Below, one piece after another: positions 1 to 64,000 of a stretch of DNA of 64,000 nt (its first letter is position 1; each line of letters starts with the position of its first letter). The DNA lies in contig NZ_REFU01000001.1 in the NCBI RefSeq assembly GCF_003688915.1, positions 3,038,001 to 3,102,000 on the forward strand, given 5' to 3'. The notes beneath the pieces are model-generated. The model did no database searches and was not told the origin of the DNA. It saw nothing but the letters and a program-made list of their open reading frames with translations. A program made the translations under genes and the position numbers. The DNA comes from Rhodococcus sp. SBT000017. GTDB taxonomy: Bacteria > Actinomycetota > Actinomycetes > Mycobacteriales > Mycobacteriaceae.

Positions 1-384
1 GGATGCGCCGACGTCGAACAGGGCGACGCAGCGTTCGCCTGCCAGCACACGTGTCTCACGCAGTGCACCCAACTGGGCGCCGAGTTCGGATACGAGGACG
101 ACACCGTCTGAGAAGTCCTGGTCGTAAGCCGTTCGGGGGTCGCTCTCGCGCAATGCGAGCACCGGATAGAAATCCGCCGACGCATACTCCGTCGCCAGAT
201 TGTGTACCGAGGTGACGACGGCATCCCACGGATCGGGGGCGAGGCCGTTGGGTGCGGGCCGAGACGCGACGGGCTCGTGCACTTCCAGAACGGCACCGGA
301 GCGCGAGTCGGCACTGATCACGCTGCGGAGACCACTCGACCCCAAAGAAGCGCCGAGGACGGACACATCGTGAACCGCGGACAC
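1..384 (-). CDS. Unrecognised protein, 3' part missing (window edge)
   Basis: The minus-strand frame is open from a GTG at 384 to the window edge, giving the first 128 residues; the C-terminus lies outside. The start is supported by a GAGG about nine bases upstream. The N-terminus carries a glycine/serine-rich nucleotide-binding-like stretch (GASLGSSGLRSVIS), and near the cut end there is another Asp-Gly motif (ALFDVGAS). Together these vaguely recall the ASKHA (Hsp70/actin-like) fold found in some mycobacterial hypothetical proteins, but no family can be named. It is transcribed leftward, downstream of dcd on the same strand with about 100 bases between. Confidence 0.55.
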   Translation of the reverse strand, partial: MSAVHDVSVLGASLGSSGLRSVISADSRSGAVLEVHEPVASRPAPNGLAPDPWDAVVTSVHNLATEYASADFYPVLALRESDPRTAYDQDFSDGVVLVSELGAQLGALRETRVLAGERCVALFDVGAS

Positions 385-489
385 TAGAAACCTCGCTCTG
401 GTAGGCCCCAACCCACGTGAGGTCACCAGAGTACCGCTACAACCGGTCGTTCGTCATGTTTTACGGCTGGCAAACAAACTGCGAGATCG

Positions 490-1068
490 TTACTCGACGC
501 TCGACCGGACGAAATTCAGGTAGGCCTTCGACGGCGTCGGCCCGCGCTGACCCTGATACTTCGACCCCACCGCGGCACTGCCGTACGGATTCTCGGACGG
601 CGACGACAGCCGGAACAGACACAGTTGCCCGATCTTCATGCCCGGCCACAACGTGATCGGCAGGTTGGCGACGTTGGACAACTCCAACGTGATGTGGCCG
701 CTGAAGCCCGGATCGATGAAACCTGCAGTCGAGTGCGTGAGCAGACCCAGCCGCCCGAGCGAGCTCTTTCCCTCGAGCCGACCGGCCAGGTAGTCCGGCA
801 GCGTCGTCAATTCGAGAGTGGAGCCGAGAACGAATTCGCCCGGATGAAGAACGAACGGCTCGCCGGCCGCAGGTTCGACCAACGTCGTCAACTCGTCCTG
901 CTGCAGCGACGGGTCGATGTGGGTGTAGCGAGTGTTGTTGAACACCCGAAACAGCTTGTCGAGCCGCACATCGACACTCGACGGCTGAACCATCGACGGG
1001 TCGAACGGTTCGATCGCCAGGTTTCCCAGGGTCACTTCGGCACGGATGTCACGGTCGGAGAGCAGCAC
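490..1068 (-). CDS. dcd: dCTP deaminase, dUMP-forming (Dcd)
   Basis: A 192-residue protein matching the actinobacterial dCTP deaminase/dUTPase family, which converts dCTP to dUMP for thymidylate synthesis and removes dUTP. The signature [19 protein letters not shown] is intact. Residues at the positions used by the bifunctional M. tuberculosis enzyme are present: Ser102, Arg106 and Glu129. The C-terminal lid segment [14 protein letters not shown] is also present. Length is typical. It begins at an ATG and is divergent from the GNAT-like gene at 1209, with 140 bases between. The cytosolic homotrimer is expected from family knowledge; the bifunctional activity is inferred from the conserved residues. 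Confidence 0.95.
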
Positions 1069-1208
1069 CTCTGCAGGCTACTGGTCCTGGGCGGTCCCCC
1101 GCGACACACCCGAGTCCCGATCGCGGCGCATAGCTCTGCAAAGGAAAAGCCGGACAATCGAGCGGCACGACCATTCACATTCGGCAAACTCCTGTCAGGA
1201 AGACTGAA

Positions 1209-1922
1209 ATGACAATTCCGTTCGACGTCCCCTCGTACTGGGATCAGCGATCCCAATGCCTCGTTCTGGCCACCACTCCCACAGAAAACCCGGGGTTGTG
1301 GAAACAATTCCTCGACGGCGCAGAGGAAAGCTATATGAGACACGGTGTCACCACCGCTCTCGAAATATCGGCCATTCGTGACGGCAGCACCACGGCGCTG
1401 TTCTTCGCCGCACTCGACCGAACCGGACAAATAGTCGGCGGAGTACGGGTGCAAGGACCGTATTCCTCGGTCGATCAATCGCACGCACTGATCGAATTCG
1501 CCGACCATCCGGAAGGCCTACGGCACGTGCACACCATGCTCGACGAACGCATCGACCACGGAGTCGTCGAACTCAAGTCCGCGTGGGTCGCTCAGCACGC
1601 ACCCCACGGCCGAGCCGTCACCGCGATGATCGCAGAATCACCCGCCTACAGCACGGCACTTCTCGGCGCGCGCTACGCCCTTGCCACCGCGGCCTCCCAC
1701 GTCCGCACCGCATGGCTCGACACCGGTGCCGTCATCGCCACCCAGATCGAGCCGATCCCCTACCCTGACGATCGCTATCGAACCGAGGTGTTCTGGTGGG
1801 ACAGAACAACACTCGCATTCAACGCCGACCTGGCCACCTGGCGCCGGATGCGGCACAACACGGTCACCCTGCTGGCACACCGCCGCGCAGCCGTCGAACT
1901 CCCGGAAGCAGTCGCATCATGA
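1209..1922 (+). CDS. GNAT-fold acyltransferase of the LuxI/FeeM-like type (putative)
   Basis: A 237-residue soluble protein. The middle contains a pattern seen in autoinducer-synthase/N-acyl-amino-acid-synthase proteins of the GNAT superfamily: FFAALDRTGQIVGGVRVQGP, followed by a conserved basic/acidic core, GARYALATAASH, and PYPDDRYRTEVFWWDR near residue 195. Such enzymes move an acyl group to an amine; the substrate here is unknown. The stop codon overlaps the start of the E1-nitroreductase gene (ATGA at 1919-1922), so the two are translationally coupled and probably act together. The family assignment rests on motif pattern only, and a general GNAT of other function is possible. Confidence 0.6.
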   Translation: MTIPFDVPSYWDQRSQCLVLATTPTENPGLWKQFLDGAEESYMRHGVTTALEISAIRDGSTTALFFAALDRTGQIVGGVRVQGPYSSVDQSHALIEFADHPEGLRHVHTMLDERIDHGVVELKSAWVAQHAPHGRAVTAMIAESPAYSTALLGARYALATAASHVRTAWLDTGAVIATQIEPIPYPDDRYRTEVFWWDRTTLAFNADLATWRRMRHNTVTLLAHRRAAVELPEAVAS

Positions 1923-4048
1923 ACGATCGAACCACACCCGGCCACCACTGGAAGCCTGTGATATTCGACGAGACGGACGCCACACAGCGCGACGCACTCG
2001 ACGAACTCCGACGCGACCGAACCCTCACTTTCCTGGACGAGCGAAAGACGCAGCGAAAAGGCCTGCGCTCACTGCTTCCCGGCCCTGAGCAGAGCCTTCT
2101 CGACGAAAACGACAGGTGGGTTTTCTTTCCGTGGCGAAAGACGGTCGTCGCCGTACTCGGACCCCGCTCGTTTCGACACCTGAGGCTCGACAGGAACAGA
2201 AACAAGATAACCCTCGAGGAACAGAATTCCTTGGGAGATCTCACGATCGGAATCATCGGCCTCAGCGTCGGGCACGCCATTGCCCACACTCTCGCACTCG
2301 AAGGAATCTGCGGGACGCTTCGACTCGCCGATTTCGACGAGATCGAACTGTCCAACCTCAATAGAATTCCCGCGTCGATCCTCGATCTCGGGGTCAACAA
2401 AGCGGTCGTCGCAGCCCGACGCATTGCCGAGATCGACCCGTATCTGCGCGTCGAGATCGCCGAGGACGGAATCACCGAGAACACCATCGACGAGTTCTTC
2501 GACGGACTCGATCTGCTCGTCGAGGAATGCGACTCCCTCGATGTCAAGGTCCGCGCCCGCGAGGCAGCCCGCTCGCGAGGGATCCCGGTACTGATGGAGA
2601 CCTCCGACCGAGGACTGCTCGACGTCGAGCGCTTCGACCTCGAACCCGACCGTCCGGTGTTCCACGGCGTCCTCGGCGAGATCGACTCGACGAGCCTGCG
2701 GGGGCTGGGCACGCGCGACAAGATCCCCATCGTCCTCGATCAGCTCGACGCCTCACTGCTCTCGGCCCGGATGGCCGCCTCGATGGTGGAAGTGAGCGAA
2801 ACGATCGAGACCTGGCCACAATTGGGTGGCGACGTTCAACTCGGCGGCGCGACCATCGCAGCAGCCGTTCGACGCTTCGGCACCGGAGCGCACCTGCCCT
2901 CCGGACGAATCCGCGTCGATCTCGAGACCCATCTCGACGCGCTCGCGGCCCCGGCCCCGACACCGAGGGCGCAGCAGTCTTCGGTCGACACCGCCGTCGA
3001 CGCTCACCACGCATCCGTCGATCCCGACGCGCTCGTTCTCGACGCTGCGCGCCGAGCACCGTCCGGTGGAAACAGTCAGCCGTGGACGTTCACCCGAGAA
3101 GGACGCACCGTGCGGATCGGGGTGGATCGTTCCCGAACGTCGACCCTCGACGTCGCCTTCCGGGGCAGCTGCGTGGCAGTGGGTGCGGCCGCTTTCAACG
3201 CGCGCGTGGTGGCCACCGCGCAGGGCAGGCTCGACCGCAGCGAGGTCACCGACCACGGAGTCGAGATCACCCTGAGTGCGGGCGACCCACAACCCGTCAC
3301 CGATCGACGCCTGCTCGACGGCGTTCTCGAGCGGTGCACCAATCGGGAAATGGGCACCGGCGCACCCCTGGACGCCGGCATCGTCGCCGACATCGTCGCG
3401 GCGGCAGAAGCAGAGGGTGGCCGGGCAGTGCTGCTGACGGCACGCGAGTCCATCGCGGCGGCCGCGGATATCCTCGCCGCCGCCGATCGAATCCGGTATC
3501 TCACACCGCACCTGCATCGAGACATGTTCTCCGAGTTGCGCTGGCCGGGGGATCTCGATCCCGACCGGGGAATCGAGGTGTCGACTCTGGGGATCGACGA
3601 CGCGGATCTGTCCAAGCTCGAGATCGTCAAACGGCCGGACGTCATGGAGCTCGTGCAGGCGTGGGACGCCGGTGCAGCGCTGGGGACCGACATGCGCGAC
3701 CGTGTGCTGTCGAGTTCGGCACTCGCAGTGGTCGTCGTACCCGGATCGACCGCAGCAGATTACATCATCGGGGGATCTGCAACGGAGAACGTTTGGGTTA
3801 CTGCGCATTTGCGCGGATTGGCAGTGCAGCCGGTTTCCCCCGCGTTCCTCTACGCGCGCACCGCGGAGGAATATCGACAACTGGCACCACACCACGCAGA
3901 AACGCTGCAGCAGTTGAGTTTCGAGTTCCGCGCACTGCTTGAAATCGAAAACACAGAGTCCGTCGCGCTGGTGTTGCGGCTCGGTAGCGCCCCGAAAACC
4001 CCGATACATAGTCGCAGACTTCCTGTTTCAGCGTCTGTATCGGGGTAG
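1919..4048 (+). CDS. E1-like (ThiF/MoeB) - nitroreductase fusion, Rv1355c-like
   Basis: A 709-residue two-domain protein. Residues about 100-330 are an E1-like adenylating domain: GIIGLSVG at 111-118 for ATP, then acidic and SNLNR residues (138-149) and Lys161. No CxxC zinc pairs are seen, so it departs from classic MoeB/UBA types. From about residue 370 a flavin nitroreductase domain begins, with APSGGNSQPW as the FMN-binding start. The fusion matches M. tuberculosis Rv1355c ('MoeY'), which also lies next to a GGDEF-EAL gene. The true substrate is unknown; adenylation plus redox chemistry on a small molecule or peptide is inferred. The ATG at 1919 overlaps the upstream stop. The last codons contain one arm of an inverted repeat. 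Confidence 0.85.
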   Translation: MNDRTTPGHHWKPVIFDETDATQRDALDELRRDRTLTFLDERKTQRKGLRSLLPGPEQSLLDENDRWVFFPWRKTVVAVLGPRSFRHLRLDRNRNKITLEEQNSLGDLTIGIIGLSVGHAIAHTLALEGICGTLRLADFDEIELSNLNRIPASILDLGVNKAVVAARRIAEIDPYLRVEIAEDGITENTIDEFFDGLDLLVEECDSLDVKVRAREAARSRGIPVLMETSDRGLLDVERFDLEPDRPVFHGVLGEIDSTSLRGLGTRDKIPIVLDQLDASLLSARMAASMVEVSETIETWPQLGGDVQLGGATIAAAVRRFGTGAHLPSGRIRVDLETHLDALAAPAPTPRAQQSSVDTAVDAHHASVDPDALVLDAARRAPSGGNSQPWTFTREGRTVRIGVDRSRTSTLDVAFRGSCVAVGAAAFNARVVATAQGRLDRSEVTDHGVEITLSAGDPQPVTDRRLLDGVLERCTNREMGTGAPLDAGIVADIVAAAEAEGGRAVLLTARESIAAAADILAAADRIRYLTPHLHRDMFSELRWPGDLDPDRGIEVSTLGIDDADLSKLEIVKRPDVMELVQAWDAGAALGTDMRDRVLSSSALAVVVVPGSTAADYIIGGSATENVWVTAHLRGLAVQPVSPAFLYARTAEEYRQLAPHHAETLQQLSFEFRALLEIENTESVALVLRLGSAPKTPIHSRRLPVSASVSG
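3999..4045. repeat. Perfect 10-bp inverted repeat at gene junction
   Basis: CCCCGATACA at 3999-4008 is the exact reverse complement of TGTATCGGGG at 4036-4045, with a 27-base spacer. It covers the last codons of the E1-nitroreductase gene and ends directly before its TAG stop. It could be an RNA hairpin that limits read-through or controls start of the next gene, or a protein-binding site. No T-tract follows, so it is not a typical terminator. Confidence 0.55.
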
Positions 4049-4111
4049 AGTTCCGGCGAAGACCAGGGGGAACAGTCCTGCACTGCGTCTACGAGAGGCG
4101 GGAGTGGGGCC

Positions 4112-5947
4112 CTGGAGCACAACCAGACGCTCGAGGTCCTCGTCACCGGCGTCGCAACCGAACTCATGGGAGTCGATGCGGCGACGGTGCGCGAGGCCTA
4201 CGACTCCGTGCTGCGGCAACTCGTGGACTACCTGGGCATCGACTTCAGCTTTCTCCGGCACAACGATTTCGAGGCCAGGGCCACCAGACTCAGCGCAGAA
4301 TGGCCACCGCGACTGAGCGTGCCCGATCCCGACCCACTGGCAGTGGTCTACTTCGACGAAGCAGACTCGGTGTTCCGCCTGGCCGAAACACTGACCGAAC
4401 CGGCAGTGTTCCGGCCGGACCCGGAGCAGGAGGACTACCGCCGCCGCGTCGAGGACGCGTCGGGATTCTCCGCGACCTCGATGGCCGTCGTGCCGCTGCT
4501 GCACTCGGAACGCACCACCGGCATCCTCGGCTTCATCAAGATCGGCGACCGAACGTGGTCCGAGGCAGAACTCAACGCGCTCAAAGCGATTGCAGCACTG
4601 CTCTCTCAACTGCAGGCGCGAGTGAGCGCCGAGGAGCAGCTCCGGTTCTCGGCGCTGCACGACCACCTGACCAAACTGCCGAACCGCGCTGCGCTCACAC
4701 AACACCTCCGCGAACGACTCGACCCGGCCATGCCCGGTCCCGTCGCCGTGATGCACATCGACCTCGATCGACTCAAAGCACTGAACGACTTCCTGGGACA
4801 CCTCGCCGGAGACCACTACCTCCAGACCATCGCCGACCGACTGCAGAGCTTCGTCGGCAAGTCGGCCGGTCTCGTGGCACGCCTGGGCGGCGACGAATTC
4901 CTGGTGGTGCTGGCCGGGCCATGCTCGGCCCGCGTCGCAGCACACCACGCCGAGATGATCGCCGACGCCATGTACGCCCCCGTCACCCTCGGAGTCGAAC
5001 GCATCAGCAGAAGTGCGAGCATCGGAATCGCCTTCGGCCAGCCGGGCAAGCACACGGCGGAGTCGCTTCTGCGGCAGGCAGATCAAGCCGCCCTGGTAGC
5101 CAAACGCGCAGGCGGCCACGACATCGCCCTGTTCACCGAAGAGATGCACGCCGAAGCCGAACTCCGCAACGACGTCGAGATCCATCTGCGCGACGCCATC
5201 GCAGGCGACTCCCTCACCCTGCACTTCCAGCCCGAGGTGGACCTCGTCACCGGACGCATCACCGCAGTCGAAGCACTGGTCCGATGGCAACACCCCACCC
5301 GAGGTCTGCTCCCCCCGTCCGCCTTCATCCCGGTGGCCGAGGAGACGAACCTCGCCGGAGAACTCGGCCGCTGGGTACTCGACCACGCCTGCCGCACCCT
5401 CGCCGACTGGCAACGCGAGATCCCCCACCTCGACATCGCGATGCGCGTCAACATATCTCCCGTCCAACTGGTCACCAACGGATTCGTCGGCGCCGTCGCC
5501 AGAGCACTCACGGAGTTCTCGATAGCCGGGCCCGACCTCTGCCTCGAGATCACCGAAGTGGCTGTGGTACAGGACCTTTCCCGCACCCGCGTGACACTGC
5601 GCGAGCTCCGCGAACTCGGCGTGCAAGTGGCCATAGACGACTTCGGCACCGGATACAGCTCGCTGTCGCACCTCAAGGAACTCCCCGTCGACGCACTCAA
5701 GATCGACCGCGCCTTCGTCACCGACCTCGGAGCCACGAACACCGGCGACCTGGCCATCGTCCAATCCATCATCGGACTCGCCGACGCGTTCGGACTCAAT
5801 ATCATCGCCGAAGGCGTCGAAACACAGACCGCCAGAAACACCCTGATCGAACTGGGCTGCACCCGCGCACAGGGATACCTGTTCTCCAAGCCGGTACCAG
5901 CACACGACGCCCTCACCCTGCTACACGGCGTGCGAATCGACATCTGA
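4112..5947 (+). CDS. GAF-GGDEF-EAL cyclic-di-GMP synthase/phosphodiesterase (DcpA/Rv1354c-like)
   Basis: The protein has an N-terminal GAF domain, a GGDEF domain with intact GGDEF (residues 241-245 counted from the ATG at 4166) and an EAL domain with EAL at 369-371 plus DDFGTGYSSLSHL. Both synthesis and hydrolysis of c-di-GMP are therefore plausible, as for the mycobacterial homologue. No RxxD inhibitory site precedes GGDEF. The first ATG (4166) has no ribosome-binding site, and the upstream codons already read like the GAF N-terminus (TLEVLVTGVATELM). The only candidate start upstream in frame is CTG at 4112, seven bases after GGGAG; I chose it with caution. The frame is the same as that of the preceding gene, separated by one TAG. 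Confidence 0.85.
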   Translation: MEHNQTLEVLVTGVATELMGVDAATVREAYDSVLRQLVDYLGIDFSFLRHNDFEARATRLSAEWPPRLSVPDPDPLAVVYFDEADSVFRLAETLTEPAVFRPDPEQEDYRRRVEDASGFSATSMAVVPLLHSERTTGILGFIKIGDRTWSEAELNALKAIAALLSQLQARVSAEEQLRFSALHDHLTKLPNRAALTQHLRERLDPAMPGPVAVMHIDLDRLKALNDFLGHLAGDHYLQTIADRLQSFVGKSAGLVARLGGDEFLVVLAGPCSARVAAHHAEMIADAMYAPVTLGVERISRSASIGIAFGQPGKHTAESLLRQADQAALVAKRAGGHDIALFTEEMHAEAELRNDVEIHLRDAIAGDSLTLHFQPEVDLVTGRITAVEALVRWQHPTRGLLPPSAFIPVAEETNLAGELGRWVLDHACRTLADWQREIPHLDIAMRVNISPVQLVTNGFVGAVARALTEFSIAGPDLCLEITEVAVVQDLSRTRVTLRELRELGVQVAIDDFGTGYSSLSHLKELPVDALKIDRAFVTDLGATNTGDLAIVQSIIGLADAFGLNIIAEGVETQTARNTLIELGCTRAQGYLFSKPVPAHDALTLLHGVRIDI

Positions 5948-5978
5948 ACGCCCTGGTAACCTTCGAACCGCACCACAC

Positions 5979-6052
5979 GCCGGTGTAGTTCATTGGTAGA
6001 ACGCGACCTTCCCAAGGTTGAGAGGCGGGTTCGATTCCCGTCACCGGCTCCA
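5979..6052 (+). tRNA. tRNA-Gly (anticodon CCC)
   Basis: A 74-nt cloverleaf. The acceptor arm GCCGGTG (5979-5985) pairs with CACCGGC (6042-6048); discriminator T and CCA (6050-6052) are encoded. The anticodon loop TTCCCAA gives CCC, reading GGG glycine codons. The T-loop TTCGATT is intact. It lies about 30 bases after the c-di-GMP gene on the same strand. Confidence 0.95.
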
Positions 6053-6272
6053 CGCTGGCTCTCTTACGAGTCGCTTCCGTCTAGCTCGCACCGCTCAACT
6101 CCTGAACCCTCCCGAGTCACTGCGGTCACTCCTGAAACAAACCGACTACTGCATACCATTGGTCGATACCCTTGCTACCGACCAGTAACATAGGTGAATT
6201 CATTCATTGTATTCGCAAGAATTCCTGCATTTCAAAAGAAACTTCTGCCGCCTAGTTTGCCGTGCTAGAAAT

Positions 6273-6288
6273 CAAATGTCGACATTTG
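6273..6288. promoter_or_regulatory. 16-bp perfect palindrome, possible operator
   Basis: CAAATGTCGACATTTG is its own reverse complement. It lies in an unusually AT-rich gap (about 6060-6323), 36 bases before the GH16 start, where a repressor or activator site would be expected. No regulator gene is adjacent. Confidence 0.45.
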
Positions 6289-6323
6289 TTCACCGACATA
6301 TGACCCTGACAGGAATCCCCCTC

Positions 6324-7175
6324 ATGCGATCACTATTCACAATTGTCTCGGTCGCCCTGACGACGATGGCCGTTGCCGTCTCGTCGGCGACCGCAGCCCC
6401 GTCACTGGCCGCGCCCCCGAGAACCCAGGGCGGAGCAGGAACCGTGCTGTGGGAAGACCAATTCAACGGGTACGGCGGACCCGACCCCTCCAAATGGGGG
6501 TTTCAGACCGGCCGCTGGGGCGCGAGTTCCGGTGAGCAGCAGTACTATACGGACTCCTGGAACAACGCCAACCAGTTCAACGGCTCACTGAACATCACCG
6601 CGCGTCGAGAGACGCCACCGGACCGCAAGCGGGCACCGTACAACTTCACCAGCGCCCGCGTGGTCAGCATGGGCAAGCAATCGGTGACACCGCCGGTGCG
6701 CATCGAAGCATCGATCAAGATGCCGAGCGCCCAGGGCCTGCTGCCCGCATTCTGGACCCTCGGTCTACAACCCGGTGGCGAATATTCATGGCCAAGCCAA
6801 GGGGAAGTGGACATCGTCGAAATTCCCGGACTGTACGGACCGTCATTCAATTTGCACGGTCCCTCGAAGTGGAACTCCAATCAAGATGTGAAGACCGGCG
6901 GCAGCATGAATCCGGTCGGCAACGGATTCCACACCTACCGCATCGACTGGCTACCGAACAGCATCACCTGGTTCGTCGACGGAGTCGCTCGATACTCCTT
7001 CACTCAGGCCCAGTACGAGGCGAAGGGCGGCAACTGGAAGGCGTTCTCGGGCGCATGGCCGCACTACATCCTGTTCAACGTCGCCGTGGGCAACAACTGG
7101 ACCGGCAAGACGCTGAACAGCACGCCGTACCCGCAGACGATGAGCGTCGACTGGCTGCGTGTGAGTCGCCTCTGA
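6324..7175 (+). CDS. Secreted GH16 family glycoside hydrolase (beta-glucanase type)
   Basis: A 283-residue protein. The start at 6324 follows AGGA and gives a clean Sec signal peptide (MRSLFTIVSV... ending near SATAA, residue 24). An upstream in-frame ATG at 6207 would bury the signal and is less likely. The catalytic GH16 motif ExDxxE is present as EVDIVE (Glu161, Asp163, Glu166), so the enzyme should be active. Family members cleave beta-1,3 or beta-1,3/1,4 glucans by a retaining mechanism. WGFQTGRWG and the C-terminal MSVDWLRV strand also fit. The product is probably exported to degrade external polysaccharide. It is a single-gene transcript, with a palindrome upstream and a terminator downstream. 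Confidence 0.88.
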   Translation: MRSLFTIVSVALTTMAVAVSSATAAPSLAAPPRTQGGAGTVLWEDQFNGYGGPDPSKWGFQTGRWGASSGEQQYYTDSWNNANQFNGSLNITARRETPPDRKRAPYNFTSARVVSMGKQSVTPPVRIEASIKMPSAQGLLPAFWTLGLQPGGEYSWPSQGEVDIVEIPGLYGPSFNLHGPSKWNSNQDVKTGGSMNPVGNGFHTYRIDWLPNSITWFVDGVARYSFTQAQYEAKGGNWKAFSGAWPHYILFNVAVGNNWTGKTLNSTPYPQTMSVDWLRVSRL

Positions 7176-7198
7176 CCTGCAGAGCAATCCTTCTCTCC

Positions 7199-7233
7199 GC
7201 ACGGGGCCCAGCCACCACGGCTGGGTCCCGTGC
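7199..7233 (+). terminator. Rho-independent-like hairpin after GH16 gene
   Basis: A 15-bp stem with one G-U pair (7199-7213 with 7219-7233) and a five-base loop lies 23 bases after the GH16 stop. No long T-tract follows, as is common in actinobacteria. Confidence 0.75.
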
Positions 7234-7342
7234 GGTGTACGCGCCGGGCACGATTTCGCCCGAAGAACAATTCTTGTGACTTTTCTCAGTCAGCACCCCC
7301 ACTCATAGGGACATTCCACAGTTCGAGGAATACCGTCTATTC

Positions 7343-8299
7343 ATGCGCGGGCCACGGCGAAGTCTGATCACCCTCGTAATCGTCGCTGCCGCTGCGCTGC
7401 TGACACCCTCCGCGCACGCGGGGCCACTGATGCCCATCGCCGCTGCCCCCGAGCAACCCGATCACGCCGATGCCATTCGCTACGCCGCATCCAATCGCGA
7501 CGCCGCACCTCCCGGAGCCAACGACATGGGCTGCAAGCCCACTGCGGCGCACCCGAATCCAGTCGTCCTGGTACACGGCACCGACGCCACTGCGTACTCC
7601 GACTGGGCCGGCTTCGCACCCATCCTGAAAGCAGCCGGATTCTGCGTCTTCGCCATCAACTACGGCACCTCGCCGGACGGCAAGTCCAACGGGTACGGCG
7701 TCATCGAAGACAGTGCGGCGCAACTGAAGTCGATGACCCTGTCGATACTCCAGGCAACCGGTGCCGAAGCCGTCGACGTGGTCGGCTACTCGCAGGGTGC
7801 CGCGGTCGCTCGATACTTCGTCAACAGGCTCGGCGGTTCCTATGTGGTCGACAGATGGGTGGGGATCGCATCACCGACCTACGGCGGCACCATGTACGGG
7901 GTTGCGCCCGTCGTACAGGCAGTGCCAGGTGCAACCGGTGTCGTAGCAGGCGAATTCGGCCCTGGTCTCGCCCAACTGATGGCCGGATCCGATTTTCTCG
8001 AACGCCTCAATGCAGGCGGCGACACCGTGCCCGGAGTGGAGTACACCTCCATCGCAACGAGGGTGGACGAGGTGATCCAGCCGTACACCAATGCGCTGCT
8101 GCGGGATCCGGGAGCGCACAACATCGTGGTGCAGGACGTGTGCCCCGATACCGAGGTAGCGCACTTCACGTTCACCTACGACCCCACCGCGCTGCGACTG
8201 GCGCTCAACGCACTCGACCCGGCGAACGCGCGTCCCCCGACCTGCGTACCGGTGCCGCTGGGAGCCGGAATTCTCGACGTCGTCCTCGCCAGCCACTGA
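7343..8299 (+). CDS. Secreted alpha/beta-hydrolase lipase/esterase
   Basis: A 318-residue protein with an N-terminal signal peptide (positive MRGPRR, then a hydrophobic stretch, cleavage after SAHA near residue 26). The nucleophile elbow is GYSQG, with Ser150. An oxyanion-type motif, PVVLVHGTDATAYSDW, lies near residue 72. This pattern fits the actinobacterial secreted triacylglycerol lipase group (class 2 lipase/EstA-like). Paired cysteines (GCKP near 58, FCVF, DVCPD, PTCVP) suggest disulfides in the exported enzyme. It is probably monocistronic; its 3' end lies three bases from the convergent PucR-type gene, with no terminator in between. Confidence 0.85.
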   Translation: MRGPRRSLITLVIVAAAALLTPSAHAGPLMPIAAAPEQPDHADAIRYAASNRDAAPPGANDMGCKPTAAHPNPVVLVHGTDATAYSDWAGFAPILKAAGFCVFAINYGTSPDGKSNGYGVIEDSAAQLKSMTLSILQATGAEAVDVVGYSQGAAVARYFVNRLGGSYVVDRWVGIASPTYGGTMYGVAPVVQAVPGATGVVAGEFGPGLAQLMAGSDFLERLNAGGDTVPGVEYTSIATRVDEVIQPYTNALLRDPGAHNIVVQDVCPDTEVAHFTFTYDPTALRLALNALDPANARPPTCVPVPLGAGILDVVLASH

Positions 8300-8302
8300 C
8301 CC

Positions 8303-9490
8303 TCACGTCAGCAGCTGATACGCCCTGAGCCCGACGTAGAGTTCCGCGGCTTGAATCGGATCACGGAAGTCGCGGCCGGTGAGCTCGGCGATGCGACGCA
8401 GCCGATACAACACCGTATTGCGGTGGTAGTGCAGCGATTCGGCGGCGTCGCGGGTGGAACCGCCGCACGAGAACCAGGCGTCGAGAGTGTCCAGCAGGCT
8501 CTGCCGTTCGGCTCGCGGCAACGCCAGCAGATCACCGAGTATCTGACGCGAGGCAATGCGGCCCGACGAGGGATCGCGGACCAGCAGCAGCGGTACCGGC
8601 ACGGAGTCGTAGCGCACCGGCGCGGACGGTGAGGCCGCGTTCGGGGTGCACGACCTCGCCAATCGGGCCTGACCGACGGCATCACCGATACCCGACGGAG
8701 ACCGGAAGACCGAACTCACCCCCACCCGTCCCGGACACAGCTCGCTCAGCGTGATCAACGCGCAATCGATGTCCGATTCCGTTGCGGCACAGATCAGCCC
8801 GACGCTACCGTCCACCTCGGCATCCCACACCGATTCGGCACCCACGGTACGGAGACGGGCGATCAACCCGTCGATCCCCACCGCTGCGGTCAACGGCTCC
8901 TGTGAGACCACTGCGAAGTAGCCGTGGTCGGGAATGCGAAACGTGCGCAACGCGTCCGCTGCCGCAGTCGGATTGGCACCGTGATCGGCGAAGAGCACAC
9001 GGATGAGTCGTCCACGGGCTTCGGCGCTTTCGCGCGCACGCATGTCGGCGCTCTCTCGATAGGCTTCCGCTGCCTCGTCGGAGTACACGTCGACCAGCGC
9101 CCAGACCTGAGCGGCCATGTCCAGCAACGCATGACTGGCCCGGCCATCCGAGCGTTCCATCAACTCGTCCCAGACCAACCTGCCGCCCAGCCGAAAAGCA
9201 TGCAGCAGAGCGGCCAGCGGTACGCCCTGCTCCGCTTTGAGGCGGCCCGCGTCGCGAGCCGCCTCGAGTCGCATGGGAGCACGACCGGACAGCTTGCCCA
9301 GCATCGACGCCAGATTGCTTCGCGACGCCTCGTAGAGCTGCTCGGTGGTGAGCAGCGTCGATTCGAGGTAGGCGTGCTCGGCACCCAGGATCCGTCGTAC
9401 CAATTCGGTCGCGAGATCGTCGACGCCGTCGAGCATCGTCGCGGCCAGATCGGTCGGTGACGGATGCACGTCGAACTCGGTCGCGGTCAT
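8303..9490 (-). CDS. PucR-type transcriptional regulator
   Basis: A 395-residue protein ending in the PucR helix-turn-helix ([18 protein letters not shown] near residue 365). A GGDEF-like central region follows the alpha-helical N-terminal sensory part ([16 protein letters not shown]). PucR/CdaR proteins activate nearby catabolic genes in response to a metabolite. It is divergent from the aldehyde dehydrogenase-GMC oxidoreductase pair, which it most likely controls. The inverted repeat at 9535-9550 between them is the candidate binding site. The start ATG at 9490 gives [10 protein letters not shown]. Confidence 0.88.
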
Positions 9491-9534
9491 GACAGGACTC
9501 TAGCCTCACCCGTGTAAGCCACGCCACAGCGAAA

Positions 9535-9550
9535 TTGTGCGGCGGCACAA
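9535..9550. promoter_or_regulatory. Inverted repeat, candidate PucR operator
   Basis: TTGTGC-GGCG-GCACAA is a perfect 6-4-6 inverted repeat. It lies in the divergent gap between the PucR-type gene (start 9490) and the aldehyde dehydrogenase (start 9657). Its TTGTGC half-site also occurs upstream of the second PucR-type gene at about 30551. Confidence 0.5.
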
Positions 9551-9656
9551 ACCGTCGCACCCGATTTCAGGCCCGTGGCCCATAGCGTCCCGCGTCCGAG
9601 TGCGACCACAATCACAGTGGAAGCCGTGTACCCGAACGACGAGTGGAGCCGAGAAG

Positions 9657-11399
9657 TTGACCAGCGACGTCACCCCACACCTGCAATCCGTACCGACGAC
9701 GGGACCCACCGAGGCAGTCGACTCCGCACTCGTCGATCTGTCCGAGGGAGAGAAGAACTGGGGACGTCTCACCCTCGCCGAACGGCGGGCCCTCCTCGAA
9801 CGCGTGCATGCGCTGACCACAGCTCACGCGCAGGAGTGGGTGAGCGCGGCATCGTCGATCAAGGGACTCGACGCCTCGTCCAGTCTCGTCGGTGAGGAAT
9901 GGCTGTCGGGTCCGTACTCGTTCCTGAACGGACTCGGCACCGTGGCGCACACCCTCGCGGCGCTGGAAGCCGGCACCAGCCCACTGGCCGGTGCCACGTT
10001 CGGGACGGCACCCGGTGGGCGCACGACGGTGTCGGTGCTGCCCCTCAACATCTTCGAGCGACTCCTGCTCAACGGGTTCACGGCCGAGGTGTGGCTGAAG
10101 CCCGGAATCGACCGTGCAACCGCACAGCGGACCGCGGGCCTCGCCCAGCTCGATCCCACCCGCACCGCAGGCATCGGAGTAGTACTCGGCGCGGGCAACA
10201 TCACCTCCATTGCGCCGCTGGACGCGCTGTACGAACTGATCGCGTTCAACCGTGTCGTCGCACTCAAGCTCAACCCCATCATGGATCCGCTGCTGCCGGT
10301 GTTCGAGAAGATCCTCGCGCCGCTCGTCGACATCGGCGCACTGCGCTTGCTCACCGGCGGAGCCGACGTGGGCACCTACCTGGTGCAGCACGTGTCCGTC
10401 GACCACGTGCACATGACCGGCAGCGCCATCACGCACGACGCGATCGTCTTCGGTCCGGGCCCGGACGGAGCTGCGCGCAAGGCGGCCAACGACCCGATCC
10501 TCACCAAGGACATCTCCAGCGAACTCGGCGGCGTCTCGCCCACCATCGTTCTACCCGGTGAGTGGAGCCGCGCCGACATCGAGTTCCAGGCCGAACACAT
10601 CGCCACCCAACGCCTGCACAACAGTGGATACAACTGTGTCGCTTCGCAGGTCGTCGTGCTGTCCTCGGAGTGGAAGCAGCGCGACGAGTTCGTCGCCGCC
10701 CTGCGCGCCGCCCTCGACCGCGCGCCTGCACGAGCGCCCTACTACCCCGGCAGCGACAAGCGAGTGTCCGACGCCACCGCCACCTACCCGTCCGCCGAAC
10801 GCCTCGGCGAGCGCGGCGGCCGCGTGCTCATCACCGATCTGAACCCCGGCGAATACGCACCGCTGCTGCAGACCGAGTACTTCGCACCGGTCATGGGCAT
10901 CATCGAATTGCCCTACAGCGGAGCCGCGTTCGCGGCCAAGGCGGTACAGGCCGCGAACGAGGAATTCACCGGCACACTCGGCATCAACATCATCGGCACC
11001 CCCGGCACCATCAAGGGACTCGGAGAGAAGTTCGACACCATGCTCGCCGACCTGCGCTACGGCACCATCGCCGTCAACGCCTGGACGGCCATCGGCTTCC
11101 TCACCGCAGCGGCCACCTGGGGCGCATTCCCCGGCCACACCGTCGACGACGTGCAGAGCGGAATCGGCATCGTGCACAATGCATTACTGATCGACGGGGC
11201 CGAGCGAACAGTGGTGCGCGGGCCGTTCCGGCCGCTGCCGCGCTCGCTGATCAACGGCGAGCTCTCCATCTCCCCGAAGCCACCGTGGTTCGTCACCAAC
11301 AAGACCGCAGCATCGACCGGCAAGCTGCTCACCGCATTCGCGGGCGCACCGTCCTGGTCCAAGCTGCCGGCAATTTTCGCCTCCGCCCTGCGCGGGTAG
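9657..11399 (+). CDS. Aldehyde dehydrogenase family protein
   Basis: A 580-residue NAD(P)-dependent aldehyde dehydrogenase superfamily protein. The expected glutamate motif is ELGGVSP, and the catalytic cysteine sits in NSGYNCVAS (about residue 328), in place of the usual NxGQxC. It is longer than the normal ~480-500 residues, and the C-terminus carries an extra hydrophobic/basic part. I chose the TTG at 9657 because GGAG lies eight bases upstream and the codons before it do not look coding; the first in-frame ATG (9537) falls inside the operator region. It is followed 32 bases later by a GMC oxidoreductase, so an alcohol-to-aldehyde-to-acid pathway is likely. Confidence 0.85.
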   Translation: MTSDVTPHLQSVPTTGPTEAVDSALVDLSEGEKNWGRLTLAERRALLERVHALTTAHAQEWVSAASSIKGLDASSSLVGEEWLSGPYSFLNGLGTVAHTLAALEAGTSPLAGATFGTAPGGRTTVSVLPLNIFERLLLNGFTAEVWLKPGIDRATAQRTAGLAQLDPTRTAGIGVVLGAGNITSIAPLDALYELIAFNRVVALKLNPIMDPLLPVFEKILAPLVDIGALRLLTGGADVGTYLVQHVSVDHVHMTGSAITHDAIVFGPGPDGAARKAANDPILTKDISSELGGVSPTIVLPGEWSRADIEFQAEHIATQRLHNSGYNCVASQVVVLSSEWKQRDEFVAALRAALDRAPARAPYYPGSDKRVSDATATYPSAERLGERGGRVLITDLNPGEYAPLLQTEYFAPVMGIIELPYSGAAFAAKAVQAANEEFTGTLGINIIGTPGTIKGLGEKFDTMLADLRYGTIAVNAWTAIGFLTAAATWGAFPGHTVDDVQSGIGIVHNALLIDGAERTVVRGPFRPLPRSLINGELSISPKPPWFVTNKTAASTGKLLTAFAGAPSWSKLPAIFASALRG

Positions 11400-11431
11400 A
11401 ACCCAGCGTCGACGACGACCGAAGGACAATC

Positions 11432-13018
11432 ATGAGCTCTCAGCGCACGACGGCCGACTACATCGTGGTTGGCGCAGGTTCGGCAGGCGCGGTGGTGGCC
11501 AATCGCCTCAGCGCAGACCCCCGCAACGAGGTGATCCTCCTCGAGGCAGGCCCCGAGGACAAGAACAAGTTCGCCCACATCCCCGCTGCATTCTCCAAAC
11601 TTTTTCGTAGCGAAGTCGACTGGGACTACCTCACCGAACCGCAACCGGAGCTGCGTGATCGCAGCATCTACTGGCCACGCGGCAAGATGCTCGGCGGCTC
11701 GTCGTCGATGAACGCGATGATGTGGGTTCGCGGATTCGCCGCCGACTACGACGAGTGGGCGGCGGTGTCCGACGACTCCTGGTCGTTCCGCAACCTCGTC
11801 GGATACTTCCGCAAGATCGAGAACATCGAGGGCACAACCGAACTCGATGCAGGTACCGACGGCCCGCTCGTCGTCTCGCACCAGCGCAGCTCACGCGCCC
11901 TGACGTCCTCGTTCCTCGACGCCGTCGAAGAAGCCGGCTACCCGGTTGAAACGGCGAACCTGCCCGAGCCCAAGGGCTTCAGCCGAACCATGGTCAACCA
12001 GAAGCGCGGAGCACGGTGGAGCACCGCCGATGCATACCTGCGGCCGGCGAAGAAGCGCAAGAACCTCACCATCCTCACCGACGCGCAGGCCACCCGCGTC
12101 CTCTTCGAGGGCAGCGCCGCGGTAGGCGTCGAATACACCTCCGGCGGATCGCTGCACACCGTGCGCGCACGCAGAGAAGTGATCCTGTCCGGCGGAGCCA
12201 TCAACACCCCGCAACTGCTGATGCTCTCGGGCATCGGCGACCAGGAACAACTGAAGTCGCACGGCATCACGGTCCGGCATCACTCACCGGGCGTCGGGCA
12301 GAATCTGCTCGACCATCTGGCCGCCCTCATCGGCTGGCAGACCGAGACCGACTCCCTCTTCCACGCCGAGAAGATCCCGGAACTGGTCAACTACCTCGCG
12401 CGCCGACGCGGCATGCTCACCTCCAACGTCGGCGAGGCGTACGGATTCATCAAGAGCCGCGAGGACCTGGCCCTGCCCGACGTCGAACTCATCTTCGGCC
12501 CGGCACCGTTCTTCGACGAGGGCCTCATCGCCCAGGACGCCCACGCCGCAGTCATCGGGTCCGTATTGGTGAAGCCGGAGAGCCGCGGCGAGATCACCCT
12601 CCGATCGGCCGACCCGTTGGCCAAGCCCATCGTCGAACCCCGCTACCTCAGCGACCCCGGCGGACTGGACCGCAAGGCGATGATCGAAGGCCTCCGCGTC
12701 TGCGTCGCGATCTCCGAAACCCCGTCGTTGAAGGGACTGCTCGGCGACGTCGTACGCCCCAGGGTGGCGTCGAACATCTCCCCGGCGGACCTGCTCACCG
12801 AGGCCCTCGAGCAGAATGCGCACACTCTGTATCACCCCGTCGGCACTGCCCGTATGGGCAACGATGCCGACAGTGTCGTCGATGCCGAGCTGCGGGTGCG
12901 GGGCGTCGACCGCCTTCGCGTCGCCGACGCGTCGATCATGCCGAGCATCATCCGCGGACACACTCACGCGCCTTCGGTGGTGATCGGCGAACGAGCAGCG
13001 GACTTGATCCTTCGTTGA
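11432..13018 (+). CDS. GMC family FAD-dependent alcohol oxidoreductase
   Basis: A 528-residue glucose-methanol-choline oxidoreductase. The FAD-binding motif is DYIVVGAGSAGAVVANRL at the N-terminus. The GMC signature GPRGKMLGGSSSMNAMMW-like region is present (RGKMLGGSSSMN), as is the C-terminal active-site histidine region HPVGTARMG, followed by VRGVDRLRVADASIMPSI. It resembles choline dehydrogenase and polyethylene-glycol dehydrogenase. ATG at 11432 is preceded by GAAGGA. Together with the upstream aldehyde dehydrogenase it probably oxidises a primary alcohol or alcohol-terminated polymer to an acid; the natural substrate is not visible in the sequence. Confidence 0.9.
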   Translation: MSSQRTTADYIVVGAGSAGAVVANRLSADPRNEVILLEAGPEDKNKFAHIPAAFSKLFRSEVDWDYLTEPQPELRDRSIYWPRGKMLGGSSSMNAMMWVRGFAADYDEWAAVSDDSWSFRNLVGYFRKIENIEGTTELDAGTDGPLVVSHQRSSRALTSSFLDAVEEAGYPVETANLPEPKGFSRTMVNQKRGARWSTADAYLRPAKKRKNLTILTDAQATRVLFEGSAAVGVEYTSGGSLHTVRARREVILSGGAINTPQLLMLSGIGDQEQLKSHGITVRHHSPGVGQNLLDHLAALIGWQTETDSLFHAEKIPELVNYLARRRGMLTSNVGEAYGFIKSREDLALPDVELIFGPAPFFDEGLIAQDAHAAVIGSVLVKPESRGEITLRSADPLAKPIVEPRYLSDPGGLDRKAMIEGLRVCVAISETPSLKGLLGDVVRPRVASNISPADLLTEALEQNAHTLYHPVGTARMGNDADSVVDAELRVRGVDRLRVADASIMPSIIRGHTHAPSVVIGERAADLILR

Positions 13019-13047
13019 TCCGCACGTGAACCTTTCGGAAAATTTCC

Positions 13048-13074
13048 GGTTTGGGAGTCCGGTTTGTCGGGTAA
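13048..13074 (+). promoter_or_regulatory. SigF/SigB-like promoter
   Basis: GGTTT (13048-13052), a 16-base spacer and GGGTAA (13069-13074) match the general-stress SigF/SigB promoter pattern. A start near 13081 would leave a 5' leader of about 100 bases before the lipoprotein gene. An 11-bp near-palindrome, GGAAAATTTCC, precedes it. Confidence 0.4.
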
Positions 13075-13182
13075 CAGGTGGGCACGCTCCCTTGCAGGGG
13101 ATCGAGATGGAACCCATCCGCTCGGCAAGCAGCGCCGAATGACCCACAACGCTCGAGAGACGAGCACGGAAGGTTGACCGAC

Positions 13183-13866
13183 ATGTTCACTGTTCGTAAA
13201 GCTTTGGCCGCCACCGCAATCGGTGCACTCACCATCGTCCCGCTTGCCGCATGCTCCAGCGAGGAAGCATCCGACACCGTCGACGCAGCCACCTCTTCGG
13301 CAGCAGAAGCCGTGGAGAGCGAGCCCGAGCCCGCAGCCGAGGTCGAGGACCTCACCGGTGTCGACACCGCAGTTGCTCTGGATGCCGGCTTCACCGGCGC
13401 ACTGACCACTCTGGGCCTCACGCCCGGCGTCGTCGGAACCGCGACCCTGGCAGACGGTTCCATCGCGTTCCCGATCACCGGCGGCGACGTCAAGTACTGG
13501 GAGCCCGGCACCGTCGACCCCTACGTCCAGGGCGAGATCAACCACGACGGCAGCGGCCTGTCGCTGACCGCAGGCGAGACCGTCGTCGAGCTCATCAACT
13601 TCGACATCGACCCGGGCACTTCGATCCTCACCGGTGACGTCATGGTCAACGGCGAAGAAGCAGCTGCAGACGCAGTTCTGTTCGATCTCGACGGCCGCAC
13701 CCTGCAGCCGCTCGCTACCGGACCCGACAACACCGCAATCCTGCAGGGCACCGAGGTGAAGATCTCGGAGACCGCTGCCGGACTGCTCAACAGCACCTTC
13801 AACACCGATGCTGTGACCCCGGGACTGCTCGTGGGCGTTGCGACCATCACGATCAACACCGCATAA
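13183..13866 (+). CDS. Lipoprotein of unknown function
   Basis: A 227-residue lipoprotein precursor: MFTVRKALAATAIG, hydrophobic core, then the lipobox LAAC, so Cys acylation and membrane anchoring are predicted. It is followed by an acidic Ser/Ala/Glu-rich linker (about 40 residues). The remainder is a beta-rich domain with repeated ITGGDV, LTGDVMVNG and FDLDGRTLQPL motifs; I cannot name a family. The ATG at 13183 follows GGAAGG; an upstream in-frame ATG at 13078 would precede the signal by 35 residues and is unlikely. A SigF-like promoter upstream suggests stress-linked expression, and a strong terminator follows. Confidence 0.75.
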   Translation: MFTVRKALAATAIGALTIVPLAACSSEEASDTVDAATSSAAEAVESEPEPAAEVEDLTGVDTAVALDAGFTGALTTLGLTPGVVGTATLADGSIAFPITGGDVKYWEPGTVDPYVQGEINHDGSGLSLTAGETVVELINFDIDPGTSILTGDVMVNGEEAAADAVLFDLDGRTLQPLATGPDNTAILQGTEVKISETAAGLLNSTFNTDAVTPGLLVGVATITINTA

Positions 13867-13880
13867 TCACTTCCTGAACG

Positions 13881-13928
13881 CCCGTGCGCGAGTCGCCGCC
13901 GTCGAAGACGGCGGCCCTCGCGCACGGG
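13881..13928 (+). terminator. Long GC-rich terminator hairpin
   Basis: CCCGTGCGCGAG and CTCGCGCACGGG pair across 13881-13928. The inner stem GCCGCCGTC/GACGGCGGC closes on a GAA loop. It lies 15 bases after the lipoprotein stop. Confidence 0.85.
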
Positions 13929-13957
13929 TGTTTGCGTCGCATGGTCAGGAGCCTCGA

Positions 13958-14428
13958 ATGAGGGCGTTCACGAAGATCTACGGCGGGCACCCGCTGCACG
14001 CGGTCGGTCTACTGCTGTCGTTCGCGCTGGTCGGCTACGTCGTCACTCTCGCCGGGCCGCAGAGTCTGTGGAACAGCGACATCTGGTGGAAGTCCATACT
14101 CGTGTGGTTCTTCGGATCGGTACTGCTGCACGACGCCGTACTGTTCCCGCTCTACTCGCTGGCCGATCGAGTGATCACCCGTATCCCACGCCGAACCCTG
14201 GCCGTGTCACCGGTGAATTTCGTTCGTGTCCCCGCCCTCGGAACCGCACTGACGTTTCTGATGTTCTTCCCCGGGATACTCTCGCAGGGTGCGGAGTCCT
14301 ACCGCGCCGCAACCGGTTCGACGCAGGAGCCATTCCTCGGACGTTGGCTCGCGTTGACCGCTGCGTTGTTCATCGTGAGCGCAATCGCTTACTTCATTCG
14401 ATTGATCCTCGTACGGAGCCGAGCATGA
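13958..14428 (+). CDS. Integral membrane protein, four predicted segments
   Basis: A 156-residue hydrophobic protein with about four membrane helices: AVGLLLSFALVGYVVTL, SILVWFFGSVLLHDAV, VPALGTALTFLMFFPGIL and WLALTAALFIVSAIAYFIRL. A conserved-looking LLHDAVLFPLYSLADR motif lies between helices two and three. The start MRAFTKIYGG at 13958 follows AGGAG. Its stop overlaps the start of the methyltransferase gene (ATGA), implying coupled expression. Function is not known. Confidence 0.75.
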   Translation: MRAFTKIYGGHPLHAVGLLLSFALVGYVVTLAGPQSLWNSDIWWKSILVWFFGSVLLHDAVLFPLYSLADRVITRIPRRTLAVSPVNFVRVPALGTALTFLMFFPGILSQGAESYRAATGSTQEPFLGRWLALTAALFIVSAIAYFIRLILVRSRA

Positions 14429-15090
14429 GCGTTACCGCCGATACACTCTTCAACCGCGCAGCAGCTGGACTACCCTGCTGGATAGGCGATTCCGACGGCA
14501 GCAGGCAGAAGCTCCCCACCGCCCGCTGGATGGGTGGCAGCGCCTCGTCCGCGGAGGATCGCCGCGCCGATCGCGCCATGCTCAGCCGATGCACCGGCTC
14601 CACCATCGATCTCGGCTGCGGGCCCGGGCGCCTCACCGAAGCGCTTGCCCGACGCGGTGTTTCGGCACTCGGAGTCGACACCTCCAAAGCAGCTGTCGAT
14701 CTGACCATCGGCCGCGGCGGCAATGCCGTGCTCCGCGACCTCTTCGAGCCGCTGCCCGACACCGGCAACTGGTCTTGTGTCCTGCTTGCGGACGGCAACA
14801 TCGGCATCGGCGGCGACCCGGTGCGACTGCTCCGCCGCGCGGCGGATCTACTGGCACCGCACGGAGCGGTCATTGCCGAAGTGGATGCGCCCAGCGACAC
14901 AGGAGTTCGCCACCGCACCGTTCGATGGGAAACCGACACCATGGTCGGCGACTGGTTCGCCTGGTCGAGTGTCAGCGCCGACGCCACCGCGGATCTCGCC
15001 GGTGCCGCCGGCCTTCGAGTGGTGGACGTGGCACCGATCGACGGGCGCTGGTTCGCTCAGATGACGCTGGCTCCGTTCACCAATTCGTGA
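14425..15090 (+). CDS. Class I SAM-dependent methyltransferase
   Basis: A 221-residue protein with the SAM-binding motif TIDLGCGPGRLTEAL (about residue 61), then the acidic loop ALGVDTSKAAVD and the post-motif LLADGNIGIGGD. The motif places it in the Rossmann-type class I family; the acceptor cannot be predicted. The start ATG overlaps the stop of the upstream membrane protein by four bases, and its 3' end overlaps the convergent membrane-protein gene by 14 bases. Confidence 0.85.
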   Translation: MSVTADTLFNRAAAGLPCWIGDSDGSRQKLPTARWMGGSASSAEDRRADRAMLSRCTGSTIDLGCGPGRLTEALARRGVSALGVDTSKAAVDLTIGRGGNAVLRDLFEPLPDTGNWSCVLLADGNIGIGGDPVRLLRRAADLLAPHGAVIAEVDAPSDTGVRHRTVRWETDTMVGDWFAWSSVSADATADLAGAAGLRVVDVAPIDGRWFAQMTLAPFTNS

Positions 15091-16393
15091 ACAGCAGATG
15101 ATTGATCGCCAACGCACCGATCACCTGCAGTGCCAACCAGAAACGATGCGTCCTGATCGGCAACACCGCGGGCGCGATCAGCATCCACATCGCGAAGGGC
15201 AGCCAGATTCTCTCGGTCTCGGCTTTGCTCAACTGGCTCAGATCAGCCATCACCACCGCGGCGATCGCCGCGATCACCAACAGATTGATCGGCTCGAGCC
15301 GGGTGAGAATCCGCGGGAACGCCGCGGGCACAGCAACACCCAGCGCGCAGAACATCGCCGCGAAGTTGGCCCAACCCCAGTACTCGAACGGGCGATCGGT
15401 CGCGATGCCCTGGTAGTAGCGCTCCTGCACCAGCAAGTAGCCGTCGTACCACCAGAATCCGTACGCGGTGAAGATCCCGGCGACGATCAGTGCACCGATC
15501 AGCGCGCCGACGAACGGCAGAATCCTCCGTCCGGCGATCAGTACCGCGACGGCGGGCAGGCCCATCAGCACCAACCCGTAGTTCAGGTACACGCCGAAAC
15601 CGAGCAACACTCCCGCGCCGATCGACGCGGGCCACAGGTAGCGCTTCGTGGAGATCGCCAGCAGCGCAATTCCCCACGCGGCGACACCTGCGTAGAACGC
15701 ATCGGCCGAGACGGCGATCCAGATTGCCGCCGGGGCGATCGCCACGAACGGTGCTGCACGCCGTGCGATGTTCTCGTCGCCGAGTACCCGGAGTGTGAGT
15801 ACCAGCGCCACAGCGGCACTCGTACCGACCAGCACGCAGAGCGTCGCCGCCCAGGCTCCACCGCCGAGGCCGAGACGGTCGAGCCACACGAAGGTGAGCA
15901 ACGCGCCGGGTGGATGACCCGACACATGCGTCGTCCACGAATCGGCCTGGTAGTCCAGGATGCGATCGGAGAAGCCGCGGAGCGTGGCGGGAATGTCGGT
16001 GACGCCGGGCACTTCGTGCAAGTACTCGTCGGTCGATGCCAGCCGGTTCACGAAGCCGCGCTTCCAACCGTCCACCATCGCCAGCGACATCGTCCAGGCC
16101 GCCGACGCACCCCACACGACGAACAACAGTCGCGTCCACGACAGTCGACGTGCCACCGTCGGCCCCCACAACACCGTGGCCACGGCGATCAGGACGGCGA
16201 CGGGAGTTCCCCATCCCACGTGAATCTCGCGGAAGCCGAACAGCGGTGCCGCATCGGCGAAATCGCGCACCTGCTGCGGAGTTCTGTTGATGATGGGGGT
16301 GACGAGTTCGTTGCCGAGGTACGGAACGACGAACGCGACCGCGACGAGCACGACGGCCAACGTGCCTGCGACGGCTTCTCTCCAGTAACGGAT
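15077..16393 (-). CDS. Polytopic membrane protein, Rv0541c-like (GT-C glycosyltransferase type)
   Basis: A roughly 430-residue protein with ten or more hydrophobic segments. HVGWGTPVAV, YQADSWTTHVSGHPPGALL and TFVWLDRLGLGGGAWA give a conserved external-loop signature like that of M. tuberculosis Rv0541c, in the neighbourhood of the same mtnP-epimerase-GT2-DUF2064 genes. GT-C lipid-linked sugar transferases have this architecture; donor and acceptor are unknown. The start is uncertain: there is no ATG, GTG or TTG until TTG at 16360. ATC at 16393 lies eight bases after GGGAG and would give a better cytosolic N-terminus (IRYWREAV). The upstream ATG at 16660 is antisense to mtnP and is not credible. 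Confidence 0.75.
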   Translation of the reverse strand: MRYWREAVAGTLAVVLVAVAFVVPYLGNELVTPIINRTPQQVRDFADAAPLFGFREIHVGWGTPVAVLIAVATVLWGPTVARRLSWTRLLFVVWGASAAWTMSLAMVDGWKRGFVNRLASTDEYLHEVPGVTDIPATLRGFSDRILDYQADSWTTHVSGHPPGALLTFVWLDRLGLGGGAWAATLCVLVGTSAAVALVLTLRVLGDENIARRAAPFVAIAPAAIWIAVSADAFYAGVAAWGIALLAISTKRYLWPASIGAGVLLGFGVYLNYGLVLMGLPAVAVLIAGRRILPFVGALIGALIVAGIFTAYGFWWYDGYLLVQERYYQGIATDRPFEYWGWANFAAMFCALGVAVPAAFPRILTRLEPINLLVIAAIAAVVMADLSQLSKAETERIWLPFAMWMLIAPAVLPIRTHRFWLALQVIGALAINHLLFTNW

Positions 16394-16471
16394 AGTCTTT
16401 TCTCCCTGCGGACTCGAGGCGAACGCGACTTCGGACCAGCATATCGACCGACGGTGATGGAGGATGAGTAG

Positions 16472-17269
16472 ATGAACTACGACGCGACGGGGCGGGCCGA
16501 GATAGCCGTCATCGGCGGCAGCGGCTTCTACTCGTTCTTCGCGGGCGACGCCGAAGAGGTAGTGCTCGACACCCCCTACGGCGCTCCCAGCGCCCCGATC
16601 ACGCTGGGCGAGGTGGAAGGTCGGCGAGTCGCGTTTCTGCCCAGACACGGCCGAAACCACGAGTTTTCACCGCACACGCTGCCGTATCGCGCCAACATGT
16701 GGGCGCTGCGGATGCTCGGGGTGAGGCGAGTGCTCGCGCCGTGTGCGGTCGGATCCCTGGTGTCCGAGTACGGCCCGGGCACCGTCGTGATTCCCGATCA
16801 GCTCGTCGACCGAACCTCAGGGCGTGCACAGACCTACTTCGACGAGGGCGGGATTCACGTCGAATTCGCAGACCCGTACTGCCCCACGCTGAGGAAGTCC
16901 GCGGTCCAGGATTCGGCGATCGACGGCGGCGTCATGGTCGTCGTCGAAGGCCCTCGGTTCTCCACTCGTGCCGAGAGCCAATGGTTCGCCCGCCAGGGTT
17001 GGACACTGGTGAACATGACCGGCCACCCCGAGGCGGTCCTGGCTCGCGAACTCGAACTCTGTTATGCACCGATCGCATTGGTGACCGACCTCGACGCCGG
17101 CATCGAATCGGGTCAGGGCGTCAAGGCGGTGGACGTGTTCGCTGAATTCCAGAAGAACATCGAGCCGCTCAAGGCACTGGTGCGCTCGGCCATCTCCGAC
17201 GCTCCCACCGGCGACTGCCCCACGTGTCGGGTGCACACCGGCCTCACGCTGCCGATCGAACTGCCATGA
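16472..17269 (+). CDS. mtnP: S-methyl-5'-thioadenosine phosphorylase
   Basis: A 265-residue purine-phosphorylase family protein that splits methylthioadenosine with phosphate to adenine and methylthioribose-1-phosphate. Motifs: AVIGGSGFY, FLPRHGRNHEFSPHTLPYRANMWAL (phosphate/nucleoside site), EGPRFSTRAES, and NMTGHPEAVLARELELCY. GGAGG precedes the ATG by about nine bases. It is the first gene of an operon in which all junctions overlap: mtnP, epimerase, GT2, DUF2064. The same order is known from Rv0535 onward in M. tuberculosis. NMTGHPE agrees with MTAP-type enzymes, but purine nucleoside phosphorylase activity cannot be excluded. Confidence 0.9.
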   Translation: MNYDATGRAEIAVIGGSGFYSFFAGDAEEVVLDTPYGAPSAPITLGEVEGRRVAFLPRHGRNHEFSPHTLPYRANMWALRMLGVRRVLAPCAVGSLVSEYGPGTVVIPDQLVDRTSGRAQTYFDEGGIHVEFADPYCPTLRKSAVQDSAIDGGVMVVVEGPRFSTRAESQWFARQGWTLVNMTGHPEAVLARELELCYAPIALVTDLDAGIESGQGVKAVDVFAEFQKNIEPLKALVRSAISDAPTGDCPTCRVHTGLTLPIELP

Positions 17270-18324
17270 CGCGGGTACTGCTCACCGGCGCAGCCGGATT
17301 CATCGGCGGCCACATTCTCGATGCGGCCGCCGTCTCCGGCCACGAGGTGGTTGCCGTCGACGCCATGCTGGAATCGGCTCACGGCCCAGGAGCGCGAGCC
17401 GACGGCATCATCGATCTCGATGTACGCGACAAGGACTCGCTCGTCGACGTACTGCGCGGGGTGGATGTCGTGTGTCACCAGGCCGCCGTCGTCGGAGCCG
17501 GAGTCGATGCCGCGGATGCCCCGGCCTACGCCAGCCACAACGACTACGGGACGGCGGTTCTGCTCGCCGCGATGTACGAGGCAGGCTGTTCCCGACTGGT
17601 TCTCGCTTCCTCGATGGTGGTCTACGGTGAGGGGCGATACCTCAATTCCTCGGGCGAAACCGTCGTTCCGCCTCCCCGCACCCGCGCCGATCTCGACGCC
17701 GGGCTCTTCGACAATCGCGATCCGCGGTCCGGTGAGCCACTCGATTGGCTTCTGGTGGAAGAGGATTCGCTACTCGAGCCCAGGAGCATCTACGCCGCGA
17801 GCAAACTGGCACAGGAGAACTACGCCTCCGCCTGGGCGCTCGCCACGGGCGGCTCCGTGGTCGCACTGCGGTACCACAACGTCTACGGACCACACATGCC
17901 GCGCAACACCCCGTATTCCGGTGTGGCCGCGATGTTCCGGTCGTCTCTGGAACTCGGTCAGGCCCCGACCGTGTACGAGGACGGCAAGCAGGCCCGCGAT
18001 TTCGTGCACGTTCACGACGTAGCGGCCGCCAACATCGCGTCGATCGAGGCGGAGGTAGACGGTTTCACCGCCCTCAACGTCTGCTCGGGGCAGCCGATCA
18101 CCATCGGCGAGGTCGCCACCATCCTCGCCGACGCACGTGGCGGGCCCACGCCCGAGATCACCGGACGCTACCGAGCGGGCGATGTACGGCACATCGTCGC
18201 CAGTTCCCGACTGGCCGAACAGACACTGGGATTCCGCGCGAAGATCATGCCGAGGGACGGTCTCACCGCATTCGCCGACGCACCGTTGCGCGACGCCGAG
18301 GGCACGGGACCACCCCGTGTCTGA
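17266..18324 (+). CDS. NAD-dependent sugar epimerase/dehydratase (SDR, GalE3-like)
   Basis: A 352-residue extended short-chain dehydrogenase. The NAD motif GAAGFIGGH is at the N-terminus; the catalytic pair is SIYAASKLAQENY (Tyr and Lys in YxxxK), with SSMVVYG before it. YHNVYGPHMPRNTPYSG is the usual substrate-loop sequence of nucleotide-sugar epimerases. ATG at 17266 overlaps the mtnP stop by four bases. It corresponds in position to the galE3 gene of M. tuberculosis; its substrate may be a nucleotide sugar used by the next two gene products, but that is inference. Confidence 0.88.
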   Translation: MTRVLLTGAAGFIGGHILDAAAVSGHEVVAVDAMLESAHGPGARADGIIDLDVRDKDSLVDVLRGVDVVCHQAAVVGAGVDAADAPAYASHNDYGTAVLLAAMYEAGCSRLVLASSMVVYGEGRYLNSSGETVVPPPRTRADLDAGLFDNRDPRSGEPLDWLLVEEDSLLEPRSIYAASKLAQENYASAWALATGGSVVALRYHNVYGPHMPRNTPYSGVAAMFRSSLELGQAPTVYEDGKQARDFVHVHDVAAANIASIEAEVDGFTALNVCSGQPITIGEVATILADARGGPTPEITGRYRAGDVRHIVASSRLAEQTLGFRAKIMPRDGLTAFADAPLRDAEGTGPPRV

Positions 18325-18970
18325 GCAGAAGTCGGTCACCGTCGTCATCCCCTGCATGAACGAGGCCGAATCGCTTCCTGCAGTGCTCGATTCGGTCCCC
18401 TCGGGCTACCTGACGATCGTGGTGGACAACAACTCCACCGACGCCACCGCCGCCGTGGCCGCTGCCCACGGAGCAACAGTGGTCACCGAAACGGTGCCCG
18501 GCTACGGCGCAGCAGTCCATGCAGGCGTCGTCGCGGCCGACACCGAGATCGTCTGTGTCCTCGACGGAGACGGCTCGATGGATCCACGCGACCTGCCGAC
18601 CCTCGTGACCGCCCTCGATCACGCGGACCTCGCCGTCGGTCGCCGCCGACCGGCGAAGGGAAGCTCGCCCCTGCACGCCAGGATCGGCAATGCCGTTCTC
18701 TCACTTCGACTTCGCACCAAGTACAAGCTTCCCGTCCACGACCTGGGAGCCATCCGCGCAGTACGCCGTCAGGCACTGCTCGACCTCGACGTCACCGACC
18801 GCCGCTCGGGCTACCCGCTGCAGCTGCTCGTGCTGGCGGCCGAAGCCGGCTGGACCGTCGTCGAACACGACGTGGACTACCGACCACGGACCGCCGGAAC
18901 GTCCAAGGTCTCGGGCTCGGTGAAGGGGACGATCGTCGCCGTGCGAGATTTCTGGAAGGTGCTCTCGTGA
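18317..18970 (+). CDS. Family 2 glycosyltransferase (DPM1/DolP-mannosyltransferase-like)
   Basis: A 217-residue GT-A fold transferase. It begins VTVVIPCMNEAESLPAVL, with VDNNSTDATAA. The metal-binding acidic motif is VLDGDGSMDP, followed by VGRRRPAKGSSPLHARIGN and HDLGAIRAVRR. It is short, without membrane helices, as expected for soluble polyprenyl-phosphate-sugar synthases. The GTG start at 18317 lies inside the epimerase 3' end (8-base overlap); longer starts read through the epimerase gene out of frame. The Rv0539-like context supports a role in envelope glycan or glycolipid assembly. Confidence 0.88.
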   Translation: MSEQKSVTVVIPCMNEAESLPAVLDSVPSGYLTIVVDNNSTDATAAVAAAHGATVVTETVPGYGAAVHAGVVAADTEIVCVLDGDGSMDPRDLPTLVTALDHADLAVGRRRPAKGSSPLHARIGNAVLSLRLRTKYKLPVHDLGAIRAVRRQALLDLDVTDRRSGYPLQLLVLAAEAGWTVVEHDVDYRPRTAGTSKVSGSVKGTIVAVRDFWKVLS

Positions 18971-19617
18971 CCGTCACCGCTCTCGTCGTCGCCAAAGCCC
19001 CCGTTCCGGGTCTGGCCAAGACGCGCCTCGCCGCCACGATCGGCGACGCCGCCGCAGCCGAACTGGCCGCGGCCTCGCTGCTGGACACCCTCGACGCCGT
19101 CTCGGCCGCCGACGTCGACCGCCGCGTCGTGGCCCTCACCGGCTCCCTCGCCGACGCGGCCCGTGCCGACGAACTCACCCTGGCTCTGGCGTCGTTCACG
19201 GTGATAGCGCAGCGCGGCGACGGATTGGGCGAACGACTGGCCAATGCACACGCCGACGCAGCCACCACCGGCGCGGTACTGCAGATCGGCATGGACACCC
19301 CACAGGTGACGGCGCAATTGCTGTCCGACGCTGCCGCTCATCTCGGCACCAGCGACGTGCTGGGATCGGCAGAGGACGGCGGCTGGTGGGCGCTGGGGCT
19401 GCGCAACCCCGCCCTCGCACGGTCCCTGCTCGACGTGCCCATGTCTGCGCCGTCGACGGGCACCGACACGCTCGATGCTCTGGCCGCAGCGGGAGCGTCG
19501 ATCACGATGCTCCCCGAATTGCGCGATGTCGATTTCGAGTCCGATCTCGAAGCGGTGGCGCAATTGTGCGCACCGACCAGCCGATTCCGTATCGCCGTCA
19601 GGCAAATGGGTAATTGA
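18967..19617 (+). CDS. DUF2064 / TIGR04282-type glycosyltransferase-like protein
   Basis: A 216-residue protein of the family also called RsfA- or Rv0540-like glycosyltransferase. The start motif ALVVAKAPVPGLAKTRLA resembles nucleotidyl/sugar transferases. GMDTPQV carries the metal-coordinating Asp, and LGSAEDGGWWALGL is the family signature. The GTG start overlaps the GT2 stop by four bases. It is the last gene of the mtnP operon. The family is common beside GT2 enzymes; its exact reaction is unknown. Confidence 0.85.
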   Translation: MTVTALVVAKAPVPGLAKTRLAATIGDAAAAELAAASLLDTLDAVSAADVDRRVVALTGSLADAARADELTLALASFTVIAQRGDGLGERLANAHADAATTGAVLQIGMDTPQVTAQLLSDAAAHLGTSDVLGSAEDGGWWALGLRNPALARSLLDVPMSAPSTGTDTLDALAAAGASITMLPELRDVDFESDLEAVAQLCAPTSRFRIAVRQMGN

Positions 19618-19813
19618 TCGGGGTTTCGGTCCGTTCCGAGAGGTCTGTTTTCGACGAAACTCGAATTTGTGCCCGAAACCTCCACATCCGTTGTGGAACA
19701 GAGCCTTCGATCTGCCCGAATTGCCGGACCGGACGCGACCAATATCGAATCGCAACAAAGCCGAACCACCGTTTCACGGCGATTTCACAGACACAGGTGC
19801 TAGAAAGTGTGAC

Positions 19814-19975
19814 ATGACCGGGTTGTTGATAGGCGTAGCCGTGTGGGTGGTGTTCGCGACAGTCGTCGCCACCGTCCTCGGTCGCGTCGCACGCCGGGGC
19901 GATTCCGAAGAACTGGGGTCCACCATCGAGTGGGACGTCGACGCTCTCGATCACGAAGTTCACCACGAGAACTGA
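19814..19975 (+). CDS. Small single-pass membrane protein
   Basis: A 53-residue protein: N-terminal hydrophobic helix (LLIGVAVWVVFATVVATVLG), then an acidic soluble tail (STIEWDVDALDHEVHHEN). ATG at 19814 is preceded by a weak GAAAG. The upstream gap (19618-19813) is AT-richer with a short inverted repeat, CCACA-TCCGT-TGTGG. Small coding length makes it uncertain, but the amphipathic design and spacing to the MarR stop (seven bases) suggest a real gene. Confidence 0.55.
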   Translation: MTGLLIGVAVWVVFATVVATVLGRVARRGDSEELGSTIEWDVDALDHEVHHEN

Positions 19976-19981
19976 CGGCGT

Positions 19982-20416
19982 TCAGTCGACCCGTTCGACG
20001 ATCTCGGTCAGAATACGAGCCGCCGCGGCCAGTGTCTCCCGCTGCTGCGGCGTCAACTCCTCCAATTGCTCGGCGAGCGCGATTTCCCGAGCGGCGACCT
20101 CCTGACGCGCAGTCGCCGTCCCGGCATCGGTCAGCGACAGAACCACCTGCCTACCGTCCGTCGGATGCGGCTCCCGGCACATCAGCCCCGACTCGACCAA
20201 GGCGTGCGAGGACCTGGAAACCGACGGCGGCTTGATCCGCTCCCGTGCCGCCAACTCCCCCGTCGTCATCGACCCCTCACGGAGCAACGTCGTCAGAATC
20301 GACAGGTGAGCCACCGGCAATCTGTCGCTGGAATGGCGCAGACGAAGCCTCCGATTCAGCCGCATCGCACTGACGGACAAATCCCTCGCCAGCCGGGAAT
20401 CGGGCAGATCACTCAC
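19982..20416 (-). CDS. MarR family transcriptional regulator
   Basis: A 144-residue winged-helix protein. LSILTTLLREGSMTTGELAARERIKPPSVSRSSHALVESGL is the recognition region (residues 41-80), and the DGRQVVLSLTDAGTATA wing follows. MarR proteins are dimeric repressors that release DNA on binding small ligands. It is divergent from the DUF4185 gene at 20556 and may control it and itself; no clear inverted repeat was found in the 139-base gap. Confidence 0.88.
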   Translation of the reverse strand: MSDLPDSRLARDLSVSAMRLNRRLRLRHSSDRLPVAHLSILTTLLREGSMTTGELAARERIKPPSVSRSSHALVESGLMCREPHPTDGRQVVLSLTDAGTATARQEVAAREIALAEQLEELTPQQRETLAAAARILTEIVERVD

Positions 20417-20555
20417 ACTGTCCAGATTACGACACCGAGTTGCATTCGCCCGATTTCTCGAAACAGCGGATCCATCGATTCAATACCTCCCGAACAAACC
20501 GCTGATATGGTTCTCCACGGTTGCCGGGGAGTGAAATCGAAATCGGGAGTACGTC

Positions 20556-21665
20556 GTGAGTCGCGTGGGTTCCAAAGTATTGACCGTTGCCGTCATGGCC
20601 GTGGCTACGTCGCTGCTGGTCACCGGGCCCAACGCGCTCGCCAATCCCAACGCGGTCAATCCCATTGCCGGACTCAACGGCACGTTCGGACTGCCGCAGC
20701 TGAACGGTCGTGCACAAGCCGTCGCTCAAGTGACCGGGATTTCGAGCCCCAACAACACACAGAACGTCAACATGATCGGCACCGATCTCGGCATCATGTG
20801 GGACAACGGCCGCGGCGAGGTGTTGACGGCTTTCGGCGATACCGCCGGTCTCGGCGTACCCAACCTGCTGCAGGGCAGCCTGTGGTCGTGGCGCAGCAAC
20901 GCCATCGTGCGTAGCAACGACCGAAACCTCGCCGACGGCATGAACTTCGACAGCGTCGTGCTGGACCCGATCGGTCAGACCAAAGAGGTCGTCCCCAGCC
21001 CCAAGATCCCGTTCGTCGAGATCAGCCGAATCCCGACGGCCGGCGTGGCCGTCGGCGACAGTCAGTACCTGAACCTGATGTCGGTCAAGAACTGGGGACC
21101 CGCAGGCACCTGGGAAACCAACTTCTCCGGCCTGGCCGTGTCGAACGACAACGGGGAGAACTGGGCAGCTCTTCCCGACACCCAGCGGCCCAGTGTCGGC
21201 GGCGATCGCAACTTCCAGCAGAGCGCTTACCTCAAGGACGGCGGTTACGTCTACCAGTACGGCACACCGCCCGGCCGCTTCAACCTCGGACACATCGCCC
21301 GCGTCAAGGAACAGGACATCGCCCGGCTCGGCGAATACGAGTACTGGACCGGCCAGGACTGGAAGAAGGGCGACCCGGCCGCGGCCGCACCCATCGTCGG
21401 CGGCGTCGGCGAACTCTCCGTCGCATACAACGCGACCCTCGGTCAGTACCTGATGATGACGACCGACAACGCCAACTCCATCGTGCTGCGGCGCTCGCCG
21501 TCGCCCGTCGGGCCGTGGAGCCCGCCGGAGGTTCTGGTCGACACCCGCGAGGTCAGCTCCATCTACGCGCCGTACATCCACCCCTACTCGACCGGCCGCG
21601 ACCTGTACTTCCTGGCCACGGTCTACCAGAACTACAACGTGCTCCTGCTGCGCACAACGCTGTAG
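20556..21665 (+). CDS. Secreted DUF4185 protein (putative endo-D-arabinanase fold)
   Basis: A 369-residue protein with a signal peptide (VAVMAVATSLLVTGPNALA, cleavage about residue 30). The body has the DUF4185 pattern: NMIGTDLGIMWDNGRGEVL followed by FGDT, then blocks resembling five-bladed propellers (SNDNGENWAAL, SPSPVGPWSPPEVLVDT). Some DUF4185 members of mycobacteria have been reported to cut D-arabinan, so a role in arabinogalactan or lipoarabinomannan turnover fits this organism; that is inference. The GTG start has GGGAG seven bases upstream. Confidence 0.75.
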   Translation: MSRVGSKVLTVAVMAVATSLLVTGPNALANPNAVNPIAGLNGTFGLPQLNGRAQAVAQVTGISSPNNTQNVNMIGTDLGIMWDNGRGEVLTAFGDTAGLGVPNLLQGSLWSWRSNAIVRSNDRNLADGMNFDSVVLDPIGQTKEVVPSPKIPFVEISRIPTAGVAVGDSQYLNLMSVKNWGPAGTWETNFSGLAVSNDNGENWAALPDTQRPSVGGDRNFQQSAYLKDGGYVYQYGTPPGRFNLGHIARVKEQDIARLGEYEYWTGQDWKKGDPAAAAPIVGGVGELSVAYNATLGQYLMMTTDNANSIVLRRSPSPVGPWSPPEVLVDTREVSSIYAPYIHPYSTGRDLYFLATVYQNYNVLLLRTTL

Positions 21666-21688
21666 GAGGCCCCACTAGGCTTCCCCGG

Positions 21689-22312
21689 GTGGACGCCGCA
21701 GACTGGGATCGCAAGTACGAAGGCCGAGAACTCGTCTACGGCGAGGCACCGAACGCAACATTGGTGGAAGTCGCGACGACGCTGAAACGTGGTCGGGCAC
21801 TCGACCTCGCGTCCGGTCAGGGCCGAAACGCCATCTGGCTGGCAACCCGCGGCTGGACCGTCGACGCCGTCGATTTCTCGTCGGTCGCACTGACGAAGGC
21901 GAGTCGTGTTGCCGCCTCGGCACCGCGCTCGGTGCGCGAGCGCCTGACCTGGGTCCACGCCGATGTGACGCAGTTGTCGACAGAACCGAACTATGACCTG
22001 GTTCTCATGTTCTACCTCCATCTGCCCCCGGAAGAGCGGCGCACGGCCGTATCGACGGCAGTTTCAGCGCTGAAACCTGATGGAACCCTCATGATTCTCG
22101 GGCACCACGCCGAGAACATCGAGTGGGGCGTCGGCGGCCCGCAGGAAGCCGAAATCCTGTACACACCAGAGGATTTGGCGTCGGACATCGGTTCTCGGCT
22201 GACCGTTCTCACGGCTGAGAACCGCTATCGCGACGTGACCGGCGGCACAGCGATCGATGCACTGCTACTGGCGAGTAGGTCTCCCCTTGGCAGCGAACCG
22301 GATCGGGGGTAA
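21689..22312 (+). CDS. Class I SAM-dependent methyltransferase
   Basis: A 207-residue methyltransferase resembling the TehB/UbiE group: WDRKYEGRELVYGEAPN at the N-terminus, the motif ALDLASGQGRNAIWLATRGW for SAM and VDFSSVALTKAS. The GTG at 21689 is chosen because WDRKY follows the usual short N-terminus. It lies 23 bases after the DUF4185 gene. Its 3' end contains CTACTGGCGAGTAG (22265-22278), which matches the TetR-motif discussed for fadE5. Confidence 0.8.
   Translation: MDAADWDRKYEGRELVYGEAPNATLVEVATTLKRGRALDLASGQGRNAIWLATRGWTVDAVDFSSVALTKASRVAASAPRSVRERLTWVHADVTQLSTEPNYDLVLMFYLHLPPEERRTAVSTAVSALKPDGTLMILGHHAENIEWGVGGPQEAEILYTPEDLASDIGSRLTVLTAENRYRDVTGGTAIDALLLASRSPLGSEPDRG
22265..22278. 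promoter_or_regulatory. Candidate TetR operator (site 1, fadE5 side)
   Basis: CTACT-GGCG-AGTAG, a perfect palindrome with the same layout as TTACT-N4-AGTAA but with both outer bases changed. It lies inside the end of the methyltransferase gene, about 115 bases before the fadE5-like start. Confidence 0.4.
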
Positions 22313-22323
22313 TATCCATTAAG

Positions 22324-22337
22324 TTACCGACGAGTAG
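22324..22337. promoter_or_regulatory. Candidate TetR operator (site 2, fadE5 promoter)
   Basis: TTACC-GACG-AGTAG differs at two positions from the TTACT-N4-AGTAA motif. It lies within a wider inverted repeat (AAGTTA at 22321-22326 and TAACTT at 22339-22344), 55 bases before the fadE5-like start, in the only intergenic gap before that gene. Confidence 0.5.
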
Positions 22338-22391
22338 CTAACTTGGGCGGTACTCACGAGACCGCACCACCGACTGGAGAGCGAACGAGCA

Positions 22392-24227
22392 ATGGGCCAT
22401 TACAAGAGCAACCTTCGGGACCTCGAGTTCAACCTCTTCGAGCTCTTCGGACTCGACGAGACACTCGAAGGCGACAACTTCGGCGACATGGACGGCGAAG
22501 TTGCCCGCGACATGTTGCGTGAGGTCGTACGCCTGGCCGAGGGACCGCTGGCCGAGTCCTTCGCGGACGCCGACCGCAACCCGCCCGTCTTCGATCCCGA
22601 CACCCACAGCCTGAAGCTGCCCGACTCCTTCAAGAAGTCGTTCAAGGCGCTCTACGACGGCGAGTGGTGGCGCGTCGGCCTCGACGAGGAAATCGGCGGC
22701 ATGCCTGCCCCGCGCAACCTCCTGTGGGGCATCAACGAGATGCTCCTCGGCTCGCAGCCCGCAGCATTCATGTACTCCGCAGGCCCCGGCTTCGCGAACA
22801 TCCTGTTCCACAACGGAACCGACGAGCAGAAGGAATGGGCCAAGGTCGCTGTCGAGCGCAGCTGGGGTGCCACGATGGTGCTCACCGAGCCCGACGCCGG
22901 ATCCGACGTCGGTGCCGGCCGCACCAAGGCCATCAAGCAGGACGACGGCTCGTGGCACATCGAGGGCGTCAAGCGCTTCATCACCTCGGCTGTCTCCGAC
23001 GACATGTTCGAGAACATCTTCCACCTCGTACTCGCTCGTCCCGAAGGTGCCGGACCGGGCACCAAGGGCCTGAGCCTGTTCTTCGTACCGTCCGTCCTCT
23101 TCGACTTCGAGAAGGGCGAACCGGGCGAGCGCAACGGCGCATTCGTCACCGGCGTCGAGCACAAGATGGGCCTCAAGGCCTCCGCCACCTGTGAGCTCAC
23201 CTTCGGTGGCCACGGCGTCCCCGCCAAGGGCTGGCTCGTCGGCGAGGTTCACAAGGGCATCGCGCAGATGTTCGACGTCATCGAGCACGCCCGAATGATG
23301 GTCGGCACCAAGGCAATCGGTACCCTCTCCACCGGCTACCTCAACGCACTCGAGTACGCCAAGGAGCGCGTCCAGGGCGCAGACCTGACGCAGATGACCG
23401 ACAAGACCGCTCCCCGCGTCACCATCACCCACCACCCCGACGTGCGCCGCAGCCTCATGATGCAGAAGGCGTACTCGGAGGGCCTGCGCGCGGTGTACCT
23501 CTACACCGCCGCACACCAGGATCCGGTCACCGCCAAGCAGGTCTCGGACGCGGACGCAGACATCGCATACCGCGTCAACGACCTCCTGCTGCCCATCGTC
23601 AAGGGCGTCGGCTCCGAAATCGCCTACCAGGTACTCGCAGAATCACTGCAGACCCTCGGCGGCTCCGGATTCTTGCAGGACTACCCGCTCGAGCAGTACA
23701 TCCGCGACGCCAAGATCGACTCGCTGTACGAAGGAACCACCGCCATCCAGGCGCAGGACTTCTTCTTCCGCAAGATCGCCCGCGACCGCGGCGTAGCGCT
23801 CGCTCACGTTGCCGGACAGATCAAGTCGTTCATCGACAGCGAAGCAGGCAACGGCCGCCTCAAGGCCGAGCGCGCACTGCTGGCCACCGCACTCGAAGAC
23901 GTGCAGGCCATCGTCACCTCGATGACCCAGCACCTCATGGGTGCACAGGACCAGCCAACCGAGCTGTACAAGGTCGGCCTGGCATCGGTGCGCTTCCTGA
24001 TGGGCTTCGGCGACCTGCTCATCGGCTGGCTGCTGCTGCGTCAGTCCGAAATCGCCATCGCTGCACTCGACAACGGTGCAGAGGGCAAGGACAAGGCGTT
24101 CTACGAGGGCAAGATCGCCGTGGCATCGTTCTTCGCCAAGAACATCCTCCCGCAGCTCACCTCCACCCGAGCAATCCTCACCAACATCGACAACGACATC
24201 ATGGAACTCGACGAAGCAGCGTTCTGA
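22392..24227 (+). CDS. fadE5: Acyl-CoA dehydrogenase, FadE5-like
   Basis: A 611-residue acyl-CoA dehydrogenase of the long FadE5 type. [17 protein letters not shown] is the usual start of this subfamily, the core contains [12 protein letters not shown] and [14 protein letters not shown], and the catalytic-base segment is [14 protein letters not shown]-terminal helical extension is present. The enzyme oxidises acyl-CoA to enoyl-CoA with FAD in beta-oxidation; mycobacterial FadE5 acts on a broad range of chain lengths. It is upstream of a strong terminator and downstream of two candidate TetR sites. The usual partners, fadA2/fabG4/htdX-like genes, are about 11 kb away here. Confidence 0.93.
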
Positions 24228-24238
24228 TCCACTGACTC

Positions 24239-24274
24239 ACAACGGCCGCACTCGTTCTCGAGTGCGGCCGTTGT
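24239..24274 (+). terminator. Strong terminator after fadE5-like gene
   Basis: A perfect 16-bp stem (24239-24254 with 24259-24274) with a four-base TTCT loop, 11 bases after the stop. Confidence 0.9.
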
Positions 24275-24303
24275 CGTGTGCCGGGGATGGTGGGGGGCGC
24301 ACC

Positions 24304-24440
24304 CCGGTTGCCGCAAATGCGCGCGCGTTTGTTGGTGGGGCATAGTTGCGGGGCTCCGGTTGCCGCAAAAGCGCGCGCAATTGTTGGTGGGGCATCGTTG
24401 CGAGACTTCGGCTGCCGCAAAAGCGCGCGCGTTTGTCAGA
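24304..24440. repeat. 52-bp-period tandem repeat, about 2.5 copies
   Basis: Units start at 24304, 24356 and 24408. Each has (C/T)CGG(T/C)TGCCGCAAA followed by a GCGCGCG core and GTTTGTTGGTGGGG-like sequence. Period is exactly 52 bases. No spacer diversity exists, so it is not CRISPR. It lies between the fadE5-like terminator and the AbiEi/DUF559-like gene, running into the 3' portion of the next repeat element. Confidence 0.8.
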
Positions 24441-24509
24441 TGCGCGCGCTTTCTGCGGGATCCTCAGGCAATTTCGCGCGCGTTCGGCGAATGCGCGCGC
24501 GTTTGCGGG
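24418..24509. repeat. GCGCGCG-rich interspersed element, copy 1
   Basis: About 92 bases beginning CAAAAGCGCGCGCGTTTG and ending AATGCGCGCGCGTTTGC. Its outer parts match copies 2 and 3; the middle differs. It overlaps the last 15 codons of the AbiEi/DUF559-like gene, so that protein's tail (QTRAHSPNAREIA) is encoded by repeat sequence. Confidence 0.8.
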
Positions 24510-25435
24510 CCACACGGCGTGCCCCGCACGCTCCCTCGCGGTGGCGGCAGGGCAGCAGCCCGCTCCACCGCTCGGGCAACACGCGCCACCAACTCCGCCG
24601 GATTCGCCAGGTCTGCCCAGGTCCAGCGCACCACGGGATAGCCGAGATCGCGCACCGCGTCCTCCCGTACCTTCTCCCTGAACACCACGTCGCCGGGGTT
24701 CTCATCCTGCCGTAAGTATTTGGTGTACTTGGCTTTACCATCGAACTCGCATACGACGACGCCATCGACCAGCCAGTCGATCCGCGCCAGCAGCCGCCCA
24801 TCCTCATCCAGGATCTCTACCTGGGACTCCACGTCGAATCCACTCTCGCGCAGGATGATTCGACTCTGCGACTCGCCGGGGTTTTCACTCCGCCCGTCCA
24901 TGAGGGACACGGCTCGTCGCGCCTGCGCCACACCTTTCCATCCCCGAGCACGCTGCAACTCCGCGCCGAGCTCCTCCGGATCGCAGCGCTTCAGAGCCGC
25001 GTCACCTGCGATCACCGCCGAGACAAGGGGCTCAGTGCGGGCTAGGTCGACAACCGTCCGCGCCAACGAGGTCACAGGAATGCCGTCGACGGTCGCGTAC
25101 GGCACCCACGGGGCACAGTGCACAATCACCGACGCGTTCGTGCGACCTCCGCCGCGGCGATGTCGCGTGACGTGGACCCTGTGGAATCCGCCAGTGGGCA
25201 AAGGCAATCCGTGCAGTAGCGCCGCCGAACGGTGACTCACTGCGCTGCCCTCCGCAATCGTCGGCAATATGGCGTCGATCAACAGCCGATGCCGTTCCCG
25301 CTCCGACAGGCCGGCGAGCCTGGACGAGGGAACGTAGACGCCGTTCACCAGACGCTCCCAGCCCTCGCGTTCATAGAGTGCTCGCAACTCGTGATCGGCA
25401 CGGCCGTCGGCAAGCGCCTCCGAGCGTCGCACCAT
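24464..25435 (-). CDS. AbiEi-antitoxin-like / DUF559 endonuclease-type protein
   Basis: About 323 residues. The N-terminal part (ADHELRALYEREGWERLVNGVYV, then SHRSAALLHGLPLP) resembles the AbiEi_4 winged-helix family of type IV antitoxin-like proteins, common in actinobacteria as solitary genes. The C-terminal part has the Vsr/DUF559-like core LARIDWLVDGVVVCEFDGKAKY, EKVREDAVRDLGYPVVRWTW, with Asp/Glu residues of a PD-(D/E)xK nuclease. No partner toxin gene is adjacent. ATG at 25435 has AAGGA seven bases upstream; ATG at 25450 is an alternative. The C-terminus is formed by a repeat element, and two more copies lie upstream. Confidence 0.75.
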   Translation of the reverse strand: MVRRSEALADGRADHELRALYEREGWERLVNGVYVPSSRLAGLSERERHRLLIDAILPTIAEGSAVSHRSAALLHGLPLPTGGFHRVHVTRHRRGGGRTNASVIVHCAPWVPYATVDGIPVTSLARTVVDLARTEPLVSAVIAGDAALKRCDPEELGAELQRARGWKGVAQARRAVSLMDGRSENPGESQSRIILRESGFDVESQVEILDEDGRLLARIDWLVDGVVVCEFDGKAKYTKYLRQDENPGDVVFREKVREDAVRDLGYPVVRWTWADLANPAELVARVARAVERAAALPPPRGSVRGTPCGPQTRAHSPNAREIA

Positions 25436-25570
25436 TCGGTCATCCTTCATTCTCCGAGTCTCGGCTACACGTGCAGCGACCCGAGGACGAAACTGGCCGC
25501 CTGTGCACAACTTCGGACCTGTGGATGAATACAGGTACGGGGGTACCAGTTCGCCACGCCGTCCGCCACG

Positions 25571-25666
25571 CAAACGCGCGCGCATTTGTCAGGTGCGCGC
25601 GGAATCGCGCACCATACGGTCACCATTTCGCGCGCGTTCAGCAAATGCGCGCGCGTTTGCGAAGAC
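25571..25666. repeat. GCGCGCG-rich interspersed element, copy 2
   Basis: A 96-base element starting CAAACGCGCGCGCATTTG (near-palindrome), then TCAGGTGCGCGC, a variable middle, CATACGGTCACCATTTCGCG and an end block with GCAAATGCGCGCGCGTTTGC. It differs from copy 3 at about seven positions. Confidence 0.85.
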
Positions 25667-25766
25667 AGGGGCCGAACGGGTACCGGGGAGATCCGAACAC
25701 CGAGCGCGTCGGCGGCGCAACACATACCGGGCCCAGCGTCGACGGCCGACACGAGTCACCGGACCA

Positions 25767-25862
25767 CAAACGCGCGCGCGTTTGCCAGATGCGCGCAGAA
25801 TCGCCCGTCATACGGTCACCATTTCGCGCGCGTTCAGCAAATGCGCGCGCGTTTGCGAAGAC
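25767..25862. repeat. GCGCGCG-rich interspersed element, copy 3
   Basis: A 96-base element starting with the perfect 18-bp palindrome CAAACGCGCGCGCGTTTG. It is about 93% identical to copy 2, whose start lies 196 bases upstream. Similarity with copy 2 continues past the end (AGGGGCCGAAC), interrupted by ten extra bases here. The rest of 25436-25963 has no gene that I can support; open frames there are rich in Arg/Ala and arise from the palindromes. Confidence 0.85.
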
Positions 25863-25963
25863 TGGGAGCCGCAGGGGCCGAACAAAGCCGAATTGGCCGA
25901 GCCCTGAGGAGCCGAGCCGAGCAGGAGCGAAGCGGAGCCCAGCAGGAGCGAATCGACCAGCCG

Positions 25964-26605
<642 letters not shown>

Positions 26606-28918
26606 TCACTCGTCTTCGTCCGGTTCCGGGGCGGGATCCGCTGCGGGTGCCGGGGCCGGGTCCGGGCGATCGGGCTGGACGCACCGCACGATGGGGATCG
26701 GGTCGTACTTCACCGTTCTGGTGTTCCGCGAAATTTCTCTGCCCGACGCGGCATCGCTGATCACCCTGGTGTCGCTGGCGGTGAATCCCTGGCCTCCGCC
26801 GGACGCGACGCAGCCTGCGCCTGCGGGCAATGTCACCGTGTTGGGTGAGGTGAAATTGGTTCGCGAACCGGTGATCGATTCGACGTCGACCGTTTTCGTT
26901 CCCCACAGTCGCACGGTGACGCTGGACGAGTCGGCGAACGATTGGATGACCACGCCGGTGTCGTTCGGATTGGTGAACTTCAGGTCGATGGCACCCTCGA
27001 AGACCGTCGCCTCGCGCGCCTCGGGGTATCGGCTGATGTAGTAGCTGTGTTCGGTGTGGTCGGTGTCTTCCATGCCGGCGAAGTACGACGCGTTGTAGAG
27101 CGTCGTCGCGAACTGGCTGATGCCGCCGCCGACCGCGCGATCGGGTCGACCGTTGTCGATGATCCCCGACTCCACGAAGCCCTGCGCGGTGCCTCGGGGA
27201 CCGGTGTACCCGTTGAGCGAGAACGTTTCTTTCGGCTTCACGAGCGCACCGTTCACGATCTGCGCCGTCAGCCCGATATTGACGCCCGACGCGTACTCGA
27301 ACCCACCGGTGGCGTACTCGGCGATCACTTCTCGCACACCGAGATTCTGCGCGGCTTCGGTGGTGAGAGCGGGCGGGGCAGGTTCGTAGATCGCCTCGGT
27401 GGTGCGGGGTCCGTCGGCGGACAGCAGCGCGGGCAGTTGCTCGAGAGTCTTGCGCCACTCGACCAGCTCGCCCATCTCTCCGGGAACGACGGTCGGGGCA
27501 CCGCCGGAGAAGGTGAACGACGCGTCCGTCGGCGGTATCTCGGTGCGCACGAGTTGCGGCGCGAGAATGCCTATGGCGACGTCGGTGTCGTAGATCGGGG
27601 TCAGTCCGCCCTGGCCGTCCGGGTCGAAACGCAGAACCTCGCCCACACGATCCGTCGGGAGGATCGCCTCGACGTCCTGCCGGCCCGCTACGGTCACCGG
27701 TGCCTCGACCGCAGGAGCGGCGATGTCGGCGAAGGCGCGATCCACGGCGTCCTGGGTCACCGTGACGGGTGTTGTTTCGTAGACCGCTTCCGTTGCGCCC
27801 GAGGCCCATTCGGCCTGCAGGTTTCGCCGCGTCCCGTCGGCGTCGAGTACCCGGCCGGACAGCGGCGCGACGGCAATCGGTGTGCTGCCGTCGAACACGA
27901 TGTCACCTTCGACGGGCTCGCGGTCGGTCTCGACGCGCAGTCCGTCGACGGCAGCAGTGAGTGCTTGCTCGTCGGTGGTCGACACGACGCCGATCTCGCG
28001 GCTGCCGAACAACGACGTCAGCCGAGTGATCGGATTGATCGGCTGTGATCCGGCGCGGTCGAGCGTCGCGTTCCAGTCCACACCGAGACCGGCAGCGGCC
28101 GGGAGTACCTCGACCTGTCGATCGCCGACGTCGACCGATACTGGTTGCTCGGCGCGGGCACCCAACTCCGAACGCAAGAGAGCTTCGGCGTCGGAGTGGC
28201 TCTTGCCGCCGACCTCGATCCCGGCGACGGTGACGCCGCGTGGCACTCGGTCGCTGGAGGTGATCCAATCCGCCGCGTACAGCAGCGTGAGAACCGCTAC
28301 CACCGCGCCGGTCCCGATCGCGATCTTCCGCCACGGCGGCACGAACCCGGACCCGTCGGCGGGCTGCGGCGAGCCGCCCTCCGGCGGAATCACGGGTGGC
28401 TGGACCGGCGATTCGGATTGGGGAGAGACCTCTGTCTCTGCAGGAACATCGGGCTGAGCAGGCACAACAGGTTCCGCGGCGGCGACAGGTTGTGCGGGGA
28501 CTACAGGCTGCGCGATGGTCGGCGATTCGTCGGCTGCGGGCGGCTGCTCCGGGGCCGGGATCGAATCGGGCTCGGCGTCCCCCGGCACGACGGCAGCGGC
28601 GTGGGCTTCGGTGGCCTCGGCATCGTCGACGACCGGATCTGCGGTTACCGGGTCTTCGGCCACCGGATCTTCGTCTACCGACCCAGCATCGCCCGAACCT
28701 CCATCGCCCGACCCCGGCCCATCGACATCGGCTTCCGCGCCGGAAGGCTGCTCGGCCTCGGCTTCCGGAACCTGCTCCGCCTCGGACGAATGCTTCGGAG
28801 CGTCCGTCTCGTCGCGGACCGCACCGAAGACCTCTGTGGGAGCGTCGTACGGCGGTACATCGGGTTTCGGTTCGGCACCGTTGGGCGCGTCACCCGACCT
28901 ACTGTTGCCCTCGCTCAC
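26606..28918 (-). CDS. VanW-domain membrane protein with long acidic N-terminus
   Basis: About 770 residues. The first 190 or so are acidic, Pro/Ala/Glu-rich and probably disordered in the cytosol; one membrane helix follows (IAIGTGAVVAVLTLLYAADWI). The external part holds repeated YoaR-like putative peptidoglycan-binding modules and a VanW domain (AQGFVESGIIDNGRPDRAVG... GGGISQFATTLYN). The C-terminal tail is again Pro/Asp/Glu-rich. VanW proteins are cell-wall associated, but their reaction is unknown. The GTG at 28918 follows GGAAGG by seven bases and is preferred to GTG at 28939. It is longer than typical family members because of the low-complexity ends. Confidence 0.82.
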   Translation of the reverse strand: MSEGNSRSGDAPNGAEPKPDVPPYDAPTEVFGAVRDETDAPKHSSEAEQVPEAEAEQPSGAEADVDGPGSGDGGSGDAGSVDEDPVAEDPVTADPVVDDAEATEAHAAAVVPGDAEPDSIPAPEQPPAADESPTIAQPVVPAQPVAAAEPVVPAQPDVPAETEVSPQSESPVQPPVIPPEGGSPQPADGSGFVPPWRKIAIGTGAVVAVLTLLYAADWITSSDRVPRGVTVAGIEVGGKSHSDAEALLRSELGARAEQPVSVDVGDRQVEVLPAAAGLGVDWNATLDRAGSQPINPITRLTSLFGSREIGVVSTTDEQALTAAVDGLRVETDREPVEGDIVFDGSTPIAVAPLSGRVLDADGTRRNLQAEWASGATEAVYETTPVTVTQDAVDRAFADIAAPAVEAPVTVAGRQDVEAILPTDRVGEVLRFDPDGQGGLTPIYDTDVAIGILAPQLVRTEIPPTDASFTFSGGAPTVVPGEMGELVEWRKTLEQLPALLSADGPRTTEAIYEPAPPALTTEAAQNLGVREVIAEYATGGFEYASGVNIGLTAQIVNGALVKPKETFSLNGYTGPRGTAQGFVESGIIDNGRPDRAVGGGISQFATTLYNASYFAGMEDTDHTEHSYYISRYPEAREATVFEGAIDLKFTNPNDTGVVIQSFADSSSVTVRLWGTKTVDVESITGSRTNFTSPNTVTLPAGAGCVASGGGQGFTASDTRVISDAASGREISRNTRTVKYDPIPIVRCVQPDRPDPAPAPAADPAPEPDEDE

Positions 28919-29147
28919 GTTCGACCCTTCCAGGACCACCGTTGGTTGTTGTTCCGCCCTTCTGCACGGCGTACCCCTCGCACGAGCTTACGCAAACCGA
29001 ACGGTGACGCTCACTCCGGAGACCATCGGCACAGCGACGAGAAAGGCCCCGCGCTGCTGCCGGGTCGGGGGTCAGGCAGCAGCACGGAGCCACTGGGAAT
29101 ATATGCACACCACGCCACGCCGTTACAACGACTGCAAAATTGTCTCG
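28919..29147. other. Intergenic gap, nothing recognised
   Basis: 229 bases between the VanW-type gene and the downstream end of the second PucR-type gene (both leftward). A GC-rich inverted stretch near 29055-29085 (GCTGCTGCC/GGCAGCAGC) may act as a terminator for the PucR-type gene. No RNA gene or open frame is convincing. Confidence 0.4.
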
Positions 29148-30452
29148 TCAATTCATTCGGTTGAATGATCCGCGGGCCGTCGAACTGTCCCCTTGCCCGA
29201 CGGCTCGGGCCCAATGTCCCGTCCTGACCAGCGCGAGAGTGAGCAGGAGCCGATCTCGCGGATCGGTCAGATCATGCCCGGTCAACTCCTCGATGCGGTG
29301 GACCCGGTAGATCACGGTGTTTCGATGGCAGTAGAGCGCCTTGGCGGCGTTGGTGGGCGAGCCGTCCGACGCGAGCATGTGGGCCAGGGTGTCGAGCAGC
29401 GTTCCTCGATGCGGCTCCGGGTGCGTCCACAGTTTTCCCAGAGCGTGGCGCACCAGCAACTCCGACGATCGGTCGTCGGCCGCCATGATCACGCGGGGCA
29501 GTCGGTCCGTCGCCAGAGCCACGCCGCTGTCTTCGGTGATGGTCTCGGCCGTCAATGCCGCGAGCCGATACGCCGCAGCGAACGACGACAGGCCCTCGGG
29601 CGAATGCGCGACCCCCACAGGCCCGACGGCCTTGGCAGCGAGGGCGTCGACGACGGAGTGCCACGATCCCGTTCCGAGTGCGACGAGCGCGAACTGGTGG
29701 CCGTCCCTGGTGTTCCAATGCGAGACCGCACCGATCTGATCCAACGCGTCCTCGGGTGCCGGGAGCGGCGGCGACCCTTGGTCGTCGAGCGGACCGACGA
29801 CACACGCGATCTGCTGTGATGCCGAAAGGCCAAGGGTGGCACGTGCTTCCATGACGAACGCCGGATCACCGCCGCGCCCCGATCGAAGGCCGTCGAGTAT
29901 CACCAGAACGTTGGCGAGATCGCGCTGCTGCATCCGCGCGCTTTCCTGCCGGTATGCCTCGACGAGGGTTTCGTACTGGCTGTCGAGCGCGCGCCACAGC
30001 TGCTGACCCGCCACGAGCAGCAGATGCTCGTCGATGCTGGTTCGGCACTGCTCGCGCTCGAGCATCAGCTCCTCCCACAGCGTCCGACTCCCCAGCGTGT
30101 ACGCCTTGAGTACCAGTTCCATCGGAATTCCTTGGCGTGCGCGCTCTCTGCCGGTACGACGCCACACCTCGCGCGCGTTGTCACCCGCGGCGGGCAGCCC
30201 CGACAGGGTGCGGAGACCTTGATTGATGTGCTCGCGAGTGCTGCGCCGAATCTCGCCTGCGATGTCCGGAGTGGAGCTGGCCAGGTAGGCGGGTTCCTGC
30301 TCGATCAACGCCAGCGTGATGGAGTCCGCGATCGAATCCGCTCGCGACGTCAGGGCTGCCCATGCACGTCGAATCTGCTCCTGGTCGGCGTCCGTCACCG
30401 CTCCCCGGGCAGCCGAACGCGCCGATGCGCGTCGACCATCGGGGGCACCCAC
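29148..30452 (-). CDS. PucR-type transcriptional regulator
   Basis: About 434 residues. The C-terminus carries the PucR-type helix-turn-helix (YCHRNTVIYRVHRIEELTGHD). The N-terminal half is helical and sensor-like (SREHINQGLRTL, ARQGIPMELVLKAYTLGSRTLW). It is divergent from the Liv-type transporter and probably regulates it, with the transported compound or its metabolite as signal. The start is not firm: GTG at 30452 is chosen, since the ATG at 30569 gives a poor N-terminal sequence and runs over the promoter inverted repeats. A weak GGTGG precedes the GTG. Confidence 0.85.
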   Translation of the reverse strand: MGAPDGRRASARSAARGAVTDADQEQIRRAWAALTSRADSIADSITLALIEQEPAYLASSTPDIAGEIRRSTREHINQGLRTLSGLPAAGDNAREVWRRTGRERARQGIPMELVLKAYTLGSRTLWEELMLEREQCRTSIDEHLLLVAGQQLWRALDSQYETLVEAYRQESARMQQRDLANVLVILDGLRSGRGGDPAFVMEARATLGLSASQQIACVVGPLDDQGSPPLPAPEDALDQIGAVSHWNTRDGHQFALVALGTGSWHSVVDALAAKAVGPVGVAHSPEGLSSFAAAYRLAALTAETITEDSGVALATDRLPRVIMAADDRSSELLVRHALGKLWTHPEPHRGTLLDTLAHMLASDGSPTNAAKALYCHRNTVIYRVHRIEELTGHDLTDPRDRLLLTLALVRTGHWARAVGQGDSSTARGSFNRMN

Positions 30453-30455
30453 CTG

Positions 30456-30474
30456 CTCAGTTTTGCGCACTGAG
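30456..30474. promoter_or_regulatory. Inverted repeat CTCAGT-N7-ACTGAG near PucR start
   Basis: CTCAGT (30456-30461) and ACTGAG (30469-30474) are exact inverted copies with a seven-base spacer containing GCGC. It lies directly upstream of the PucR GTG, a position expected for autoregulation. Confidence 0.45.
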
Positions 30475-30504
30475 CCCACATGGCAGGTCGATTTGACCGT
30501 TACT

Positions 30505-30567
30505 GGTGCCCAGGCACCCAAACATTCTGTGCGCAGCGCCCATATCGCCCGTTGTGCGAAACGCACC
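30505..30567. promoter_or_regulatory. Two further inverted repeats in the PucR/Liv gap
   Basis: GGTGCC-CA-GGCACC at 30505-30518 and GTGCG-AAA-CGCAC at about 30554-30566, both perfect in their arms. The second begins with TTGTGCG, sharing a half-site with the other PucR-linked operator at 9535. They lie 34-95 bases before the LivG start, so an activator site is plausible. Confidence 0.4.
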
Positions 30568-30600
30568 ATAGTGGACGCAACAGATTGTGAGGTGGATCAC

Positions 30601-31455
30601 TTGAACGCTATCGACACGAAGGACCCGGTCCTCACCATGACGGACGTCGAAGTGTCCTTCGGCGGAATCGTCGCGCTGTCCGGAGTCAGTCTCGAGGTGC
30701 GACCCGGCGAAGTTCTCGGCGTCATCGGGCCCAACGGTGCAGGCAAGACGACGCTGTTCAACGTTGCGTGCGGACTCGTTCGTCCGCAATCGGGAACGCT
30801 CGGACGACACGGCGAAACGTTGACCCGTCTACGACCGCACGACCTACCCCGGCTCGGCATGAGCCGAACTCTCCAGGGACTCGGACTGTTCGATCGGATG
30901 ACGGTTCTGGACAACGTCATGGTCGGTGCCGATCGAACAGCGAAGACCGGAATCCTCGCGGGCCTGCTCGGCCTACCGTCGAGTGCCTCCGACGATGCCG
31001 CGGTCCGCTCCACCGCGATGGCCACCCTCGAACGCTTGCGGATCGACGGCCATGCGCACCGATTGCCACCGAGCCTGCCGTACGCGGTGCGCAAACGCGT
31101 CGCACTCGCACGCGCCCTGGTGAGTGAACCGACACTGCTACTGCTGGACGAACCCGCCTCGGGTCTGTCCAGTGACGAAATGAGCGAACTCGGCGACGAG
31201 ATCCGCTCTCTCGCTTCCTCACCGGGTCGTTCCGCAGGCTCCACTCCTGCCCCCTCACCGGATTCCGAACCGGAAAGACCGGCCACATCGATCATGCTCG
31301 TCGAGCATCACATGGATCTCGTCATGAGTGTGTGCGACCGGATCTACGTGCTGGATTTCGGCAAGGTCATCGCGCAGGGAACGCCCGACGAGATTCGCGA
31401 GGATCCGGCCGTGCTCGCTGCATACCTCGGAAACGAAGTGGCACATGAGAACTGA
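30601..31455 (+). CDS. livG: ABC importer ATP-binding protein, LivG type
   Basis: A 284-residue ATPase. Walker A is GPNGAGKTTLFN, followed by the Q-loop (MSRTLQGLGLF) and Walker B LLLLDEPASGL; the signature motif is unusual (LPYAVRKRVALARAL). It belongs to branched-chain amino-acid/HAAT-type importers. Between Walker B and the H-loop (EHHMDLVMS) there is an extra Ser/Pro/Glu-rich stretch containing SAGSTPAPSP, absent from usual LivG proteins and matching a dispersed 28-base repeat (31224-31251). TTG at 30601, eight bases after GAGG, is the best start. The gene opens the livGFHMK cluster. Confidence 0.85.
   Translation: MNAIDTKDPVLTMTDVEVSFGGIVALSGVSLEVRPGEVLGVIGPNGAGKTTLFNVACGLVRPQSGTLGRHGETLTRLRPHDLPRLGMSRTLQGLGLFDRMTVLDNVMVGADRTAKTGILAGLLGLPSSASDDAAVRSTAMATLERLRIDGHAHRLPPSLPYAVRKRVALARALVSEPTLLLLDEPASGLSSDEMSELGDEIRSLASSPGRSAGSTPAPSPDSEPERPATSIMLVEHHMDLVMSVCDRIYVLDFGKVIAQGTPDEIREDPAVLAAYLGNEVAHEN
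31224..31251. repeat. 28-base dispersed repeat, copy inside livG-like gene
   Basis: 26 of 28 bases match the copy at 54574-54601. Both are read in the same protein frame (SAGSTPA). Here the repeat lies within the low-complexity insertion of the LivG-like ATPase. Confidence 0.7.
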
Positions 31456-32167
31456 CGCGGCGCACCTGACGATCACCGATCTGACCGTTCGATACGGACC
31501 GGTCACCGCCCTCGACTCGGTGTCGATGACCGTCACGGCCGGAGCTGTCACGGCCGTACTCGGCGCGAACGGAGCAGGCAAGACGACTCTGCTGCGCACC
31601 ATCTCGGGATTGCTGAAACCGGTGTCGGGGAGGATCGAACTCGCCGGGGTCGACATCGTCGGCGTGGCACCGGACCGCATGTCCCGCAAAGGTCTTGCGC
31701 ACGTTCCCGAGGGTCGGGGCGTCATCGCCGAGTTGACCGTCGACGAGAATCTTCGACTCGGCGCGATGGGACGCAACCGAAGTCACGACGCCGTCACCCT
31801 CGACCGTATCTACGACATGTTTCCGCCCCTGACCGGTCGTCGGGCATCCTCGGCACACACCCTGTCCGGCGGAGAGCGACAGATGCTCGTGATCGGCCGA
31901 GCGCTGATGGCGACACCGTCGGTGCTTCTGCTCGACGAACCGTCTCTCGGACTCGCACCGAAAGTCGCCGCGCAGATATTCGAGACGCTGCGCGGACTCG
32001 TCGACTCCGAGTCGATGACCGTCGTGCTCGTCGAACAGAACGCCCGCAGTGCGCTGTCGATCGCCGAACATGCCGTCGTCCTCGATCTGGGCAAGGTCGC
32101 GGTAGAAGGTCCCGCCGACACCTTGGCCGGGGACGACGCCCTCCGACACGCCTATCTCGGGTTCTAG
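31445..32167 (+). CDS. livF: ABC importer ATP-binding protein, LivF type
   Basis: A 240-residue ATPase with Walker A GANGAGKTTLLR, Q-loop VPEGRGVI, signature LSGGERQMLVIGRALM, Walker B LLLLDEPSLGLAP and H-loop VEQNARSA. This is a standard LivF protein that energises uptake together with LivG. Its ATG overlaps the livG stop by 11 bases, and it is followed 26 bases later by the permease gene livH. Confidence 0.9.
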   Translation: MRTDAAHLTITDLTVRYGPVTALDSVSMTVTAGAVTAVLGANGAGKTTLLRTISGLLKPVSGRIELAGVDIVGVAPDRMSRKGLAHVPEGRGVIAELTVDENLRLGAMGRNRSHDAVTLDRIYDMFPPLTGRRASSAHTLSGGERQMLVIGRALMATPSVLLLDEPSLGLAPKVAAQIFETLRGLVDSESMTVVLVEQNARSALSIAEHAVVLDLGKVAVEGPADTLAGDDALRHAYLGF

Positions 32168-32193
32168 AGCAAGCCGAAAGGACGCCAGCCACA

Positions 32194-33072
32194 GTGCAAC
32201 AACTGCTCACCATCCTCATCAACGGCGTGACCACAGGCATGATCTACGCCGCGTTCGCGCTCGCCCTCGTACTCATCTGGCGATCGACCCGCATCGTCAA
32301 CTTCGCGCAGGCCCCGATGGCCATGATCACCACGTACGTGGCACTGGTCGTCATCGACGCCGGCTACTCGTACTGGATCGGATTCGGAGTCGCGCTCCTC
32401 TGCGGCCTGCTACTGGGAGCGTTGACGGAGCGACTCGTCATCCGATTCGTCGACAGCTCATCGCACATCAACCCGGTCATTCTCACGCTCGGGTTGTTCA
32501 TCATCATCCACGCGGTGGCCGCCATCGTCTTCGGTAACCAATTCCGTTCCTTCCCTGCACCGTTCGGTCTCACCGGACAGCGGATCGGCGACATGAACGT
32601 AGCGTTGACCGGGTACGACATCTTCAAGATCGTCGCCGTCCTCGTGGTCCTGGGATTGCTGATCCTGCTCTTCCGGTTCACCGATCTGGGACTGAAGATG
32701 CGCGCGAGCGCCTTCGAGCAGGAGGTCGCCAAACTCCTCGGCGTACGCGTGAGTCGAATGCTCACTCTCGGTTGGGCGCTGGCCGCAGTGGTCGGTTCGC
32801 TCGCCGGACTCCTCATCGCAGGTGGGTCGCTCGTGCATCCGGGCTACATGGACTCGATCGTCGTATTCGGTTTCGTTGCAGCGGTTCTCGGCGGACTGGA
32901 CAGTCCGGCGGGAGCAGTGGTCGGCGGCCTGCTGATGGGCATCGGGCTCAGTTTCGTCAGTGGCTATCTCGGTCAGGATCTGGTCTCCAGCGCGGCATTG
33001 GTGATCCTGATCGTCGTGCTTCTGCTACGACCGAGCGGGCTGTTCGCCAGCTCTGCGGCCAGGAGGGTGTGA
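32194..33072 (+). CDS. livH: ABC importer permease, LivH type
   Basis: A 292-residue inner-membrane protein with about eight membrane helices. LIWRSTRIVNFAQAPMAM near residue 27 is the typical N-terminal LivH sequence, and KMRASAFEQEVAKLLGVRVSRML is the ATPase-contact loop. GTG at 32194 is preceded by AAGGA. It pairs with LivM to form the membrane pore of a branched-chain-amino-acid or amide/urea-type importer. Confidence 0.9.
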   Translation: MQQLLTILINGVTTGMIYAAFALALVLIWRSTRIVNFAQAPMAMITTYVALVVIDAGYSYWIGFGVALLCGLLLGALTERLVIRFVDSSSHINPVILTLGLFIIIHAVAAIVFGNQFRSFPAPFGLTGQRIGDMNVALTGYDIFKIVAVLVVLGLLILLFRFTDLGLKMRASAFEQEVAKLLGVRVSRMLTLGWALAAVVGSLAGLLIAGGSLVHPGYMDSIVVFGFVAAVLGGLDSPAGAVVGGLLMGIGLSFVSGYLGQDLVSSAALVILIVVLLLRPSGLFASSAARRV

Positions 33073-33073
33073 C

Positions 33074-34117
33074 ATGAACGCAACTCTCACTCGCCTCACC
33101 GCAACACCGGTTCGACGCCACATCCTCGGTTCCCTCATCGGATTGATCGTCATCGTGCTCGCCCTCGAATCTCTGAGCACCTTCCGACAGAGCCAACTCA
33201 CCTCGGTGGCCTACCTGGCCATCGCAGCCGGCGGACTGACGGTGCTGACCGGGCTCAGCGGCCAGCTCTCGCTCGGGCACGGTGCGTTCATGGCGGTCGG
33301 CGCATACACCGCGGCATTGATGTTGCGGGCCAACGATTCGGGATGGTCGGTACCCCTCGTTCTGCTCGCCGCCACCGTGGTCTCGGCGGTGGTCGGTGTC
33401 GTGGTCGGTGTGGCCGCCGCCCGACTGCACGGGCCGTACCTGGCCGGTGCGACGCTTGCGCTCGCCGTCGCGGTACCGGGCCTGGCCCTGTACTTCTCGG
33501 ACTACCTCGGCGGTGAACAGGGACTCGTCGTGCCGGCACCGAAGGTGCCCGAGCTGATCGACGACATGATGTTCTTCGTCACCGGAAACGAGCTCAGCGG
33601 AACGAAATTCGTCGCCTATGTCAGCTGGATACTGCTGGTGATCGTGTTCTTCCTGTTGGCGAACGCCTCGTCGAGCCGGATCGGCCGTCGCTGGCGGGCC
33701 GTTCGAGACGACGAAGTCGCCGCCGAACTGGCCGGAATCGACCTGGGGCGCGCACGCATTCTCGCGTTCGTGGTCAGCGCGGCCTGTGCGGGCGCGGGCG
33801 GTGCAGTACTGGCGATGTCGGCACGAATCGCGGCACCGAGCGGATTCACGCTGACCCTCTCGCTGACCCTGCTCTCCGCCGTCGTCATCGGCGGGCTGGG
33901 AACCCTCTCCGGTGCATTGATCGGGGCTGTTCTGCTGACCTACATCCCACCCGTGGTCACCAACCTCGGGCTCGATCTGGGTCTGAGCAGTCTGCAATCT
34001 GCCGAACTCGCACCACTGGTGACCGGAATCTTCACCGTCCTCGTCATCCTGTTCGCCCCACTGGGTTTGGTGGGCACGTATCGCAAGTTCCGTCTGACCA
34101 GAAAAGGAATGAAATGA
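33074..34117 (+). CDS. livM: ABC importer permease, LivM type
   Basis: A 347-residue membrane protein with eight or more hydrophobic segments. LTGLSGQLSLGHGAFMAVGAYTAAL is the usual LivM motif near residue 54, and RRWRAVRDDEVAAELAGIDLGRARILAFV is the coupling loop. One base separates it from livH; its stop overlaps the substrate-binding protein gene by four bases. It therefore lies within a single translationally coupled operon. Confidence 0.9.
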   Translation: MNATLTRLTATPVRRHILGSLIGLIVIVLALESLSTFRQSQLTSVAYLAIAAGGLTVLTGLSGQLSLGHGAFMAVGAYTAALMLRANDSGWSVPLVLLAATVVSAVVGVVVGVAAARLHGPYLAGATLALAVAVPGLALYFSDYLGGEQGLVVPAPKVPELIDDMMFFVTGNELSGTKFVAYVSWILLVIVFFLLANASSSRIGRRWRAVRDDEVAAELAGIDLGRARILAFVVSAACAGAGGAVLAMSARIAAPSGFTLTLSLTLLSAVVIGGLGTLSGALIGAVLLTYIPPVVTNLGLDLGLSSLQSAELAPLVTGIFTVLVILFAPLGLVGTYRKFRLTRKGMK

Positions 34118-35433
34118 AAAAGTTCGGATCGGTGGCATTCAGAACGACCGCGCTCGTCGCCGTCGTCTCGTTGGCCGCGGCGTGTGGTGCAGGTGGCCGA
34201 GAAGAGACGACGGAATCCTCGGAAGGGTCGACGGTCGGCATCACCGACACCTCGGTGAAGATCGGTGCCCACTTTCCGTTGACCGGGGTCGCAGCGCCCG
34301 GTTACAGCGAAATCCCCACGGGCGCACAGGCCTACTTCGACTACGTCAACGCAGCGGGAGGCATCAACGGCCGACAGATCGAATACGTGGTTCGGGACGA
34401 CTCCTACGATCCGACGACCACCACCCAGGTCGTCAACGAACTGGTTCTCCAGGACGAGGTGTTCGCCGTCGTCGGCGGACTCGGCACAGCGACCCACAGC
34501 GCTGTCATCGACTTCCTCAACGAGGAGGGTGTGCCGGATCTGTTCGTCTCCTCCGGCGCGATCATGTGGGGCAACGACCCCGAGAAGTACCCCAATACCT
34601 TCGGCTGGCAGCCCGACTACCAGGTCGAGGGCAAGATCATCGGTGACTGGGTGACGAAGAACCGACCCGACGCCAAGGTCGGACTGTTCCTCCAGGACGA
34701 CGACCTCGGCCGAGACAGCGAAGAGGCGGTGCGGCAGTATCTCGACGATCAGATCGTCGAGGTCGTGCGGTACACCTCGGGCAACACCGACGTCGCACCT
34801 CAGATCGCGGCCTTGCAAGGTGCCGGAGCAGATCTGATCCTCGGCTTCAACGTTCCCTCGTACACCGCACTGAGCCAGCTGACAGCCATGCGGCTCAACT
34901 ACGACCCCGAGTGGTTCTACAGCTCGATCGGTTCCGACGTCGACCTCGTCGGCTCCCTGCTCGGACGCTTCTCCCAGGGTGCGGTCACCGACGGCGCGCA
35001 GTCGCTCGAAGGGATGATCTCGCTGGAGTACATCCCGGGCGTCGACTCTCCTGAGAATCCGTGGACCCAACTGTGGCAGAAGGTCTGGGCCGAGAACGGA
35101 ACCGGTGACCCCTTGACCAACTACCGCATCTACGGTCTGAGCCAGGCGTACGCATTCGTCCAAGCGCTGCAGGCGGCGGGCGAGAATCCCACCCGTGAGG
35201 GCATCGTCGCGGCCATCCAGGACGGCGGCATGGACTTCGAAGGTCCGCAGTTGGCCCCGTTCCGCTACTCGGAAGAAAGTCACCTCGGAATTTCCGGTGC
35301 CAGTGTCTTCCAGATCCGCGGCGGCGTACCCGAGTATCTGACTCCGGTGCTGCAGACCGACATCGGGGATTCGGCAGTGGAGGAGTACACGGGCGAGGAA
35401 TCGACCCCGCCGGAAAGCGGCATACCCGGCTGA
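34114..35433 (+). CDS. livK: Branched-chain-type ABC substrate-binding lipoprotein, LivK type
   Basis: A 439-residue periplasmic-type binding protein anchored as lipoprotein: MKKFGSVAFRTTALVAVVSL with lipobox LAAACGAG. The mature part starts VGITDTSVKIGAHFPLTGVAAPGYSEI, typical of type I periplasmic binding proteins of the Leu/Ile/Val and amide families. It is followed by GGINGRQIEYVVRDDSYDPTTT. The ligand is not predictable; amino acids, short amides or aromatic acids are possible. The last gene of the Liv operon; a terminator lies eight bases after the stop. Confidence 0.9.
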   Translation: MKKFGSVAFRTTALVAVVSLAAACGAGGREETTESSEGSTVGITDTSVKIGAHFPLTGVAAPGYSEIPTGAQAYFDYVNAAGGINGRQIEYVVRDDSYDPTTTTQVVNELVLQDEVFAVVGGLGTATHSAVIDFLNEEGVPDLFVSSGAIMWGNDPEKYPNTFGWQPDYQVEGKIIGDWVTKNRPDAKVGLFLQDDDLGRDSEEAVRQYLDDQIVEVVRYTSGNTDVAPQIAALQGAGADLILGFNVPSYTALSQLTAMRLNYDPEWFYSSIGSDVDLVGSLLGRFSQGAVTDGAQSLEGMISLEYIPGVDSPENPWTQLWQKVWAENGTGDPLTNYRIYGLSQAYAFVQALQAAGENPTREGIVAAIQDGGMDFEGPQLAPFRYSEESHLGISGASVFQIRGGVPEYLTPVLQTDIGDSAVEEYTGEESTPPESGIPG

Positions 35434-35440
35434 TCACACG

Positions 35441-35475
35441 AAAAAGGGGCACGCGGCGCATGCGTGCCCCTTTTT
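35441..35475 (+). terminator. Terminator after Liv operon
   Basis: AAAAAGGGGCACGC (35441-35454) pairs with GCGTGCCCCTTTTT (35462-35475), with a seven-base loop and a T-run on the plus strand, making it a classical intrinsic terminator; the A-run gives a weaker one on the other strand. Confidence 0.92.
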
Positions 35476-35583
35476 CACGTGGTGGTCGGCAGATCCGAAA
35501 ACCCCTCGATTATCGGATCCGCCGACCCTTCTGTCCCCCGGACTGTGTCCCCCCGGATTGGGAGCAGCCGAAGCTGCCGCCGG

Positions 35584-36882
35584 TCAGCGCTCGATGATCG
35601 CCGTGACGCCCTGGCCACCGGCCGCGCAGATCGAGATCAGGCCACGGCCCGAGCCCTTCTCGGCCAGCATCTTCGCCAGCGAGGCCACGATGCGTCCGCC
35701 GGTTGCAGCGAACGGGTGACCCGCGGCGAGCGAGGAGCCGTTGACGTTGAGCTTGCTGCGATCGATGGAACCGAGCGCAGCGTCGAGGCCGAGCCGCTCC
35801 TTGCAGTACTCGTCGCTCTCGAATGCCTGCAGAGTTGCGAGCACCACCGAAGCGAACGCCTCGTGGATCTCGTAGTAGTCGAAGTCCTGCAGCGTCAGGC
35901 CGTTGCGCGCGAGCAGACGCGGAATCGCGTAGGTCGGAGCCATCAGCAGACCGTCCTTGAACGATCCGTTGCCGTGGACGTAATCGACTGCTGCGGTTTC
36001 GGAATCGACCAGATGCGCGAGCACCGGCAGGTTGCGCTCGGCAGCCCACTCGTCACTCGACAGCAGGGCAGCCGACGCACCGTCGGTCAGCGGCGTCGAG
36101 TTGCCTGCCGTCATGGTTGCGTCGCCCAGCTTGGTTCCGAAGACCGGCTTGAGCGTCGCGAGCTTCTCCACGGTCGATCCCGGACGCAGGTTGTCGTCGC
36201 GAGTCAGGCCGAGGAACGGCGTCACCAGATCGTCGAAGAAACCGCGGTCGTATGCGGCTGCCATGTTCTTGTGGCTCGCTGCGGCCAGTTCGTCCTGGTC
36301 CTCGCGGCGGACGCCGAATTCCTTGGCGGTGATGGCGGCGTGGTCACCCATCGACAGGCCGGTGCGCGGTTCGCCGTTGCGCGGGATCTCGATACCGAGC
36401 ATGCCGGGACGGACGTTACCGAGAAGCTTGATGCGGTCGGTGGTGCTCTTGGCCCGGTTCAGCGAAAGCAGGAACTCACGCAGTTCGTCGTTGACACCGA
36501 TCGGAGCGTCGGACGTGGTGTCGACACCGCCACCGATGCCGGCATCGATGCGGCCCGATGCGATGGCGTCGCCGACGGCGATGATCGACTGAAGGCCGGT
36601 GCCGCAGGCCTGCTGGATGTCGAAGGCCGGGGTGTACGGGCTCAATGCGCTGCCGAGTACGACCTCGCGAGTGAGGTTGAAATCGCGTGAGTGCTTGAGG
36701 ACGGCACCGGCGGCGACGAGGCCCAGGCGCTCGCCCTGCAGACCGAATCGCGAGACCAGCCCGTCGATGGTCGCGGTGAGCATGTCCTGGTTGGACGCCA
36801 GCGCGTACTTCTTGTCCGAGCGCGCGAAAGGAATGCGGTTGCCACCGACGATTGCGACCGGTCGTAGCTGCTTGCTTGTCAC
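35584..36882 (-). CDS. fadA2: Acetyl-CoA acetyltransferase (thiolase), FadA2-like
   Basis: A 432-residue thiolase. The nucleophile cysteine is in FDIQQACGTGLQSI; NGSSLAAGHPFAATGGR and ISICAAGGQGVTAIIER form the catalytic His and second Cys region. The enzyme cleaves 3-ketoacyl-CoA in beta-oxidation. The GTG at 36882, six bases after GGAG, gives VTSKQLRPVAIVGGNRIPF; the ORF-opening ATG at 37047 crosses the divergent promoter. It is divergent from the fabG4-htdX pair as in M. tuberculosis Rv0243/Rv0242c, with a TetR-type motif between them. Confidence 0.92.
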   Translation of the reverse strand: MTSKQLRPVAIVGGNRIPFARSDKKYALASNQDMLTATIDGLVSRFGLQGERLGLVAAGAVLKHSRDFNLTREVVLGSALSPYTPAFDIQQACGTGLQSIIAVGDAIASGRIDAGIGGGVDTTSDAPIGVNDELREFLLSLNRAKSTTDRIKLLGNVRPGMLGIEIPRNGEPRTGLSMGDHAAITAKEFGVRREDQDELAAASHKNMAAAYDRGFFDDLVTPFLGLTRDDNLRPGSTVEKLATLKPVFGTKLGDATMTAGNSTPLTDGASAALLSSDEWAAERNLPVLAHLVDSETAAVDYVHGNGSFKDGLLMAPTYAIPRLLARNGLTLQDFDYYEIHEAFASVVLATLQAFESDEYCKERLGLDAALGSIDRSKLNVNGSSLAAGHPFAATGGRIVASLAKMLAEKGSGRGLISICAAGGQGVTAIIER

Positions 36883-36928
36883 TGACGTCTCCAAACATCG
36901 TCGAAAAAGGCCCTGGTGGAGTTTCATC

Positions 36929-36942
36929 TTACTGGCGAGTAA
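36929..36942. promoter_or_regulatory. TetR-type operator (site 3, fadA2/fabG4 gap)
   Basis: TTACT-GGCG-AGTAA is a perfect inverted repeat in the 128-base divergent gap between the fadA2-like gene (start 36882) and the fabG4-like gene (start 37011). The same motif precedes the tetR gene at 39913. Confidence 0.7.
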
Positions 36943-37010
36943 GTTGGTTGTCGACACCCGGTCGTGCGCCTCGCTCCTCGAGCGAGCAGCGCTGAATGAA
37001 AGGTACGACA

Positions 37011-38357
37011 GTGGCAGCCTCCAAGGGAGCCCCAGATCTCTACTCAACGTTCCTCGCGTCCGCGCCGGGAGCCTTCATCGCCAAGCAGGCCGGCCTGCCG
37101 CAGCCCGAGAAGCTGCGCCGCTACAAGGCAGGCGAGCCGCCGCTGGCCGGGCCGGTCCTGATCGGCGGCAGTGGCCGCCTCGTCGAGCCGCTGCGTGAGC
37201 TGCTCTCGGATTACCCGCAGTCGCAGCCGCACGACGACAAGCACGGCGGACTGGTGTTCGACGCCACCGGCATCGGCAACGTCGCCGAGCTCGAGCAGCT
37301 CTTCAAATTCTTCCAGCCGGTCATCCGCAACCTGGCACCGTCCGCTCGCGTCGTCGTTATCGGCACCACGCCCGAAGAGACCTCGAGCGTCGACGAGCAC
37401 ATCGCTCAGCGCGCCCTCGAAGGCTTCACGCGCAGCGTCGGCAAAGAGGTCAAGCGCGGAGCCACCGCGCAGCTCGTCTACATCTCCCCCAAGGCGTCGA
37501 CCGGCCTGTCCGGCCTCGAATCCACCCTCCGCTTCCTGCTCTCGGCCAAGTCCGCATTCGTCGACGGCCAGGTCATCGCCGTCGGTGACGCAGACTCACA
37601 GGCCCCGGCCTCGTGGGACAAGCCGCTCGCAGGCAAGGTCGCCGTCGTCACCGGAGCCGCCCGCGGTATCGGTGCCACCATCGCCGAGGTCCTCGCGCGC
37701 GACGGAGCCACCGTCATCGCAGCCGACATTCCCGCTGCCGGAGAAGCACTCTCGCAGACCGCCAACAAGGTCGGCGGCACCTCGCTCGCACTCGACGTCA
37801 CCTCACCCGACGCCGGAGAGGTCCTCTCGAAGCACCTCCTCGAGCGTCACGGCGGCGCAGACATCATCGTGCACAACGCAGGCATCACCCGCGACAAGAC
37901 CCTCGCCAACATGGACGACGCCCGCTGGAACTCGGTCATCGGCGTCAATCTAGCTGCCCCGCAGCGCATCACCGACGAGCTCGTCGCATCCGGCGCGCTC
38001 AAGGACGGCGGCCGCGTCATCGACGTCTCCTCCATCGCGGGTATCGCGGGCAACCGCGGCCAGACCAACTACGGCACGTCCAAGGCCGGCGTCATCGGCC
38101 TGGTGCACGCGTCCGCACCGGTGCTGGCGAAGAAGAACATCACCATCAACGCCGTCGCTCCCGGCTTCATCGAGACCGCGATGACGGCCGCGATTCCGTT
38201 CGCCACCCGCGAGGCCGGACGACGCATGAGCTCGCTGCTGCAGGGCGGCGAGACCGTCGACGTCGCAGAGTTGGTCTCGTACTTCGCTTCTCCCGCATCC
38301 AACGCCGTCACCGGGCAGGTCGTGCGCGTGTGCGGCCAGAGCCTGCTCGGCGCATGA
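37011..38357 (+). CDS. fabG4: 3-oxoacyl-ACP/CoA reductase, FabG4-like
   Basis: A 448-residue two-part protein. The N-terminal ~200 residues resemble the flavodoxin-like extra domain of high-molecular-weight FabG; the C-terminal SDR domain has [20 protein letters not shown], the NAG motif HNAGIT and the catalytic Tyr/Lys in NYGTSKAG. FabG4 uses NADH to reduce 3-ketoacyl-CoA. GTG at 37011 lies six bases after AAAGGT. It overlaps the next gene (htdX-like) by four bases. Confidence 0.92.
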
Positions 38358-39211
38358 GCACCGTCACGCTCACCGCGCAGCCGAAGACGTCCGACATCTA
38401 CACTTCGGCGGCGCTCGGCGCGCTGCCGTTCTTCGGATCCAGGTCTTCTTCGGTTCCCAGCACGGTGTACGAGCTCGAGGGTCTGCGAGTGGACCCCGAC
38501 AACCTTGCCGGGTACTGCCGCGCGACGGGGCTGCGATTCGGCGATCAGCTCCCGGTGACCTACCCCTTCACCCTCGTCTTCCCGACGGTGATGAAACTGA
38601 TGGTGTCCAAGGGCTTTCCGTTCGCCGCCATCGGTTCGGTACACGCCGAGAACGTCATCGAGCAGTTCCGTGGCATCTCGTCCTCCGAGCCGCTGGACGT
38701 GCGAGTGCACGCGGAGAACCTGCGCGAGCACCGCAAGGGCTTGCTCGTCGACCTGATCAGTGAGGTCAAGGTAGGACGCGAACTGGTCTGGAAGCAGACT
38801 TCGAGCTTCCTGAGCCTGCAGAAGACGTCACTGTCCGGTGGACCCCGCGAGGCACCGCCCGCCGACGAGGTTCCGCCGCCCCCGACCCGCACCCTGCGCG
38901 TCGACCAGCGGATCATCAGCCGGTACGCGGCAATCTCCGGAGACCGCAACCCGATTCACGTATCCTCGCTGGGCGCAAAGGCATTCGGGTTCCCGAAGAC
39001 CATCGCGCACGGCATGTGGAGCGCGGCAGCCGTCCTGCAGACCGTCGAGGGTCGAATCCCGGAAGCTGTGAACTACAGCATCCGCTTCGGCAAGCCGATC
39101 GTCCTGCCCGCGACGGTGAACGCCTACGCCGAGGCCGTCGGCACCGGCTGGGACCTGTCGCTGAAGAACCCGAAGAAGGGCTACCCGCATCTGACGGGAA
39201 CCCTGCGGTAA
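38354..39211 (+). CDS. htdX: MaoC-like (R)-3-hydroxyacyl dehydratase, HtdX-like
   Basis: A 285-residue double hot-dog protein. The C-terminal MaoC domain includes the hydratase motif [14 protein letters not shown] and [17 protein letters not shown] [11 protein letters not shown] (Asp and His catalytic). It hydrates or dehydrates long-chain 3-hydroxyacyl thioesters, acting next to FabG4. Start overlaps the fabG4 stop (ATGA). A 22-bp-stem hairpin follows. The pair probably works in lipid chain metabolism with FadE5 and FadA2. Confidence 0.9.
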
Positions 39212-39217
39212 CCGGCT

Positions 39218-39273
39218 CGAACTCGAAGTTGTGGACGGATTTCCCCGGATTTCCGTCCACAACTTCGAGTTCG
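39218..39273. terminator. Bidirectional terminator, perfect 22-bp stem
   Basis: 39218-39239 is exactly complementary to 39252-39273 with a 12-base loop. It lies between the convergent htdX-like (ends 39211) and tetR (ends 39279) genes, so it can stop transcription from both sides. The arms also contain a repeated GGATTTCC block. Confidence 0.85.
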
Positions 39274-39278
39274 GCGTC

Positions 39279-39881
39279 TCAGGTGGTGGCGGTTTTCTTT
39301 CCGGCCAGGCCGCGCCACGCCAGATTCTCCAGCAGGTCCGCGGCCGCGTCGACCTCGATTTCGCCGCCTGCCACTCTGTCGGCCACAGCCTCGCCCGCCC
39401 CGACCAGTGCGACGGCCATCAGCCCGAAATTCTGTGAATGTTCCGGATCTCTCGTGCTCATCGCGAGCAGACCGGCCGTCAGCTCGATCAGACGATCTCG
39501 GCTGCTCTGCACCTGTGAGGCGAACGCCTGCTGACCGATGGCCTGGCGGTAGAGCACCATCCACGACTTCCGGTTCTCGCCGACGAATCCGAGGAATCCG
39601 ATCAGAGCCTTGCGCAACTGCTCGCGCGGCGTCAGCGTCGGATCTGCAGCGGGAGTCAGGGCCTCGACGAACTTGACGCCCTCGCGGTGGATGCACGCGG
39701 CGAACAACTCGTCCTTCGACCCGTAGTACAGGTAGAGCATCGGCTTGGAGATGGCCGCCTTCTTGGCGATCGAATCCATCGACGTCTCATGAAACCCGTT
39801 GTCGGAGAACACATCCACCGCCGCGTCGAGCATCTGCTGCTCGCGGACGGCGCGGGGCAATCTTTTGGTGCCGCCAGCCAT
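39279..39881 (-). CDS. TetR family transcriptional regulator (likely lipid-regulon repressor)
   Basis: A 200-residue TetR protein. The N-terminal DNA-binding domain is MLDAAVDVFSDNGFHETSMDSIAKKAAISKPMLYLYYGSKDELF; the C-terminal part is a helical ligand domain. It is in the position of M. tuberculosis Rv0238, near lpqI and htdX. A TTACT-N4-AGTAA site lies 32 bases before its ATG, and the same site occurs upstream of fadA2/fabG4, so autoregulation and control of acyl-CoA genes is inferred; a fatty acyl-CoA ligand would be typical. Confidence 0.9.
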   Translation of the reverse strand: MAGGTKRLPRAVREQQMLDAAVDVFSDNGFHETSMDSIAKKAAISKPMLYLYYGSKDELFAACIHREGVKFVEALTPAADPTLTPREQLRKALIGFLGFVGENRKSWMVLYRQAIGQQAFASQVQSSRDRLIELTAGLLAMSTRDPEHSQNFGLMAVALVGAGEAVADRVAGGEIEVDAAADLLENLAWRGLAGKKTATT

Positions 39882-39912
39882 GGACCCTCCAATACGTACG
39901 AAGTACTAGACG

Positions 39913-39926
39913 TTACTCCACAGTAA
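39913..39926. promoter_or_regulatory. TetR-type operator (site 4, tetR autoregulation)
   Basis: TTACT-CCAC-AGTAA, with perfect arms identical to the fadA2/fabG4 site. It lies in the 62-base gap between the end of lpqI and the start of tetR. The neighbouring GTACGAAGTAC palindrome may be part of the promoter. Confidence 0.65.
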
Positions 39927-39943
39927 GGTCCAGTACCGCGCAA

Positions 39944-41119
39944 TCAGGCCCCGCACGCCCCCTTGAACCGAGCAACCGTCGCTGCGGCCTCGTCCACCTG
40001 AGCCGCCGGCAGGCGTCCCGTCGCCACCGCGTCTTCGAGATTGTCCAACACCGCGGGCACCTGATCGGTGGTGAGCCACAGCGCCACATCGGCTCCCGCG
40101 ACCAACGCCGCCTCGACCGCGTCGACGATTCCGAGTCGCGCCGTGATCGCCGCCATGCCACTGAGGTCGTCGGTGAAGATCGGGCCGTCGAACGGCGCGG
40201 CACCGTATCCGACGCCATCGCGCAACAACGCCATCGTCGCCGGGCTGATGCTCGCCGGCACACCCGGCTCGGTCAGTCCGGGCACATCGAGGTGCCCGAC
40301 CATGACGCCGACGCCGGAGTTGTTCAGCGCCGCGAACGGCAACAGATCCTTGGTCTTCAACTCGTCGAGCGACGGGGTCGTCACCGCGCCGGTGTGCGAG
40401 TCGCCCGAACCCGAACCGTGCCCGGGGAAGTGCTTGATGACGGGCTTGACACCCGCGTCTTCCAGACCCCGCGCGTACGCCCCCGCGTACTCGATCACGA
40501 CCTGCGGATCGTCGGAGAACGACCTGTCTCCGATGACGGAATCAGCAGGCTGACTGCTCACGTCGACCACCGGAGCGAAGTCGACGGTGACGCCGAGATC
40601 CTTCAACCCCTGACCACGCGTCAACGCCATCGAATACGCCTCGTCCACCGACACCGTCTGCGCCAACTCCCGCGCCGACGGGGCAACTCCCAACAGATCC
40701 GCGACCCGCGAAACCCGCCCGCCCTCTTCGTCGATCGTCACCATCGGAGCCACCACGGAGGCGTCGAACACCTGCGGTACTTCCCGATTGCCGAGCATCG
40801 ACTCGTCGGTCCAACTGCCGACGAAGATGCCGCCGACCTGCTCGGTGGACATGATCTGCACCGCATCCGCAGTTCCGGTGACTCCGACGGTGAGCAACTG
40901 AGCGAGCCGCTGCCGCTCCGACAATCCATCGACGAACGCAACGCAGCCGTCGACGGGCGGCACCGGTTGCGGCACCGTCGTGTCGACGGGGGTGGTCGTC
41001 GACGCAGGGGCCGCCGACTGTGTGGATGCGACCTGCGCAGACTCGGTGGAGCACGAAACCAAGAGGCCGACACCGACCGTCATCACCGCAGCGGACCGAA
41101 CCGAAAACCGAAGTCGCAT
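39944..41119 (-). CDS. lpqI: LpqI-type GH3 beta-N-acetylhexosaminidase lipoprotein
   Basis: A 391-residue exported lipoprotein: signal MRLRFSVRSAAVMTVG with lipobox LLVSC. The GH3 domain includes VVDVSSQP, VIGDRSFSDDPQ, and KHFPGHGSGSGDSHTG with the catalytic His of the GlcNAcase subfamily. LpqI in mycobacteria trims N-acetylglucosamine from peptidoglycan in muropeptide recycling. The ATG at 41119 gives the proper signal peptide; the ATG at 41296 would place it internally. The gene lies upstream of tetR on the same strand and divergent from the Usp gene. Confidence 0.9.
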   Translation of the reverse strand: MRLRFSVRSAAVMTVGVGLLVSCSTESAQVASTQSAAPASTTTPVDTTVPQPVPPVDGCVAFVDGLSERQRLAQLLTVGVTGTADAVQIMSTEQVGGIFVGSWTDESMLGNREVPQVFDASVVAPMVTIDEEGGRVSRVADLLGVAPSARELAQTVSVDEAYSMALTRGQGLKDLGVTVDFAPVVDVSSQPADSVIGDRSFSDDPQVVIEYAGAYARGLEDAGVKPVIKHFPGHGSGSGDSHTGAVTTPSLDELKTKDLLPFAALNNSGVGVMVGHLDVPGLTEPGVPASISPATMALLRDGVGYGAAPFDGPIFTDDLSGMAAITARLGIVDAVEAALVAGADVALWLTTDQVPAVLDNLEDAVATGRLPAAQVDEAAATVARFKGACGA

Positions 41120-41273
41120 GGAATACGACGGTAGCCGAGATCGTCGGTGTCGCTGCCCACCCGGGGTTCGGATCGATGCGCCTTTGTTGCACTCCGACCG
41201 ACTGAAACCCACATCGATCCGACGAGGGGTGAGGGTAATCTGGACGAACGCGACATGAGGAGGACCTCGAACC

Positions 41274-41741
41274 ATGACCGCAGACCTCATACTCATTGCC
41301 TACGACGGCTCCGACAATGCCAAGCGTGCGATCGACTACGCAGGCCGATTTCTCACCACCTCGCGCGCGATCGTCGTCACCGCGTGGGAGCCGATGGTGC
41401 GTCAGGCCGCTCGAATGTCCGGACTCTCCGGCGTCATGCAACCCGAATGGGTTCCCGACGACGAGGCCGAGGACGTTGCGCTCACCGACGCGAAAGTGAC
41501 CAACAGCGAGGGCGTCGCGCTGGCCGAGGCCGCAGGCCTGAAGGTGGAGGGCCAGTGCACCGAATGCACCACCGCCATCTGGAGCGCGATCGTGGAGAAG
41601 GCCGACGAGATGAACGTCGACATCATCGTCACCGGCACCAGAGGCACCACCGGTCTTCGTGCGCTGCTCCAGAGTTCGGTGGCCGAGCATGTACTGCGGC
41701 ACAGCCATCGGCCCGTCCTGATCGTTCCGCCCGGCAAGTAA
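41274..41741 (+). CDS. Universal stress protein (UspA fold)
   Basis: A 155-residue single Usp domain. LILIAYDGSDNAKRAIDYA is the N-terminal strand-loop and GTRGTTGLRALLQSSVAEHVL carries the G-2x-G-9x-G/S ATP-binding motif, so it probably binds ATP. AGGAGG precedes the ATG. The 154-base gap before it has no recognised regulatory site. Role in stress or dormancy is inferred from the family only. Confidence 0.9.
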   Translation: MTADLILIAYDGSDNAKRAIDYAGRFLTTSRAIVVTAWEPMVRQAARMSGLSGVMQPEWVPDDEAEDVALTDAKVTNSEGVALAEAAGLKVEGQCTECTTAIWSAIVEKADEMNVDIIVTGTRGTTGLRALLQSSVAEHVLRHSHRPVLIVPPGK

Positions 41742-41844
41742 CGCGTCCACCGGCCTGATGGGCGGGTGCGAGTGATACCGTGATGCCCGCGTGGGGGTCC
41801 ACCTCGCCCGCTTCTTTCCTGAGCCGACTGACTGGAGAACCGAG

Positions 41845-42015
41845 ATGAAGTTTGCTGTCCCGGGTGTCATTGCCGCCGTCGTCGGAGCCGTACTGGGTGC
41901 GGGCGTCGTCTTCGGAGTCACCGCAGCTGCAGCCGACAACTCTCGTCCGGATATCGATCGCTCCGGAAACGCCGACTCGTCCTTGCTGAACCAGGTTGAG
42001 TACGGCAGCCGCTGA
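41845..42015 (+). CDS. Small DUF2613 membrane/exported protein (Rv0236A-like)
   Basis: A 56-residue protein: MKFAVPGVIAAVVGAVLGAG, a helix with glycine-rich spacing, then a short outside tail (ADNSRPDIDRSGNADSSLLNQVEYGSR). This matches the small DUF2613 protein adjacent to aftD in mycobacteria. GGAG lies nine bases upstream. The 3' end overlaps the aftD start by 20 bases, which suggests that the two are translated together and may interact. Confidence 0.85.
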   Translation: MKFAVPGVIAAVVGAVLGAGVVFGVTAAAADNSRPDIDRSGNADSSLLNQVEYGSR

Positions 42016-45000
42016 CGCTGGTCGCTTTCGTGAATCGGTGATCTCGGCCGAGCCGCTCGGCCGTAAATGGCTCTTCGGCGTCTCGATTCTGGCGTTCCTC
42101 CTCACCTTTCTGCAGGTCCCCGGCTTCACCGTCGCCGATACCAAGTACGACCTGGCTCAGAACCCACTCGGATTTCTCGAACGCGCCTCCCATCAGTGGA
42201 ACAGCGCGGCTCCGCTCGGCCAGGTGCAGAACCAGGCCTACGGCTACTTCTTCCCCCACGGTGCGTTCTTCGCCGGCGGTGATCTGCTGTCGATCCCGCC
42301 GTGGATCACTCAACGCATCTGGTGGGCCTTGCTGCTCATCGCCGGGTTCTGGGGAATCGTCCGGCTCGCCGAAGCCCTCGGTATCGGCAGCCGCAGTTCC
42401 CGTCTGATCGCCGCGACGGCCTTCGTGCTCTCGCCGCGAGTGATCACCACCCTCGCGTCGATCTCCTCGGAGACGATGCCGATGATGCTCGCACCGTGGG
42501 TTCTGATCCCGATGGTGCGGTATCTCGCCGGGGATGATGCGAAACAGACGGTTCGGCGCGCCGCCGCGCAGTCTGCACTGGCTGTGGCCTTGATGGGCGC
42601 GGTCAATGCCGTCGCCACTGCCGCAGCCGTTCTGGTGGCCGTGATCTGGATGCTGACGCATCGGCCGAACAAGCGTTGGTTCGTCTTCGGCGGATGGTGG
42701 TCGGGCTTTCTGGTGCTCGCGACGCTGTGGTGGATCGTTCCACTGCTGTTGCTGGGCAAGGTCTCTCCACCGTTTCTCGATTACATCGAATCGTCCGGCA
42801 CCACCACACAGTGGACGTCGCTGACGGAGGTGCTGCGCGGCACCGGCAGCTGGACGCCGTTCGTCTCTCCCGAGCGAGTGGCCGGTGCCGTTCTGGTGAC
42901 TCAGCCCGCGGCCGTCATCGCGACGGGCTTGATAGCGGCTGCTGGAATCGCGGGCCTGGCGATGCGGTCTATGCCCGCCCGCGGCCGGTTGACGGTCATG
43001 CTGTTCATCGGTCTGGTCGGCCTCGGTGCCGGGTTCGTCGGCGATCTGGACGGTCCGTTCGCGGCTTCGGTTCGGGTGTTCCTCGATTCTGCAGGCGCAC
43101 CACTGCGCAACATCCACAAACTCGAGCCGGTCATTCGAATCCCGTTGGTACTGGGCCTGGCTCACCTCTTGGGCCGCGTTCCACTGCCGGGTTCTGCGCC
43201 GCGGACGCAGTGGCGATCGGCCGTCGCGCATCCCGAGAAGCATCCGATGATGGCGGTGACCGCCTTGGTCCTGGTGGCCTTGACGCTGTCCACCTCGCTG
43301 GCGTGGACGGGCAAGCTCGCGCCCCGAGGAGCGTACGAGGCCGTTCCGCAGTACTGGCACGACGCCGCGGACTGGCTCACCGAGAATGCGTCGGGATCGA
43401 GTCCCGACGGTTCCGACGCACAGCGGGCCCTGATCGTGCCCGGCGCACCGTTCGCTCTGCAGACCTGGGGATTGACCCGAGACGAACCACTGCAGGCGCT
43501 GGCCACCACCCCCTGGGCCGTCCGCGACGCCGTACCGCTCACCCCGCCCGGTGCCATCCGGGCACTGGACTCCGTGCAACGACTTTTCGCCGACGGTCGG
43601 CCGTCGGCCGGATTGGCCGATACCCTTCTGGGCCAGGGCATCAGCTACGTCGTCGTACGCAACGACCTCGATCCCGAGAACTCGCGATCCACCCGTCCGG
43701 CATCGGTGCACCAGGTGCTCGACGGTTCGCCGAGACTCGAGAAGGTGGCCGAATTCGGTGAGGACGTGGCTCCCGGCCAGGTCGACGGCGTCGTACTCGA
43801 CGGTGATCTGCGACCGCCGTATCCGGCTGTGGAGATCTATTCGGTGGGCGATTCGGCAGACATTCCCGCGTCCGGTCCCTACACCGTCGATCTCGATCGC
43901 GTTCCGGTGGTCCAGGGTGGTCCGGAGTCCATTCTGCGCTCGAACGAGTTGCGGAACAACGATATTCGCAATCCGGTGCCGTCGGGCCCCACGCTGCTGG
44001 CCTCGGATGCGGCCGCGGCGGGCATTGCCGTGAACTCGGTGACGGTGACCGACACCCCGATGAATCGCGAGACGGACTTCGGCCAGGTCGACAATCACAG
44101 TTCTGCGCTGCGGGCCGCCGACGAGCCGCGACGTTCGCTCAACGAGGTTTCCGACTACCCGGTGTACGGGTCGAAGACCGTGGACGCCGAGTGGGAGGGC
44201 GCGACCCTGACGGCGTCGAGCTCGGCGTCGGACGCCACACAGATCGGCGGCAGCGCCCCCGGCAGCGGTGTCGCCGCCGCTGTGGACGGCGATCTGGCCA
44301 CCAGCTGGATCAGCAACGGCATCGAACGTGCTGTGGGGCAATGGCTTCAGCTCGACTTCGATACTCCGGTGCGCGGCGGGCTGCTGCGTATGCGTACCAG
44401 CCCGGGGACGATCGGCGACCCGGTGAAGTGGGTGGAGATCACCACCCCGAACGGCTCGACGGCCGCGCGCGTCGACGAGCCGGGTGAGCCGATGACGGTG
44501 TCGCTGCCGGGCGGTGAGACGCCGTGGCTGCGCATCACCGCGAAGTCGACGGTAGACGGAACCCGCGGCAGCCAGTTCGGCATCAGCGAGGTGTCGGTGG
44601 ACGACTACTCCGACCGGGACAACCCGAAGCAGGTACCGATCGTGCACCGCGCGGTGCTGCCCGAGACTCCCGCCGGAGCAAGCGTCGATGCCTGGGAACT
44701 GGGCCAGGAATTCCCCGGCCGGTCCGGGTGCCTCGACACCGAGGATCGAATCCGCTGCAGCAGTGGACTGTCCAAGTCGCCCGAGGAACTGGGGCGCTTC
44801 TCACGCACGATCGACGTCCCGATGGGTACCGCCGTCATTCCCGATCTGACGGTCCGCACGCGTCAGTCTCCCGAACTCGAAGCGCTACTGGCGCAACCGG
44901 GTCGGCCGTTGGCCGGCGGGGCGTCGGACGTCGCCGACCTGCACGGTTCGGCGTTCGCCGCGACCGACGGTGATCCGCGCACGTCCTGGGCGGCGCCGGA

Positions 45001-46285
45001 GAAGTCGATCACCGATCGAGCCGGAACCAACCCCACCCTGACCATCGAATTGCCCGCTCCGACACTGGTGGACGGGCTCGAACTCAGGCCCAGCCTGGGC
45101 GCACTCCCGGCGCACCCCACCCGCGTCGCGGTCAACCTCGGCAACGGGCCGATGGTGCGCGACGTCGACACCGACGGCTCGACGACCCTCGAACTGGCAC
45201 CGTACGTGACGGACCGGATCGTCCTGTCGATCGTGGACTGGGAGGGAGTTCTGGATCGAAACTCGCTGGGCTTCATCCAGTCTCAGCCACCCGGCTTCGC
45301 CGAGGTGACGCCGCTGTCCGGTGGTGAACCGATCGGCGCACCGTACGACGGTGACCGCGAGATCACCGTGGACTGCTTCGCCGGCCCCATCCTCTCCATC
45401 GCCGGGCAGACGGTGCGCACGTCGGTGACGGCCACCGCGGAGCAGTTCCGTTCCGGTGAGCCGCTGAAGGCATCGGTGTGCGACGCCGACACCCCGGTGA
45501 ACGAGAATTTCGTCAACCCGGTATCGCTGCCCGAGGGTCGCCAGGACGTGGTGGTGGAGCCGGGAGCGTCGTTCTTCGTCGACGGTATTCGGTTGCGCAC
45601 CATGCCCATTCCGGCACAGTGGCCGACGAGCTCGGCACCGCAGGTCGCCAGGACCACCGCCTGGAGCCCCGATCACCGTGAGGTGACGCTGACCTCCACA
45701 ACGGAGGATCGCTTGCTGGTCATCCCGGAAAGCAACAACAGTGGTTGGCGCGCAACCACTCCCGGAGGCGTCGAACTGTCCCCGGTGGTGGTCGACGGGT
45801 GGCAGCAGGCCTGGGTCGTTCCGGCCGGGGCGTCGGGCACGATCTCGTTGGATTTCGCCACCGATCGCTGGTATCGACTCGGCATCTTCGGTGGGTTGTT
45901 GCTGCTGATTCCCCTGCTGTTCGCAGCGTTGCGTCGGCCGCGCAGCATGCCCGATCTCGGGCCCGCACCGCGGCCTTGGCAGAGCCTCCCGGCGGCGATC
46001 GTGGCGCTGTTCGGAGCGACGATCGTGTTGGCAGGAATCGCCGGTGCTGCCGCTGTGGCCGTGATCGGTGTCGGTGCAGTGTTCCTGGACCGCCGCTACG
46101 GTCGCGCGCTCTCCTCGCGCGTGTTGGTCAGCGCAGCAGGCGGATTCGCCTTGCTGGGCGCGGCGCTGCTCTCGCTCGGTCCATGGCGATCGCCCGACGG
46201 GTACGTGGGCGAATCGTACGGAGTGCAGCTGGCCGCGCTGATCGGAATCGTCGCGTTGGCGATCAGTGCGATGCGGAAACCGTGA
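41996..46285 (+). CDS. aftD: Arabinofuranosyltransferase AftD
   Basis: A 1429-residue polytopic glycosyltransferase of the AftD family, which adds alpha-1,3 arabinofuranose in arabinogalactan/lipoarabinomannan from decaprenyl-phospho-arabinose. The N-terminal ~450 residues hold the GT-C membrane core (AYGYFFPHGAFF, WITQRIWWALLLIAGFWG, LSPRVITTLASISSETMPMML, IESSGTTTQWTSLTEVLRGT). The long external part has two carbohydrate-binding-like modules (AAVDGDLATSWISN; AATDGDPRTSWAAP), and two or more helices close the C-terminus. TTG at 41996 is the annotated start; GTG at 42038 is possible. The 3' end overlaps the convergent acyltransferase gene by 23 bases. Confidence 0.95.
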   Translation: MSTAAADAGRFRESVISAEPLGRKWLFGVSILAFLLTFLQVPGFTVADTKYDLAQNPLGFLERASHQWNSAAPLGQVQNQAYGYFFPHGAFFAGGDLLSIPPWITQRIWWALLLIAGFWGIVRLAEALGIGSRSSRLIAATAFVLSPRVITTLASISSETMPMMLAPWVLIPMVRYLAGDDAKQTVRRAAAQSALAVALMGAVNAVATAAAVLVAVIWMLTHRPNKRWFVFGGWWSGFLVLATLWWIVPLLLLGKVSPPFLDYIESSGTTTQWTSLTEVLRGTGSWTPFVSPERVAGAVLVTQPAAVIATGLIAAAGIAGLAMRSMPARGRLTVMLFIGLVGLGAGFVGDLDGPFAASVRVFLDSAGAPLRNIHKLEPVIRIPLVLGLAHLLGRVPLPGSAPRTQWRSAVAHPEKHPMMAVTALVLVALTLSTSLAWTGKLAPRGAYEAVPQYWHDAADWLTENASGSSPDGSDAQRALIVPGAPFALQTWGLTRDEPLQALATTPWAVRDAVPLTPPGAIRALDSVQRLFADGRPSAGLADTLLGQGISYVVVRNDLDPENSRSTRPASVHQVLDGSPRLEKVAEFGEDVAPGQVDGVVLDGDLRPPYPAVEIYSVGDSADIPASGPYTVDLDRVPVVQGGPESILRSNELRNNDIRNPVPSGPTLLASDAAAAGIAVNSVTVTDTPMNRETDFGQVDNHSSALRAADEPRRSLNEVSDYPVYGSKTVDAEWEGATLTASSSASDATQIGGSAPGSGVAAAVDGDLATSWISNGIERAVGQWLQLDFDTPVRGGLLRMRTSPGTIGDPVKWVEITTPNGSTAARVDEPGEPMTVSLPGGETPWLRITAKSTVDGTRGSQFGISEVSVDDYSDRDNPKQVPIVHRAVLPETPAGASVDAWELGQEFPGRSGCLDTEDRIRCSSGLSKSPEELGRFSRTIDVPMGTAVIPDLTVRTRQSPELEALLAQPGRPLAGGASDVADLHGSAFAATDGDPRTSWAAPEKSITDRAGTNPTLTIELPAPTLVDGLELRPSLGALPAHPTRVAVNLGNGPMVRDVDTDGSTTLELAPYVTDRIVLSIVDWEGVLDRNSLGFIQSQPPGFAEVTPLSGGEPIGAPYDGDREITVDCFAGPILSIAGQTVRTSVTATAEQFRSGEPLKASVCDADTPVNENFVNPVSLPEGRQDVVVEPGASFFVDGIRLRTMPIPAQWPTSSAPQVARTTAWSPDHREVTLTSTTEDRLLVIPESNNSGWRATTPGGVELSPVVVDGWQQAWVVPAGASGTISLDFATDRWYRLGIFGGLLLLIPLLFAALRRPRSMPDLGPAPRPWQSLPAAIVALFGATIVLAGIAGAAAVAVIGVGAVFLDRRYGRALSSRVLVSAAGGFALLGAALLSLGPWRSPDGYVGESYGVQLAALIGIVALAISAMRKP

Positions 46286-47411
46286 TCGGCGTCTTCTTGG
46301 CAGCGAAGCGTCGTCGAGCAGGGTCTTCCACCAGCGCGTAGCTCGCCGCAGCCACCGGAATCGACAGTGCGAGGGTCACCGGCAAGACGAACCACATACC
46401 GCCCGTGAACGGGATGATGCCGAACACCGGGAACACGACGGCAAGCACAGCCAGATGCCAGATGAACAATCCGTACGACCAGCGGCCCAGCGTCAGCATC
46501 ACAGGATGCTCGAGGAAGCGATGCCGGCGACCGTCCTCGGCGAGAATCAGCGGCGCGAGCATCGCGAAGGCCAGTATCGCGCCGAGTAAGATCTTGATCT
46601 CGAACTGCCAGGCCGCCGGACGCACCAAGCCCTGCGGACCCGCCAGAGGAGTCGCCGACATGGCGAACGCGGCAACCGCGATGGACGACATGACAAATCG
46701 GCGACGAGCCAACCGATGCACCCAGGTCGGTGGCCCCACCGAGATCTCGGCGAGCAGCATCCCAGCCGCAAACCACGGGAAGTAGCCGGGGAGCCAGTTG
46801 TCATGGTGAATGCCGTCGGGGGTCGACACCGGAACGAATGCCCACGACAGAGTCAGCACCGCAGCGCCCAGAATGACTGGGATACGGCGGGCGGCGGCCG
46901 CGCCGCGCAGACGCACCATCAGCCAAGCGAACACCGGCAGCAGAAGATAGAAGGCGAGCTCGACCGACAGCGACCACATCTGCGTCAAGCCCTGGGTCAG
47001 GGTCAACGGCACGAACACCTGAGTGAACGACAGGTTCGCCAGCCACACGCGGTAGTCACCGCCGGCATCGGGAAGAAACAGCAGGATCAGTATCACGCCG
47101 ACCCAGTAACCGGGCAGAATTCTCGCGAGCCGCGAACGGAAATAGCGGCCGAGCGGCTGGGCACTCCGATGACCGCGGGCCGCCGCCGCGTGCGGACGCC
47201 ACAGCAGGAATCCCGACAGCGAGAAGAAGATCGCCACAGTCAGGTCGAACCTTCCCCAGATATGACCCAAGATCGGCGACGTCGCGCCACCGGTCTGAAA
47301 GGCCACGTGGGTGACAACGATTCCGATACACGCGACGGCACGCATCCCCTCGAGTGACGGTACGAATCCACCAAGCGGGACAACGCCTGCCGAACGGGTC
47401 TGTGTGCTCAT
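46263..47411 (-). CDS. Acyltransferase 3 family membrane protein (Rv0228-like)
   Basis: A 382-residue protein with about ten membrane helices. VPSLEGMRAVACIGIVVTH and WGRFDLTVAIFFSLSGFLLWRPH are typical of acyltransferase 3 enzymes, with the conserved His (about residue 33) and FFSLSGFL loop. Such enzymes O-acylate surface glycans or lipids. The position next to aftD and the DUF3068 gene suggests modification of envelope polymers. ATG at 47411 has GAGG upstream; the earlier ATG at 47462 is less likely. Overlaps aftD end by 23 bases (convergent). Confidence 0.88.
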   Translation of the reverse strand: MSTQTRSAGVVPLGGFVPSLEGMRAVACIGIVVTHVAFQTGGATSPILGHIWGRFDLTVAIFFSLSGFLLWRPHAAAARGHRSAQPLGRYFRSRLARILPGYWVGVILILLFLPDAGGDYRVWLANLSFTQVFVPLTLTQGLTQMWSLSVELAFYLLLPVFAWLMVRLRGAAAARRIPVILGAAVLTLSWAFVPVSTPDGIHHDNWLPGYFPWFAAGMLLAEISVGPPTWVHRLARRRFVMSSIAVAAFAMSATPLAGPQGLVRPAAWQFEIKILLGAILAFAMLAPLILAEDGRRHRFLEHPVMLTLGRWSYGLFIWHLAVLAVVFPVFGIIPFTGGMWFVLPVTLALSIPVAAASYALVEDPARRRFAAKKTPITVSASH

Positions 47412-47577
47412 GGTGGCCTCAAGTGTGCCGTGTCGAACCGGCGCAGACGAGACCGGTGCCACTGTCGACTGTTACTGTCACCTGCGACGTGTCGTAATAA
47501 ATCGGGCATCGGGTCGGGGCGAACGTGTTTCCCGCTCGCGGTGTCTTCCATGAAGCGGTCAACTAAGGAGATTCAGC

Positions 47578-48714
47578 ATGGCGGAGCGCTCAGGGCCGAG
47601 CCGGATACTTGCCCTCGTACTCATCGGCTTGGGCGCGTTTCTGGTGGTCGCCGCCATCCTCATTCCCACGTACACCATTTCGGCGCTCGAGAAGACGCCG
47701 TTGGACCTCGAAGTCACCACCGTCTCCACCGGTGAGGGCAGTGTGCTCAACGCCAGCTCCCTCGCGGCCGGTCGCGCAGTCGTCGACCAGAACGTTCCCC
47801 TCGTCTCCCAGCGATTCGTCACCGTCGAGGATCCCTCCGACGCCGACATCATGACGCTGCAGGCAGGCCAGACTCTGCGTCGCAGCGACAAGCAGGCCGA
47901 TACCGGGCTGCTGACCGCGAGCGTCGACCGCGTCACCATCGACCGCAAGACGTCGATGCCCGTCGAGAACCCGATCGGCACCATCCAGGTGGCAGGCGAC
48001 GCGCCCGCCGAAGAGGTGGCCCACACCGGACTGCAGTACAAGTTCCCGTTCAACTCGGAGCAGAAGAGCTACCCGTACTTCGACGTCAATGCCCGGGCGA
48101 CCAAGGACATCGATTTCGTCGAGGCAACCGAGATCAACGGCACGCCGGTGTACCAGTACCAGCAGACCGTCGGCCCGGTCGACCTGTCGACCGTGGTGAA
48201 CCTGCCGACCAACAAGGTCACCCTGCCCGCCGACACCTGGGGTGTCGAGGGTGGAGACGCACCGGTGACGATGACCCGCTGGTACGAGAACACCCGCACC
48301 CTGTGGGTCGAGCCCGAGACCGGCGTCGTCGTCAAGGGTGAAGAGCAGATTCACCAGTACTACGCGCGTGAGGCAGGCCAGCCCGAGGTCGACGTCCTCA
48401 ATGCTCCGATCACGTTCGACGAGAACACGGTCGAATATCAGATCCAGCAGGCCAAGGACGGCCAGGATCAGATCTCGCTCTTCGGCCGTACCGTCCCGAT
48501 CATCGCCGGAATTCTCGGTGTCATCTCGCTGATCGCCGGAGTGTTCCTGCTCCTGCGCGGCGGCGGAAACGGCGGACATCGGCAGCCGGCCCGTATGGAC
48601 AACGCTCCACGACCGACCCCCGGCGGCGGAGCAGCTCCCGCGCCTTCGAGCAACCGTGATTGGACGACGGATCGCACCGAAGAGATTCCGAGGACGAACC
48701 TCAACAAGGAATAA
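47578..48714 (+). CDS. DUF3068 (porin PorA-family) membrane protein, Rv0227c-like
   Basis: A 378-residue protein: an N-terminal membrane helix (ILALVLIGLGAFLVVAAILI), a large extracellular beta-rich part (GTPVYQYQQTVGPVDLSTVVN, TRWYENTRTLWVEPETG), and a second helix near residue 310 (IAGILGVISLIAGVFLLL), ending in a Pro-rich cytosolic tail. DUF3068 is conserved in mycolic-acid bacteria; its function is not settled. AAGGAG precedes the ATG. A strong hairpin follows the stop. Confidence 0.88.
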   Translation: MAERSGPSRILALVLIGLGAFLVVAAILIPTYTISALEKTPLDLEVTTVSTGEGSVLNASSLAAGRAVVDQNVPLVSQRFVTVEDPSDADIMTLQAGQTLRRSDKQADTGLLTASVDRVTIDRKTSMPVENPIGTIQVAGDAPAEEVAHTGLQYKFPFNSEQKSYPYFDVNARATKDIDFVEATEINGTPVYQYQQTVGPVDLSTVVNLPTNKVTLPADTWGVEGGDAPVTMTRWYENTRTLWVEPETGVVVKGEEQIHQYYAREAGQPEVDVLNAPITFDENTVEYQIQQAKDGQDQISLFGRTVPIIAGILGVISLIAGVFLLLRGGGNGGHRQPARMDNAPRPTPGGGAAPAPSSNRDWTTDRTEEIPRTNLNKE

Positions 48715-48721
48715 GTGCTTT

Positions 48722-48769
48722 GCAGTGGCGTGGTTGAGTGCCCGTGAGGGCGCACAACCACGCCACTGC
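48722..48769 (+). terminator. Terminator after DUF3068 gene
   Basis: 22-base arms, 48722-48743 and 48748-48769, with one mismatch and one G-U pair, close on a four-base GTGA loop, seven bases after the stop. Confidence 0.85.
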
Positions 48770-48794
48770 TCTATCTGGAGATGGGGCCGACTGA

Positions 48795-49511
48795 GTGATG
48801 CTCCCCGAGTCGATGCGGTCAGGTTGGCCGGGTCTCGTAGTCGACGGCCCGCTGACCGGTGGTGCGCGAAACGACATCTGGTCCGGAAAACTCGATGGGG
48901 TCCGCGTTGTCATCCGTCACTCACTTCGCACTCCTGATTCTCGATCCTGGGAGTGGCACCTACTTCGCCACCTCCACGAATGTGGAATCCGCGTGCCAGT
49001 GCTCGTACCGTCGTCGGCGGGCAACTCGGACGTCGACGGCTGGCACGTCTACGAGTACGTGGAAGGTTCGCACCCCGAACCGAAGGACCCTCGGATCACC
49101 GACGCCCTGGCCGAGGTTCACGCCGCAACCGTGGGCTGGCCGCAGCGCCCGGGGTCGGCGAGTGCGACCGATCTCTCGGAACTCCTCGTCGGTGGCGACG
49201 TCGACTTGACCGCACTGCCAACAGGTTTGGCCCATCGGATAGTCGATGCGTGGCGAAAAGCACGAACGCAGTCCCCGACATGCGTGGTCCATGGCGATGC
49301 GGGTGCGCGCAATGCGATCATCGACGAGCACGGCCGCTGCGTGTTGATCGATTGGGACGAAGCGCGGGTGGACCAGCCCCACTACGACCTACCGATCGGG
49401 CCCGCCGAACTCAGAGCGAATCTGGCGTGGGAGATCGCCACGTGCTGGATACCCGAACCCGATTACGCCAGGTCACTGGTGCAGGACTTCACCGACGCAG
49501 ACCCACGTTGA
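48795..49511 (+). CDS. Aminoglycoside-phosphotransferase-fold kinase
   Basis: A 238-residue APH-like kinase. The ATP lysine region is VVIRHSLRT, the brenner-type catalytic loop VVHGDAGARNAII is followed by VLIDWDEAR (Asp of DFG type). The small size and position suggest a small-molecule kinase rather than antibiotic resistance; substrate unknown. GTG at 48795 has GGGG eight bases upstream, and the ATG directly after it is equally possible. A 67-base gap without signal separates it from the convergent flippase gene. Confidence 0.8.
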   Translation: MMLPESMRSGWPGLVVDGPLTGGARNDIWSGKLDGVRVVIRHSLRTPDSRSWEWHLLRHLHECGIRVPVLVPSSAGNSDVDGWHVYEYVEGSHPEPKDPRITDALAEVHAATVGWPQRPGSASATDLSELLVGGDVDLTALPTGLAHRIVDAWRKARTQSPTCVVHGDAGARNAIIDEHGRCVLIDWDEARVDQPHYDLPIGPAELRANLAWEIATCWIPEPDYARSLVQDFTDADPR

Positions 49512-49578
49512 TCGATTTCGAATTCTGTTGTAGCCGAATGACTTTCTAGCTGACAGAGCGATGGGTTTGTAGGGCCCG

Positions 49579-50784
49579 CTAGCGATCCACGCGGTTTCCC
49601 CACAACACCAGTCCACACACCACCACCATTGTCACCGCTGCGGTGACTGCGGCGACGACGACGAATTGCGCGAGTGTCGACGCGACGAACAGCAACAGCA
49701 ACACCTCGACGCCGAGGGCGAACCAGGCGACGAGAGCGAGGTGGGTGCGCTCGCCCGCGATGGCCCACAGCAACGCGCTCTGCAGCACGGCCAGGCACGC
49801 ACCCTGCAGCACGAACAGCCAGACGTACTTCTGCACACCGGAATACGTATCGCCCACCACCAGTGGCAACAGCGGAGACGCCAGCGCGCCGCCGACCACC
49901 AGAACCGTACCGAGCCCCGCGACGACGGCCAGCGCCGATCGCACCGCGGAGGCCGAATGCAGCGGGTTCGCCATCCGCGGATACAGAACGACGCCGACGG
50001 CCTGCGGCAACCAGAACGCTGCCTTGGACGCGACAGCACCCACGGCGTACAGCCCGGCTTCGTTGGAGCTGAGCAGCGTGCGCGCCAGCACCAGATCCAG
50101 CGCCGACATCGCGATCAACACCAACTGCACCTGAGACGCCTGCAGCACGGCCAGAACCGTGACCTTGGTTTCCGAGACAGAGTTCACCGGCACCCCGGCC
50201 GTCCATCGCGCACCGAGCGCCACCACGCCGATGCCCGCGGCCGTGGCAAGAAGAACCGAACCAGGACCACCGCCGAGCACCAACACCAGCACGGCCGGAG
50301 CCACCTTGCCGAACCCGGCGGCGGCCAACACGACACTCAGAGCTCCGAATCGCCCACGTCCCTGCAACAAACCCTGTTCGGCGGCCAACAGCACCAGCAC
50401 CGGCGCAGCGATGACCGCCGACACGGTCGCCGCCATCGAGATGTCCATGGCCGCAGAGAGTGCGGGTGCCAGTGCCAGAGCGAGCACCCCCACCACCGCC
50501 GCACACCGGTACCCCACTGTTCGCAGTTCGCGAGAACTGCGCCCGCGCACCACTTCACGCGCAACGACGGACTGCAACGCCAACGCCGGAACCGCGAGAA
50601 CCAATTGCGCGGCAAGCAGACTCGCGAATTCTCCGTAGCCCTCGACGCCGAGCATCCGGCTCGCCAGAACCTGCAGCAGGTACGCCGCAACGTTCGCGAA
50701 CATCGAACCGGCCGTCACCATCCCCATCCCGGCGACCGACGCACCCGCGGTGTGCTCTGCCTCGGACGAGGCGCGGAAAGACAT
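49579..50784 (-). CDS. MOP-superfamily polysaccharide/lipid flippase
   Basis: About 401 residues with 10-12 membrane helices arranged as in Wzx/MurJ-like exporters: AAYLLQVLASRMLGVEGYGEFASL at the N-terminus is the usual oligosaccharide-flippase start, with SNEAGLYAVGAVASKAAFWLPQAVGVVLYPRM in the middle. It probably moves a lipid-linked glycan across the membrane. ATG at 50784 is chosen; the earlier ATG at 50811 overlaps the start of the divergent gene. It shares a short promoter region with that gene. Confidence 0.85.
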   Translation of the reverse strand: MSFRASSEAEHTAGASVAGMGMVTAGSMFANVAAYLLQVLASRMLGVEGYGEFASLLAAQLVLAVPALALQSVVAREVVRGRSSRELRTVGYRCAAVVGVLALALAPALSAAMDISMAATVSAVIAAPVLVLLAAEQGLLQGRGRFGALSVVLAAAGFGKVAPAVLVLVLGGGPGSVLLATAAGIGVVALGARWTAGVPVNSVSETKVTVLAVLQASQVQLVLIAMSALDLVLARTLLSSNEAGLYAVGAVASKAAFWLPQAVGVVLYPRMANPLHSASAVRSALAVVAGLGTVLVVGGALASPLLPLVVGDTYSGVQKYVWLFVLQGACLAVLQSALLWAIAGERTHLALVAWFALGVEVLLLLFVASTLAQFVVVAAVTAAVTMVVVCGLVLWGNRVDR

Positions 50785-50792
50785 GAGCCCAC

Positions 50793-50800
50793 GGTATAGG
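50793..50800. promoter_or_regulatory. Overlapping divergent -10 elements
   Basis: GGTATAGG contains TATAGG on the plus strand (nine bases before ATG 50810) and TATACC on the minus strand (eight bases before ATG 50784). Distances fit leaderless transcripts in both directions, and neither start has a ribosome-binding site. Confidence 0.45.
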
Positions 50801-50809
50801 GTGCCGATC

Positions 50810-52546
50810 ATGGCGTGGTCGAGGTCGAGGTGGACACCGCCGCTCTACAGCCTGCTGCTCGCACTGGTGATTCTCGGCCCGCTGCTCGGTCCCGGCTATC
50901 TCCTGCTGCGCGACGCCGTCAGCACCCCCCGTTCCTACTTCACCGACTCCGCCTGGGGAATCGCCGACGCGGCCGCGAGGGCAGTACCACAGGACGCCGC
51001 TATCGCCGCGCTGTCGACGGTTTTCGACGGTGGTCTGGTGGTCAAGTCCATTCTGCTGCTGGCCCTGTGGCTGACCGGATGGGGCGCAGCGGTGATGGCA
51101 CGAACGATGCTGCCGACAGCCCCACTACCCGCACTGCTCGTGGCATCGACGGTGGCGGTGTGGAACCCGTACGTCGCCGAGCGACTGCTGCAGGGGCACT
51201 GGAGCCTGCTCGTCGGATACGCCGCCCTCCCGTGGACTGTGGTCGCTGCACTCGCGGTCAGAGATGGCCGTTCCTGGTGGGCGCTCGCAGTCTGTCTCGC
51301 CGCTGCCGGACTCACCCCCACCGGCGCGTTGCTCGCCGCAACCATCGCCCTGGTGGTCCTCGCCCTCCCCGGGGGTGCTCGACGCGGCCTGCGCGTGGTC
51401 GGCGCCCTCGGGCTGGCGGCGGTGGCGTCGGCGCCGTGGCTGGTGGCGACGGCGGTGTCCGGCGGTGGCGTCGAGCAGGCGGATCCGGCGGGTTGGGCGG
51501 CGTTCGCGGCGCGGGCCGAGCCGGGTCTCGGCACCCTCGGCAGCCTCGCCGGTCTCGGCGGAATCTGGAATTCCGATGCCGTACCCGGCTCTCGGACAGG
51601 TCTTTTCGCCCTCGTGGGCACGGCGCTGCTACTGGCCGTGGTCGCGTTCGGTGTGCGGCCGCTGATCAGGCGTCGAAGAAATCCGGTGATCGGGGGGCTC
51701 GGTGTCGTTGCCCTGCTTGCCATCGCAGTTCCCGCGCTGGCAGCGACGGGACCTGGTTTGGCAATGGCCCGCGCGCTGGGCGAGACGGTGCCCGGCGCCG
51801 GGCTGCTCCGCGACTCCCAGAAGTGGGTGGCGCTGGCGATGCCGATCTACGTGTTGGCCGCTGCGGCTGCGTTTTCGCCCCGGCGTCGACCGAATCCGGT
51901 GCAACCGACCGCGCTGAGCGCGGTCCAGCGCACCCGATTCGGTAGCGCCGTTGCAATATCGGCCCTGCTGATCGCACTACCCGACCTGGGCTGGGGCGTC
52001 GGGAATTCGATGCGGCCCGTGGCGTACCCGGCGTCCTGGCAGGCGGTCGCAGCCGAACTGCAGGGCAGCGACGGCGATGTCGCGGTACTACCGGCCGGGA
52101 TGTTCCGCCGCTTCCCTTACAGCGGCAGTGCTCCCGTTCTCGATCCCGCGCCGCGCATGCTGCCACTGGACGTACTGCAGACCGGCGAGCTCATCGTCGC
52201 GGGCGGCACGGTGCGGGGTGAAGGGGCGCGCGCGACGGAGGTCCAGAATGCCCTGCTCGCAGGCGAATCCATGAACGTGATCGCACAGCTGGGTGTCGGC
52301 TGGGTACTGGTGGAGAACACCACCCCCGGCGAGCTCGGCGAATCCGAGCAAACACTGAATCCCCTGGACATCGCATACTCCGACGACCAGCTCACGCTCT
52401 ACCGAGTACCCGATCCCGTGCTCACCGAAAGCCGGCCGGCGGCAGCCGTCGTCGTTGCCCACCTCGCGTGGGCACTGCTGCTTCTCGGGGGACTAGCGGT
52501 AGGACTGCTGGGCCGAATCCGAGTGCTGCGCACCCACCAGACCTGA
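50810..52546 (+). CDS. Polytopic membrane protein, Rv0226c-like
   Basis: A 578-residue protein with about ten or more membrane helices. A sequence like WGAAVMARTMLP and AVWNPYVAERLLQGHWSLLVGYAALPWTV is typical of the conserved Rv0226c group; the last 150 residues form an external domain before the C-terminal helix. It is not clearly a known enzyme, but the architecture resembles GT-C glycosyltransferases such as AftB. ATG at 50810 follows TATAGG and lacks a ribosome-binding site, consistent with leaderless mRNA. The 3' end overlaps the convergent GT4 gene by 54 bases. Confidence 0.82.
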   Translation: MAWSRSRWTPPLYSLLLALVILGPLLGPGYLLLRDAVSTPRSYFTDSAWGIADAAARAVPQDAAIAALSTVFDGGLVVKSILLLALWLTGWGAAVMARTMLPTAPLPALLVASTVAVWNPYVAERLLQGHWSLLVGYAALPWTVVAALAVRDGRSWWALAVCLAAAGLTPTGALLAATIALVVLALPGGARRGLRVVGALGLAAVASAPWLVATAVSGGGVEQADPAGWAAFAARAEPGLGTLGSLAGLGGIWNSDAVPGSRTGLFALVGTALLLAVVAFGVRPLIRRRRNPVIGGLGVVALLAIAVPALAATGPGLAMARALGETVPGAGLLRDSQKWVALAMPIYVLAAAAAFSPRRRPNPVQPTALSAVQRTRFGSAVAISALLIALPDLGWGVGNSMRPVAYPASWQAVAAELQGSDGDVAVLPAGMFRRFPYSGSAPVLDPAPRMLPLDVLQTGELIVAGGTVRGEGARATEVQNALLAGESMNVIAQLGVGWVLVENTTPGELGESEQTLNPLDIAYSDDQLTLYRVPDPVLTESRPAAAVVVAHLAWALLLLGGLAVGLLGRIRVLRTHQT

Positions 52547-53725
52547 CGACCACGAACCACGCGTCGTCGCGTCGAGCACCGAGTAGACACCTTCTGCGCA
52601 CTGCTCCCAGGAGAATTCCGCCGCACGCACTCGCGCCTTCTCGCCCAGGCGAGTTCGGGCTTCGGCGTCCTGCAGCAGCTCCGAAACGGCAGCGGTCAGA
52701 CCGGAGACGTCGCGGTCCTCTTCACCATCGGAAAGCCCGCCCACCAGAACACCGGTGACGCCGTCGATGATGGAATCGGTGAGGCCCTTGGAACTTCGGT
52801 AGCCGACGGTCGGCACGCCGTGCTGAGCTGCCTCGACGACCGCGAGACCCCAGCCCTCCTTCCGGGAGGGCATGACATGCACCCAGGACCGGCCGAGCAG
52901 GGCGTGCTTGCGGTCCTCGTCGACGTGTCCGTGGAAGGTGACGTACTGCTCGATGCCCAGTTCTCCGACGTAGTCGCGGAGATTCTGCTCCCACCAGCCG
53001 CCGCCGATGACGTCGAGGTGGATATCGGGGATCCGGCCGCGCAGCGCGGCAACGACGTCGAGCGCGTCCTCGATCTGCTTGTGCGGAACCAACCGGGACA
53101 GCACGGTCAGCGACGGGTGCGCGGTGCGGGTGCTCTCGTCGCCTTCGGGCACCGACACGGGTATCTCGTCGGCTCCGTTGCGCACCACGGCGATGCGCTC
53201 GCGGTCGACGCCCAGTGCGACCAACTCGTCCGCGGACGGCAACGACACCGTCAGGTACTGATTGCGGCGGTGGACCCTCGGGGACACCGTCGATTCGAGC
53301 CACCAACCGAGCTTGGCCATCATCGGCCCCGCGACCGGCCACTGCTCGCGGTGGCAGTGGTGCACCAGCAGCGTCACCGGGACGCCGAGCGCGGCACGGG
53401 AGAAGAAGGGAATGCCGTTCTGGGTGTCGATCACCGCGTCGGGTGCGATGCCCTTGAGCGGGCCGAAACCGAGCCGTCCGGCCGCGATGGCGGCCAGTGC
53501 TCGGGGATAGACCGACAGGCGTCCACCACCGCGGCTGATGCGAATGCCGTCGACGATCTCCTCGGCGGGAGCTCCTGGATACGACGCCGTCCTCAGCGTG
53601 ACGCGGACGCCGCGGCGAGCCAGACCTGCGCCCACCTGCTCGAGGTAACGCTCACTGCCGCCGCCCTGCGGGTGCCCGGTATCGCGCCAGCACAGCAACA
53701 GAACCTCGCGCACAGCCCGCTTCAC
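52493..53725 (-). CDS. Family 4 glycosyltransferase, Rv0225-like
   Basis: A 410-residue GT-B fold transferase. N-terminal WRDTGHPQGGGSERYLEQVGAGLARRG and C-terminal LSRLVPHKQIEDALDVVAAL and PSRKEGWGLAVVEAAQHGVPTVGY contain the donor-binding E-x7-E motif. It is a probable retaining, nucleotide-sugar-dependent enzyme making an envelope glycan. It begins at GTG 53725 (VKRAVREVLL); the gene is divergent from the methyltransferase at 53798 with 72 bases between. Confidence 0.9.
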   Translation of the reverse strand: MKRAVREVLLLCWRDTGHPQGGGSERYLEQVGAGLARRGVRVTLRTASYPGAPAEEIVDGIRISRGGGRLSVYPRALAAIAAGRLGFGPLKGIAPDAVIDTQNGIPFFSRAALGVPVTLLVHHCHREQWPVAGPMMAKLGWWLESTVSPRVHRRNQYLTVSLPSADELVALGVDRERIAVVRNGADEIPVSVPEGDESTRTAHPSLTVLSRLVPHKQIEDALDVVAALRGRIPDIHLDVIGGGWWEQNLRDYVGELGIEQYVTFHGHVDEDRKHALLGRSWVHVMPSRKEGWGLAVVEAAQHGVPTVGYRSSKGLTDSIIDGVTGVLVGGLSDGEEDRDVSGLTAAVSELLQDAEARTRLGEKARVRAAEFSWEQCAEGVYSVLDATTRGSWSSGLVGAQHSDSAQQSYR

Positions 53726-53797
53726 CCAATTTCCGCATGTTCGCTTCTCGACCGCCGTCGATTACCGCTGCCACACTAACCGCTAGGGTTCGTTTTC

Positions 53798-54604
53798 GTG
53801 ACTTCCGCCGTGACACGTCTGTTCGCCTCTCGCGCGACACTGCGCCGCTCGGTGAGTCTGCTGAAGGACTTCGGGCACGAACAGAGCGCTCCCGACATCT
53901 TCTACGGCGCACTGGCCCGCGATTCCGTCGAGCTGATCGGTGATCTGTATCGGGGCCTGACCGGCACCGACATGTCCGCGGCGACCGTGCTGGACGTGGG
54001 CGGCGGACCCGGATACTTCGCCGAGGTCTTCGGAGCAAGCTGCGCGCGCTACCTGCCCGTCGAGCCCGATGCGTCCGAGATGCACGCGGCGGGTCTGCAG
54101 ATCCCCGGCTCGGTGCGCGGCTCCGGGATGGCACTGCCGTTCCGTGACGACAGCGTCGACATCTGTTTCTCGTCCAATGTCGCCGAGCACGTCCGCGAGC
54201 CGTGGACCATGGCCGAGGAGATGCTGCGGGTCACCAAGCCCGGCGGGTTGACGGTGCTCTCGTACACCATCTGGTTCGGTCCGTTCGGCGGCCACGAGAC
54301 CCGGCCCTGGCATTACCTCGGCGGCGAATACGCAGCCCGCCGCTACGCCCGGACCACCGGTCACGAACCGAAGAACCGATTCGGCGAATCACTGTTCGAC
54401 ATCAGCGCTGCAGACGGATTGCGTTGGGCGCGAAGCACTCCCAACGCAACGCTGTTGGCAGCTTTTCCGCGGTATCACCCGCGCTGGGCATGGTGGATGA
54501 TGCGCGTGCCGATCCTGCGTGAGTTCTTCGGAAGCAACCTCGTCCTCGTCCTGAAACCAAGCGAATCTCCGATGGGTCATTCCGCAGGCTCCACTCCCGC
54601 CTAA
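53798..54604 (+). CDS. Class I SAM-dependent methyltransferase, Rv0224c-like
   Basis: A 268-residue methyltransferase. The SAM motif is VLDVGGGPGYFAEVF; later motifs include VDICFSSNVAEHVREPW and VTKPGGLTVLSYTIW. HETRPWHYLGGEYAARRYAR is a conserved stretch of the Rv0224c group. GTG at 53798 begins MTSAVTRLFAS. The last seven codons (SAGSTPA) come from a dispersed 28-base repeat also found in livG. The role may be envelope-lipid or glycan methylation. Confidence 0.88.
   Translation: MTSAVTRLFASRATLRRSVSLLKDFGHEQSAPDIFYGALARDSVELIGDLYRGLTGTDMSAATVLDVGGGPGYFAEVFGASCARYLPVEPDASEMHAAGLQIPGSVRGSGMALPFRDDSVDICFSSNVAEHVREPWTMAEEMLRVTKPGGLTVLSYTIWFGPFGGHETRPWHYLGGEYAARRYARTTGHEPKNRFGESLFDISAADGLRWARSTPNATLLAAFPRYHPRWAWWMMRVPILREFFGSNLVLVLKPSESPMGHSAGSTPA
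54574..54601. repeat. 28-base dispersed repeat at methyltransferase 3' end
   Basis: 26 of 28 bases match 31224-31251 in livG. Here it supplies the final codons and ends one base before the stop. Confidence 0.7.
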
Positions 54605-54613
54605 CCTGAAACG

Positions 54614-55492
54614 ATGACAGCACTCGCGCTCGACATCGGCGGCACCAAGATGACGGCGGCACTCGTCGGCGAGGACGGACGGCCGCAGAATCCGGTGACG
54701 GTGCCGACTCCCGAGTCCGGGGTGTGGCCGGCATGCGCTTCGTTGCTTCGGAAGATCGCTCCTGGACAGCACATCGACCGCATCGGCGTCGCGTGCTCCG
54801 GGCCGGTGAATCTCGAGAGCGGGTCGGTCGCACCGATCAACATCGACGAATGGAAGAACGGATTCGGTCTGAGCGAGCACATCTCCGCCGTGCTTCCCGA
54901 AGCCGACATCCGTCTCGCGATGGACGGCAGCGCAGCGGCACTCGGTGAGCACCGCTTCGGTGCTGCCGTGGGTGTGCCGGACGTGCTGAGTCTGGTGGTG
55001 TCCACCGGCATCGGCGGTGGGTTGGTACTGGGCGGGAAGATCGTCGCCGGTGCCAGCGGCAATGCCGGCCATATCGGCCACATTGTCGTTCCCGGTTCGA
55101 CGACGCCCTGCGCGTGCGGCGGAATCGGATGCGTGGAAACCGTCTCGAGCGGGCCGTCGGCGGTGCGGTGGGCGCGCGAGCTGGGTTGGACCGGCAGCAC
55201 CGGAACCGAACTGGCAGCCGACGCCACCGCCGGGGACCCGATTGCCATCACCTCGTTGCAGCGTGCCGGGGTGGCCCTGGGTCAAGCGATCGCGTCCGCC
55301 GTCGCGCTGACCGATGTGCGCATGGTGGTGATCGGCGGCGGATTCGCTCAGGCCGGCCCACCGCTGTGGAATCCGATTCAGGAGTCGATCGGACTGCATG
55401 CCCGCTTGAAGTTCCTCGACGGCCTGCAGGTGGTACCCGCGGCACTGGGTGGACTCGGCACCTTGGCCGGCGCAGCCGCGCTCACTGCCTGA
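54614..55492 (+). CDS. ROK family sugar kinase
   Basis: A 292-residue ROK protein: ALDIGGTKMTAAL is the ATP phosphate-1 motif, the sugar-binding Asp lies in the MDGSAAALGE segment, and the zinc motif is CACGGIGCVE. No helix-turn-helix is present, so it is a kinase rather than a NagC-type repressor. Glucokinase or N-acetyl-hexosamine kinase is likely. It starts nine bases after the methyltransferase and ends 33 bases before the convergent HipS-HIRAN gene. Confidence 0.88.
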   Translation: MTALALDIGGTKMTAALVGEDGRPQNPVTVPTPESGVWPACASLLRKIAPGQHIDRIGVACSGPVNLESGSVAPINIDEWKNGFGLSEHISAVLPEADIRLAMDGSAAALGEHRFGAAVGVPDVLSLVVSTGIGGGLVLGGKIVAGASGNAGHIGHIVVPGSTTPCACGGIGCVETVSSGPSAVRWARELGWTGSTGTELAADATAGDPIAITSLQRAGVALGQAIASAVALTDVRMVVIGGGFAQAGPPLWNPIQESIGLHARLKFLDGLQVVPAALGGLGTLAGAAALTA

Positions 55493-55525
55493 TGGGGCAG
55501 ACCCCACCACGAGTCCGCACCCGAG

Positions 55526-56302
55526 TCACGGGACCGGTAGCCACTCCGACTTGTCGAAAACGAACTGGTCGCAACGACCGGTGAGACTCAGCAAAAGGCG
55601 CAGATGCGGGTGCGTTTCAGGCGGGTTGGCGCGGACAACCGTCAATTCGCAAGTACCATAAAGCATTACGGCGTGCACGTAATCCAGAAGCGGATCGGGC
55701 ACGTAGCCAAGATGCATACCGGCACCTGCGATCCGGACAGCATTGGGGTTCGTTTCGTTGCCGGGTTCCGTTTCCAGCATGAGTGGTGCACCCGACTCGA
55801 GAGTAGAAATGTATGCACCTGCCGTCGCGTCGCAGTGGCGAACACCATGCGCGAGAAAATGCGCTGTGGTCTCGCGCGTTTCCGAATCCCACGTCGGCAA
55901 AGAAATCAACTCGATGGGGTCGCCTTCGCGGTGGCCTCCCGATGCGGCGAGGATCTCCCAAGCGTCGGCATCGGATTCGAGGTCGAGACCGGCGAGATAG
56001 ACGGATCGATCCGGGCGTTTTGCACTCATCACCCGATCGGCGAACGATGGAAAAAGTCGGCTCGAACGGTACCGGCGATGCACATCACCGAATCCGACGA
56101 TCGGCAGGAAATGCGCGTCGTGCGTTGCTGCCTCGAGATACCTGAATTCGTAGAACGGCTGGCCGTCGTCGATGACCTTGTCGAGGTATCCGACCGCGCG
56201 ATAGGTGCTGTCCGCCACTCCACGACGCGTCACGATGAGCCTCGACCTGCGCACACCGATGGCTGCATCGGCACCTATGGGTGCAAATTCAATGGAGAGC
56301 AT
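55526..56302 (-). CDS. HipS-HIRAN protein (putative antitoxin of Hip-kinase pair)
   Basis: A 258-residue protein. Residues about 45-135 resemble HipS, the small N-terminal subdomain of HipA: FYEFRYLEAA, then RLFPSFADRVMSAKRPDRSVYLAGL and DADAWEILAASGGHREGD. Residues about 146-235 resemble a HIRAN domain: FLAHGVRHCDATAGAYI, LMLETEPGNETNPNAVRIA, GMHLGYVPDPLLDYV. HIRAN domains bind DNA ends. Bicistronic Hip kinase operons with HipS-HIRAN partners are described in the literature on Hip-kinase phylogeny. The ATG lies inside the kinase gene's last codons (14-base overlap), a strong sign of coupling. Confidence 0.75.
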   Translation of the reverse strand: MLSIEFAPIGADAAIGVRRSRLIVTRRGVADSTYRAVGYLDKVIDDGQPFYEFRYLEAATHDAHFLPIVGFGDVHRRYRSSRLFPSFADRVMSAKRPDRSVYLAGLDLESDADAWEILAASGGHREGDPIELISLPTWDSETRETTAHFLAHGVRHCDATAGAYISTLESGAPLMLETEPGNETNPNAVRIAGAGMHLGYVPDPLLDYVHAVMLYGTCELTVVRANPPETHPHLRLLLSLTGRCDQFVFDKSEWLPVP

Positions 56303-57281
56303 CGATCAGTCGCCTTCGGTTCGTTGCTACCGCTATCTGCACGAATGTACGGGTGTGGTCCGACAAGTTGGGAGCAGCGTTGATCACATCGTCGCACAGG
56401 TCGAGGTTGAGACCGACGATTCGATCGCGCCGATAACGTCGAGCATCCGCGCTCGCCAGCGACAGGGCCTGCATCGCGATGTCTACGAGTCCGACAGCGA
56501 CGCCGCCGTCGAACCGCTTCGTCACACCCCGTGAGCACCATTGCTGAACGGCTCCCGATCGCACACGGTCTGCCCGGAAAACGTCGCCGTTCCCGCTGGC
56601 CAGCGCGGAACCGTGGTCGAAGGACGGACTCAGGCACACCACGCCGGTGGTCGGATTCTGCAGGACCCCCCAGTTATGAGCGTGCCGATCGGTATTGGCG
56701 ACCAACGCGTCGAACACGAGATAACCGGCAAAGACGTCGAACGCAGGCCAGCTGTGGAACTCGGTACCGACTGGGCCATTCATTGGAGCAAGAACAGTCA
56801 GGACAGCAGAAAGCGAATGCCCGCGGCTGAGTTCCGAATCGAAATCGTCATCATGCTCAGCGAGGAGTGCGGCACCTGGAGTCCAGCCCCAACGCTCCGG
56901 CCGCATATCTCGACTCATGGATCCCAGGACCGCTTCCTCGGTTCCGCGACGGACGACTGTGGCCAATTCCGTCTCGACTGCCGGCACGCTGACCAGACGG
57001 GCGAGTTCGTAGGAAATCTTCTCAGCCCAATCCTCGCCCCGCACCAAGAGATCCGGTGCATCGCCGCGCGCCCGGCGTTGCCGCGAAAGCGTCAGTTCCT
57101 TGATTCGGCGCGGCTTGAACAACCAGCGCCCCGACTGAGAAGACGCGTCCGGCGCAGTGAACCACCGCTTCTCCTCTGCACCACCCGGCTCGCTTTCGCC
57201 GCGGGTCCAATCAGCCAGGTCGACAACGCGGAACGGTTCAACCACGTCCGAAACACTAGGGCGCACAGAGAGACGCACCAT
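56289..57281 (-). CDS. HipA-like Ser/Thr kinase, core-only
   Basis: A 330-residue HipA-family kinase lacking the N-terminal HipS part. WLFKPRR (Lys56) is the ATP-binding lysine region; GEDWAEKISYELARLVSVP is the helix with Glu84; the catalytic loop is NTDRHAHNWG (Asp198, Asn203) and the metal motif is SFDHG (Asp222). All catalytic residues are present, so activity is expected. HipA kinases phosphorylate aminoacyl-tRNA synthetases; this target is unknown. The kinase gene comes first, then HipS-HIRAN, the reverse of the usual antitoxin-first order. The start ATG at 57281 follows a 309-base gap that contains the pckA relic. Confidence 0.8.
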   Translation of the reverse strand: MVRLSVRPSVSDVVEPFRVVDLADWTRGESEPGGAEEKRWFTAPDASSQSGRWLFKPRRIKELTLSRQRRARGDAPDLLVRGEDWAEKISYELARLVSVPAVETELATVVRRGTEEAVLGSMSRDMRPERWGWTPGAALLAEHDDDFDSELSRGHSLSAVLTVLAPMNGPVGTEFHSWPAFDVFAGYLVFDALVANTDRHAHNWGVLQNPTTGVVCLSPSFDHGSALASGNGDVFRADRVRSGAVQQWCSRGVTKRFDGGVAVGLVDIAMQALSLASADARRYRRDRIVGLNLDLCDDVINAAPNLSDHTRTFVQIAVATNRRRLIDALH

Positions 57282-57328
57282 CGCGGCTCGCCGACAGCTG
57301 GCAGAAGCGATATTTACCCCACACAGCC

Positions 57329-57362
57329 AGAACGGGGCCCACCCCTCGGTGAGCCCCGTTCT
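57329..57362 (-). terminator. Terminator after pckA relic
   Basis: AGAACGGGGCCCACC pairs with GGTGAGCCCCGTTCT (57329-57343 with 57348-57362; one mismatch, four-base loop). It lies just downstream of the pckA relic on the minus strand and shares no sequence with the terminator of the intact pckA. Confidence 0.8.
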
Positions 57363-57368
57363 GTGTCG

Positions 57369-57430
57369 TGAATTCTACGCGCCCAAAAGCTGCTCGAGGC
57401 GTCGAATTCGTCCTGAATCTCGGTGGGCAG
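57369..57430 (-). pseudogene. Second, diverged copy of the pckA 3' end
   Basis: 62 bases matching the end of pckA (62171-62233): seven mismatches and one deleted base, about 87% identical, including the stop codon. Read with the missing base restored it gives [18 protein letters not shown], compared with [18 protein letters not shown] in pckA. Similarity ends abruptly at 57430 and at the pckA position 62233. The fragment lies 4.8 kb from the real gene end. Confidence 0.75.
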
Positions 57431-57590
57431 TCCGCCAGCGCTTGCATCGACCACCCGAGACCATAATTCCAGACTCAGGGCCCGTGGGGCGGTTCAGATC
57501 GTCGGTTCCGTTTGCCTCTTCCTACTGAATTTAAATCTGAGACAGGTTCCGCCCTAAGCGCCAGAGGTATCCGAACGACTCGATGCAGCC

Positions 57591-60188
57591 TCACGTCGTA
57601 CGCAAGTAAAGTTCGATCTTTTTGAGCTCGATTCCGATTCCTTCGGCCATTTCCTGCAGTTCCGAGGACGGTTGACTTCGATGGCATCTGCGCCATGGCC
57701 GCTGCCCATCTCCGCCTCCCAGCGCCGACAGCGGGGTGCCTACGACCGATACTTTGAACAGCCGCCACTGTGGTTGAGTGCTTTGGGCGACTGCGATAAC
57801 GGCACCGTCGCGGAGGAATGCGCATGTGGAGTCCAGGCCGTCAACCAGAACTGCGCACGATCGATCGATGATGGTGGCGATCTGTGCCGCAACACGCACT
57901 ATTGCTTCCCGATCCGTCGACGCTCGCCAGGCCCCCTCGATTCGATCGACGGAGAAGCCCTCGGCGTCCAGCGCGGCTTGCACCTCGGCAAAAGGATCGT
58001 TAACTGAAGACTCAGCGAGGTCTATCACCGCCTCGACGTCGGATGGGCCGACTACCTGCGCGTAGGTCTCATCCGAGGTCCGCAGGTATTCTTCTACGGT
58101 CTCCATTTCCGCTATCGCGGCGAAAATTCCGACCTCAGCCCAAATATTCTGCAGCAGAATATCTTCCGGTGTACCGCCACGCAGATGTGCATCTTGAGAG
58201 AGCAGAGCCAGACCGATAGCGACCAGAGACGCGACATACATTTCGGCCTCGTCGATGCGCTCAGCTTGCTTGTCCGATTTGACCAGGGCTTCGAGAACTT
58301 CGGCCAATTCCAAGCGCCACGATTCATCTTCCCCCCACACGCCTGCAGCTAGGAGGTGGTAATGCAGGACTGCCACCAGCATGCGTAGTTCAAGCGGGGG
58401 CGGGGGCTCTGCGGAGGCTGCGCTCCGCATGCGACGGGCGTTCTGACGCCAAAGTTTGTGCAGGGCAGAATCTATGTGCGGCGCGTGACCCTGCTCTGGG
58501 CCATCTTCCTCCGGCTCGAAATCCTCGGCATCCTCGTCATCGGTCAGGTCGAGACCCGGCTCGTCGAGGTCCACCGCCCACCGAGTGGGTTCGGCAACCT
58601 CGCCTTTGGGCAAGCCTGGAAGTACCAATCCGGTCAAGGAGGGGCCAAGCCGCCGCTCCGTACTCGTGAGCCAGTTCCCCCATCTGTCATCCTGAGTAGC
58701 GTTCGGCGTACGCGGGCCGGACGCTTTTGGTTGCCCGCCGGGACTGCGTTGATCGGCCAGAGTGCGGAGCAGCCTGTTCAGGTCGCGGTCGAAGATTCGC
58801 GCAAGTTCGGGGTCGGTGAACAGTTCCGAGTAGGCGTATTCCCGAGCAAGCCGCGGCCCAACCGGGTCGGTGCTCCGGGGCAGACAGCGAGCGCTGTCGG
58901 TCAGGAACACCACGGGGGTGACGTGAGGTCCGTCCGCTGATTCGACGACCGCACGGAGAGCTTCGCCAAATAATGGGGGCGCGCTGAACGAGATTTCAAC
59001 TGGGCCTCGCTGCTTTGGTCGGTGCATGTGAAACCGCTGCCAATCGCCGGGAGCACCAGTCGCACTGGCCTCGATGCAGATCGGTGTGGTGCCGGAGGTG
59101 AACAGCTCTACTTCGATCTGATCATGATGGCGTCGAGCACCAAGGATGGTCACAGGAACGGTGGGCTTCGCTAATTGGGCGGCGGCGGGAATCGTAGAGC
59201 GGCCGCGCAGAACCTCGGAGGTGACGGGCGCGCCGTCTGGCATCAAGCTGTGCGGGACGGGGTGGACAGCCGCAAGTTCGCAGTTGCCTCCGGACGTCGT
59301 GGATTTGAGCATCGCGGCTCTGGTGATGTTGGCACTCCCGACCAATGCGGTCACTCGGTCGCCCGACGCCCATTCGACGAGTTTCCCGTGGCGAAGACGA
59401 TCTTCGGCGAGAAAGCGGAACTCCGCTGTCGGCAGGGTGGAGATGGACTCGACCAGTCCCTCGCCGTGGAACTGCGACCATCGAGGTTGCACCGCCACTA
59501 TCGCCTGCTCCGGCTGCAATTTGTCGATCAGGGATTGGACTGCGGCCGAGGCAGGATCGAAGAACGGGGCATACATGCGCACAACATCAGTGGGCCCCGA
59601 CGGAAGCTGGGAAAAAAGCGACCTATCGAGGTTGCCGAGGATACGCAGATCCGGCAGCGATTCGTCGACGCTGCCAGGATCGATCATCGTGGCAATCTCG
59701 TCGACGGTCGCAGCGATCCATGACGGCATGCGCACCGCGTCAGGCAGATCTCGCAACCAGACGGACAGCTCACGAAGCCCGGCAGGCCCCCGCTCGAGTC
59801 CGGATCGGAGCACCAGCCATAGCTCGTCGTTGTGTCCCCAACCGGAGGTGGTGGGATTGCCGGAACCGATGGCAGCCCAAACATGCGTGTCCCCAACCAG
59901 CAGAACAAGTTTGGGGTGGAAGGCACCGCTGCAACTGGCATTGCCGTGCTGATAGGTCCGCCCTGCGGAGCGGACTTCGAGTGCGTCGTGGATGGAGTGG
60001 TGGGGGTCGGACAGCACAGTGATGCGCGCACCCAACGCGCGAGCCGGACTGATGAAATGCCTCTCAAGAAACGCTAGGTCCAGGGTGAATCCGGTAACCA
60101 GCACTTCTCGCAAGCGAGCATTGCCTTCGTCTCTCCACTGCGCAAGCAGCGTGAGCGGTGAGTGGAATTCGACCTTGGCATCCGTCAC
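57591..60188 (-). CDS. Phospholipase-D-like (two HKD motifs) protein, putative nuclease
   Basis: An 865-residue soluble protein. Two HKD-type half-sites form a PLD core: FHPKLVLLVG with GSGN (His91, Lys93, Gly108-Asn111) and RHGKLVEWASGDR with GSANIT (His267, Lys269, Gly284-Asn287). PLD-fold nucleases use the two His residues in one active site. The C-terminal ~480 residues are acidic and helical without a known domain (DLTDDEDAEDFEPEEDGPEQG linker at about 530-560). Its start overlaps the stop of the 513-residue protein by four bases. The function in nucleic-acid cleavage, for example in defence, is inferred from family and context. Confidence 0.72.
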   Translation of the reverse strand: MTDAKVEFHSPLTLLAQWRDEGNARLREVLVTGFTLDLAFLERHFISPARALGARITVLSDPHHSIHDALEVRSAGRTYQHGNASCSGAFHPKLVLLVGDTHVWAAIGSGNPTTSGWGHNDELWLVLRSGLERGPAGLRELSVWLRDLPDAVRMPSWIAATVDEIATMIDPGSVDESLPDLRILGNLDRSLFSQLPSGPTDVVRMYAPFFDPASAAVQSLIDKLQPEQAIVAVQPRWSQFHGEGLVESISTLPTAEFRFLAEDRLRHGKLVEWASGDRVTALVGSANITRAAMLKSTTSGGNCELAAVHPVPHSLMPDGAPVTSEVLRGRSTIPAAAQLAKPTVPVTILGARRHHDQIEVELFTSGTTPICIEASATGAPGDWQRFHMHRPKQRGPVEISFSAPPLFGEALRAVVESADGPHVTPVVFLTDSARCLPRSTDPVGPRLAREYAYSELFTDPELARIFDRDLNRLLRTLADQRSPGGQPKASGPRTPNATQDDRWGNWLTSTERRLGPSLTGLVLPGLPKGEVAEPTRWAVDLDEPGLDLTDDEDAEDFEPEEDGPEQGHAPHIDSALHKLWRQNARRMRSAASAEPPPPLELRMLVAVLHYHLLAAGVWGEDESWRLELAEVLEALVKSDKQAERIDEAEMYVASLVAIGLALLSQDAHLRGGTPEDILLQNIWAEVGIFAAIAEMETVEEYLRTSDETYAQVVGPSDVEAVIDLAESSVNDPFAEVQAALDAEGFSVDRIEGAWRASTDREAIVRVAAQIATIIDRSCAVLVDGLDSTCAFLRDGAVIAVAQSTQPQWRLFKVSVVGTPLSALGGGDGQRPWRRCHRSQPSSELQEMAEGIGIELKKIELYLRTT

Positions 60189-61726
60189 CGGGGCAGATCC
60201 AACAGAGCGCGGCCGAGATCGGTGGTCCGGACAGCATCATCGCTGACGTCGAACAGACCGACCTGCGAGGCGACGATGCCCAACTGGGCGGCACGCAGGC
60301 CCACATTGCCAGCGCCCTCGGAGCCCGTCGCGAAATACCGTCCGTTCATCTCGTACAACTTGGTGCGCAGCATCATCCGCCCTCCTCCGGTTGACAACTT
60401 CCGGAGCGATACCCGATGGGCTTGCGCAAGCATGTCGTCGACCATGGCACACGCAAAATCTGCCAAGGGCCGGTCGTAGTATTCTTTCCGCCGGTTGGCT
60501 ACCCAAGACGGGTCCAAAATCTGCCCACGCGAGGATCGTCTGTTCCCCAAGAATGCACTCAACGTAAGCCCTGACAAATTCTCGACGCGTAGCGAGCCGA
60601 ACAGCAGTATTGCCAGATTCCGTTCGCGTCGTTCCAGCAAGTCCCAGACCTCCTGTTCTGCGGGGTAGGGAGATCCGTAGCGATCGACGACGTCAGGGCA
60701 GCCCGCCAGGAACTCTCGCACGGACTCGCCGCTGAGTCCCTGTCGTATCCAGTTGTGAAGTTCATCCCGCGAGACCGGTTCACCCGCGGTGCTGACTTCC
60801 TCGACCAGGGCAGACCACAGGCTGCGCCATGCGCCAACGGAATGATGTCGCAAAATAGTGCCCCGCCACGCCTCGGCACGCTCGATCTCCTGGGCGAAGA
60901 CGGGATCTGCCAATAGATCCCCGCCGTAGACGACGGCATCGGTGAGAATTCGCTGCCACCCGATGTCCTCACGGCGGCGCTGGACTGCGCGCCCCATGAT
61001 CCGGAGGGTGGAGCGGCGCGTGCCGTCATTGGAGGTCCATGCATCTGGATCATGGGTGCCGCTCACTGTCGCTGTCAGCACTTCGCGCAGCGGTGCCAGG
61101 TCCGGAGATTCGATGGATATTCGAGTCAACCTCTCCACCCCCGCAAGGTCGGCCTCCTTGACCGGCCTCTTCGCCACGATGTCGAGCAGCGGGCGAAACA
61201 TCGCTCGAATGGCGAGGGGACAAGATCGTGAGCCTGACCGCAGTGCATCCCGGTCCGTCGAGACAATGCCAAGAACCACGGCGGGGCCCCTGTACTGCGA
61301 CCAAAAGCCCCATGCCCGTGGCGAATACGACCTCTCGCCAAGTTCAGCAAGGCCCGCGGCGTCTCCTGCAGCGACGATCTTGGCGACACGGTCAGCGCCG
61401 TGCGACGTGCGCCCCGCTGCAGCGGCTACGTCGGCGTCGGAAGACAGGGATGCCCAAGCCAGGGCCACTTCGGCGCGACGAAGCGCCGTTCGGCACAACT
61501 CCCGATCCCAGTCATGCTCTTCGGCGTAGGCCGCGAGGGCCCAATACAGCGAGAAGTAACGAGCCTTCTCGGTCAGCGTGGACAGCCCGGGCACCAGTGT
61601 GTCCACCATGTTCAGGACAAAGGACTCGACCCCGAGCGGGTAACGTCCGCCCCTATAGTCCAAACCGGGCGCACACCAGTCGGGCCCCTCCACTCCGGTC
61701 GAGATCGCCGCAGTTCCAGCGCTCAA
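60185..61726 (-). CDS. Uncharacterised 513-residue partner of the PLD-like protein
   Basis: No family recognised. It is soluble with conserved-looking blocks: an N-terminal WCAPGLDYRGGRYPLGVESF, a charged helix with LTEKARYFSLYWALAAYAEEHDW, a central RRSTLRIMGRAVQRRREDIGW and a C-terminal RVSLRKLSTGGGRMMLRTKL basic stretch. The start is TTG at 61726, which overlaps the stop codon of the hsdM relic (TTGA), with no clear ribosome-binding site; GTG about 33 bases further is an alternative. Its stop overlaps the PLD-like gene start by four bases, so the two form one operon, and the partner may act as a sensor or regulator of the nuclease. No catalytic motif is visible. Confidence 0.72.
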   Translation of the reverse strand: MSAGTAAISTGVEGPDWCAPGLDYRGGRYPLGVESFVLNMVDTLVPGLSTLTEKARYFSLYWALAAYAEEHDWDRELCRTALRRAEVALAWASLSSDADVAAAAGRTSHGADRVAKIVAAGDAAGLAELGERSYSPRAWGFWSQYRGPAVVLGIVSTDRDALRSGSRSCPLAIRAMFRPLLDIVAKRPVKEADLAGVERLTRISIESPDLAPLREVLTATVSGTHDPDAWTSNDGTRRSTLRIMGRAVQRRREDIGWQRILTDAVVYGGDLLADPVFAQEIERAEAWRGTILRHHSVGAWRSLWSALVEEVSTAGEPVSRDELHNWIRQGLSGESVREFLAGCPDVVDRYGSPYPAEQEVWDLLERRERNLAILLFGSLRVENLSGLTLSAFLGNRRSSRGQILDPSWVANRRKEYYDRPLADFACAMVDDMLAQAHRVSLRKLSTGGGRMMLRTKLYEMNGRYFATGSEGAGNVGLRAAQLGIVASQVGLFDVSDDAVRTTDLGRALLDLPR

Positions 61727-61974
61727 GATTGGTCTCGGTAGTCGACTGGACTGGAGTATCCAAAGTTGATTTTCAGTACGACACCAGGGTCCACCCCGAG
61801 GCCCTGAATTCTCCTGTGCTCGGAGATGATCTCGTCCTTGATGGGGGCACGGATCTCTGCTGGGCGATACAGGGTGGTGAGCGGCAAGATCACATCGCTA
61901 CATTAGTTGGACTTGTCGGGCCCACGCAGCAGGTTCGCGATGTTCCAGATCAGGTTTGTGTTCGTCGTCGCCAT
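61723..61974 (-). pseudogene. Relic of type I restriction methyltransferase hsdM (5' part)
   Basis: 84 in-frame codons from ATG at 61974 read MATTNTNLIWNIANLLRGP, then DKSN, a TAA stop, and CSDVILPLTTLYR, followed by PIKDEIISEHRRIQGLGVD. This closely follows the N-terminus of HsdM (LIWxIAxLLRG, Y, DVILPxTVLRR, PTK, GLGVDP). The TAA replaces a conserved tyrosine codon. The remaining ~450 codons are missing; the frame ends with TGA at 61723, overlapping the TTG of the next gene. The upstream 149 bases (61975-62123) show nothing further. Confidence 0.7.
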
Positions 61975-62123
61975 CGTAGGTGCGGTCCTCCGATTTGAAT
62001 TGCGGCTTCACGCTGTAGGTGGCCTGTCTAAGCGGCCGAGAGGACTCGAAGAAGGGAATTGCAAGTCGTGGGCGACGAACTGGCGACGGCGCAGGCGGTT
62101 GACGGTCTTCGCCCTGAACACGA

Positions 62124-62157
62124 AATGCCGGGCCCGCAGATTTGCGGACCCGGCATT
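62124..62157 (-). terminator. Terminator after pckA
   Basis: AATGCCGGGCCCGCA and TGCGGACCCGGCATT form a 15-bp stem with one mismatch and a four-base loop, 20 bases after the pckA stop. Confidence 0.85.
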
Positions 62158-62176
62158 ATCGCCGCGGCATTGAATA

Positions 62177-64000
62177 CTACGCGCCCAGGCGCTGCTTGAG
62201 GGCGTCGAATTCGTCCTGAATTCCGGTGGGCAGCTTCTCGCCGACGAAGTCGAACCACTCCTGGATCAGCGGGATTTCGGCCTTCCACTCGTCGGTGTTC
62301 ACCGCGAGTGCCTCGGCCACGTCCTCGACGGTGGTGTCGAGTCCGTCGATGTCGAGTGCCTCGGCGGTGGGGACCACACCGATCGGGGTCTCGATGCCTG
62401 CGGCCTTGTGCTCGATGCGCTCGACGATCCACTTGAGCACGCGCGAGTTCTCACCGAATCCGGGCCACAGGAAGCGCTTGTCGTCCCCGCGACGGAACCA
62501 GTTGACGTAGAACACCTTCGGCAGCTTCGACTCGTCGGCGTTCTTGCCGAGGTCGATCCAGTGCTGGAAGTAGTCGCCCACGTTGTAGCCGAGGAACGGC
62601 AGCATGGCCATCGGGTCGCGTCGGACGGTTCCGACGGTCCCCTCGGCAGCAGCGGTCTGCTCGGAGCCGACGGTGGCTCCCATGAACACTCCGTGCTGCC
62701 AGTCGCGAGCCTCGGTCACCAGCGGAACGGTGGTCTTGCGACGTCCACCGAACAGGATCGCCGAGATCGGCACACCCTTCGGGTCGTCCCACTCCGGAGC
62801 CATCGACGGGCACTGAGCCATCGGCACGCAGTAGCGCGAGTTCGGGTGCGCGGCATCGGTTCCGGACTCGGGGGTCCAGTCGTTGCCCTTCCAGTCGATC
62901 AGGTGCTCGGGCTTGCCTTCGAGGCCCTCCCACCACACGTCGCCGTCGTCGGTCATGCCGACGTTGGTGAACACCGAGTTGCCCTGGTCGATGGTCTTCA
63001 TCGCGTTGGGGTTCGAGTCCCAGTTGGTGCCGGGTGCGACGCCGAAGAAACCGTATTCGGGGTTCACGGCGTAGAGACGGCCGTCCTCACCGAAACGCAT
63101 CCATGCGATGTCGTCACCGATGGTCTCGGCACGCCAGCCCGGGATGGTCGGCTGGATCATCGCGAGGTTGGTCTTGCCACACGCGGACGGGAATGCAGCG
63201 GCGATGTAGTACGCCTTGTCCTCGGGCGAGATCAGCTTGAGGATCAGCATGTGCTCGGCGAGCCAGCCCTCGTCGCGGGCCATCGCCGACGCGATACGCA
63301 GCGAGTAGCACTTCTTGCCCAGCAAAGCGTTGCCGCCGTAGCCGGATCCGTAGCTCCAGATCTCGCGATCCTCGGGGAACTGAGTGATGTACTTGGTGTC
63401 GTTGCACGGCCACGGGACGTCCGCTTGGCCCTCGGCGAGCGGAGCGCCGAGCGAATGCAGCGCCTTGACGAAGAATCCGTCGTCGCCGATCTTGTCGAGC
63501 GCGGCCTTTCCCATGCGGGTCATCACGCGCATGGACACCACGACGTACTCCGAATCGGTGAGCTCGACACCCAGCTTCGGGTCGGCTGCACCGAGTGGGC
63601 CCATACAGAACGGCACGACGTACATGGTGCGTCCGCGCATGCAACCGCGGTAGAGCTCGGTCATGAGCGTCCGCATCTCGGCGGGGTCCATCCAGTTGTT
63701 GGTGGGACCGGCGTCGATCTCTTCCTTGGAACAGATGTACGTACGCGACTCGACGCGAGCGACGTCCGACGGATCGGAGTTGCCGAGGAACGAGTTGGGC
63801 TTCTTCTCGTCGTTGAGGCGAGTGAAGGTGCCTGCCTCGACCAGCTTGTTGGTCAGGCGCTCCCATTCGGCGTCGGATCCGTCAGCGAACACCACGGATT
63901 CCGGTTCGGTCAGTTCGGCTACCTGGGCAACCCAAGCGAGCAGTTCTTTGTGTCGAGTCGGCACGTTGTCGGTGCTGCTCAAACCGGGAATGGTGGCTGA
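62177..64000 (-). CDS. pckA: Phosphoenolpyruvate carboxykinase (GTP), 5' end off window
   Basis: At least 608 residues, open to the window edge; the codons beyond TTG 63982 read SATIPGL, matching the known start region of mycobacterial PckA, so the true start lies outside. Motifs: nucleotide loop [12 protein letters not shown] with the active Cys, [25 protein letters not shown], and [25 protein letters not shown]. The enzyme converts oxaloacetate and GTP to PEP in gluconeogenesis. The 3' end has a second diverged copy at 57369-57430, and an accessory island lies directly downstream. Confidence 0.95.

Follow-up and report, generated by a model that had tools for sequence, protein, structure and literature searches.

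A two-gene unit inserted at pckG in Rhodococcus sp. SBT000017: a candidate defence nuclease pair remotely related to Zac

What is the role of two overlapping genes found beside defence-like genes in an island of Rhodococcus sp. SBT000017, and do they belong to a system that has already been described? The window (the whole stretch of DNA analysed, 64,000 nucleotides) carries both open reading frames at the positions and on the strand where the first-pass annotation had placed a two-gene operon, including the four-base overlap:

57591..60188, minus strand: PLD-superfamily gene, 865 aa, GTG start, downstream gene of the pair, predicted nuclease
60185..61726, minus strand: partner gene, 513 aa, TTG start, upstream gene of the pair
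60185..60188, minus strand: four-base stop/start overlap of the partner and PLD genes

In every one of 39 further loci from actinobacteria, the PLD gene lies directly 3′ of the partner gene, and the four-base overlap is found in 38 of them, the overlap in L011 being one base. Because it recurs in this way, the pair is not due to chance: the two genes constitute a strict two-gene unit with obligate pairing, shared by many actinobacteria.

The PLD protein was described as having two HKD half-sites and a long acidic C-terminus. Two PLD half-sites are indeed present, but with the motif HxK...N...E instead of a classical HKD. The final 100 residues comprise 10 acidic and 11 basic ones, and the acidic stretch is a linker within the protein:

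59823..59918, minus strand: PLD half-site I, residues 91-122 (H91-x-K93, N111, E122)
59277..59390, minus strand: PLD half-site II, residues 267-304 (H267-x-K269, N287, E304)
58480..58574, minus strand: internal acidic linker, about residues 539-570

The H-K-N-E residues of both half-sites are invariant in all 23 aligned PLD sequences, that of the window among them, and the linker (11 acidic residues within 541-560) is also acidic in the family consensus. By profile, the Pfam family PLDc_2 is barely over its cut-off (27.9 vs 27 bits), and half-site II gives weak DrmC and NgoFVII-type matches. The predicted structure contains the PLD fold, with a pTM of only 0.54 and pLDDT below 50 for residues 528-565; folded parts are predicted on either side of the linker. 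Its best structural match is Tdp1, a eukaryotic repair enzyme in which two HxK...N half-sites lie within one chain, which has no partner gene and is 12-14% identical to the PLD protein; the restriction nucleases SauUSI, NgoAVII and BfiI are also matched, as are PLD3/4 and lipid enzymes such as phosphatidylserine synthase and phospholipase D. The fold is, in this model, nearest to DNA-acting members, and the matches to Tdp1, SauUSI, NgoAVII and BfiI therefore make a nuclease likelier than a lipase.

These structural neighbours nevertheless raise the question of a role outside defence, either in lipid metabolism or in repairing DNA by removing protein adducts as Tdp1 does, since Tdp1 and then PLD3/4 are the nearest solved folds and lipid enzymes are among the matches too. 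Such a role is very unlikely, given the rare accessory distribution of the pair, its insertion at pckG and the frequency of defence neighbours above that of control stretches (see below). Furthermore, no phospholipid family occurs among the Pfam families listed (25 out of 120) for 101 neighbour proteins. That scan dropped near-duplicates (L004, L006, L028, L030), the window and proteins below 150 aa, and a size limit left out 73 of the 174 selected neighbours.

The partner matches no Pfam or NCBIfam family. The protein search, which like the other protein searches scored only about 8,000 candidates (7,997 here), retrieved 143 partner homologues; conservation extends over the whole length of the protein, with 58 invariant columns in an alignment of 26 sequences. 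Its model (pLDDT 83.5) is mostly helical with three beta-hairpins, which may correspond to winged-helix domains. Neither the model nor a profile built from diverse partners found a confident relative in the PDB, so the nucleic-acid role proposed below rests on this winged-helix-like geometry.

Both proteins show remote similarity to components of Zac, which PADLOC-DB defines by ZacA (PDLC03828, DUF6361), ZacB (PDLC03829, PLD) and ZacC (PDLC03830, helicase). The PLD protein matches ZacB partially (E 2e-9, best over 267-307; hhalign E 3e-8), its C-terminal half being unaligned, and ZacB is matched by 14 of 15 aligned PLD members. The partner matches the PADLOC ZacA model over residues 41-107 (a 67-residue profile match, E 5e-8), and hhalign recovers one short stretch (E 1e-4, probability 58% and 38%). 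Only 3 of 18 partners match ZacA, and Pfam DUF6361 gives no match to the partner at E<=1, whereas it identifies all three true ZacA proteins scanned. The sequences thus point to the partner and the PLD protein being distant relatives of ZacA and ZacB. The gene order (partner, then PLD) and the overlap of the genes are shared with Zac, the ZacB profile similarity spans both PLD half-sites, and type I R-M genes lie alongside both kinds of locus (Zac in L047, the pair in L034 and L097). Unlike Zac, the pair comes without ZacC, and its PLD protein of about 865 aa compares with a ZacB of 618 aa in L047, to which its C-terminal half cannot be aligned. Indeed, no ZacC is found beside the pair in 59 loci (9 of them with less than 3.5 kb of downstream sequence) or anywhere in the genome of the window, whereas all four complete Zac loci compared, two identified by PADLOC and two by annotation, include it. 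Among 20 pair-bearing genomes, two have a full-length ZacC distant from the pair and five more have short helicase-motif matches alone.

The statement of the first-pass annotation that the pair matches no described system must therefore be revised, and its partner "without known domains" does lack any Pfam or NCBIfam family but has an N-terminus remotely related to ZacA. The profile and structure searches that it had suggested thus gave ZacA/ZacB similarity and PLD fold matches on one side and a partner devoid of confident PDB match on the other. In the literature searched, no description of the Zac/DUF6361 group and no paper with both terms PADLOC and Zac were found; preprints were mostly outside this search, so a description may exist. 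The one paper containing both names ZacA and ZacB concerns surfactants.

With respect to DISARM, BREX and Dnd, the original reading holds: the pair matches none of their core genes convincingly. Among four window proteins scanned for DISARM, weak DrmC matches occur in the PLD protein only. DrmC is also a PLD protein and its profiles match at half-site II, but the matched models are 153-265 positions long, compared with 865 residues; the DrmA/DrmB/methylase set is not constant with the pair, and DrmD-like neighbours occur only in some loci. The BREX type 2 models for PglX, PglZ and BrxC/PglY match neither protein. The candidate PLD family PDC-M27B of PADLOC gives a weak match at half-site I in 12 of 15 PLD members, whereas the partner matches no PDC-M27 model. 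SauUSI, a type IV, ATP-dependent enzyme combining PLD and helicase parts, shares the PLD nuclease fold but carries its ATPase on the same chain, whereas the pair has no constantly accompanying helicase gene. The resemblance to BfiI, NgoAVII and CglI lies in the HxK catalytic motif, the PLD nuclease fold and the separation of recognition from cutting. BfiI builds a single site from two chains (PMC4081073), and NgoAVII and CglI are accompanied by a methylase and an ATPase (PMC4267653); no gene for either is constant with the pair.

The pair has a rare accessory distribution in whole-genome searches of 393-401 genomes, tallies that may be low because three first-look candidates were scored per genome. 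It is also carried by plasmids (six matches, of which H3, H4 and H5 were left out of the locus set). Also left out were three genomes whose partner matches were broken or partial (G1185, G1173, G1221) and repeats of contigs already counted (L094-L096, L103, L127, L130); L099 is the opposite side of the same place as in L095. A contig end falls within the PLD gene in L001 and L003, and only the end of the partner is present in L039.

Many of these loci have defence genes close by. In L092 the pair lies within a BREX type 2 operon, HsdM/HsdR-like genes are near it in L010, L034 and L097 and DrmD-like helicases in L010 and L131, and on the Mycobacterium avium plasmid pS2b a type III methylase and an endonuclease annotated as a restriction enzyme come after it. 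In other loci, the pair adjoins genes of R-M, Gabija, BREX or DISARM-like type, and Streptomyces neighbourhoods are mixed. Such settings could mean that the pair is an add-on nuclease of larger systems, working with the adjacent helicase/methylase complex (BREX, type I R-M or DISARM-like). This is unlikely: the neighbours are of unrelated kinds, 39 of 59 loci have no defence marker at 150 bits or more (20 have one), and the sole R-M part found in the window is a 71-residue relic. Besides the partner and the PLD protein, no neighbour family is constant, as judged from our own mechanical gene calls, which overlook some genes (in the window, for example, that of the PLD protein).

As the marker proteins were taken from neighbourhoods of the pair and from the Zac locus L047, matches in donor loci are circular; when these loci are omitted, 11 of 50 pair loci show a marker. 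A held-out set of 16 loci (17 new ones minus L092, the only marker donor among them) was compared with 40 control stretches taken from these genomes. Defence neighbours occur in 6 of 16 pair loci vs 0 of 40 controls, one of the six (L137) being weak at 98 bits; L131 and L132 come from one genus and are thus not independent. The counts are 5/16 vs 0/40 at 150 bits (p 0.001), 4/16 at 300 bits (p 0.005) and, after removal of L093 and L097, which had been examined before the marker set was fixed, 5/14 at 90 bits (p 6e-4). An association with R-M, BREX and other defence genes, for which the first-pass annotation had proposed a co-occurrence analysis near R-M genes, is thus measurable in other genomes. 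The 20-kb controls sat at fixed positions, chosen arbitrarily, of 13 among the 17 genomes (test loci being 16 or 20 kb); as they are not matched accessory genes, a tendency of accessory genes at large to gather in islands could contribute.

From this genomic association, we infer a role in defence. It is fairly probable that the two proteins form a nuclease system complete in itself, which is related to Zac but lacks the helicase and is carried as cargo of defence islands. Weighing against it are the 39 loci devoid of a marker, the mixed Streptomyces neighbourhoods, the shortness of the ZacA similarity, the occurrence of the PLD fold in lipid enzymes and the low pTM of the PLD model. As sensor or gate, the partner would bind either nucleic acid or a signal of infection and would restrain or direct the PLD protein. 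Upon triggering, the two half-sites of the PLD protein would form a single catalytic centre and cut DNA by metal-independent covalent-histidine chemistry, as in BfiI, Nuc and Tdp1. As no methylase is constant beside the pair, host methylation is probably not what protects self DNA; instead, the nuclease would be activated conditionally or would need modified or abnormal DNA as its target (type IV-like). The outcome could be invader clearance or death of the infected cell. A bolder proposal, to which we give slightly less than even credence, is that of a widespread, undescribed and autonomous two-protein defence family of Actinomycetota, in which a sensor gates an 865-residue single-chain metal-independent PLD nuclease, with methylation-independent self/non-self discrimination and without helicase, ATPase or methylase, possibly a stripped-down Zac core. 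Zac is catalogued but little studied, and the pair looks like an undescribed simplified relative of it. Should the pair prove functional, defence would be achieved by a nuclease system with neither ATPase nor methylase and probably no need for metal, small enough for full study, which would also offer a first way into the Zac/DUF6361 group.

The tight coupling of the genes, partner first, together with the pckG insertion and plasmid carriage, would also suit a toxin-antitoxin or abortive module, in which the partner would neutralise a toxic PLD nuclease and which would help to maintain the island no less than to defend against phage. The Argonaute-associated AgaP provides a precedent, being reported as a PLD nuclease whose toxicity depends on its H and K residues (PMC11442185). 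We regard such a module as quite unlikely, since the partner is large and conserved over its full length. To our knowledge, this size and this conservation are unlike those of known antitoxins, and the self-contained nuclease system remains the preferred reading.

The claim that the pair lies inside an island is supported by a mobile insertion of 4.8 kb at the pckG 3′ end, with the gene-end repeat on both boundaries, which is absent in 13 of 13 closest relatives:

62171..62233, no strand: pckG (PEP carboxykinase) 3′ end, left copy of the bounding repeat (families D1, D3)
62124..62157, no strand: terminator-like hairpin past pckG, within the insertion (I22)
61762..61974, minus strand: hsdM relic, covering residues 1-71 out of 657 in a type I methylase, one in-frame stop
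57369..57430, no strand: diverged pckG 3′-end copy, right insertion boundary (junction vs unoccupied sites of relatives)
56289..57281, minus strand: HipA-like kinase (HipA_C), PDC-M03A, 332 bits, outside the pckG repeat pair
55526..56302, minus strand: HIRAN-like protein, PDC-M03B, 232 bits, neighbouring module

The native downstream sequence restarts at the right boundary. The two companions reported for the pair are both present: the type I R-M relic is a decayed hsdM fragment (52% identity, E 8e-15) inside the insertion, and the Hip-kinase pair corresponds to PADLOC PDC-M03A/PDC-M03B, the HIRAN match being sub-threshold (23.2 vs 24.7 bits). The pckG 3′ end is marked as a collecting place of defence modules in the genus, with two separate arrivals in the window. 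The hairpin at 62124..62157 is absent from the four empty pckG sites compared. The PDC-M03A module also occurs at pckG without the pair, in G208/L062.

The two minus-strand ORFs that the first-pass annotation had described as a two-gene operon are present in the window, with 4 bases in common, in a region with a G+C content of 0.61-0.62, compared with 0.63-0.70 in most 2-kb steps of the window. The features of this region are listed here:

61726..60185, minus strand: partner gene, 513 aa, TTG start
60188..57591, minus strand: PLD protein gene, 865 aa, GTG start
55526-57281, minus strand: HipA-like kinase and HIRAN-like protein, PADLOC candidate PDC-M03 (332 and 232 bits)
57369-57430 and 62171-62233: imperfect direct repeat (~62 bp) of the pckG 3' end, bounding the insert
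about 57.4-62.17 kb: insert containing a hairpin, the hsdM relic and the pair

The partner and the PLD gene are a real unit. A search of genome contigs with the partner profile gave 39 loci from Rhodococcus, Mycobacterium, Lentzea, Saccharothrix, Actinosynnema, Pseudonocardia, Streptomyces, Micromonospora and other genera, and the PLD gene lies directly 3' of the partner, on the same strand, in all 39 (at L001 and L003, the contig stops within the PLD gene). The genes overlap by 4 bases in 38 of these loci and by 1 base in L011. Whole-genome searches added 17 non-repeated loci, in all of which the partner precedes the PLD gene; among the 11 whose spacing was computed, seven have gaps of 16-70 bases, three have overlaps of 4-26 bases and one (L138) has a spacing of 274, from an evidently wrong start. 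This strict coupling suggests that the two proteins form a fixed complex. That the two genes are a toxin-antitoxin system is unlikely. The pair is uncommon, being found, own genome included, in 1/37 genomes of the genus, 5/401 of the family, 20/397 of the order (3 broken or partial) and 7/393 of the class. The partner occurs in 6 of 72,556 plasmid records and was not found in phage records; viral contigs searched for both proteins gave neither.

The final ~60 bases of pckG are repeated at 57369-57430. Comparison of the junctions with four empty sites and with the pckG locus of the relative G208 (L062) indicates that native sequence extends to just beyond the pckG stop, where the insert begins, and resumes past the diverged repeat. 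No integrase was seen in the insert. The insert is missing in all 13 relatives whose PEP carboxykinase shows at least 96% identity; a ROK gene adjoins pckG in 12 of them. Both neighbours claimed earlier were recovered: the hsdM relic (71 residues of a 657-residue type I methylase) inside the insert, and the Hip-kinase pair as the PDC-M03 candidate. As the latter lies outside the right repeat and its upstream sequence is common to G208, the HipA/HIRAN module probably arrived separately from the pair insert. In G208, the 13th relative (L062, L098), a HipA/HIRAN pair with 79% and 77% identity to that of the window lies alone at the pckG 3' end, and pckG therefore looks like a recurrent landing site for defence modules.

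Defence genes were assigned around the pair by PADLOC for some of the loci that supplied marker proteins and otherwise by tblastn. A BREX type 2 operon encloses the pair in L092 (G328, same family): PglX (1653 bits) is on one side and BrxC/PglY (1249 bits) on the other, PglZ (660 bits) lies 3' of the pair, and part of PglW (561 bits) lies 5' of it, at the stretch edge. That the pair is an accessory to such larger systems is rather unlikely. Elsewhere, the neighbours include PglW-PglX-BrxC divergent from the pair (L007), Gabija GajA/GajB (L002, L004, L006), type IIG enzymes (L009, L138), type IIG enzymes with a DrmD-like helicase (L018, L028, L030), HsdM- or HsdR-like genes (L002, L010, L013, L024, L034, L097, L131, L132), a DruE-like helicase-kinase (L011) and a PglZ-like gene (L129). 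At L053 (14216-20253), on the M. avium plasmid pS2b, genes for a type III methylase and for a restriction endonuclease annotated as BPTD_3080-family begin 45 bases beyond the pair, on the same strand. In the L092 operon (127-19634), an ORF without assignment (5853-8762) precedes the pair, between PglX and BrxC/PglY. Within 10 kb, six Streptomyces pair loci (L014, L016, L022, L023, L029, L035) have unassigned neighbours as well as Hsp70-like genes, possibly another undescribed module.

Markers scoring at least 150 bits occur in 20/59 loci, or 11/50 with the marker donors left out. The 39 loci without a marker, and a mixed Pfam tally of 101 neighbours, count against a defence association. A non-defence role is very unlikely. 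In a held-out test, 6/16 new loci had markers, versus 0/40 arbitrary 20-kb stretches taken as controls from 13 of the 17 genomes concerned (p 2.5e-4; 6e-4 to 0.005 at stricter cuts or with omissions). HsdM-like genes occur at 5/39 loci, where 116 N6_Mtase matches in 464 Mb lead one to expect 0.15 such genes (p 5e-4 when counted as three genera, Pseudonocardia accounting for 3 of the 5).

The earlier statement that the pair matches no known defence system needs qualification, since PADLOC weakly matches it to ZacA and ZacB. In profile-profile comparisons, the PLD proteins align with ZacB over 276 columns covering both half-sites (E 3e-8, 95%; a more diverse alignment gave 3e-10, 97%), and the partners with ZacA over 76 columns (E 1e-4, 58%; 3e-4, 38%, with the diverse set). 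The ZacB model matches 14/15 PLD proteins; ZacA, the sole PADLOC family matching partners, matches 3/18. DUF6361 marks true ZacA (3/3 scanned), and the gene order at the Zac loci examined is DUF6361 - PLD - helicase (L047, L049, L051 on the Cronobacter plasmid pESA3 and L052 on a Bradyrhizobium plasmid); L048 stops within ZacB and L050 has a partial ZacA match only. The helicases of L047 and L049 match ZacC (1081 and 911 bits). ZacC is absent from the sequence covered at 59 pair loci, 9 of them with less than 3.5 kb downstream. Full-length ZacC is also absent in 18 of the 20 pair-bearing genomes searched whole, own genome included; in the other two (G1170 and G406), it is far from the pair. 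The pair departs from Zac in two defining features, and its identification as Zac was rejected; it may function in a Zac-style manner. Among the literature matches listed, there was no description of ZacA/ZacB in this sense, nothing joining Zac to PADLOC and no mention of DUF6361, and the portion consulted of a paper on BREX diversity (PMC12839542) contains no such pair. The pair is best regarded as a novel version of a kind already catalogued but little described. At L047, in the same family of bacteria as the window, a complete ZacABC locus (136-17382) has a type I R-M cassette in front of it, with one 367-aa ORF in between, and is followed by a gene with mad3- (84 bits) and LmuB-like (78 bits) matches.

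Globally, we favour the pair being a gated nuclease, which is fairly probable. The two half-sites of one chain would form a single catalytic centre. As no methylase was seen constant beside the pair, self would probably be spared by gating or by choice of target. Precedents for PLD nucleases as defence effectors are AgaP, whose toxicity requires H105 and K107 (PMC11442185), and those belonging to DISARM, Dpd, BRIGADE and Druantia III (PMC12458937). The partner, which we infer to be a nucleic-acid sensor or gate, belongs to no family in Pfam and NCBIfam scans and has no convincing match in a PDB comparison; its confident model (mean pLDDT 83.5, pTM 0.84) is mostly helical, with three beta-hairpins positioned as in winged helices.
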